IMG/VR virus record: IMGVR_UViG_3300017782_000206
Location: 1-24,734 of that record
From: a virus
Strand: one strand, 5' to 3'
DNA length: 24,734 nt
The notes under the pieces: model-generated
Seen by the model: the letters and a program-made list of their open reading frames with translations, nothing else
What the model was told of the DNA's origin: nothing
Databases searched by the model: none
Made by a program: the position numbers and the translations under genes
Shown: piece by piece, positions 1-24,734 of the stretch
Numbering within the stretch: position 1 is the stretch's first letter
Layout: every line of letters starts with the position of its first letter

Positions 1-504
1 GTCATTCATTTGTCTGAATGTCAAGTCCCACCAATCATCCATGAACTCACGTACAATCGGTTTAGACATATCATATAAACATACTGCTCCGCATAGTGTG
101 AACTTAGAAACGCCTTCCGGAGTATCAAAGTCACGTTCTGCATATATGTAGTCACGGTCATCTGTCAAAGCGGTGAAGACCACATCGTGATCTTTCATTT
201 CGTCCCATACTTTGACGATGTCTTCATGCTCTACTTCCATGTCAGCATCAATATACATCGTTAGGTCATACGGCGATTTCGCCATACCCCATAACTTAGC
301 GCGGTAGTGATCGTCACATAAGAGAATATCGTCTGCGACATCTCGACCACGGTCATCAAGGAATCGTTCCTCAGTCACCAAACAGATCTTGCATTCCTCT
401 TCTGGTTCATAGTAGTCCCGAAGAGACTCTGCAAGATTGATTGCGTACAAATAAAAGTTGCGTTTCTTAGACGCAACAATAATAAAACCTTTACTCTTTT
501 CCAT
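1..504 (-). CDS. Putative glycosyltransferase (GT-A-like), 3' end cut by window edge
   Basis: An open frame of 168 codons starts at the ATG at 504-502 and runs off the left edge with no stop. The N-terminus (KGFIIVASKKRNFYLYAINL) looks like the first strand and helix of a nucleotide-diphospho-sugar transferase. Residues 84-88 read YIDAD, a DxD-type metal and nucleotide-sugar binding motif (D86, D88) preceded by hydrophobic residues, as expected for a GT-A fold. Downstream, around F136-Y147, comes a FTLCGAVCLYD stretch that could shape the acceptor side. The start overlaps the end of the upstream 153-aa gene by 14 bases, which suggests translational coupling. Sugar donor and acceptor cannot be read from the sequence. 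It could modify host surface sugars, phage DNA or virion proteins. The GT-like call rests on the DxD context only, so the fold is likely but the activity is inferred. Confidence 0.6.
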   Translation of the reverse strand, partial: MEKSKGFIIVASKKRNFYLYAINLAESLRDYYEPEEECKICLVTEERFLDDRGRDVADDILLCDDHYRAKLWGMAKSPYDLTMYIDADMEVEHEDIVKVWDEMKDHDVVFTALTDDRDYIYAERDFDTPEGVSKFTLCGAVCLYDMSKPIVREFMDDWWDLTFRQMND

Positions 505-952
505 CTGTCTCGGCCTCTAGTTGTTCTTGCAGAATCATAATTGAGTACATATCTACTTCAATCTTTGACTTTGCCCGACGCAGTTTAGCCTTCAACTTGC
601 GGTTCTTAGAGTTCTTAATCTCTTCAACCTCAAACGCTTCTAGTTTGTAGTTGAATAGTTTTTCTAGTTTACGTGCCTTTTGGTGTTCTAAGTCACGTTG
701 TTTTTCTTCTTCAGCTTCTGCCTTCTTACGAACAACACGATCTTCAGTTTCTTTATTAATCGATTCTTCGCCTAGAGCATCAACTACTTCATTAAACAGT
801 TCGTTCTCACTACCATCTTTGTTGTGACGTAATAAAAACATTTGCTGTCGTGTAACACGACCCACATCATCTTCAAGTTCTAAAATACAGTTGAGTTCTT
901 TTTTCTCTTCTGTTTCCCAGAACGCATTATCCATCCATTGCTTACGACTCAT
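491..952 (-). CDS. Conserved-looking charged coiled-coil phage protein, function unknown
   Basis: A 153-aa protein starting at ATG 952. A good Shine-Dalgarno sequence (GGAG, spacer ATATGA) precedes it. Residues about 1-60 look globular (AFWETEEKKELNCILELED, then GRVTRQQMFLLR). Residues about 65-150 are very rich in Lys, Glu and Arg with heptad-like hydrophobics, so a long helix or coiled coil is likely. There is no signal peptide or membrane segment. It is the first gene after the strong terminator that closes the repeat-fibre gene, and its end overlaps the glycosyltransferase-like gene by 14 bases, so the two probably share a transcript. I do not recognise a characterised family. A structural, scaffolding or chaperone role in the tail is possible from context only. 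Confidence 0.8.
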   Translation of the reverse strand: MSRKQWMDNAFWETEEKKELNCILELEDDVGRVTRQQMFLLRHNKDGSENELFNEVVDALGEESINKETEDRVVRKKAEAEEEKQRDLEHQKARKLEKLFNYKLEAFEVEEIKNSKNRKLKAKLRRAKSKIEVDMYSIMILQEQLEAETDGKE

Positions 953-975
953 TCATATCTCCAAAGAGTTCATTA

Positions 976-993
976 AATTATAATCTATATATG
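976..993 (-). promoter_or_regulatory. Weak candidate promoter for the 153-aa gene
   Basis: Between the terminator and the ATG at 952, the minus strand holds an A/T-rich stretch with ATATATAG followed by TATAAT (982-977). TATAAT matches a sigma-70 -10 box. A TTGAC lies upstream but only about 10 bases away, too close for a standard -35. The stretch is not a good match to the late octamer TATAAATA. It is listed because a terminator directly upstream implies that a new transcript should start here. Confidence 0.25.
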
Positions 994-994
994 T

Positions 995-1022
995 CAAAAA
1001 TAGTGGGGCATTTCTGCCCCAC
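995..1022 (-). terminator. Rho-independent terminator after the 1526-aa repeat gene
   Basis: A perfect 8-bp GC-rich stem (GTGGGGCA / TGCCCCAC, 1003-1010 with 1015-1022) has a 4-base loop. On the minus strand it is followed by TATTTTTG. It lies 21 bases past the stop codon of the upstream gene (TAA at 1045-1043). The T-tract is on the minus-strand 3' side only, which fixes the direction. Confidence 0.9.
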
Positions 1023-1042
1023 TTTCATTTCTATTCGCGTTA

Positions 1043-4000
1043 TTATGCAACCCTTGCGTATAGAGTATACGTCTCGACCACATTAGTTAGTGAGTCAGAG
1101 ATTGTTGCACCTACGTAGTTACCTAGGAACGATCGTGCGTAGTTTCCTACGAAGTTACGGTTATAGTTCCCTTCGAATCCACGAGTATAGTTACCAGTGA
1201 AGTCACCTACGTATGTTGAAACACGATTACGTGAGTAAGCACCTGAGTAAGCAGATGTTCTGATACGTGCGTATGCAGATACGCGGACACGAGAGTAGTT
1301 ACCTACAAAGTCACGAGAGTAAGTACCAGTGTACTCACCTACGAAACCACGGTTGTAGTTACCTACATAGTTCCCTGCGAAGTCACGCGAGTAAGCACCT
1401 GTGTATTCACCAACGAATCCACGAGCATAGTTACCTACATAATCACCAGCAAATCCGCGAGTGTATGCACCAGTGTATTCACCAGCGAATCCACGTGAGT
1501 AAGCACCTGTGTACTCACCTACGAAACCACGGTTATAGTTTCCTACGAAGTCTCCGACAAAGTCACGAGCATATGCACCAGTGTACTCACCTGCAAACGT
1601 TCTTGCGTAGTTACCTACGAAGTCGCCGGCAAATTGACGTGTGTACTGACCTGAGAAAGTACGCGCATAGTTACCAGTGAATGTTGTGTTATACGTACCA
1701 GCATATTCACCAACGAAACCTCTTGCGTAGTTACCAGTATAGTCACCAGCGAAGTTACGGTTGTAAGTGCCAGAGTAAGCACCAGTGTACTCACCTACGA
1801 ATCCACGAGAGTAAGCACCAGTGTACTGACCAGAGAATCCACGAGAGTAGTTACCCACATAGTTTCCACCGAAGTTACGTGCATAGTTACCTACATAGTT
1901 ACCAGCGAAGTCTCCAACGAAATCACCGACGAAGTTGCCAGCGAAGTTGCGTGAGTAGTTGCCAGTAAATGTGCGAGAATAGTTACCAGTAAAGTCACCT
2001 GCAAAGTTAGTCACACGATCACGAGTGTATGCAGAAGAACGGTTGCGGACATATGCAGATACACGAGTTCTTGCGTATGCAGAGTAACGAGTGCGTGTTG
2101 ATGTACGAGTGTACTCACCAGTGTAGTTACCAGCAAAGTCGCCTGCGTATCCACGTGCATAGTTACCAACAAAGTCACCAGTAAAGGTTGTTGTGTAGTT
2201 ACCCACAAAGTTACCAGCAAAGTTAGTTACGCGATCTCTAGTGAAATCACCAACGTAGTTGGTCACACGAGTACGGGCATATGCAGAACCACGGTTACGG
2301 GTTGAGTCACGAGTACTGTTACGAGTGTATTCACCTACGTAGTTACCGGCATAGTATCCAGTACGTGTGTAGTTACCGGTATTCGTGTACACTGCAGTGC
2401 GGTCACGCGTGAATGCACGAGCATAGTTACCAGTGTAGTACAATGTACGAGTGTAGTAACCAGTGTTTGTAGAAGTACGCGTAGAAGTACGTGCGTAGTT
2501 ACCTACGTAAGATGCAGCGCGTGTACGTGAGTAGTTTCCTACAAAGTTACCAGCGTAGTTAGTTACACGAGTACGACCATAGTTGCCAGTATAAGTGGCA
2601 GCACGATTACGAGAATAGTTGCCTACGAAGTTACCAGCGTAGTTTGTAACACGATCACGAGTATATGCGGAACCTCTTGTACGAGTGTATGCACGTGCAT
2701 AGTTACCAGTGTAAGATGCAGCACGAGTACGAGTGTAGTAGTAAGTAACTGTACGTGCATAGTTACCAGTGAAAGAACCACTTGATGTTCTTGTGTATTG
2801 TGTGACGAAAGTCCCAGAATAGTTACCGGTATAGTTACCGGTATAAGAGGCGCCACCCGATTGATATGTAACAGCAAAGTGGGTTATAAATGATCCATAG
2901 TAACTTCTTAATGTACCACGATAATACGTGACGCCACCAGAAGTAATACTATCGACATTACCAATTGCAATTGCGACATTCAGGCCATCAACATAAACTT
3001 GGTTGATGGTTACTCCACCTTCAGTGTCACGCTTCCAACCAGTTGTTACACCCCAGAAGGCTCCATTATATGCGTTGGTTACGGTACTACCTGTACCAGT
3101 AGAAACACTTGTAGAGACACGCGTATAAGTGCCTACGAAGTTACCACTATAGTTACCAGTGTAAGATGCAACACGATTACGAGTATAAGTGACTGGACCT
3201 GTTCTTGCGTAATCACCGACATAAGACGCAGCACGTGCACGAGTAAATGCACGAGCGTAGTTTCCTACAAAGTTACGCCCATAGTTTCCTACGAAGTTAC
3301 CAGCATAGTTAGTTACACGAGTACGACTATAGTTGCCAGTATAAGTGGCAGCACGATTACGAGAATAGTTGCCAGCAAAGTTGCCTTCAAAGTTAGTTAC
3401 ACGATCACGTGAGTAGTTACCTACATAAGATGCAGCACGAGTACGCGAATAGTCACCTACGAAGTCACCTGCGTAGTATAGTGTACGAGTGTATGCTGGA
3501 GTACGAGAATATGCAGCAGAATAGTTACGAGCATAGTTTCCAACGAAGTTACCTGTGTAGTACAATGTACGCGTATAGTTCAATGTACGCGTTGATGTGC
3601 GGGTTGATGTACGTGCGTAGTTACCAGTAAAGTCACCAGTGTAGTTGCCAGCATAGTTACGAGCATAGTTTCCTACGAAATCGCCAGTAAATGTGGTTGC
3701 ATAGTTACCTACAAAGTTTCCGGCATAGTCAGTAACACGTGTGCGGGTAAAGTTGCCGACATAGTTAGTAATGCGTGTGCGAGCATAAGCACTGTAACGA
3801 GTACGAGTAGATGTACGAGTTGAAACACGAGCATAGTTGCCGACATAGTTGCCAGCATAACCACGAGAGTAGTTACCAACAAAGTTACGAGCATAGTTGC
3901 CTTGGAAAGAACGTGAGTAGTTACCTACGAAGTTTCCAGCAAAGTTGGTTACACGATTACGGACATATGAAGAAACACGTGCACGAGAATAAACACCAGC

Positions 4001-5623
4001 AAAGTTGGTTACACGATCACGAGTGTAGTTAGTTACACGGGTGCGTGTGTAATCTGCAGAGTATGCAGAGACGCGTGTACGAGTTGAGGTACGAGCATAC
4101 GCAGAAACACGGTTACGCGAGTAAGTTCCCGCATAAGCAGAAACACGGTTACGTGAGTAAGTGCCTGAGTAAGTACCTGTGTATGATGAAACGCGTGTGC
4201 GAGTATAGTTTGCAGAGTATGAAGAACTGCGTGTACGCGAGTAAGTACCTGCGTATGAAGAGACACGACCACGAGTGTACGAAGATGCACGACTACGTGA
4301 GAATGTTCCGGTGAAGTTAGTCACACGGTTACGAGTGTAAACAGAAACACGTGCACGGTTATAAGTGCCTGCAAAGTAACCAGTAAATGCAGTCAATCGA
4401 TTACGTGTGTATGATGAAATGCGTGTACGAGCATATGTGCCCGAGTACGCAGAAGTACGAGTTCGCGAATAAGTTCCTGAGTAAGCAGAAACGCGAGTAC
4501 GACCGTAGTTGTCTGAGTAAGACGAATTACGAGTACGCGAGTAAGTACCAGTGTATGAAGATACGCGAGTACGACCATAGTCAGCAGCATATGCTGAACT
4601 GCGGTTACGTGAGTAAGTACCGTCATAAGTTGAAGTACGCGTACGAGCATAATTACCTTCAAATCCACGAGTATAGTTACCAGTGAAGTCACGCGTATAT
4701 GCACCAGTGTAATCCCCCACGAAAGTTCGTGAGAAAGTGTTGACACTGTTGCGAGTATATGATGAAATGCGGTCACGACTATATGCAGAAATACGAGTAC
4801 GAGCATACGAAGAAACACGGTTACGAGTGTAATCGGTATCTATGATTGTGCGTCGTGAGTTCTCTGCACTACCACGAGCATGCCATGTTCCTGGCAAGAT
4901 AGGTGCACCCTGAGCAGAAGATCTTAACTGATAAGATCCAATTGCGCCTGGGACCGATCGTAATGTCTTAGCTCGTTGACCTAGAGTAAAAGACATTTGA
5001 CCGTTGGTCATCTCTTTGAAACCATCAAAGGATGAACCATCATAACAGATGGCGACCGGACGTTCTTCATCAGGTGCTATGTATGAACCGTCTTTTTGAT
5101 AAATGTGGTAAGGTGTTGTTGTGCCGTCACCAAGTGTATCGGTGAAGACATTAGAAATAGCAACCTTATAATCAGGACTTGGTGGAATAGAAGATAGTCT
5201 ATAAATTCCATTCCATTGGTTTGTTTCCATTGTGCTTAATGCACGAGTTACGAGGAGGTCTAGATCACCATCCGTCATTTCATAGAAACCCGGATTGTCA
5301 CCTAGCTCGTAATAACCAACAGGACGTACAAAATTTTCTCCAGACTCATCAGCAGTACCGCCTACTTGCTTTAGCGTAGTAGTTACGGTGGTACTAGTGA
5401 TGTTAGATGCAGGGTGTGTTCCTGCCACTTCATTGTAGTATGTATCTACAAATGAACCAATATTAACACCATCAGTAAGACTGAGGTTGCCTGTGTCACT
5501 AGCAGCGGCCGCTGTTAGTGCTTCAGATACGGCATACGCAAGATATTCTTCTTGCGAAGGCGTAAATTCCTGTAAGTCACCATTAGCATTTTGAATTTTT
5601 AGTGGAATACTAGATGTTGACAC
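1043..5623 (-). CDS. Giant tetrapeptide-repeat (Y/F-x-G/R-N) virion protein, putative tail fibre or adhesin
   Basis: A 1526-aa protein. The start is GTG at 5623-5621, because the next in-frame Met is over 100 residues in. Residues 1-264 are a non-repetitive N-terminal domain, probably for virion attachment. Residues 265-836 are 143 consecutive tetrapeptides, 837-926 a non-repeat island, 927-1506 another 145 tetrapeptides, and 1507-1526 a short tail. Typical units are YTGN, FVGN, YSRN and the eight-residue pair YTRT-RVSS. Aromatics fall every 4 or 8 residues without a register slip. The tracts lack Lys, Cys, His, Trp and Met and are nearly Pro-free. Short xTGN-type tetrapeptide runs occur in phage tail fibres, but this length and aromatic content are unusual to me. 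It has its own late promoter and terminator and follows a chaperone-like gene. Fibre or adhesin is inferred; the biochemical role is unknown. Confidence 0.85.
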   Translation of the reverse strand: MSTSSIPLKIQNANGDLQEFTPSQEEYLAYAVSEALTAAAASDTGNLSLTDGVNIGSFVDTYYNEVAGTHPASNITSTTVTTTLKQVGGTADESGENFVRPVGYYELGDNPGFYEMTDGDLDLLVTRALSTMETNQWNGIYRLSSIPPSPDYKVAISNVFTDTLGDGTTTPYHIYQKDGSYIAPDEERPVAICYDGSSFDGFKEMTNGQMSFTLGQRAKTLRSVPGAIGSYQLRSSAQGAPILPGTWHARGSAENSRRTIIDTDYTRNRVSSYARTRISAYSRDRISSYTRNSVNTFSRTFVGDYTGAYTRDFTGNYTRGFEGNYARTRTSTYDGTYSRNRSSAYAADYGRTRVSSYTGTYSRTRNSSYSDNYGRTRVSAYSGTYSRTRTSAYSGTYARTRISSYTRNRLTAFTGYFAGTYNRARVSVYTRNRVTNFTGTFSRSRASSYTRGRVSSYAGTYSRTRSSSYSANYTRTRVSSYTGTYSGTYSRNRVSAYAGTYSRNRVSAYARTSTRTRVSAYSADYTRTRVTNYTRDRVTNFAGVYSRARVSSYVRNRVTNFAGNFVGNYSRSFQGNYARNFVGNYSRGYAGNYVGNYARVSTRTSTRTRYSAYARTRITNYVGNFTRTRVTDYAGNFVGNYATTFTGDFVGNYARNYAGNYTGDFTGNYARTSTRTSTRTLNYTRTLYYTGNFVGNYARNYSAAYSRTPAYTRTLYYAGDFVGDYSRTRAASYVGNYSRDRVTNFEGNFAGNYSRNRAATYTGNYSRTRVTNYAGNFVGNYGRNFVGNYARAFTRARAASYVGDYARTGPVTYTRNRVASYTGNYSGNFVGTYTRVSTSVSTGTGSTVTNAYNGAFWGVTTGWKRDTEGGVTINQVYVDGLNVAIAIGNVDSITSGGVTYYRGTLRSYYGSFITHFAVTYQSGGASYTGNYTGNYSGTFVTQYTRTSSGSFTGNYARTVTYYYTRTRAASYTGNYARAYTRTRGSAYTRDRVTNYAGNFVGNYSRNRAATYTGNYGRTRVTNYAGNFVGNYSRTRAASYVGNYARTSTRTSTNTGYYTRTLYYTGNYARAFTRDRTAVYTNTGNYTRTGYYAGNYVGEYTRNSTRDSTRNRGSAYARTRVTNYVGDFTRDRVTNFAGNFVGNYTTTFTGDFVGNYARGYAGDFAGNYTGEYTRTSTRTRYSAYARTRVSAYVRNRSSAYTRDRVTNFAGDFTGNYSRTFTGNYSRNFAGNFVGDFVGDFAGNYVGNYARNFGGNYVGNYSRGFSGQYTGAYSRGFVGEYTGAYSGTYNRNFAGDYTGNYARGFVGEYAGTYNTTFTGNYARTFSGQYTRQFAGDFVGNYARTFAGEYTGAYARDFVGDFVGNYNRGFVGEYTGAYSRGFAGEYTGAYTRGFAGDYVGNYARGFVGEYTGAYSRDFAGNYVGNYNRGFVGEYTGTYSRDFVGNYSRVRVSAYARIRTSAYSGAYSRNRVSTYVGDFTGNYTRGFEGNYNRNFVGNYARSFLGNYVGATISDSLTNVVETYTLYARVA
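1106..2845 (-). repeat. Tetrapeptide (12-bp) repeat tract 2, 145 units
   Basis: This encodes residues 927-1506 of the 1526-aa protein. I split it by hand into 145 tetrads with no register change. The first half resembles tract 1 (YTGN, YSRN-RAAT, STRT runs). The second half shifts to acidic units (FVGE, FAGD) and Ala-ending units (YTGA). The coding strand prefers C-ending codons: Asn is almost always AAC and Tyr is mostly TAC. Confidence 0.95.
1298..1849 (-). repeat. Higher-order 12-residue (36-bp) super-repeat inside tract 2
   Basis: From about residue 1259 to 1442 tetrads often group in threes, of the form YxRG-FxGE-YTGA (for example YSRG-FVGE-YTGA and YTRG-FAGD-YVGN). This gives an approximate 36-bp period on top of the 12-bp one. 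Long near-identical DNA stretches recur here, which points to recent unequal exchange. Confidence 0.8.
2846..3115 (-). other. Non-repeat island domain (residues 837-926) within the repeat protein
   Basis: Exactly 90 residues separate the two repeat tracts. The island contains Trp, Lys and His, which the repeats lack (AFWGVTTGWKRDTEGG), and beta-rich segments (VYVDGLNVAIAIGNV, GGVTYYRGTLRSYYG). It looks like a small folded beta domain at a mid-fibre position. I recognise no family. Tract lengths on either side are nearly equal, at 572 and 580 residues. Confidence 0.75.
3116..4831 (-). repeat. Tetrapeptide (12-bp) repeat tract 1, 143 units
   Basis: This encodes residues 265-836 as 143 tetrads. 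The first half is rich in the Arg/Ser octapeptide type (YSRT-RVSA, YTRN-RVTN). Toward the island, YxGN and FVGN units become common. Exceptions such as STRT-STRT, LNYT-RTLY and YSRT-PAYT-RTLY still keep the four-residue register. Confidence 0.95.
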
Positions 5624-5657
5624 GATATCGCTCTCTTTAAGTTAAAGTTAGTTTTGC

Positions 5658-5673
5658 CATCACTGCAGTAATG
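5658..5673 (-). promoter_or_regulatory. Imperfect 16-bp palindrome in the 5' leader of the repeat gene
   Basis: The minus strand reads CATTACTGCAGTGATG, a dyad with one mismatched pair. It begins about 10 bases downstream of the late promoter octamer, close to the expected transcript start. As RNA it could form a short 5' hairpin with a self-complementary CUGCAG loop. A 5' stabilising hairpin or a protein site are both possible. Confidence 0.35.
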
Positions 5674-5682
5674 ACATAGGTA

Positions 5683-5690
5683 TATTTATA
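5683..5690 (-). promoter_or_regulatory. T4-type late promoter (TATAAATA) for the 1526-aa gene
   Basis: An exact match to the T4 late octamer TATAAATA on the minus strand, in the 79-base gap before the GTG at 5623. It directly follows the T-tract of the upstream terminator. T4-type late promoters use a phage sigma (gp55) and need no -35 box. Transcription would begin near 5677, giving a leader of about 50 bases. Confidence 0.8.
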
Positions 5691-5691
5691 A

Positions 5692-5716
5692 TAAAAAATC
5701 CCCTAAGAGTTAGGGG
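5692..5716 (-). terminator. Rho-independent terminator overlapping the stop of the 161-aa gene
   Basis: A perfect 7-bp stem (CCCCTAA / TTAGGGG, loop of 3) is followed on the minus strand by ATTTTTTAT. The TAG stop at 5705-5703 lies within the hairpin. It separates the chaperone-like gene from the 1526-aa repeat gene. Confidence 0.88.
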
Positions 5717-6188
5717 TTGTAGGCCAATTTACTTCCGCGACGGAAAGTATCGCTCCTAAATTATCTGTAACATCTCTTAACGATTGACGGTAATTTTTCC
5801 ATCCTATTCGTTGTTCTTCAGTCAAAGGACTGTCCGCCACTTGAGTCCAATCTGTTAATGACAATTTTCTATTTCTTTCTACCCTGATATCGTTCAGTAA
5901 ATCTTCTCGGTTAAACTCCCATCCACCCAGTTCATTGCTCCAAGTGGCATGCCTATTAGGCGGACTACCAATAAAAATAAATTCTCCATCCGATGGAACA
6001 TACCAATAATAACTCATAAAGTGACGAAGATCTTCGCACCCTGCAGGGACTCTATCTTCTGTTATGTGAAGTATTAACTCTTTTCCATCTTCAGAGACAC
6101 CGGCTGGATCTATTTTAAAAGTAGGGTATGAAATCCTATTTATTTTACCAGACACTTTATCTACGTAGACGATGTATTTCAATTCCAT
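5703..6188 (-). CDS. Phage tail assembly chaperone-like protein (second copy)
   Basis: A 161-aa protein starting at ATG 6188. AAAGG upstream is the probable ribosome site, with a rather long spacer. The N-terminal 100 residues include a Trp/Tyr-rich segment (FMSYYWYVPSDGEF). The C-terminus carries the pattern RNRKLSLTDWTQVADSPL, then WKNYRQSLRDV and a final WP-P. This matches the phage tail assembly chaperone / tail-fibre assembly C-terminal domain (R-x-x-L-x-x-x-DWTQ, YRQxLRD, WP). Such proteins help fibres fold or trimerise and are often not in the virion. It lies between the two repeat proteins and is related to the 131-aa protein at 10869-11264 through this C-terminal motif. Its own late promoter and terminator make it a separate transcription unit. 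Partner choice is inferred from position. Confidence 0.82.
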   Translation of the reverse strand: MELKYIVYVDKVSGKINRISYPTFKIDPAGVSEDGKELILHITEDRVPAGCEDLRHFMSYYWYVPSDGEFIFIGSPPNRHATWSNELGGWEFNREDLLNDIRVERNRKLSLTDWTQVADSPLTEEQRIGWKNYRQSLRDVTDNLGAILSVAEVNWPTTPNS

Positions 6189-6216
6189 GATGAATTTACC
6201 TTTGATATCTGCCTTT

Positions 6217-6224
6217 TATTTATA
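6217..6224 (-). promoter_or_regulatory. T4-type late promoter (TATAAATA) for the chaperone-like gene
   Basis: An exact TATAAATA on the minus strand in the 46-base gap between the 1437-aa gene stop (6235) and the ATG at 6188. The predicted leader is only about 20 bases. Confidence 0.78.
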
Positions 6225-6234
6225 TACTTTAAAT

Positions 6235-9200
6235 TCACTCAAGTCCAACATTTTCAGAAGTAAATGTTGTAGTAAATGTTGGGGTGTATGTTGGGGTGAA
6301 TGTTGGAGTATATGTTGGTGTATATGTTGGTGTTGTAGAATCTGTTGATGTGCTTGACACCTTAGTGACTGTGTACTCTCCTGAGTTCAACCATTGACTT
6401 CCATTGTAGAAACCAATAGTGTATTGTTTTGTTTGTCCTTCTGCAGGTACATCTGAAACAGTAACGGTTTGAGCACCATTAGCGTTCTGTATAGAGAATG
6501 ATTGAAGGAGAGTTAAGTTGTTATTATAAATTCGACCTTGAACTGACTGACCCCCTTGCGTATTAAAATCAAACTCTACCGTATGTGTCGTCGCGCTATG
6601 GTGTACAACATTTTGAGTCGTTGATAAAATAGTGCCGATGTCATTATCATACAAAGTAAATGACTTTGAGTCAAGTACTCGCACATTAGATGATCCTCTA
6701 GGTTCAGACATTAAAGATGCGGTATTGCCTGTTCTCAATTCAGCAACGAATGTTTCTCCTTGCCAACCAATTTCAGAATCTTCTTGACTTCCTGTTCCAG
6801 TGCGTGTATAATTGCCTATGTAGTTTCCTGTATAGCCTCCTACAAATGTTCTCTCGTAAGCACCACCAAATGTATTTGCATAGGAGCTAGATCTAGCGCG
6901 AGTACTGGTTCTATTATAAGTGCCTTCGTAAGCGCCAGTATATTCACCAACAAACCCTCTACTATAATTTTCTTCAAAAGGTCTTGTATAATCACGAGAA
7001 TAATTTCCAGTATATTCACCGGCGTAGTTTCCAGAATAATTACCAGTGTAGTTAGAACCTATTGATCTAGCGAACTCAACAGTATAGTTTCCGATGAATG
7101 GTGTTAAAAAATCACCTGTATAGTTACCAGCGAAGTTGCCTACATACTCTCCAACATACCCACGTGCATAGTTTCCAGTGTAATTGCCTACAAGGAAGTC
7201 TCTAGTAAAATATCCAGCCCCTTGTGTAACTCTTGTGCGAGTAAATTCTCTGCTATAATTTCCGCCGAAGTTGCGTGAATAGTTTCCTTCGAAGTTTGCA
7301 GTATAGTTTCCAAAATAGTTTCTACTATAATTACCAACAAAGGTGCCAGCAAAATCACCGACATAATCTCCAACATACCCACGCGCATATTCACCTACAA
7401 ACCCAGTACTATAGGACCTAGTATATGCCGAATCACGACTTCTAGAGTAATCTGTTATTCTTGTTCTGTTATAATTGCCCGCAAAGTTGCCCACAGAAGT
7501 GCGTGAATAGTTCCCCTCAAAAGTAGAAGTTCTTATGAGAATGAAGTTTCTACTATAGTATAACGTTCTAGTGAAGTTGCGTGAATAGTTGATAGCATAA
7601 TCTATGGATCTTGTATAATCACCTGTAAAGTTTCCAGCAAACCCTCTTGAATAATTACCTACATAATAAAGGGTTCTACTATAACTAGAGGACCTTACTC
7701 TAGCATACCCATCATGCGGAACCTCATATTCTATAGGATCACCATTTATATCAGTCTCAGGTAATGTAGATATTCTGGTAGATGCATAGTATCCAGTTCC
7801 AGTTCTTGTGCGAGTGTATCCACGAATAAAGTCCCTCGCATAGTTAAAGTCTCGCGAGTAAGTGCCTGTAAACGGAGCAGTAAATTCACTGGAATATGTC
7901 GCGCCGTTGGTAAATGATTGAGTACGATCCCTAGTAAAATTACGCGTATATTCAGTAGTTGTTCCAGTAGGGGCCGCGGTAGAACTTGTGGTTCCTTGAC
8001 CAACTTCATAATACTTGGTGCCACCTATTGTAGCGATTAAATCACCTCTCCAGTAATAAATGTTATCGTTACCTTTTAACTTAGTTGGGCCGTTGCCATA
8101 ATCCCGTGTGTCATTAAGTACTTTCGTTGTTCCGTTCCATTTAATATTGGTGACATGTACTGTGATCGAAAACCCTTCGGAATTACTAGTATTAGTATCA
8201 ACTGAGAAGAAAGTGTTGTTTGCAGTGTAAAAATATCCATCGCCAATGGTACGTGTATATCCACGAGAATAGTTACCAGTAAAAGTACTAATTCTTCCTG
8301 CTGCAGCGAAGTCGCCAACATAGTTGCCTGTGTAAGTGCCTTCGTAACCAACAGTTCTCGTAAAGTTGCGTGTGAATCCACGAGAATAGTTTCCTATATA
8401 ATATAAGGTTCTTGTAGAGTCGGCTGGGAAATAAACTCCAGTAAATTCTCCGACATAAGAACCGACTGTTGTTCTGGTGCGACTATAGGCAGAATATCGC
8501 GTACGGGTAGATGTGCGAGTAAATTCTACTGCTGGGTTTACATAATTCCCAAGATAATTTCTAGCGTATGACCCCACCCTAGTATAGTCACCAGCATAGT
8601 TACCAGTGTAACTTGCGCTAGTCGTTCTCGCATAATCACCTACAAAATTCGTAACTCTGGTTCGCCCGTAGTTGCCAACAAAGTTCCCAGTAAAAGTTGC
8701 AGTATATGTACTAGAGTAATACTCGTTACGAGTCACGCCTCTAGTGCGACTATATGTAGAGTAACGTGTGCGACTATATGTTACCGTACTTGGCATTCTA
8801 AAATAATACGCAACATCACCAGTGGGAAAGTCTCTAGAGTACTCTTGTGGTCCAGTTAATATAGCATTTCTTGTAAACTCTCTAGCGTAATATGCTGTAT
8901 AGGATACAGTACGATCTCTGGTATACGCAGAAACTCTCGATCTTGTATAGTTTCTACTGTAGTAGCCAATATATGATGCACCATAACTACGAGCATACGA
9001 TGAAGTTCGGGTAGATTGTCTGCTTCGGTTGTAGGTAGAGTAACGTGTACGACTATATGTCACCGTACTTGGCATTCTAAAATAATACGCAACATCACCA
9101 TTGGGAAGGTTTCTAGAGTACTCTTGTATTTCAGTTAATGTAGAATTTCTTGTGAAGTTTCCTGTGTATATCCCCAAGAACTCTCTAGAGTAATTCGTAG

Positions 9201-10548
9201 TATCTGTTCTGCTGTATCCCGCTACAAATGCAGAGGTTCTGGTTCTTGAATATGTCGCAGAAAAAGATCGCGCGTACCCTTCAACTCTTGTTCTATCATA
9301 AGTACTTGTTCTTGTTCGAGCGTATGCTCCAGAATACTCTCCGGTATATTCTCCAACATAATTACGAGCAAAATCTCTTGAGAACGACCCTGCTACACTT
9401 CGAGAGTATGAAGATATTCTATTTCTTGAATATGTGCCTATGTAATCAGCAACATTGGTATATGAGACTGATCTCGATGAGGTGGGAGAAGTTGTTGTGA
9501 AGGTTGCGCTTTTAGTATCACCAAAGAAAGCTACTCTGTCCGACCCTAAGTCGTTCCCAGAACCAGAAGTTTGAAACACTCGAACATGATATGCACCTTC
9601 TTCAGAAGTATTCGCATTGAATGTAATAGAACTTCCTTCTGTAATTGCAGATCCTGATTGATATGTCAGAGATCCAGTAGCGTTTTGATCTCCGGAACCG
9701 TCACCATCTGAGTCAACATCACCGCCACCACCAGGAGGTTCATAGGTACCAGACCCACCAGTTCTCAAGGTTGCGCCTAGAAGACTGCCTGTAGGATAAA
9801 CTTTGAGTCTCTGGTCGCCATTTTGTAAATTCACAATAGCATCATAAGCTGAAGCTAATGTGCTACCAACCCTTAGACCAAAAAAGTCCGATCCGTGTGA
9901 GTTTTGAGCAGACCATTCAATATTTACATATTCGTTCGTATCTTTGGTCATTACATACGAGCTAGATTCTGTCCCTACTTCATTACTAAGAAGAGGTGGT
10001 AACCATGAAACGATATCAAAGTTAAAGTTTGTTCCTAATGCGCGACTATCAAACGCGACTTCTCCATAGCTTGTGACAATTCGCAGACCTCGGTCTATAC
10101 TAGTATCATAACGGCTTGGGTCGGCCATAATGGTAGATGCTTTTCTGACAACAAAATAATCAAACTCTGTTTGCCAGTCATCATAAACTGTGAGTTTCCA
10201 ATTTTCAAATTGTCCGTCTATTTGAGGGGTGTATGCTTCTATGCCTGTTCCAGTAAATGTTACCGTTTCCCCAGACACATTCATTTTGTGAAGGTAAGGT
10301 GTATCAAAAGTGACCGTCATGATATAATCTGAAGGCACTTCAATATCAACAGAACTCCAGTCACCGCCACCAGGCGCGCTAGGGTTCTTAACAAATATCA
10401 TATCACTTTCTAATAGACCGCCTGGAAGTGTGAACGAGTGTGCACGACCAGCATCTGTGACAATCAGATTAAGAATGTCCAGTTCTGTGTCCGATACAGT
10501 AAATGTTCCTCCGGCATCATTGCCTATTATCTTTAATCCATATGACAT
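6235..10548 (-). CDS. MSYGL-type tail protein with long degenerate tetrapeptide-repeat region
   Basis: A 1437-aa protein starting at ATG 10548, whose codon overlaps the upstream stop as TAATG. Residues 1-265 form an N-terminal domain starting MSYGLKIIG, shared in style with the 103-aa neighbour. Residues 268-287 are a Gly/Asp linker (GGGGDVDSDGDGSGD) with a DxDxDG-like possible calcium loop. Residues 290-368 look Ig-like. Residues 369-1250 are tetrapeptide repeats of the same kind as in the 1526-aa protein, but broken by register-shifting islands: two copies of a 42-aa cassette, a 99-aa island at 768-866, and a smaller one near 920-950. Residues 1251-1406 are a beta-rich C-terminal domain, and 1407-1430 are PTYT/PTFT tetrads. 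Codons are more A/T-ending than in the 1526-aa gene. A tail fibre or adhesin role is inferred. Confidence 0.85.
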   Translation of the reverse strand: MSYGLKIIGNDAGGTFTVSDTELDILNLIVTDAGRAHSFTLPGGLLESDMIFVKNPSAPGGGDWSSVDIEVPSDYIMTVTFDTPYLHKMNVSGETVTFTGTGIEAYTPQIDGQFENWKLTVYDDWQTEFDYFVVRKASTIMADPSRYDTSIDRGLRIVTSYGEVAFDSRALGTNFNFDIVSWLPPLLSNEVGTESSSYVMTKDTNEYVNIEWSAQNSHGSDFFGLRVGSTLASAYDAIVNLQNGDQRLKVYPTGSLLGATLRTGGSGTYEPPGGGGDVDSDGDGSGDQNATGSLTYQSGSAITEGSSITFNANTSEEGAYHVRVFQTSGSGNDLGSDRVAFFGDTKSATFTTTSPTSSRSVSYTNVADYIGTYSRNRISSYSRSVAGSFSRDFARNYVGEYTGEYSGAYARTRTSTYDRTRVEGYARSFSATYSRTRTSAFVAGYSRTDTTNYSREFLGIYTGNFTRNSTLTEIQEYSRNLPNGDVAYYFRMPSTVTYSRTRYSTYNRSRQSTRTSSYARSYGASYIGYYSRNYTRSRVSAYTRDRTVSYTAYYAREFTRNAILTGPQEYSRDFPTGDVAYYFRMPSTVTYSRTRYSTYSRTRGVTRNEYYSSTYTATFTGNFVGNYGRTRVTNFVGDYARTTSASYTGNYAGDYTRVGSYARNYLGNYVNPAVEFTRTSTRTRYSAYSRTRTTVGSYVGEFTGVYFPADSTRTLYYIGNYSRGFTRNFTRTVGYEGTYTGNYVGDFAAAGRISTFTGNYSRGYTRTIGDGYFYTANNTFFSVDTNTSNSEGFSITVHVTNIKWNGTTKVLNDTRDYGNGPTKLKGNDNIYYWRGDLIATIGGTKYYEVGQGTTSSTAAPTGTTTEYTRNFTRDRTQSFTNGATYSSEFTAPFTGTYSRDFNYARDFIRGYTRTRTGTGYYASTRISTLPETDINGDPIEYEVPHDGYARVRSSSYSRTLYYVGNYSRGFAGNFTGDYTRSIDYAINYSRNFTRTLYYSRNFILIRTSTFEGNYSRTSVGNFAGNYNRTRITDYSRSRDSAYTRSYSTGFVGEYARGYVGDYVGDFAGTFVGNYSRNYFGNYTANFEGNYSRNFGGNYSREFTRTRVTQGAGYFTRDFLVGNYTGNYARGYVGEYVGNFAGNYTGDFLTPFIGNYTVEFARSIGSNYTGNYSGNYAGEYTGNYSRDYTRPFEENYSRGFVGEYTGAYEGTYNRTSTRARSSSYANTFGGAYERTFVGGYTGNYIGNYTRTGTGSQEDSEIGWQGETFVAELRTGNTASLMSEPRGSSNVRVLDSKSFTLYDNDIGTILSTTQNVVHHSATTHTVEFDFNTQGGQSVQGRIYNNNLTLLQSFSIQNANGAQTVTVSDVPAEGQTKQYTIGFYNGSQWLNSGEYTVTKVSSTSTDSTTPTYTPTYTPTFTPTYTPTFTTTFTSENVGLE
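6259..6330 (-). repeat. PTYT/PTFT six-unit tetrapeptide repeat at the C-terminus
   Basis: Residues 1407-1430 of the 1437-aa protein read as PTYT, PTYT, PTFT, PTYT, PTFT, TTFT. This is a 12-bp DNA repeat with an aromatic every fourth residue, now with Pro, followed by a 7-residue tail. Confidence 0.9.
8757..8881 (-). repeat. Duplicated 42-aa cassette, copy B
   Basis: This encodes PQEYSRDFPTGDVAYYFRMP followed by STVTYSRTRYSTYSRTR. It pairs with the copy at 9036-9160, 279 bp away (93 codons). About 39 bases in the core are identical between copies. Confidence 0.9.
9036..9160 (-). repeat. Duplicated 42-aa cassette, copy A
   Basis: This encodes IQEYSRNLPNGDVAYYFRMP followed by STVTYSRTRYSTYNRSR. 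The central 17 residues are not tetrads and shift the repeat register by one residue, in both copies. Confidence 0.9.
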
Positions 10549-10859
10549 TATGAAATTCTCAGTGCCATTACAATACCACTCTGTGTACCGTAAGAACCAC
10601 TATTATTTTGTAATTGGAAACCAGTCGAAGTCTTATTAATCACATCTACATATCTAGGGTTGCCCACAAATACAATTAATATTTTAGTATCATCATTGGC
10701 ATTGGGGCAAGCATATTCACTGCTTATTTGATCTTTAGTCAGACTAAATGAAGAGTATACTTGGATATTAGATGTGCGGATCGAATCAGAAAATACTAAC
10801 TTAGAGGTAGTTGCATCACCATTGATGATTGGTCCATATATTTCTAATCCATACGACAT
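10548..10859 (-). CDS. Small MSYGL-type phage protein, function unknown
   Basis: A 103-aa protein starting at ATG 10859, with AAGGA six bases upstream. It begins MSYGLEIYGPIINGDATTSK, very like the first residues of the next gene (MSYGLKIIGNDAGG), and ends in a beta-rich segment (SGYG-like, GIVMALRIS). No signal peptide or membrane span is seen. Its stop and the next gene's ATG overlap as TAATG, so the two are probably translationally coupled. Phages often carry short proteins with this start beside tail fibres. I know of no defined role. It could be a minor fibre or tip protein, or a stand-alone version of the larger neighbour's N-terminal domain. Confidence 0.78.
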   Translation of the reverse strand: MSYGLEIYGPIINGDATTSKLVFSDSIRTSNIQVYSSFSLTKDQISSEYACPNANDDTKILIVFVGNPRYVDVINKTSTGFQLQNNSGSYGTQSGIVMALRIS

Positions 10860-10868
10860 GATAATTCC

Positions 10869-11264
10869 TTATGGTGATTCAGGCCAAACTACATTTTCTA
10901 AACTAGAATATTGGTTTGTGATATCCCTCAGTTCTTGACGATAGATTGCCCATATCTCACGATCGTCATCGTCTAGACCATTATCGTCCATACGAGTCCA
11001 ATCTGTTTCAGAGAGTAACTGATTACGTTTTTTTCGTAAATTTTCTATACGGATTTTTTCTACAATTTCATCAGGAAATGGTAATACTAATTGTGCAACA
11101 ATATCTTTTGATTCGATATACTTATCAACAAGTAAACAAAAATTAATGTCGTATTCTTCTTGAGTAGGAACATATAATTTCCAATCATTAGACGGCAATA
11201 TATTCCCATCAAAAGATTGAGGAGATCCTATTGGGTTTCCGTTTTCTATTCTTATAAATTGCAT
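10869..11264 (-). CDS. Phage tail assembly chaperone-like protein (first copy)
   Basis: A 131-aa protein starting at ATG 11264, with a strong AGAGGAAG ribosome site eight bases upstream. The N-terminal half (MQFIRIENGNPIGSPQSFDG, then NDWKLYVPTQEEYD) is typical of short tail-fibre-associated proteins. The C-terminal half carries RNQLLSETDWTRMDDNGL, then WAIYRQELRDI and VVWPESP. This is the DWT ... YRQxLRD ... WP signature of the phage tail assembly chaperone C-terminal domain. It follows the 1296-aa fibre gene by 24 bases, the usual position for a chaperone just after its fibre. The role in folding or trimerising that fibre is inferred from family and context. Confidence 0.85.
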   Translation of the reverse strand: MQFIRIENGNPIGSPQSFDGNILPSNDWKLYVPTQEEYDINFCLLVDKYIESKDIVAQLVLPFPDEIVEKIRIENLRKKRNQLLSETDWTRMDDNGLDDDDREIWAIYRQELRDITNQYSSLENVVWPESP

Positions 11265-11288
11265 TATTCAATCTTCCTCTTGGGTATA

Positions 11289-14200
11289 TCAAGGATTACC
11301 GGTAAACTCTTCATTTGTGTTATTTGGATTATTTGTATTATTATTTGTATCAAAATAATCATCCCAATTTATGGTGCCTAGAAGATCTGATGTGGTGGAT
11401 GTAATATAAGAAGAATATTCGCTCCATATTGCCGAACCATCTAAAGATTCTCCCCCCGCACCAATACCACTGACAGTGGATTGCCCTGTATCATCTTGTG
11501 TACCAGATCCTGAATCTGTATCGGTATTAGTAGATGCTACAAGACCTGCGACTGTTCCTGACCAACTATTGTTTGACGATCTAGATTGACTTGTATTACC
11601 AGAACCATTATCACCTCTCATCAACACAGAAATTTTAAATTCAACATCAACATCTACCGGAGTTGCATATGAACCAACGACAGGAATTGTAGTCCATGCG
11701 TTACCGCCTCCGGCAGTCTTATGCGTCATAATCTGTATTGTTTCGTAACTGCCCCAAGCGCTATTGGTTTCTTTGCCTAACTTCTTTCTCATTTCTAGTT
11801 TTACATATGCTGTATCAGTAGCAAATACGCCAGAGAATGCCATATTTATTGTGGCCATATGAGAAATATCTTGAACCTCAGTTCTCATTACGCCTTCGGC
11901 ATCTAAACCTATATTCCGCACAACTGTATTTCTAGGAAGGTTGATCTTAGTTAATTCTTTATACTGATCATTACCGTTTGAATCTCTGGTTGGTCCCCAT
12001 GACCTATAACCAGTTCCTGCGAAAGGAGTAATTGTATTCACATTACCTTTAAGGGACTTCACAGTTAGAGAGTCAGTGATAAGGGCTTCTGCTTCTAACG
12101 ACCCCGTTGTGATCTTACCCCCATCAATGGTTGTTACCGATGCACTGAACCGATCCCCTAACTCTTGATTGAAGTTCTGGAAGGTTACTAGTCCATTAAA
12201 ACTATAATTTACAAATGGAGTGCTAAAGGTAATATTACCCCCTGTTGCGATAGCAGGGTTACTACCAGCAACATCTTGGAATGCTCTGTATCTTGAAGCG
12301 AATAATGTTCCTGATAGATTAGTTCCATCTGGCGGACTTAAAGACCAAGGTATTACGCCATCGTCATTTTCTTCAAAACTTCCTCCAGAAAAACTTCCTG
12401 GTGCGGAGAAATTGTATTGGCTAGCTGTGGGAGTGCTTGGAACTGCTCTATTATCACCTTCAGAAAGATCTGAATTATACTCTCTAAAGTAGTAGACATA
12501 ACCCTCAGAGGCCGCAGGAATGTCCGATGGATTCACTGTTACTGGGTCTGGGTCAACTGAGTATAGTGTTGGATCACCCCAAGACAAAGTGGTATCAGTG
12601 CCCGAAAGACTCTGAGATGATGCTAATGTTTTGACTCTCCACAAAGCAGGTTTACTATTATCAGTCGGCGCTGCTGGTGGTTCTTCGTACCAACCATCAT
12701 AATTGTTTCCGACAGGGAATACAAAACTGTCACTACCGAAATTGTAGTGAATAGTGTTTGCAGGTGGTTTAGTGAAAGTAGAAGTTCTAACGCCTCTCTT
12801 ATACAAGAAACCGCTGTATGTAGTAAAACCATCTTCACCGTTATTGTGGTCTTCATAAGGAGTGGCCCAATCTACAATAGTGTCAGTCCCAGTCTCACCT
12901 ATGACTGAGAAAACTGCTTGAGATTCCCATATCTTACCGCTAGGATTATAACCCACACCACTGTTGTGGTCATTCATTTCACCGACACTATCAAACCACA
13001 GATAATTTCCGTCTGAGTCGGTAGGCATTGTGACGGTGCCTTCTCCCGTGAAGTCTACAGAACCGCCTACTGGAGCGGGTGGTCCAGCGTCATCCTTATT
13101 TACTGTACGCGTTACAACTCGCAATAGGAATGTGGACTTACCAGCGGCACCGTTAGCACCAGATGAGGTTCTCTCTGGGGCATCCCACTCAATCGAATCA
13201 TCAATTAGGTCAGTTGTTGCTTCTGGGTCATTAACGACCGACGCAACACCTACAGTTGCCCATAGTTGAATGTTTTGACCCTCTGGGTTTTCAGGTACTG
13301 TCTTAGACCATGCATATCCATTTGGTAGTGTAAATGTTTTATCGGTGAAATTAAACGCGACTCCATCTGACGGTTGAGGTGTAGCAGGACCATCTACAGA
13401 ATCGTCTCTGATATACATTGTCAGTTGAGTAACAAGTTGACCTTCACTAGCGTCGATCGCGTGTTTAGTCACCATCTTAGGTGGAGAGAATACTAGACTG
13501 TTGTCCAGACCAGAGTTCCCTCGTATAGTCGCTAGAGTAGTAGACTCCCAAAGGTTTCTTCGATTGCCCAAAGCATCTAATTCTGGTGGTGGGATTTCAT
13601 ACCAGTTCTGAGTACTTGAAGTACCGGCAACAATTGTGCCGTCATGGTCGGTAGAGTTTTGACTTGGTGTAAGAAATTTACTTTCGTCAAAACTATATGT
13701 CACCGTATTAGCATCAATATCTTGTGGTGTAACACCTTCGATAGTTCTAGTGAACAGAGATTTACGATATGTAGATACTGTCTCTAAAATCTGAGGAACT
13801 GGGTCGCTCCACTGACCGTTAACAACATCGATACCTGTATCACCTTCTATACTAAATGAGTATACGGAAGACCACACATCACCTGGCTGTCCTACGATAG
13901 AATTCTGTGAAGAAACCCAAGGAGAGGATAACTCTGGATAATCTTGTGATCCGTCGTCGTCGAAATAGTTACCATCGGAAGACCAAATGTAAGCGCCACC
14001 AGTAGGTCTAGGTATTGATGGGAATGCATCTCCCTCTTCCCAAGTGTTATCAAGTGCTGCGTATTGTTCTGCCGTGACTCTTCGGTATACTGCCTTCTCT
14101 ACGGTCGATCGACCATTTGTTCCTGTTGAAGATCGTACTGGGTCCGACCAAACGATGCTGGTATCTAGGTCACCGTCTGCATCTGTTGCAATACCTGAAC

Positions 14201-15179
14201 TTACATAGAGTTCGCCCTCGCCACTATATTCAGACTCTTCCCACCCTGTAGGCGCTACATAGAATCTTGTACTGAACCTGAATTGACCGCCTGTTGGTGT
14301 ATCTTGAGCAGTAAGTTCAGTTGTTGACCTTTTGTACGCAGACAGTTGTGCATATGAAGCGACCGCGTCTGCGTCTACTGGTGGTCCACCTACTAGGTAT
14401 GGTGTAGACCAAGTACCTGCTACAATAGTATCTGTCTCTGACTGAAAGTCTACAAACCTATATGTACATGCCCAAATATCTTTATCGCCATCGGGCGCTG
14501 GAATTGATGCGGACCAAGTAACATCGGGATCTGTAGGGACTACAAGATTTCCTTGATTGTCATTACCTGAGAATGTATACTGACCGCCAGTAGGAGTTGT
14601 TGGTTGCGATGTGCGACCGGATCTAGTGTAAATCGTTGCTTGAAAAGAAGAAGTGCCTGACGGTCCAGTTTCGCCACCACCAGAACCTGTACTGTCTGGT
14701 AAGTTGGTCCACTTTGTTCCGTCCCACTTTATAACTTGACCGCTTGTAGGAGAAGAAACCGTCACATCACTTAATTCGTCTAATGAGGATACGCCGCCAC
14801 CACCTTCACCTGCGTTCGCAAGTTTTACCCACTGACCTGCGTGAGCATAGTACGCGCCTGTGTCTGGTGCGTTGTGTACGTGCGCGAACATACCGTGATA
14901 GGTTGATGCGTCTGGTAGGTCTGACTTGTTGCTATACGCGTTGCTGTATAGAATCTTATTGCCACCAAGATCTAATGTAGTAGAGGCAAGGAATGCACGA
15001 ATTTCAGACTCAGTGAATCCAGTATCATCATTAATCTTGCTGATTTCGGACAATATAAGAGCAATAACTTCTGCCTCAGTAAGACCCGCATTGGCCATAA
15101 CCTCAACAAAGTTATCATTGATCTTATTGATAGCAGTATTAATGTGATCTGCAAGATTAATGGTTTTTATATTACTCAT
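11289..15179 (-). CDS. Modular tail fibre protein with gp10-like N-terminus and about eight Ig/FN3-like modules
   Basis: A 1296-aa protein starting at ATG 15179, with AGGGGA upstream and overlapping the previous gene by 8 bases. Residues 1-30 (INTAINKINDNFVEV) resemble the KINENFDEL segment near the start of T4 gp10 and similar baseplate or fibre attachment proteins. Residues 60-170 contain a carbohydrate-fibre-like stretch and LSDVTVSSPTSGQVIKWDGT, common in phage fibres. Residues about 179-1000 hold about eight modules of roughly 100 aa (YxR ... PTGGxYxF ... W ... P ... lW ... WxxP). Residues about 1015-1050 (TTIDGGKITTGSLEAEALIT) resemble the distal part of lambda J-type proteins. The C-terminus is Ser/Gly/Asn-rich. 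It is probably a baseplate-attached side fibre. Receptor and oligomer state are unknown. Confidence 0.82.
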   Translation of the reverse strand: MSNIKTINLADHINTAINKINDNFVEVMANAGLTEAEVIALILSEISKINDDTGFTESEIRAFLASTTLDLGGNKILYSNAYSNKSDLPDASTYHGMFAHVHNAPDTGAYYAHAGQWVKLANAGEGGGGVSSLDELSDVTVSSPTSGQVIKWDGTKWTNLPDSTGSGGGETGPSGTSSFQATIYTRSGRTSQPTTPTGGQYTFSGNDNQGNLVVPTDPDVTWSASIPAPDGDKDIWACTYRFVDFQSETDTIVAGTWSTPYLVGGPPVDADAVASYAQLSAYKRSTTELTAQDTPTGGQFRFSTRFYVAPTGWEESEYSGEGELYVSSGIATDADGDLDTSIVWSDPVRSSTGTNGRSTVEKAVYRRVTAEQYAALDNTWEEGDAFPSIPRPTGGAYIWSSDGNYFDDDGSQDYPELSSPWVSSQNSIVGQPGDVWSSVYSFSIEGDTGIDVVNGQWSDPVPQILETVSTYRKSLFTRTIEGVTPQDIDANTVTYSFDESKFLTPSQNSTDHDGTIVAGTSSTQNWYEIPPPELDALGNRRNLWESTTLATIRGNSGLDNSLVFSPPKMVTKHAIDASEGQLVTQLTMYIRDDSVDGPATPQPSDGVAFNFTDKTFTLPNGYAWSKTVPENPEGQNIQLWATVGVASVVNDPEATTDLIDDSIEWDAPERTSSGANGAAGKSTFLLRVVTRTVNKDDAGPPAPVGGSVDFTGEGTVTMPTDSDGNYLWFDSVGEMNDHNSGVGYNPSGKIWESQAVFSVIGETGTDTIVDWATPYEDHNNGEDGFTTYSGFLYKRGVRTSTFTKPPANTIHYNFGSDSFVFPVGNNYDGWYEEPPAAPTDNSKPALWRVKTLASSQSLSGTDTTLSWGDPTLYSVDPDPVTVNPSDIPAASEGYVYYFREYNSDLSEGDNRAVPSTPTASQYNFSAPGSFSGGSFEENDDGVIPWSLSPPDGTNLSGTLFASRYRAFQDVAGSNPAIATGGNITFSTPFVNYSFNGLVTFQNFNQELGDRFSASVTTIDGGKITTGSLEAEALITDSLTVKSLKGNVNTITPFAGTGYRSWGPTRDSNGNDQYKELTKINLPRNTVVRNIGLDAEGVMRTEVQDISHMATINMAFSGVFATDTAYVKLEMRKKLGKETNSAWGSYETIQIMTHKTAGGGNAWTTIPVVGSYATPVDVDVEFKISVLMRGDNGSGNTSQSRSSNNSWSGTVAGLVASTNTDTDSGSGTQDDTGQSTVSGIGAGGESLDGSAIWSEYSSYITSTTSDLLGTINWDDYFDTNNNTNNPNNTNEEFTGNP
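12180..14645 (-). repeat. About eight diverged ~100-aa modules in the 1296-aa fibre
   Basis: Each module begins with a strand such as IYTRSGRTSQ or AYKRSTTEL, then a P-x-GG-x-Y/F-x-F turn (for example TPTGGQYTFS), a Trp-containing strand with Pro (WSASIPAPDG), an xLW or DIW strand, and a closing W-x-x-P. Sequence identity is low, so these are old protein-level repeats and not DNA repeats. Confidence 0.7.
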
Positions 15180-15405
15180 TCACTTCCCCTGATAAACTCA
15201 TAAGCAGTTCTTTGATCTGTCGCATGTCATCTTTCAATCCTTTCACTTCTTCTGTAAGAGAATTGATGTGATCTTGCCTCTCTCGTTGTACTCTGCTTTG
15301 GTTCCTCGCGTTTTGTATTTCGGATTTGTTTGTATTTAGTATGGCACCAGTACGACTATCTCGCACTAGGTTCGCATGCCCCTTTACTTTTACATGACTG
15401 TTCAT
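15172..15405 (-). CDS. Small coiled-coil phage protein
   Basis: A 77-aa protein starting at ATG 15405; this start overlaps the preceding stop as TAATG. The N-terminal 30 residues are basic and polar (MNSHVKVKGHANLVRDSRTG). Residues about 35-75 form a predicted helix with heptad leucines and valines (DHINSLTEEVKGLKDDMRQI), so oligomerisation is likely. It overlaps the following 1296-aa fibre gene by 8 bases, so the three genes 15405-20771, this one and the fibre are translationally linked. Small proteins of this shape sit beside baseplate and fibre genes in T4-like marine phages. A hinge, collar or assembly role is inferred only from position. Confidence 0.8.
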   Translation of the reverse strand: MNSHVKVKGHANLVRDSRTGAILNTNKSEIQNARNQSRVQRERQDHINSLTEEVKGLKDDMRQIKELLMSLSGEVNE

Positions 15406-18400
15406 TAGGTCAGAGTCCTAGAGATACGATAGAACCAAGTGGTGATGTCCATTCCATTTGGCGGAATATACTGCTCTAGAGCGCCCCTCGTATAAGTGTA
15501 CCCGTCATTAGCAACAATAGAGACAATCTGTTCCTGATCTAAACCAGCGATTTGCGATGTATCAAACTGAACTATTGTATCGTTCCAGTTTAGAATTACG
15601 CCGTTAATAGGTTCTCCTTCGCTAGATGTAAATTGTACGATTGAGAAATAATACTGTGGCGAAACTCGCGAGAACAGATTAGTCTCTGGTTCAGGTTCCG
15701 GTTCAGGTTCTGGTTCTGGTTCCGGCTCAGGTTCTGGTTCTGGTTCTGGGCTTGGGGCAGGAGCAGGAGCAGGGTTTAAATCAAGGTCTACTTGAGTGCC
15801 TGTCTTATTAAACCCACTCGCAGTGATCAATGAAATCGCACGTAGGTCTGTGATCATAGGAGACTTGGAAGAATTGTCTGCAGTCATTACGATCATAACT
15901 TGGAACACAGTAAATGGTTCTGTGTCTAGAGTGTACTCATAGTCACGGAAAATATCTGGGTTCTCGTCTGTAGGCATTGGTGTATCAATATCGATCAATG
16001 TCCACCATGCATCTGCGAACTCGTTCTCATCTAAAGAAGTACGCGCATACACCTTAAAGTCTGCACCTCTCGCGCGGTTCGCAGCGAAAATAATCTTCAG
16101 TCCTTCTGACAACTCATCAATAATCACAGGTGTTGTGATGTGTTGAGTTGCGTTTGAGTTATCGATCACATTCTCTAGGGCAATAACTGAGACTCGCTGT
16201 AGATCAATCACAGGCGAAACTTTAGAGTCGCCGGTCGAAAGATTCAATGCAAACTCTAGTGTCTTCGCAGTAGGAGAGTTTTGTGATGTCGCAACTACAT
16301 TCGGATGAGTGTTGACATTTAGGTCATTCAATGATACATTTGAAGCAGGATCTTTCTCACTATAGTTAAGAGCGGTTATCTTACGGTCTGTGCCGTATGA
16401 CGCACCGACTGTCTTAGTTACAGTCGATTGAATTGATGTCGAGTTAGGTGTGAATGACTGAACTTGTGGGATGTACTGATCAAACATCACTTGTTGAGTT
16501 GCAGTTACGTTATTACCACCACCCTGCGCAGAACCTGTCGCGTTCGTCGCCACTTGAATTGTATATCCGTCCCATGAAGGGAAATTAACTGCAAATGATC
16601 CGTTTAGGTCACTATCTGTAAGTCCACCCACGTCACTTGATACGTCCGCGAATGTAACTGTATCACCCGAAGTGAATCCATGACCTTGGTGTTGTACCTT
16701 AACTATATCTGATCCTGCAGTAGTCTCGAACGGACTCTGGATCAATGTGACCTTTGGAAGTTCTGCGTTCTCTAGGTGTAGTACACCATCAAATTCAAAC
16801 TCTGCACGTTCTAGTTCAAACATCAAATCCTTAGTTTGATCTGGCGTCCAAGTCGAACCGTTCTGAGACATAAACAATGACCCCAGTGTTGGTTGACGTG
16901 ACACCCGCTCTTCACGAGATGGACCTAGAACGAACTCATATGTCTGAGCAGTGTATACATTATAGTCTACTGATTCTGCAAGCAACACTATAGCATATTC
17001 TTCGCCTGGAGTCAAGTAAATTGGTTGATCAAATTCAACAACTGTTGGTCGAATTCTGACTGAAGAAATATCAGTCTCTTCAGTAAGTGGCGTCACTGGA
17101 ATGTTAGCCGGATCTACGAACTTAACTGATCCTGGAACTAAGCGATTTGTAGGAACACCATTCTCTACAGCACGGATTTGAACCTGCATAGGAATGATAG
17201 AGTCTTTACTCTCTACATAGACACGCGCTTTAGTGATAAAGATTCCATTTGGATTCTCTACTTGATCAACGAAGAATGTCTGAGCAAGAGGATCTCGCCA
17301 GTAAGTTGTTTCAATAACTTCTGTTGTGCGTATTGTGCGTTGTACTGTTTGAATCGTACCGACCGAAGTGTATCCGGCACGGCTAATAGAAGTAGCGCCA
17401 TCATCGTTATTCAAGTTGATGTCAAGCAGTTTGAATTCTTGACGACCTGTACGGAAACTAATATCTGGAGTGTTCGGCAAGAAGAACGAACCGATCAGTT
17501 CACCCTTATTATCTGTAATCAGATCACCTTTACCACCTAGTGCAGATGGGTACGAAGTTGCGTTCGCATACTCATTGCCGTACTCTGTTGGATCATCCGA
17601 GAAGTTCGTGTATGTAGACTCTGGACGTACCCAATCAGATACATTCTTGTTTCCGAAATAAGCGAACATACGGGTGTTAGGTCGTAGTCCCTGAACTCGG
17701 AAACTAATCTTGCGCGAGCGCATGAACGGAATAATTTCTACATCCAAGATGCGTTCGCCAATAAATTCTTGAATCGTCTTTGATGTAACTCTAGAACGAA
17801 TTCTTGCATTAGGTCGAGAGAAGAAAGTAGGTAGGTATGTGTTGATACGACGTACAACATTCTGCATAATGTCTGGTAGTCGCTTCACTTCTACCCATTC
17901 GTCTGAAGACGGAGACAACGTCATATGTCCGTTCGATGTGATTACCGCAAACGGGTTGATATTGTCTGTGCCTGTCGCCAGAACCTGAGATACAAACTTT
18001 GTGCTTGTATGCGGAAGAGTAACGATGTCGCTCTTCTTAGAAATATTGTTGTTTAGGTTCGAAGGGTTGTACGCTAATCGTATCGAGTTTTCAACGAACG
18101 ATGGGCGCAGTAGACCTTCTGGATCGACCGAAGCGCGATACGCTGGGTTGTGTACGTCACAGAAATTCAGTGTGCTGAAGTTGTCTGCGATGAACCCTGC
18201 CTTAGTACGAGGGTTGCCGTTCGCATCTAAAACTTGCAAGACATTTGTGTTAGTCTCAAGGAAACTTAACGCAGTCAATTCATATAGAGTCTCTACACGA
18301 TCGGATAACTTAGAGATGTCTTTCATCGTGAACCGACGATTAGGGATGAACGTGCTTACGACATCTGAACGGTCAAATGTATATGCGTTCAATGTGAACT

Positions 18401-20771
18401 TGTATAGAGGCAATGCGCCCGCAGGTACTTCTGGTTCGCGAGGATCAATAGCAGGTTGTCCGCGAACGACTTGTAGCTCGCCTAACCCTATACCCCCACG
18501 ACTGTCTGTCGCGTTCACTACAAGAACATCTGTACGTGGTAAGTAGTAGTCTACCTCATCAATTATAATCGAAGAGGCGTTCTGTGGTAACTCTGAGATG
18601 TCGAAAGGTATTTGTGTTCCGCTAGTAACTCGATCTGGCCTGAAGTCTAACACATCACGTAGAGAGATTGTCTCTCCAGTGCTGAGTGTTGTATGTCCTG
18701 GGATTTCGTTATAATCTACTCCGGAATACGAACTTGCCGCGAAGAACTTGCCACTATTTGTGCGGGCGTAGTAAGTAAAGTTGACTTGTAATTCTTCACC
18801 GCCGGTTGGTAATGTGTACCCTTCTTTTACAATAGCATACGCAATACCATAATAGTTGTCACGTTGACCACCATCAAGTTTAAACTGGAATGTGATGTCT
18901 TCCCACTCCGTGGCCGCAGGCGGTTTAATCTTTACAGAATCGATCGATATGACATCGACAGCACTTAAATTCACAGAAGTTGCTGCATCAGGTCCGGACA
19001 AAAATACTGAAGTTGTCCCTGAAGTTGCCGTCTTTGTCTTAGGTGCAGATGTTACTTCATCATAGTAAGCGATTGTATATGTTTTAGTATCATCTAAAAT
19101 TGGATCTGAATATGTAAATGTGCCGTCGTTGTTTGGTGTAGGCGTGATTGCAAGAATAGGTCCATTTATTTCTGAAATGACCCAACTTCCCTCTTCAACG
19201 CCCCCAACTGTTATTGAATTGCCAACAGGTTGCTCCGCCTTAAACTTTTGGGCGGTGTAAGTAACATTTTGAATACTAGACTGCTCTGGCGACTTGTACG
19301 GTAACGCAAACAATAAATCGTTATTAGATGTACCATACAATGTGGTATCAAATGTTAGAGGTGTTTGGTCGGGATCTGTATCAAACGATAATGGCCTTAA
19401 TGGAATATCATTGTTAAACTCATCTCTTAGCGTAGTAACTGCAGAGAAAGGAAAACGTGCATTTCCGCCCGAAGGAATATAGTCCATTTTAATATCAAAG
19501 AGATATAGACGATATCCAACAGCATCGCGTTGAATGCCTCTAATATGAGCGGAACCTACGGATTGACCAACATCTTGATAAACACCAAGTAAATCTACTC
19601 TGCCAAATGTGTCTAGTTGACCAAACCCTTCAGTACGATCTGGGTCAATGTATACCCAGTTACCATATACCGCTGGCACTGCTTCTAGTTCTTGTGTACG
19701 TGTATCACGCGCCTTCGGTACAGTGATGTCTGTAGTACCGACCTCTAAACGATATCCGTCTACATACGCGACACCCTCTGTCACATCTAGATTCAGACTT
19801 GTTTCATCGTCGTCTAGGTCTTCAAAGATTGCTCTGAATTCTTCTACAACATAATCACCAGACTCTTCTTTTGTACGTAATGCAAGTAGGTCATTGACTC
19901 GGTTGTATGCGTCAAATGTACTAATTTCACGAGTAATAACACCATCAACAATACGAGCAGCGAAGACAAAGTTCTGTTCTGTCGATACTTGATCTCGTGT
20001 TGTAGGAATTAGTTTGATCTGATATCGGTGTGCGCCTGGAGAGGTTAGGTTAGGAACCTCGCCTTGATTGTCGTGTAGGTCTTCGTCTTCGCTTTCTGTA
20101 ACGATATTCTGTTCTACGACGAAACCGAAGTCTGCGTCTGGAGTGCTGCTGTACTTATCTATGAATGCACTTCCGCCACTTAGATAAACGAAGTGCCCTT
20201 GTACAAAGAAATCACCAGAAGCAAAGTATGCCTTTGTTCCTTTGCCAGAACCTCTGATTACTATTGGATCGCCATTTGAATCGATAGATGTGATGTCGTC
20301 AGCAACAACCATTGAAGGAACTGTCGCACCGTCAACACGAACAATCGTATCACCCTGCTCAACACGAGGAGCAATAGTTGCGTCTATCACTGCAATTGTA
20401 TTTGTGTATTGGACGTATAACGTGATAGGGTCACTACCAGTAGAATTGTACATCTCTAAGACTTTAAACTCGACCGCTCCGTTTGTTAGCAGTTCGCCAA
20501 CAAGAGATTCGTCGTAAACGCTTGTTGAAGTTAGTCGTATATACTCTAGACCATTATCAACCGTCGCACCGCCTGGATTGACCATCGCACCTTCTTTGAA
20601 GATATTCTGACCAAATCGTGCGATCTCTTCGTGAATAATGCGTTGAGATTCTGTTAGTTCTCGCGCTTGTAGTGCGCGACCTGAATTGTACAATACACGA
20701 TGATACCCATCTTCCTTATCATAGAAGTCTCGGTATGTTTCGCGAAAAACTTTATTGGTATAATCAGTCAT
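15405..20771 (-). CDS. DUF4815-type giant virion structural protein (baseplate / tail fibre)
   Basis: A 1788-aa protein starting at ATG 20771, with AGGA eight bases upstream and only 8 bases after the gp8-like stop. The N-terminus (YRDFYDKEDGYHRVLYNSGR, then LQARELTESQRIIHEEI) is the hallmark of DUF4815 proteins, found in T4-like marine and other phage tails. Around residues 811-900 comes a block (RRFTMKDISKLSDRVETLYE, then FIADNF and the ASVDPEGLLRPSF segment) that recurs in this family. Near residue 1160, DPLAQTFFVDQV leads into a beta-rich domain (TKARVYVESKDSIIPMQVQI). Residues about 1666-1695 are a (Pro-Glu)n hinge preceded by Pro-Ala repeats, followed by a C-terminal domain of about 90 aa. 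Position after gp8 suggests a baseplate-attached fibre or peripheral baseplate protein. The exact role is not known to me. Confidence 0.85.
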   Translation of the reverse strand: MTDYTNKVFRETYRDFYDKEDGYHRVLYNSGRALQARELTESQRIIHEEIARFGQNIFKEGAMVNPGGATVDNGLEYIRLTSTSVYDESLVGELLTNGAVEFKVLEMYNSTGSDPITLYVQYTNTIAVIDATIAPRVEQGDTIVRVDGATVPSMVVADDITSIDSNGDPIVIRGSGKGTKAYFASGDFFVQGHFVYLSGGSAFIDKYSSTPDADFGFVVEQNIVTESEDEDLHDNQGEVPNLTSPGAHRYQIKLIPTTRDQVSTEQNFVFAARIVDGVITREISTFDAYNRVNDLLALRTKEESGDYVVEEFRAIFEDLDDDETSLNLDVTEGVAYVDGYRLEVGTTDITVPKARDTRTQELEAVPAVYGNWVYIDPDRTEGFGQLDTFGRVDLLGVYQDVGQSVGSAHIRGIQRDAVGYRLYLFDIKMDYIPSGGNARFPFSAVTTLRDEFNNDIPLRPLSFDTDPDQTPLTFDTTLYGTSNNDLLFALPYKSPEQSSIQNVTYTAQKFKAEQPVGNSITVGGVEEGSWVISEINGPILAITPTPNNDGTFTYSDPILDDTKTYTIAYYDEVTSAPKTKTATSGTTSVFLSGPDAATSVNLSAVDVISIDSVKIKPPAATEWEDITFQFKLDGGQRDNYYGIAYAIVKEGYTLPTGGEELQVNFTYYARTNSGKFFAASSYSGVDYNEIPGHTTLSTGETISLRDVLDFRPDRVTSGTQIPFDISELPQNASSIIIDEVDYYLPRTDVLVVNATDSRGGIGLGELQVVRGQPAIDPREPEVPAGALPLYKFTLNAYTFDRSDVVSTFIPNRRFTMKDISKLSDRVETLYELTALSFLETNTNVLQVLDANGNPRTKAGFIADNFSTLNFCDVHNPAYRASVDPEGLLRPSFVENSIRLAYNPSNLNNNISKKSDIVTLPHTSTKFVSQVLATGTDNINPFAVITSNGHMTLSPSSDEWVEVKRLPDIMQNVVRRINTYLPTFFSRPNARIRSRVTSKTIQEFIGERILDVEIIPFMRSRKISFRVQGLRPNTRMFAYFGNKNVSDWVRPESTYTNFSDDPTEYGNEYANATSYPSALGGKGDLITDNKGELIGSFFLPNTPDISFRTGRQEFKLLDINLNNDDGATSISRAGYTSVGTIQTVQRTIRTTEVIETTYWRDPLAQTFFVDQVENPNGIFITKARVYVESKDSIIPMQVQIRAVENGVPTNRLVPGSVKFVDPANIPVTPLTEETDISSVRIRPTVVEFDQPIYLTPGEEYAIVLLAESVDYNVYTAQTYEFVLGPSREERVSRQPTLGSLFMSQNGSTWTPDQTKDLMFELERAEFEFDGVLHLENAELPKVTLIQSPFETTAGSDIVKVQHQGHGFTSGDTVTFADVSSDVGGLTDSDLNGSFAVNFPSWDGYTIQVATNATGSAQGGGNNVTATQQVMFDQYIPQVQSFTPNSTSIQSTVTKTVGASYGTDRKITALNYSEKDPASNVSLNDLNVNTHPNVVATSQNSPTAKTLEFALNLSTGDSKVSPVIDLQRVSVIALENVIDNSNATQHITTPVIIDELSEGLKIIFAANRARGADFKVYARTSLDENEFADAWWTLIDIDTPMPTDENPDIFRDYEYTLDTEPFTVFQVMIVMTADNSSKSPMITDLRAISLITASGFNKTGTQVDLDLNPAPAPAPSPEPEPEPEPEPEPEPEPEPEPETNLFSRVSPQYYFSIVQFTSSEGEPINGVILNWNDTIVQFDTSQIAGLDQEQIVSIVANDGYTYTRGALEQYIPPNGMDITTWFYRISRTLT
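15685..15750 (-). repeat. Hexanucleotide microsatellite encoding (Pro-Glu)n
   Basis: On the plus strand it is a run of GGTTCT / GGTTCA / GGTTCC / GGCTCA units. It encodes about eleven PE dipeptides and is followed by a PAPAPAPS stretch. Slippage in 6-bp steps would change hinge length without a frameshift. Confidence 0.92.
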
Positions 20772-20779
20772 CGTGTATC

Positions 20780-22135
20780 CTATATTGTAATAACGACTTT
20801 AATGTCTTCTTGTTGTTCTGCGTCTCTTATGATTCGGTAGCGGTTTTCAATGTATAGAACATCTCCGCTATGTCTATCTATCTCTGGCTGATCAGTCAGT
20901 CCTGTGACGGTCTGTTGTAGCGATGTTCCGACTTGCTCAACAATCTCGCCTACTCCAAACGGTACAAACCCTGTACTCTCGTTCTGGTGATAGTAAACAA
21001 AATTATTGACTGACTCATTGACATATGCCTCGGCACCGTTAGTAAGTCCCCTGACCAAACTTCCAGAAGAGAAAGGTGAGTTTGCATCTAAGTGCAACAC
21101 AGGAAGTACTTTTCCAGAAACTTCTGTGTATGGTGTACCGTCTGGTTTAGTTGGGTCTTGAAGAACTCCGATCTGACGGAACTCATTATCTACGATAAAT
21201 GTATTGCCTTCTGTGCCGTCTGGTTTGATGTTTAGCATTACCGAACTTGTTTTTAAATCATCTACTGGATCATTACCCATGTGTCGAGTAATCACTGCGC
21301 GAGTTTCGCATTCAGTAGTAGGTGTTCCGTCTAGGACAAACGATGCACGAGTATAACCCGAACCGTAGTTTGTCATCGTAATCTTTACGATCTCGCCACC
21401 GACCATAGTCGCAACCGCTGTTGCTCCATTTCCGTCACCAACTACTGTGACAGTAGGTGTCGTCGTATAACCAGACCCTTTACTAGTCACTTCGCAACGA
21501 ATAATCTCACCCTTGACTGCAGCATTGATTACATTCATCTGCAAGTCTTCAATCGCAGAGTTGTCACAGTTAGATACTGGACCTGTCAGACTGACTGGTA
21601 CATGGTTGCTAGAAAGGTATTGGAAGATTTGTTGCGGAGTCAACTTGTATAGGAACTTCCATACATAACCGTCCGATGTTCGGAACGGTCGCGTGTAGTC
21701 TACATTGAGTTCGCAATAACTAGGCTTGACAGTAGAAGTAACTATGTTACCATCACCATCACGACCCGTCTCTAGACAGACATAGACCTCTTTTGCGTCA
21801 TTTAAAACATAGAATGCGGTATCTTCTTCAGCATTCTTAACATCCGACCACTCATGATATATCGCGTCTGACACCCAGTTGTTTCGTTTCGCGACGATGA
21901 TCGCACCTTCTACTTTCTTGATAGACTGTAGATTGTGACGAAACTCACTTTCTTCTAGGTTACCGTCTGCTGGTAAATAAGGATAGTCAACGATAGTTTC
22001 TCCATCAACTACTGCGGTTGGGAAAACATCTGACTTACCAATACCGATATAAAATTCTTTTTCTGTACCAATAACATCTGCGAGAAACTGTCTCGCTAAA
22101 GTTTGGTTAAGTGTTTGTCTTACTGTTGCTGGCAT
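20780..22135 (-). CDS. 8: Baseplate wedge subunit, T4 gp8-like
   Basis: A 451-aa protein starting at ATG 22135. The last 31 residues (RHSGDVLYIENR, then IIRDAEQQEDIKVVITI) line up with the T4 gp8 C-terminus (RHSGEMIYMENRPPII, then DQTEEINILFTF). Residues 23-40 (GTEKEFYIGIGKSDVFP) and 157-165 (YVWKFLYKL, T4 YVWEYLFEI) also match. T4 gp8 is 334 aa and, as a dimer, is part of each baseplate wedge together with gp7 and gp10. The extra length here comes largely from residues about 205-285, which carry two GSGYT units (220-224 and 258-262) separated by GDGNGATA. This small beta insertion is unlike T4. The gene follows the J-like fibre by 51 bases and leads directly into the DUF4815 protein. Confidence 0.93.
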   Translation of the reverse strand: MPATVRQTLNQTLARQFLADVIGTEKEFYIGIGKSDVFPTAVVDGETIVDYPYLPADGNLEESEFRHNLQSIKKVEGAIIVAKRNNWVSDAIYHEWSDVKNAEEDTAFYVLNDAKEVYVCLETGRDGDGNIVTSTVKPSYCELNVDYTRPFRTSDGYVWKFLYKLTPQQIFQYLSSNHVPVSLTGPVSNCDNSAIEDLQMNVINAAVKGEIIRCEVTSKGSGYTTTPTVTVVGDGNGATAVATMVGGEIVKITMTNYGSGYTRASFVLDGTPTTECETRAVITRHMGNDPVDDLKTSSVMLNIKPDGTEGNTFIVDNEFRQIGVLQDPTKPDGTPYTEVSGKVLPVLHLDANSPFSSGSLVRGLTNGAEAYVNESVNNFVYYHQNESTGFVPFGVGEIVEQVGTSLQQTVTGLTDQPEIDRHSGDVLYIENRYRIIRDAEQQEDIKVVITI

Positions 22136-22163
22136 TATATTTTCCCATTAAAAAGGTATAACT

Positions 22164-22171
22164 TATATATA
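22164..22171 (-). promoter_or_regulatory. Candidate late promoter (TATATATA) for gp8
   Basis: The minus strand reads TATATATA, one mismatch from TATAAATA. It lies in the 51-base gap before the gp8 ATG, 29 bases from element to start, the same distance as the exact octamer before the 161-aa gene. GGGA precedes the ATG as a weak ribosome site. Confidence 0.45.
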
Positions 22172-22186
22172 GTGGTCGTTTCAAGG

Positions 22187-24734
22187 TTATGACAACTGTC
22201 CTAGTATAACTCTTGTTCTTGTTCCGTCGTGAATAGTGATGGCTGTATTTGTAATTCTCATTCCTGGAGCATTTTCGATGCCGATATCCAAACTGCCCGT
22301 GACTTGAGCGTTACTCAACTCAACTTTGTTTGTTGTTGTATTCACGGAGAAAGGACTGATAGATGAGTTAGTGCCATTAACAACCTTGAAATCATTCGCT
22401 TTAATCGTGAACGATGATACACTGTCCCCGTTGATTACTTCGAATCCGGTGAATGTGTTTCCGTCGTCTAGTGCGACGAAGTATTTCTGTTCGACTGCCT
22501 CAAGCCCATTCTCTGTAGCGACAATGCGGGTCGTTAATCCTGCCTGTGAAGTAACAATTTGACCTACTTCACCGTCCGGACCAATAAGTTGAGTTTCAAA
22601 ACTATCGATTGCTGAATTAAGAATCGTTTTGATTTCATCAGAATCAACAATCTTTTGAAGTAATTCTGACCTCGCAGTATTTACAAGTCCCTCAGCAGTT
22701 CCTGCAGGATCAAATAGAAGCGTTGTCTCGAAACTATCAATTGCAGAATTTACAATAACAAGTATATCGCTATCTTTCTTGATACTTTGTTTCAGTAAAG
22801 AACGAGCAGAGGTCGCTGCGCCTATGTCGCTATCTAAATTTCCTTGAAGTTGAGTGATCTTAGATTGTAATGCACTTAGACCAGTCGAATCGTCAGTGAT
22901 CTGAGATTGTAACCCGTCAATAGCAGTGAAGGTAGTTCCACTCTCTAGATTTACATTTAGTTCGGTAATCTTAGATTGTAATGCACTTAGACCAGTAGAG
23001 TCATCTGTGATTGCTTGATCTAGTGCATCGATAGCAGTGAAGGTAGTTCCACTCTCTAGATTTACATTTAGTTCGGTAATCTTAGACTGTAATGCACTTA
23101 GCCCAGTCGAGTCATCTGTGATTGCTTGATCTAGTGCATCGATAGCATTAAAGGTCGTACCACCGCTATCTAATCTTGCAGTTAGAGAAACAACATGTCC
23201 TTGCACAATAGACAGATCTGATTCTGTATCTGAAATGTTTTGCGATAGTCCTGATCTTGCGACAGCATTGTACCCTCTGTCACTATCAACACCTGCTGTT
23301 AGTTCGGTGATCTTAGACTGTAACGCATTTAGACCAGTAGAATCGTCTGTGATTGCTTGATCTAGTGCATCGATAGCACTAAAGGTTCCACCACCTTCAG
23401 CGAGGTCTACTTCAAGCGCAGTAACTTTACCTTGAGTAATACTCAAGTTAGAATCAACACCTTCTATATCTTGTGTTAGTCTGTCCTCGGCATCGACAAT
23501 CAACTTGCCAACACTATCTGTACCAATACCAATCTCCGCACGGAATGATGTTAGACGTTCATTGGTGATCGAAAGTATGTCTGAGTCTGATTTAATGTCT
23601 GATCGGATACCGTCTTCAACATCGTTTAGTAGTTTACCAACACTGTCAGTGCCGATACCGATTTCTGTTCGGAATGATGTTAGACGTTCGTTTGTAATCC
23701 CTAGTATGTCAGAGTCAGATCTAATGTCTGATCGGATACCGTCTTCTACATCGTTCAGTAGTTTACCAACACTGTCATCGCCAAACCCAAGTTCAGTTTT
23801 GAAAGTTGTTAATCGTGAGTTTGTAATCCCTAGTATGTCGGAGTCAGATTTAATGTCAGCACGAATGCCATCTTCTACATCGTTTAATAACTTGCCAACA
23901 CTATCATCGCCAAACCCAAGTTCAGTTTTGAAAGTTGTTAATCGTGAGTTAGTGATCGAAAGTATGTCTGAGTCTGATTTAATGTCTGATCGGATACCGT
24001 CTTCGACATCGTTCAGTAGAGTCGTGATGTCACTTCCTTCACCTAAACCGATCTCAGTCCTAAATCCAGTCAATCGATCGTTAGTGATCGAAAGTGAACC
24101 AGCAGAGTCTAACATCTCTCCGCGCAGTTCATCTTTCACCGCGTTGGTCGCTGCGACAAGACCGTCACTATCTACGCGATCTAGTGACTGATCAAATGTA
24201 GTGATCTTAGAATCAACGATTGATGTTATATCTGAGTCACTTCGGATCTCAGACCGCAATGCATCTTCTACAGTACTAATTGCAGAAATTACAGCTCCTG
24301 AATCTGCTTTGCTTTCGAGCGACTGAGTCAGCGTTGTGACATCACCTGCAAGCGCAAACAGTTCATCTGAGTTTTGACCTACAAGCGCATAAAGTTCGTT
24401 GGTTGTGTTCGAAAGAATAGCACGAACTAAGTCGGAATCAATACCTTCTTGTAACGCGGCATCTAGTTCTTGTATGCGCGAGGAGATTACTTGTAGATCA
24501 CTGTCTGTCTGAATAATCAATGTTGCCATACTGTCCATGGCAAGACCATTCGCGGCAATGTCTGCGCGAAGATCGCTGTCATTGATTGAGTTTAGATCAA
24601 CCCGCAGTTCGGTAACGTCTGCTGATAATACCGAAAGTGTTTCACTATCTTGATCAATACGAGACACCAGTTCGCTTCGGGCAGTCGCTTCAGCATCAAT
24701 GCGAGCGCCTAAGTCCGAGTCGATCTGATTTAGA
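22187..24734 (-). CDS. Repeat-rich tail fibre with lambda J-like C-terminus, 5' end beyond window
   Basis: The frame is open to the right edge and gives at least 848 aa. A GTG at 24667 is in frame, but the upstream codons continue the same sequence (LNQIDSDLGARIDAEATARS), so it is an internal Val and not the start. The body is mostly helical and Asp/Ser-rich with heptad-like spacing (DSDLxxI, LTSF, LLNDVEDGI), including five 43-aa repeats and several 37-aa repeats. The final roughly 120 residues (LTTRIVATENGLEAVEQKYF, then FTGFEVINGDSVSSFTIKAN and FKVVNG) resemble the distal region of phage lambda J-type tail tip proteins. It sits just upstream of gp8. A trimeric coiled-coil fibre or tip protein is likely. 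The N-terminal attachment domain is not visible. Confidence 0.82.
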   Translation of the reverse strand, partial: LNQIDSDLGARIDAEATARSELVSRIDQDSETLSVLSADVTELRVDLNSINDSDLRADIAANGLAMDSMATLIIQTDSDLQVISSRIQELDAALQEGIDSDLVRAILSNTTNELYALVGQNSDELFALAGDVTTLTQSLESKADSGAVISAISTVEDALRSEIRSDSDITSIVDSKITTFDQSLDRVDSDGLVAATNAVKDELRGEMLDSAGSLSITNDRLTGFRTEIGLGEGSDITTLLNDVEDGIRSDIKSDSDILSITNSRLTTFKTELGFGDDSVGKLLNDVEDGIRADIKSDSDILGITNSRLTTFKTELGFGDDSVGKLLNDVEDGIRSDIRSDSDILGITNERLTSFRTEIGIGTDSVGKLLNDVEDGIRSDIKSDSDILSITNERLTSFRAEIGIGTDSVGKLIVDAEDRLTQDIEGVDSNLSITQGKVTALEVDLAEGGGTFSAIDALDQAITDDSTGLNALQSKITELTAGVDSDRGYNAVARSGLSQNISDTESDLSIVQGHVVSLTARLDSGGTTFNAIDALDQAITDDSTGLSALQSKITELNVNLESGTTFTAIDALDQAITDDSTGLSALQSKITELNVNLESGTTFTAIDGLQSQITDDSTGLSALQSKITQLQGNLDSDIGAATSARSLLKQSIKKDSDILVIVNSAIDSFETTLLFDPAGTAEGLVNTARSELLQKIVDSDEIKTILNSAIDSFETQLIGPDGEVGQIVTSQAGLTTRIVATENGLEAVEQKYFVALDDGNTFTGFEVINGDSVSSFTIKANDFKVVNGTNSSISPFSVNTTTNKVELSNAQVTGSLDIGIENAPGMRITNTAITIHDGTRTRVILGQLS
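22850..23400 (-). repeat. 37-aa (111-bp) repeats in the J-like fibre
   Basis: The unit LQSKITELNVNLESGTTFTA followed by IDALDQAITDDSTGLSA occurs several times. Two adjacent copies (anchors at 22921 and 23032) are exactly 111 bp apart and nearly identical. More diverged copies extend toward 23400. Confidence 0.85.
23490..24060 (-). repeat. 43-aa (129-bp) tandem repeats in the J-like fibre
   Basis: The unit DSVGKLLNDVEDGIRSDI, KSDSDILSITN, then RLTTFKTELGFG recurs. Matching anchors at 23511, 23640, 23769 and 23898 are each exactly 129 bp apart, and a fifth diverged copy follows near 24027. Confidence 0.93.

Follow-up and report, generated by a model that had tools for sequence, protein, structure and literature searches.

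Two mirrored tetrapeptide tracts in a 1526-residue phage protein point to a tail fibre built as one long β hairpin

Introduction

What kind of structure can be made by a phage protein, three quarters of which is written in units of four residues? The stretch of DNA analysed here, all 24,734 nucleotides of it, is called the window below; it contains an open reading frame of 1526 codons that runs on the minus strand from position 5623 down to position 1043, begins with GTG and has no stop codon inside. The original prediction, which was made from the letters alone, counted 143 plus 145 four-residue units without a slip, called the product a virion-type protein that matched no characterised fold, and named a novel β-solenoid and an intrinsically sticky fibre among the structures that it might form. 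We describe here a relationship between the two halves of this repeat which suggests a different structure.

The tetrapeptide tracts

Our recount gives the same 143 and 145 tetrads, in two tracts that are both in register (Table 1). No frame slip occurs within either tract, as had been claimed, and the few irregular units (LNYT RTLY, PAYT RTLY and VTYY) differ in content only. The tetrads cover 1152 of the 1526 residues (75%), which is indeed three quarters of the protein. A 90-residue non-repeat piece separates the tracts, and the phase shifts by two across it. The position-1 residues of the tetrads are Y73/R35/F26/S6 for tract 1 and Y76/F41/R19/S6 for tract 2, and position 3 is chiefly Gly or Arg. 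At lags 4, 8, 12 and 16 the aromatic residues show an autocorrelation of 3.4–3.7 times the expected value, and at lags not divisible by 4 one of about 0–0.3; a secondary 12-residue period overlies the four-residue one. The protein has 158 Arg and a single Lys, abundant Tyr and Gly, and a net positive charge. Among the 288 units there are 112 different tetrapeptides, spelled in 237 different ways at the DNA level, so it is selection on the protein that maintains the tetrad pattern. The same number of spellings rules out a recent tandem-repeat expansion as the source of the tracts.

Table 1. Features of the fibre gene and its surroundings in the window
Feature	Position	Strand	Remarks
Intrinsic terminator	1002..1023	minus	A 9-bp stem followed by ATTTTT, just past the end of the fibre gene
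C-terminal strand (..ETYTLYARVA) and stop	1043..1105	minus	Predicted to pack on the base domain
C-arm (tract 2), residues 927–1506, 145 tetrads	1106..2845	minus	Probably the strand that returns; mirrors the N-arm
Tip, residues 837–926	2846..3115	minus	Predicted compact domain at the proposed hairpin turn; fastest-varying part; probable receptor-binding site
N-arm (tract 1), residues 265–836, 143 tetrads	3116..4831	minus	Probable outgoing hairpin strand
Base domain, residues 1–264	4832..5623	minus	Conserved in the alignment; attachment/collar-like; its last strand is predicted to enter the N-arm
TATAAATA, T4-type late-promoter-like box	5683..5690	minus	60 nt upstream of the GTG start
Terminator-like stem-loop	5700..5716	minus	Between the chaperone gene and the late-promoter-like box
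Tail-fibre assembly chaperone (PF16778 Phage_tail_APC)	5703..6188	minus	E 5e-18; PHROGs tail fiber assembly; directly upstream of the fibre gene
Second TATAAATA box	6217-6224	minus	Precedes the chaperone gene
Second tetrad-rich protein, 1437 aa, MSYGLKI..	6235..10548	minus	Base domain differs from that of the 1526-aa protein

The two tracts are mirror images

The key fact, which the original prediction overlooked, is that the two tracts stand in a mirror-image relation. When tract 1 is read outward from residue 265 and tract 2 backward from residue 1503 (a training-free comparison within this single sequence), the mutual information of mirrored units reaches 0.87–1.03 bits at offsets 0/1, whereas the average for all offsets is 0.06 (sd 0.22). 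Over the whole arms, 41 of the 54 position-1 Arg residues lie opposite Phe and 9 opposite Tyr (50/54 opposite one or the other), while none lies opposite Arg; 20,000 shuffles gave 13.3±2.9 Arg:Phe pairs and never more than 27. In the first 60 unit pairs from the bases, Phe is found opposite all 21 position-1 Arg residues. The best of the other rotations gives 31 Arg:Phe pairs, which matches the secondary 12-residue period, and the count never exceeds 25 when tract 2 is read in parallel. The mirrored pairs at position 3 are Arg:Gly, Gly:Arg, Ser:Arg and Gly:Gly, and the irregular units are mirrored as well, STRT being found opposite Gly units and RTLY opposite GNYT/GYYT.

A diagonal scan with pair log-odds trained on a subset of the relatives (proteins other than that of the window) finds one dominant diagonal, i+j=1768, which pairs residues 251–789 with 979–1517 at a score of 208; a tetrad-shuffled copy reaches at most 27. 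A constant sum, rather than a constant difference, argues for antiparallel strands and against a solenoid. No inverted DNA repeats were found, so the peptide mirror did not arise from a DNA palindrome; with the peptide order reversed and yet no such repeats, no DNA process explains it. The two tracts are most likely the paired arms of one hairpin, an option that the original prediction did not contain.

Homologues and paired insertions and deletions

About 345 matching stretches are present in IMG/VR. The comparison set was made up of 35 loci found with the window protein and 80 retained of the 345 matching stretches that a search with an alignment gave, to which one binned contig from prokaryote genomes and one named phage, C48C1, were added. 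A dominant diagonal anchored at the base-domain end and the C-terminus is present in 66 of the 72 complete homologues (these are related and are not independent confirmations) and in 54 of 60 homologues outside the training loci; 6 of the 72 do not show the full base-anchored diagonal. In one member (L062) the arms pair without a gap over 843 residues each. Among 55 homologues, position-1 Arg is opposite Phe in 777 of about 849 cases, Arg:Arg is absent from 2430 mirrored position-1 pairs, and individual sites swap as pairs between F:R and Y:Y; Lys is nearly excluded from their arms (88 Lys vs 7784 Arg). A point against the hairpin is that column covariation across the sequences, with 10 of the top 30 column pairs within ±4 of the sum (4.9% expected), shows only a moderate enrichment near the predicted register, in part because the arm alignments slip by units; this comparison was partly informative.

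The idea of hairpin arms arose from matched gap pairs in alignments of the homologues; early pairwise alignments carried gaps of 28/28, 32/32 and 44/44 residues in tracts 1/2. The net length change of one arm follows that of the other with r = 0.98 in 165 homologue pairs and with r = 0.95 in 20 disjoint pairs in which each sequence is used once (9 of these are exactly equal). In the disjoint pairs 15 of 54 gaps have a partner of the same size at the mirrored place, compared to 0 in the parallel orientation and 0.09 under random pairing. Gap sizes are 0 mod 4 in 1433 cases, 2 mod 4 in 285 (14, 6, 10 and 30 residues among them) and odd in 30, and this even quantum is the demand of an extended strand with two alternating faces. 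How two regions of a gene up to about 1000 residues apart come to gain equal insertions is a question that is hereby made testable.

Database searches bear out the earlier statement that the protein has no characterised match. Neither the base domain nor the full protein matches a Pfam family, the base domain has no match in PHROGs v4 (the repeats get an unnamed match of low-complexity type, 28 bits), and sequence searches of the PDB with the full protein and with a base-domain profile found nothing. Searches of open-access full text for tetrapeptide phage fibres, for compensatory insertions and for Kyanoviridae fibre repeats brought up no earlier description.

Two or three tandem hairpin-fibre genes with differing arm lengths are present in loci L014, L085, L089, L090, L098, L105, L110, L117, L118 and L125, which suggests that fibres of graded length are carried on one virion. 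The last of these (JAAXIF010000028.1) is a contig binned as a Sphingobacteriales MAG and has three such genes; its bin includes two Gp23 capsid genes on two contigs, and these contigs are probably those of a T4-like phage, either misbinned or from infected cells. PF00124 (photosystem genes) is absent from six long relatives, so cyanobacterial hosts are not indicated.

The base domain, the tip and the C-terminus

Neither the base nor the tip model has a match above background by Foldseek against the PDB and BFVD or by VIA-align; AlphaFold2, run on monomers with 17–20 sequences, leaves the arms unfolded (pLDDT ~25–40) and lends the hairpin no atomic support. In the model of one short homologue (L028, 879 aa), residues 10–260 have pLDDT values mostly of 75–95, and the C-terminal strand (859–877) reaches 94 and is placed with the base domain. 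Residues 266 and 859 of that protein add up to the same sum as its arm register, and structural alignments treat residues 44–879 (residues 44–266 plus the C-terminal strand) as one domain; the N- and C-termini are thus both predicted to lie at the base. The tip is predicted as a separate compact fold, with pLDDT ~76–94 over residues ~845–923. The base-domain model has only a weak match to T4 gp11 (Z 2.1 over 48 residues), a protein reported to share its fold with the gp37 collar, and one to the MACPF β-prism (Z 5.1) that is no better than background.

Identity among the relatives drops from 0.76 in the base through 0.69 (distal arm) and 0.54 (next to the tip) to 0.39 in the tip itself; between the window protein and that of L003 the tips are 28% identical and the arms and base 84%. 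This is the profile that a fibre touching the host with its distal end should have.

Gene neighbourhood

Upstream of the fibre gene lie the PF16778 chaperone gene, the gene for the second tetrad protein, another chaperone gene, and tail fibre and baseplate wedge genes; a T4-type capsid protein is present in the long relatives. The claim of a virion-type protein is supported, as a fibre with a rank of aromatics in a tail-module context. The chaperone encoded directly upstream is a probable folding helper of the hairpin fibre, and a homologue of it is found within 1.5 kb upstream in 40 of the 82 hairpin genes tested. Only two TATAAATA boxes are present in the window, each directly upstream of the fibre or the chaperone gene, although their number alone (2 vs 1.5 expected) is not significant. 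One such box and terminators bracket the fibre gene.

Just after the fibre operon, positions 1–504 (minus strand) encode the first part of a glycosyltransferase-like protein that may be an enzyme modifying the fibre or a receptor; it is conserved in 91 of the 117 related loci, as is a 153-aa open reading frame at 491–952. At the other end of the window (22187–24733, minus strand) is the gene for an 848-aa protein with DNA repeats of 111 and 129 nt (SDSDILxITNxRLTxFxTE..), which precedes a gp8-like gene; the protein looks like a repetitive fibre or connector.

Proposed structure and comparison with T4 gp37

The mirrored register with its Arg–aromatic code, the paired and even indels, the variable tip, the conserved base and the tail-gene context with its fibre-assembly chaperones are the observations from which we propose that the protein is, with good probability, a phage tail fibre that forms one giant antiparallel β hairpin with the topology of the T4 gp37 needle. 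It most likely serves T4-like phages as a tail fibre whose distal tip binds the receptor. The N-terminal domain would anchor the fibre, and from it the chain would extend outward as a strand for 143 tetrads, build a small compact domain at the distal end, and return for 145 tetrads beside the outgoing strand to end as a strand of the base domain. Counted from the base, unit n outbound would lie opposite unit n inbound, with like positions facing each other, as Arg:Phe/Tyr or Tyr:Tyr at position 1 and as Arg:Gly, Ser:Arg or Gly:Gly at position 3. Three chains side by side could give a six-stranded needle like that of gp37, about 170–190 nm long by our own estimate of ~0.30–0.33 nm per residue (from the T4 needle and the β-strand rise), in which Tyr, Phe, Arg and Gly would face outward and the small Thr, Val, Ala and Asn inward. 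The tip is a putative binder of the host receptor.

The gp37 needle (domains D10/D11, PDB 2XGF) is an insertion into the collar with both termini at the base, and the tip between its stem arms (residues 882–931 and 960–1009) binds receptors (PMC9603124, PMC6957217). The proposed fibre is like it in having two antiparallel stem arms per chain, a needle inserted in a base domain and a tip subdomain inserted at the far end (the receptor-binding site in gp37), in the placing of Gly opposite aromatics, and in coming from T4-like phages. The i+j=1768 register and the paired indels are those of antiparallel arms of one chain, although pairing between chains fits them equally; the L028 prediction has both termini at the base, and the distal tip is a separately predicted domain with about half the sequence identity of the base. 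On the other hand, the gp37 arms are about 50 residues long while those here are 572 and 580, some 11 times longer; gp37 has His-x-His iron sites whereas the 1526-aa protein has no HxH and no His in its arms; and gp37 has neither the tetrad period nor the Arg:Phe code. Since tests for gp37 homology (hhalign probability 0.1%, E 0.4) and for the iron-binding motif were both negative, we do not file the protein as a gp37 member. The tips of lambda Stf and other gp37-like proteins are six-stranded antiparallel needles of the same general architecture as reported (PMC7291167), and it is in this reported architecture that they are alike; their needles are short and without tetrads. The xTGN/VTGN runs of cyanophage structural proteins (for example S-RIM2 AGH06777.1) share the tetrapeptide period, Gly3-Asn4 and an origin in T4-like marine phages, but the runs are short, have no Tyr, Phe or Arg at position 1 and lie in an otherwise unrelated protein. 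The BLAST matches in S-RIM2 phages were rejected, since the 28–32% identity extends over the TGN motif (VTGN runs) only.

Phage fibres usually string together small trimeric domains of different kinds. We lean, somewhat, toward a new fibre fold here, in which strand register over ~570 to 1000 residues would be set, one residue at a time, by a small pairing alphabet, fibre length would evolve by matched insertions in both arms, and whole domains could be attached to a single arm with the pairing left intact. If the pairing alphabet is true (Arg with Phe/Tyr and Tyr with Tyr; Arg with Gly and Ser with Arg), it resembles the way in which complementary bases register nucleic-acid strands. A single hairpin seems to reach 170 nm or more, and its register can be read from the sequence without a structure. 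It becomes testable how 1200 paired residues of one chain can fold without slippage, and whether the alphabet predicts the length of the fibre and the place of its tip for hundreds of marine phage genomes that are uncharacterised; a likely receptor-binding domain is also located in a large family that lacks annotation.

Alternative explanations

The chief structural rival of the hairpin is an antiparallel homodimer in which two fully extended chains run in opposite directions and the N-arm of each pairs with the C-arm of its partner, so that the tips are in mid-fibre and a base domain is at each end. Mirror symmetry in the sequence and paired indels are expected equally from such pairing between chains, but a tail fibre needs one attached end, and the most variable domain would fall in the middle of the fibre and not at its host-facing end. 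In the AlphaFold2 model the C-terminal strand joins the N-terminal domain of its own chain, although a swap between chains could do likewise; we consider the dimer improbable. The β-solenoid of tetrapeptides, with 12 or 16 residues per coil, was the main idea of the original prediction and would suit the strict four-residue period and its secondary 12-residue period; small solenoids with coils of 12 residues are known. In a solenoid, however, i stacks with i+period and no mirror relation between distant tracts is required, whereas in the window protein tract 1, taken in reverse, predicts tract 2, and the tract lengths change together; nor would the 2 mod 4 indels suit a coil made of whole tetrads. 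Parallel stacking is contradicted by the constant-sum, antiparallel register and the paired even indels, and a solenoid is very improbable. The unstructured, sticky fibre of the original prediction, a disordered Tyr/Arg/Gly-rich low-complexity tether acting by multivalent weak contacts, is if anything less likely still. Its composition (above) does resemble that of phase-separating sequences, and the arms are of low AlphaFold2 confidence, but disorder leaves unexplained the exact register, the one-to-one pairing code, the even indels and the pairing across ~1000 residues.

It is also conceivable, though we think it rather unlikely, that the hairpin is correct and its higher-order form is something other than a gp37-like trimer, such as a self-coiled monomeric two-strand ribbon or a two-layer sandwich that buries the Tyr/Arg face. 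In T4 gp37 the aromatic F970 points into the core against Gly, so a buried face could be aromatic (PMC6957217). Against this, a rough side-chain volume sum suggests that Thr, Val, Ala and Asn, not Tyr, Phe and Arg, fit inside a six-stranded barrel. Fibre-assembly chaperones of the PF16778 kind, one of which adjoins the hairpin gene, usually serve trimers. A study of phage RaK2 likewise links such chaperones to trimers (PMC10253068).

The second tetrad protein and phage C48C1

The 1437-aa tetrad protein has a modest gapped mirror score of 35 (shuffles ≤26); its relatives in L083 and L003 score 64 (shuffles ≤25) and 55 (shuffles ≤19), respectively. It is probably a hairpin too, with many bulges. 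Its tetrad tracts are shorter, and it has an inserted compact domain and a C-terminal TPTYTPTF run.

The one named phage in the comparison set, C48C1 (OQ984149.1, Kyanoviridae), encodes a 3347-aa "hypothetical protein" (WJE88074.1; locus L001, 12630–22673) that is a true homologue of the window protein, with a base domain 64% identical, the same C-terminus and a gene likewise placed after a tail assembly chaperone. It differs in that its arms are about 1000 residues long and globular domains are inserted in the C-arm only; the N-arm is uninterrupted, and the C-arm is broken by several such domains. Pairing picks up again after each insert (score 185 vs ~22 in shuffles), and it appears that domains can hang on one strand with the pairing intact. 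The several inserts are related to one another, are ~100–200 aa each and are flanked by YTRNITDA-like motifs; they are possible adhesin domains along the shaft.

What the first reader, a model, noticed from the sequence alone, without database searches (positions are those of the whole stretch)
1106..4831. Sticker-like composition: Tyr, Phe, Arg with Gly, Ser, Thr, Asn and no Lys, Cys, His, Trp or Met
Composition read directly. Tyr-Arg stickers with Gly/Ser/Asn spacers are the pattern of proteins that condense or adhere through cation-pi contacts. Use of Arg with complete exclusion of Lys over 1152 residues implies selection. Inference: an adhesive or condensing phage fibre.
Basis: partly seen in the sequence, partly recalled or inferred. 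Interest (0 to 1): 0.7.

Follow-up and report, generated by a model that had tools for sequence, protein, structure and literature searches.

The report
Zipper-like hairpin phage tail fibre
A marine virus of bacteria appears to build a very long fibre from one protein chain that runs out, turns at a fast-changing tip and zips back along itself by a simple amino-acid pairing rule, which would be a new way to build a protein fibre.

Summary
The composition is real: two arrays (1161 residues) with 155 Arg and no Lys, Cys, His, Trp or Met. They are not a loose sticky polymer. They are a strict four-residue repeat, [G/R/S]-x-[Y/F/R]-x, in a T4-like phage fibre gene next to a fibre-assembly chaperone gene. 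The stated span also holds an 82-residue non-repeat insert carrying 1 Lys, 1 His and 2 Trp.

The main finding is that the two arrays (581 and 580 residues) pair with each other in antiparallel. In relatives, legs of about 210 to 990 residues stay equal in length, and indels in one leg are matched at mirrored places in the other (324 of 327 homologue pairs; 14 of 14 disjoint pairs). Mirrored residues follow a code: Tyr with Tyr, Arg with Phe, Arg with Gly or Ser, almost never Arg with Arg. A code learned near the base predicts the pairing near the tip in 27 of 27 members tested. The insert sits at the turn and is the least conserved part.

So it is probably a hairpin fibre with a variable receptor-binding tip. 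No confident 3D model was obtained, and the window's own paralogue does not follow the code.

The parts
4835..5623 (-). N-domain, residues 1-263, non-repeat; predicted to sit at the base
   Evidence: Conserved in all 26 homologue rows of A2; AlphaFold2 pLDDT mostly 60-86 over about residues 7-225; no fold match
3092..4834 (-). Leg 1, residues 264-844, 581-aa tetrad array
   Evidence: HMM with no phase slip; pairing statistics
2846..3091 (-). Tip insert, residues 845-926, hypervariable, holds the only K, H and W of the stated span
   Evidence: Least conserved of five regions in 20 of 20 homologues; alignment
1106..2845 (-). Leg 2, residues 927-1506, 580-aa tetrad array, mirror-paired with leg 1 (residue n faces 1768-n)
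1043..1105 (-). C-cap, residues 1507-1526 and stop; predicted to lie at the base
   Evidence: Conserved ending YTLYxRVA in A1; median identity 0.65
5703..6188 (-). Tail-fibre assembly chaperone gene (PF16778, phrog_4912)
   Evidence: upstream of the fibre in 32 of 33 loci that hold the N-domain
6235..10548 (-). Paralogous tetrad fibre, 1437 aa; legs about 402 and 390 aa around a 96-aa insert (8248-9453, 7960-8247, 6790-7959)
   Evidence: equal legs but no code signal (z 0.0)
10869..11264 (-). Second tail-fibre assembly chaperone gene (PF16778), upstream of the paralogue
491..952 (-). Conserved downstream gene of unknown function
   Evidence: 72-96% identical in most loci that reach it; no family
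20780..22135 (-). Baseplate wedge gene (gp8 kind) that places the cluster in a T4-like phage
   Evidence: phrog_438 E 2e-70, PF09215; 455 phage records, mostly cyanophages

Best explanation
The gene encodes a phage tail fibre (or fibre-like adhesin) built as one giant antiparallel hairpin. The N-domain sits at the base. Leg 1 (581 aa) runs outward as an extended beta-like strand with alternating faces. The 82-aa insert forms the tip. Leg 2 (580 aa) runs back, paired with leg 1 rung by rung, and the C-cap ends at the base beside the N-domain. On one face the rungs follow a code: x3 with x3 is Tyr:Tyr or Arg:Phe; x1 with x1 is Arg:Gly, Arg:Ser or Gly:Gly; Arg:Arg is avoided. The code sets the register, so that legs of hundreds of residues zip without slipping. 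It explains why Arg cannot become Lys. The hypervariable tip is the likely host-recognition part. Shown by sequence statistics: equal legs, mirrored indels, mirrored residue code, tip variability, gene neighbourhood. Inferred: beta conformation, pairing within one chain rather than between chains, oligomeric state, receptor binding.
For: Equal legs: of 57 complete array proteins, 37 have exactly one internal non-array stretch of 40 aa or more; in 33 of 37 the legs agree within 21 aa (WIN1 581/580, L019 470/470, L030 257/248), where 1.56 are expected if the insert sat anywhere. Of 8 with a single shorter gap, 7 agree within 15 aa (L078 986/985 with 29 aa between, L088 884/883 with 14 aa, L103 448/447 with 15 aa). 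The last two turns are Pro/Gly-rich and far too short to let the legs run parallel. Mirrored indels: mean offset mismatch 10.6 aa mirrored against 72.3 aa parallel, mirrored better in 324 of 327 pairs and 14 of 14 disjoint pairs. Residue code: conditional mutual information peaks near register (0.30 bit at shift +1; about 0.02 at +-20), none in parallel reading. Code and expectation by state. Out of sample: the register fixed near the base is the best of 81 shifts (within 4) in 138 of 163 windows nearer the tip, parallel control 11 of 163; alignment score above every rotation in 27 of 27 tip parts and 13 of 15 proteins outside the training set, above all parallel readings in all 42. WIN1 alone: x3 100 of 145 canonical, shuffled mean 51.6, maximum 71 in 20,000; x1 94 of 144, mean 50.8, maximum 72. 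A leg fits its own partner better than partner legs of other proteins in 256 of 266 comparisons. Tip least conserved in 20 of 20. Neighbourhood.
Against: No confident 3D model: AlphaFold2 gave pLDDT 34 for 372 aa of the return leg alone and about 21-31 over the outgoing leg. Both jobs lacked the partner leg, so they neither support nor refute. The window's paralogue has legs of 402/390 but no code signal (z 0.0), and its close relative L005_1774 is weak (z 1.8, not above all rotations). Not conforming or not resolved by simple reading: L096 and L112 (the latter with a 418-aa spaced repeat seen three times), L016_2665, L082, L084, L109, L118_1323/L118_2126 (looks like a gene broken in two), three ORFs of L120. 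Four of the 37 fail until a 225-235-aa side insert is discounted; three of them then agree (604/609, 638/626, 790/782). The proteins are related, so counts are not independent. The register was fitted on the same 0-200 aa that gave the code table. The HMM was trained on the window protein.
Confidence: 0.82

Rival explanations
1. The legs are antiparallel neighbours, but leg 1 of one chain pairs with leg 2 of another in a homo-oligomer (domain-swapped, for example a trimer), not within one chain.
For: Phage fibres are commonly homotrimers (T4 gp34: parallel homotrimer, passages of PMC3004832). The sequence statistics cannot tell intra- from inter-chain pairing.
Against: Turns of 14-15 aa make intra-chain pairing the simplest reading. 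No evidence specific to swapping was found.
Confidence: 0.12
2. One reading: a disordered, cation-pi sticker polymer that condenses or adheres.
For: Composition Y/F/R with G/S/T/N; AlphaFold2 pLDDT mostly below 50 over the arrays.
Against: Position-specific conservation of x1 and x3; phase slips in steps of two (367 against 68 odd); mirrored indels and residue code; relatives with few Arg and many Glu (L099, L109, L116).
Confidence: 0.03
3. A conventional parallel homotrimeric beta-fibre or beta-solenoid (T4 gp5 or gp34 kind) in which the repeat forms a triple beta-helix and the insert is a lateral domain.
For: Even alternation and a 4/8/12-residue period; the low-confidence model of the return leg shows a 12-residue strand rhythm; tetrads GNVT/GDLT in cyanophage S-RIM2 weakly match T4 gp5 (E 0.007-0.13).
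Against: No reason for the insert to lie exactly in the middle or for indels to be mirrored; no PDB match of the arrays.
Confidence: 0.05
4. The mirror symmetry comes from the gene's history (palindromic or segmental duplication), not from structure.
For: Arrays carry DNA tandem repeats, so they probably grow by duplication.
Against: Mirrored residues are complementary types (Arg with Phe or Gly, Arg:Arg avoided), not copies; the match is in reversed protein order, which no DNA duplication or inversion produces; length changes of different homologues are matched leg by leg.
Confidence: 0.02

Closest known systems
T4-like long tail fibre proteins (gp34/gp37)
   Same: Long fibre genes of T4-like phages with dedicated assembly chaperones; more than 1000 aa per chain
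   Different: gp34 is a parallel homotrimer with N-terminus at the baseplate and C-terminus towards the distal half (PMC3004832, passages); here the sequence puts both ends at the base and the variable part in the middle of the chain
T4 gp5 triple-stranded beta-helix (VxGxxxxx)
   Same: Regular short repeat in a phage tail part
   Different: 8-residue repeat in a three-chain corkscrew (PMC4576200, abstract start and passages); here a 4-residue repeat with mirror-paired legs and no sequence match
SMC/Rad50 antiparallel coiled-coil arms (recalled, no call)
   Same: Works alike in topology: equal arms flanking a central hinge at the far end, N- and C-terminal parts meeting at the base
   Different: Alpha-helical heptads and ATPase heads there; tetrads rich in G, Y, T here, and no Pfam match
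Phage C48C1 (OQ984149, Kyanoviridae) 3347-aa hypothetical protein
   Same: Homologue in the same gene order; leg 1 of 1031 aa against 1064 aa summed over the return leg; follows the code (z 2.7)
   Different: Six further inserts in the return leg
TLP-4 glycofibril (recalled; only a PDB molecule name and a two-paper search listing were seen)
   Same: As recalled, a fibre protein of tetrapeptide repeats
   Different: As recalled, glycan-coated hydroxyproline chains; the window's arrays hold 2 Pro and match nothing in the PDB

Membership tests
T4-like phage tail fibre | Gene lies in the baseplate/fibre cluster of a T4-like phage | tested here: met
   gp8-kind wedge gene and further virion genes in order with C48C1 and IMG/VR loci
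T4-like phage tail fibre | Neighbouring tail-fibre assembly chaperone | tested here: met
   PF16778 gene upstream, E 5e-18; 32 of 33 loci with the N-domain
T4-like phage tail fibre | Present in the virion as a parallel homotrimer | not testable with these tools
   no proteome or complex prediction available
T4 gp5 triple-stranded beta-helix | VxGxxxxx repeat or sequence match to gp5 | tested here: not met
   repeat is 4-residue [GRS]x[YFR]x; no PDB hit for P0001 up to E 10 and only an unrelated E 1.5 hit for A1
Sticker-spacer condensing polymer | Composition of aromatic and Arg stickers with small polar spacers | tested here: met
Sticker-spacer condensing polymer | Order and register of stickers free to drift | tested here: not met
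Antiparallel paired-arm protein (SMC/Rad50-like topology) | Equal arms flanking a central hinge, with antiparallel pairing | tested here: met
   (by sequence statistics)
Antiparallel paired-arm protein (SMC/Rad50-like topology) | Heptad coiled coil and ATPase head | tested here: not met
   period 4; no Pfam family up to E 0.1
Diversity-generating retroelement target | Reverse transcriptase in the same phage | tested here: not met
   PF00078: 0 of 6 records of relatives, some possibly fragments; the window itself is too short to judge

The most novel reading that the evidence does not exclude
A protein double strand with a complementarity code: two legs of 200-1000 residues recognise each other rung by rung (Tyr:Tyr, Arg:Phe, Arg:Gly, Arg:Ser, almost never Arg:Arg), much as nucleic-acid strands do, so the sequence itself programs length and register of a very long fibre. 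Fully extended, 580 residues would reach about 190 nm (inference, 0.33 nm per residue). Its hairpin tip carries a fast-changing binding domain. The class is widespread in marine T4-like phages.
Probability: 0.6. Interest if true: 0.92.

Novelty: categorically new. Interest (0 to 1): 0.86.

Why it matters
Phage fibres are normally understood as parallel trimers with the receptor-binding end at the C-terminus. A hairpin fibre puts the binding domain in the middle of the chain and both ends at the particle, and changes where one looks for host-range determinants in a class seen in 440 stretches of viral contigs. A simple residue-pairing code that keeps legs of up to about 1000 residues in register would be a rare protein analogue of strand complementarity, directly testable with short fragments and useful for designing long protein fibres. 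It also turns a puzzling composition bias (Arg without Lys) into a structural rule.

Tried and rejected
Pfam and PHROG scans of the fibre: no Pfam family up to E 0.1, one weak unknown PHROG; Pfam scan of the tip, the N-domain and the C48C1 homologue: nothing over the cut-off. PDB sequence searches of the arrays: nothing. AlphaFold2 on the last 372 aa and the first 490 aa: arrays mostly below pLDDT 50; both jobs were sent before the hairpin was recognised and lacked the partner leg, so they cannot decide. Fold searches of the N-terminal model: no match with Z 2 or more, none with E up to 0.001. A first window test of the code that ignored the repeat phase had too little power (WIN1 itself 9 of 23 windows in one band) and was dropped. 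Diversity-generating retroelement: no reverse transcriptase in 6 records. Paralogue scan with P0003: 2 loci only. Plasmid and E. coli collections were not searched, as nothing pointed there. One search looked for six repeat strings and found none. Three papers were read only as passages. The library lacks most subscription papers, so absence from print is not shown.

Full report
WHAT IS THERE. The finding lies in one ORF on the minus strand, 1043-5623, 1526 aa, called WIN1 below. It has five parts: an N-domain (residues 1-263), array 1 (264-844), an insert (845-926), array 2 (927-1506) and a 20-residue cap. The arrays are a strict tetrad: x1 mostly G, R or S; x2 N, T, D or A; x3 Y, F or R; x4 T, V, A or S. 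Array 1 keeps one phase over 581 residues and array 2 over 580. The arrays hold 155 Arg and no Lys, Cys, His, Trp or Met. The stated span also contains the insert, with 1 Lys, 1 His and 2 Trp.

GENOMIC SETTING. The window is a virus record of 24,734 bases. Upstream lie a gp8-kind baseplate wedge gene, further virion genes and two genes for Phage_tail_APC / tail-fibre assembly proteins, one ahead of each of two giant repeat proteins. The nearest annotated relative is Phage C48C1 (Kyanoviridae, no host named), with the same order and a 3347-aa homologue. It is the only one of 50,697 phage records with the N-domain at E up to 0.01. In IMG/VR, 35 loci were fetched. Of the 36 loci compared (these and C48C1), 33 hold the N-domain; 32 of these have the chaperone upstream, and the two genes downstream are found again wherever the contig reaches far enough. 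A wider scan found 440 viral stretches encoding a relative of the array (79 loci kept) but only 3 loci in 84,980 bacterial and archaeal genomes.

LYSINE AND ARGININE. Over 81 non-redundant array ORFs (80,689 array residues) there are 10,751 Arg, 16 Lys and no Cys; 73 ORFs are Lys-free. In alignments with the window, Arg stays Arg in 1404 of 1470 comparisons and becomes Lys in none. About 2.8% of single-base changes of the window's array codons would give Lys, so a lack of such mutations is not the reason. Positions x1 and x3 are 83-92% identical and x2 and x4 43-65%. When the phase slips it does so by two residues in 367 cases and by an odd number in 68. This is what an extended strand with two faces would require, and not what a drifting sticker polymer would show.

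EQUAL LEGS. The insert sits in the middle. Of 57 complete array proteins, 37 have exactly one internal non-array stretch of at least 40 aa, so no choice is involved. In 33 of these the two legs agree within 21 residues (median 5 over all 37), against 1.56 expected for a random position. Four fail (L086, L090, L093, L096): each has a 225-235-aa insert in the return leg. With that set aside and a 13-25-aa gap taken as tip, three agree (604/609, 638/626, 790/782); L096 could not be resolved. Of 8 proteins with one shorter gap only, 7 agree within 15 residues, among them 986/985, 884/883 and 448/447. The eighth, L118_1323, looks like a broken gene. C48C1 has 1031 aa before its tip and 1064 aa summed over the return leg; L014 and L070 also balance once a tip is chosen among two gaps. 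The remaining proteins (L016_2665, L082, L084, L109, L112, L118_2126 and three ORFs of L120) are unresolved or do not conform.

MIRRORED INDELS. For 327 pairs among 32 homologues (both legs at least 62% identical, offset at least 12), I compared how alignment offsets accumulate along each leg, measured from the base. The mismatch between legs is 10.6 residues if leg 2 is read in mirror image and 72.3 if read parallel; mirrored is better in 324 of 327. In 14 disjoint pairs it is better in 14. An insertion near the base of one leg is answered by one near the base of the other.

A RESIDUE CODE. Mutual information between mirrored residues, conditional on repeat position, peaks near register (0.30 bit at shift +1, about 0.02 at +-20), with none in parallel reading (28 proteins). 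After fixing one integer register per protein on the first 200 residues (28 proteins), x3 faces x3, x1 faces x1 and x2 faces x4. At x3: Tyr:Tyr 650 (392 expected), Arg:Phe both ways 474 (156), Arg:Tyr 30 (277), Arg:Arg 0 (31). At x1: Arg:Gly 582 (405), Arg:Ser 394 (156), Gly:Gly 177 (200), Arg:Arg 1 (175); n is 1400 for each, expectations by state. Because that fit uses the same residues, it was tested elsewhere. In 163 windows nearer the tip, the best of 81 shifts lies within 4 of the base register in 138, parallel control 11. A matrix learned on the first 200 residues scores the tip parts above every rotation in 27 of 27 members (the 28th, L030, is too short). Outside the training set it does so in 13 of 15 proteins tested: the window's paralogue (z 0.0) and its relative L005_1774 (z 1.8) fail. 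In the window protein alone, x3 pairs are canonical in 100 of 145 (shuffled mean 51.6, maximum 71 of 20,000) and x1 in 94 of 144 (50.8, maximum 72). Legs fit their own partner better than the partners of other proteins in 256 of 266 comparisons. In the window, residue n faces 1768-n (register +2). Double changes that keep a pair are few in this set (25 kept, 14 broken), because the rungs hardly vary.

THE TIP. The insert is the least conserved of five regions in 20 of 20 homologues (median identity 0.26 against 0.63-0.65). A W...YYRG-like pattern recurs in many. In L088 and L103 it shrinks to Pro/Gly turns of 14-15 aa. Such turns between legs of 448 to 884 residues leave no room for parallel legs. 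A hypervariable distal domain on a conserved shaft is the usual sign of host recognition (inference).

MECHANISM. Most likely the chain leaves the base, forms an extended strand, turns at the tip and zips back, with Arg stacked on Phe, Tyr on Tyr, and Arg filling the space opposite Gly or Ser. The chaperone may hold the chain until it zips (inference). Relatives with few Arg and many Glu (L099, L109, L116) suggest other rung chemistries on the same plan; this was not tested properly. What is not shown: beta conformation, intra-chain against inter-chain pairing, copy number, presence in the virion, receptor. AlphaFold2 gave no confident array model, but neither job contained both legs.

Composition and selection on Arg hold for the arrays. 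Condensation is not supported. Cation-pi contacts are probably real, but ordered and internal. An adhesive fibre is plausible through its tip.

NOVELTY. The gene is a phage fibre by neighbourhood, a known kind. The mirror-paired architecture matched nothing in Pfam, the PDB sequences or the literature searched (and the other searches named under tried and rejected), within the limits of an open-access library and my recall. I therefore rate the architecture categorically new, pending a structure.

Noticed in passing
window 6235-6330: The paralogue ends in Pro-containing tetrads (TPTYTPTFTPTYTPTF), again period four with an aromatic.
   Followed up: no
window 10548-10859: 103-aa ORF that overlaps the start of the paralogue; similar ORFs precede other copies of the paralogue.
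   Followed up: partly
window 22187-24733: Cut ORF with 111- and 129-base tandem repeats, only weak unknown PHROG matches.
   Followed up: no
window 15685-15749: Six-base tandem repeat (TCTGGT, 10.8 copies) within the 1788-aa ORF.
   Followed up: no
L109 and L116: Acidic relatives: GQVPEQY-type repeats before the tip and YERQQDITY-type repeats after it, as if Glu-rich and Arg-containing legs faced each other.
   Followed up: partly
L112, residues 1422-2269 of the ORF: A 12-aa non-array segment recurs three times at 418-aa spacing and the legs do not balance; duplication or assembly error.
   Followed up: no
L003 23012-33055 (C48C1): The homologue carries six extra inserts, all in the return leg, and a long exact duplication (KTRHRSYLYY...).
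   Followed up: partly
L004 3405-9143 (S-RIM2): Cyanophage structural protein with GNVT/GDLT tetrads, possibly a Val/Leu version of the tetrad; weak matches to T4 gp5.
   Followed up: partly
L121: Low-Arg GNYLGTY arrays on a contig titled Bifidobacterium breve MAG, probably a stray phage contig.
   Followed up: no
window 5703-6188 and loci: The chaperone next to the fibre is far more variable (mostly 28-48% identity) than the genes downstream of the fibre (mostly 72-99%), as if it follows the fibre's changes.
   Followed up: no
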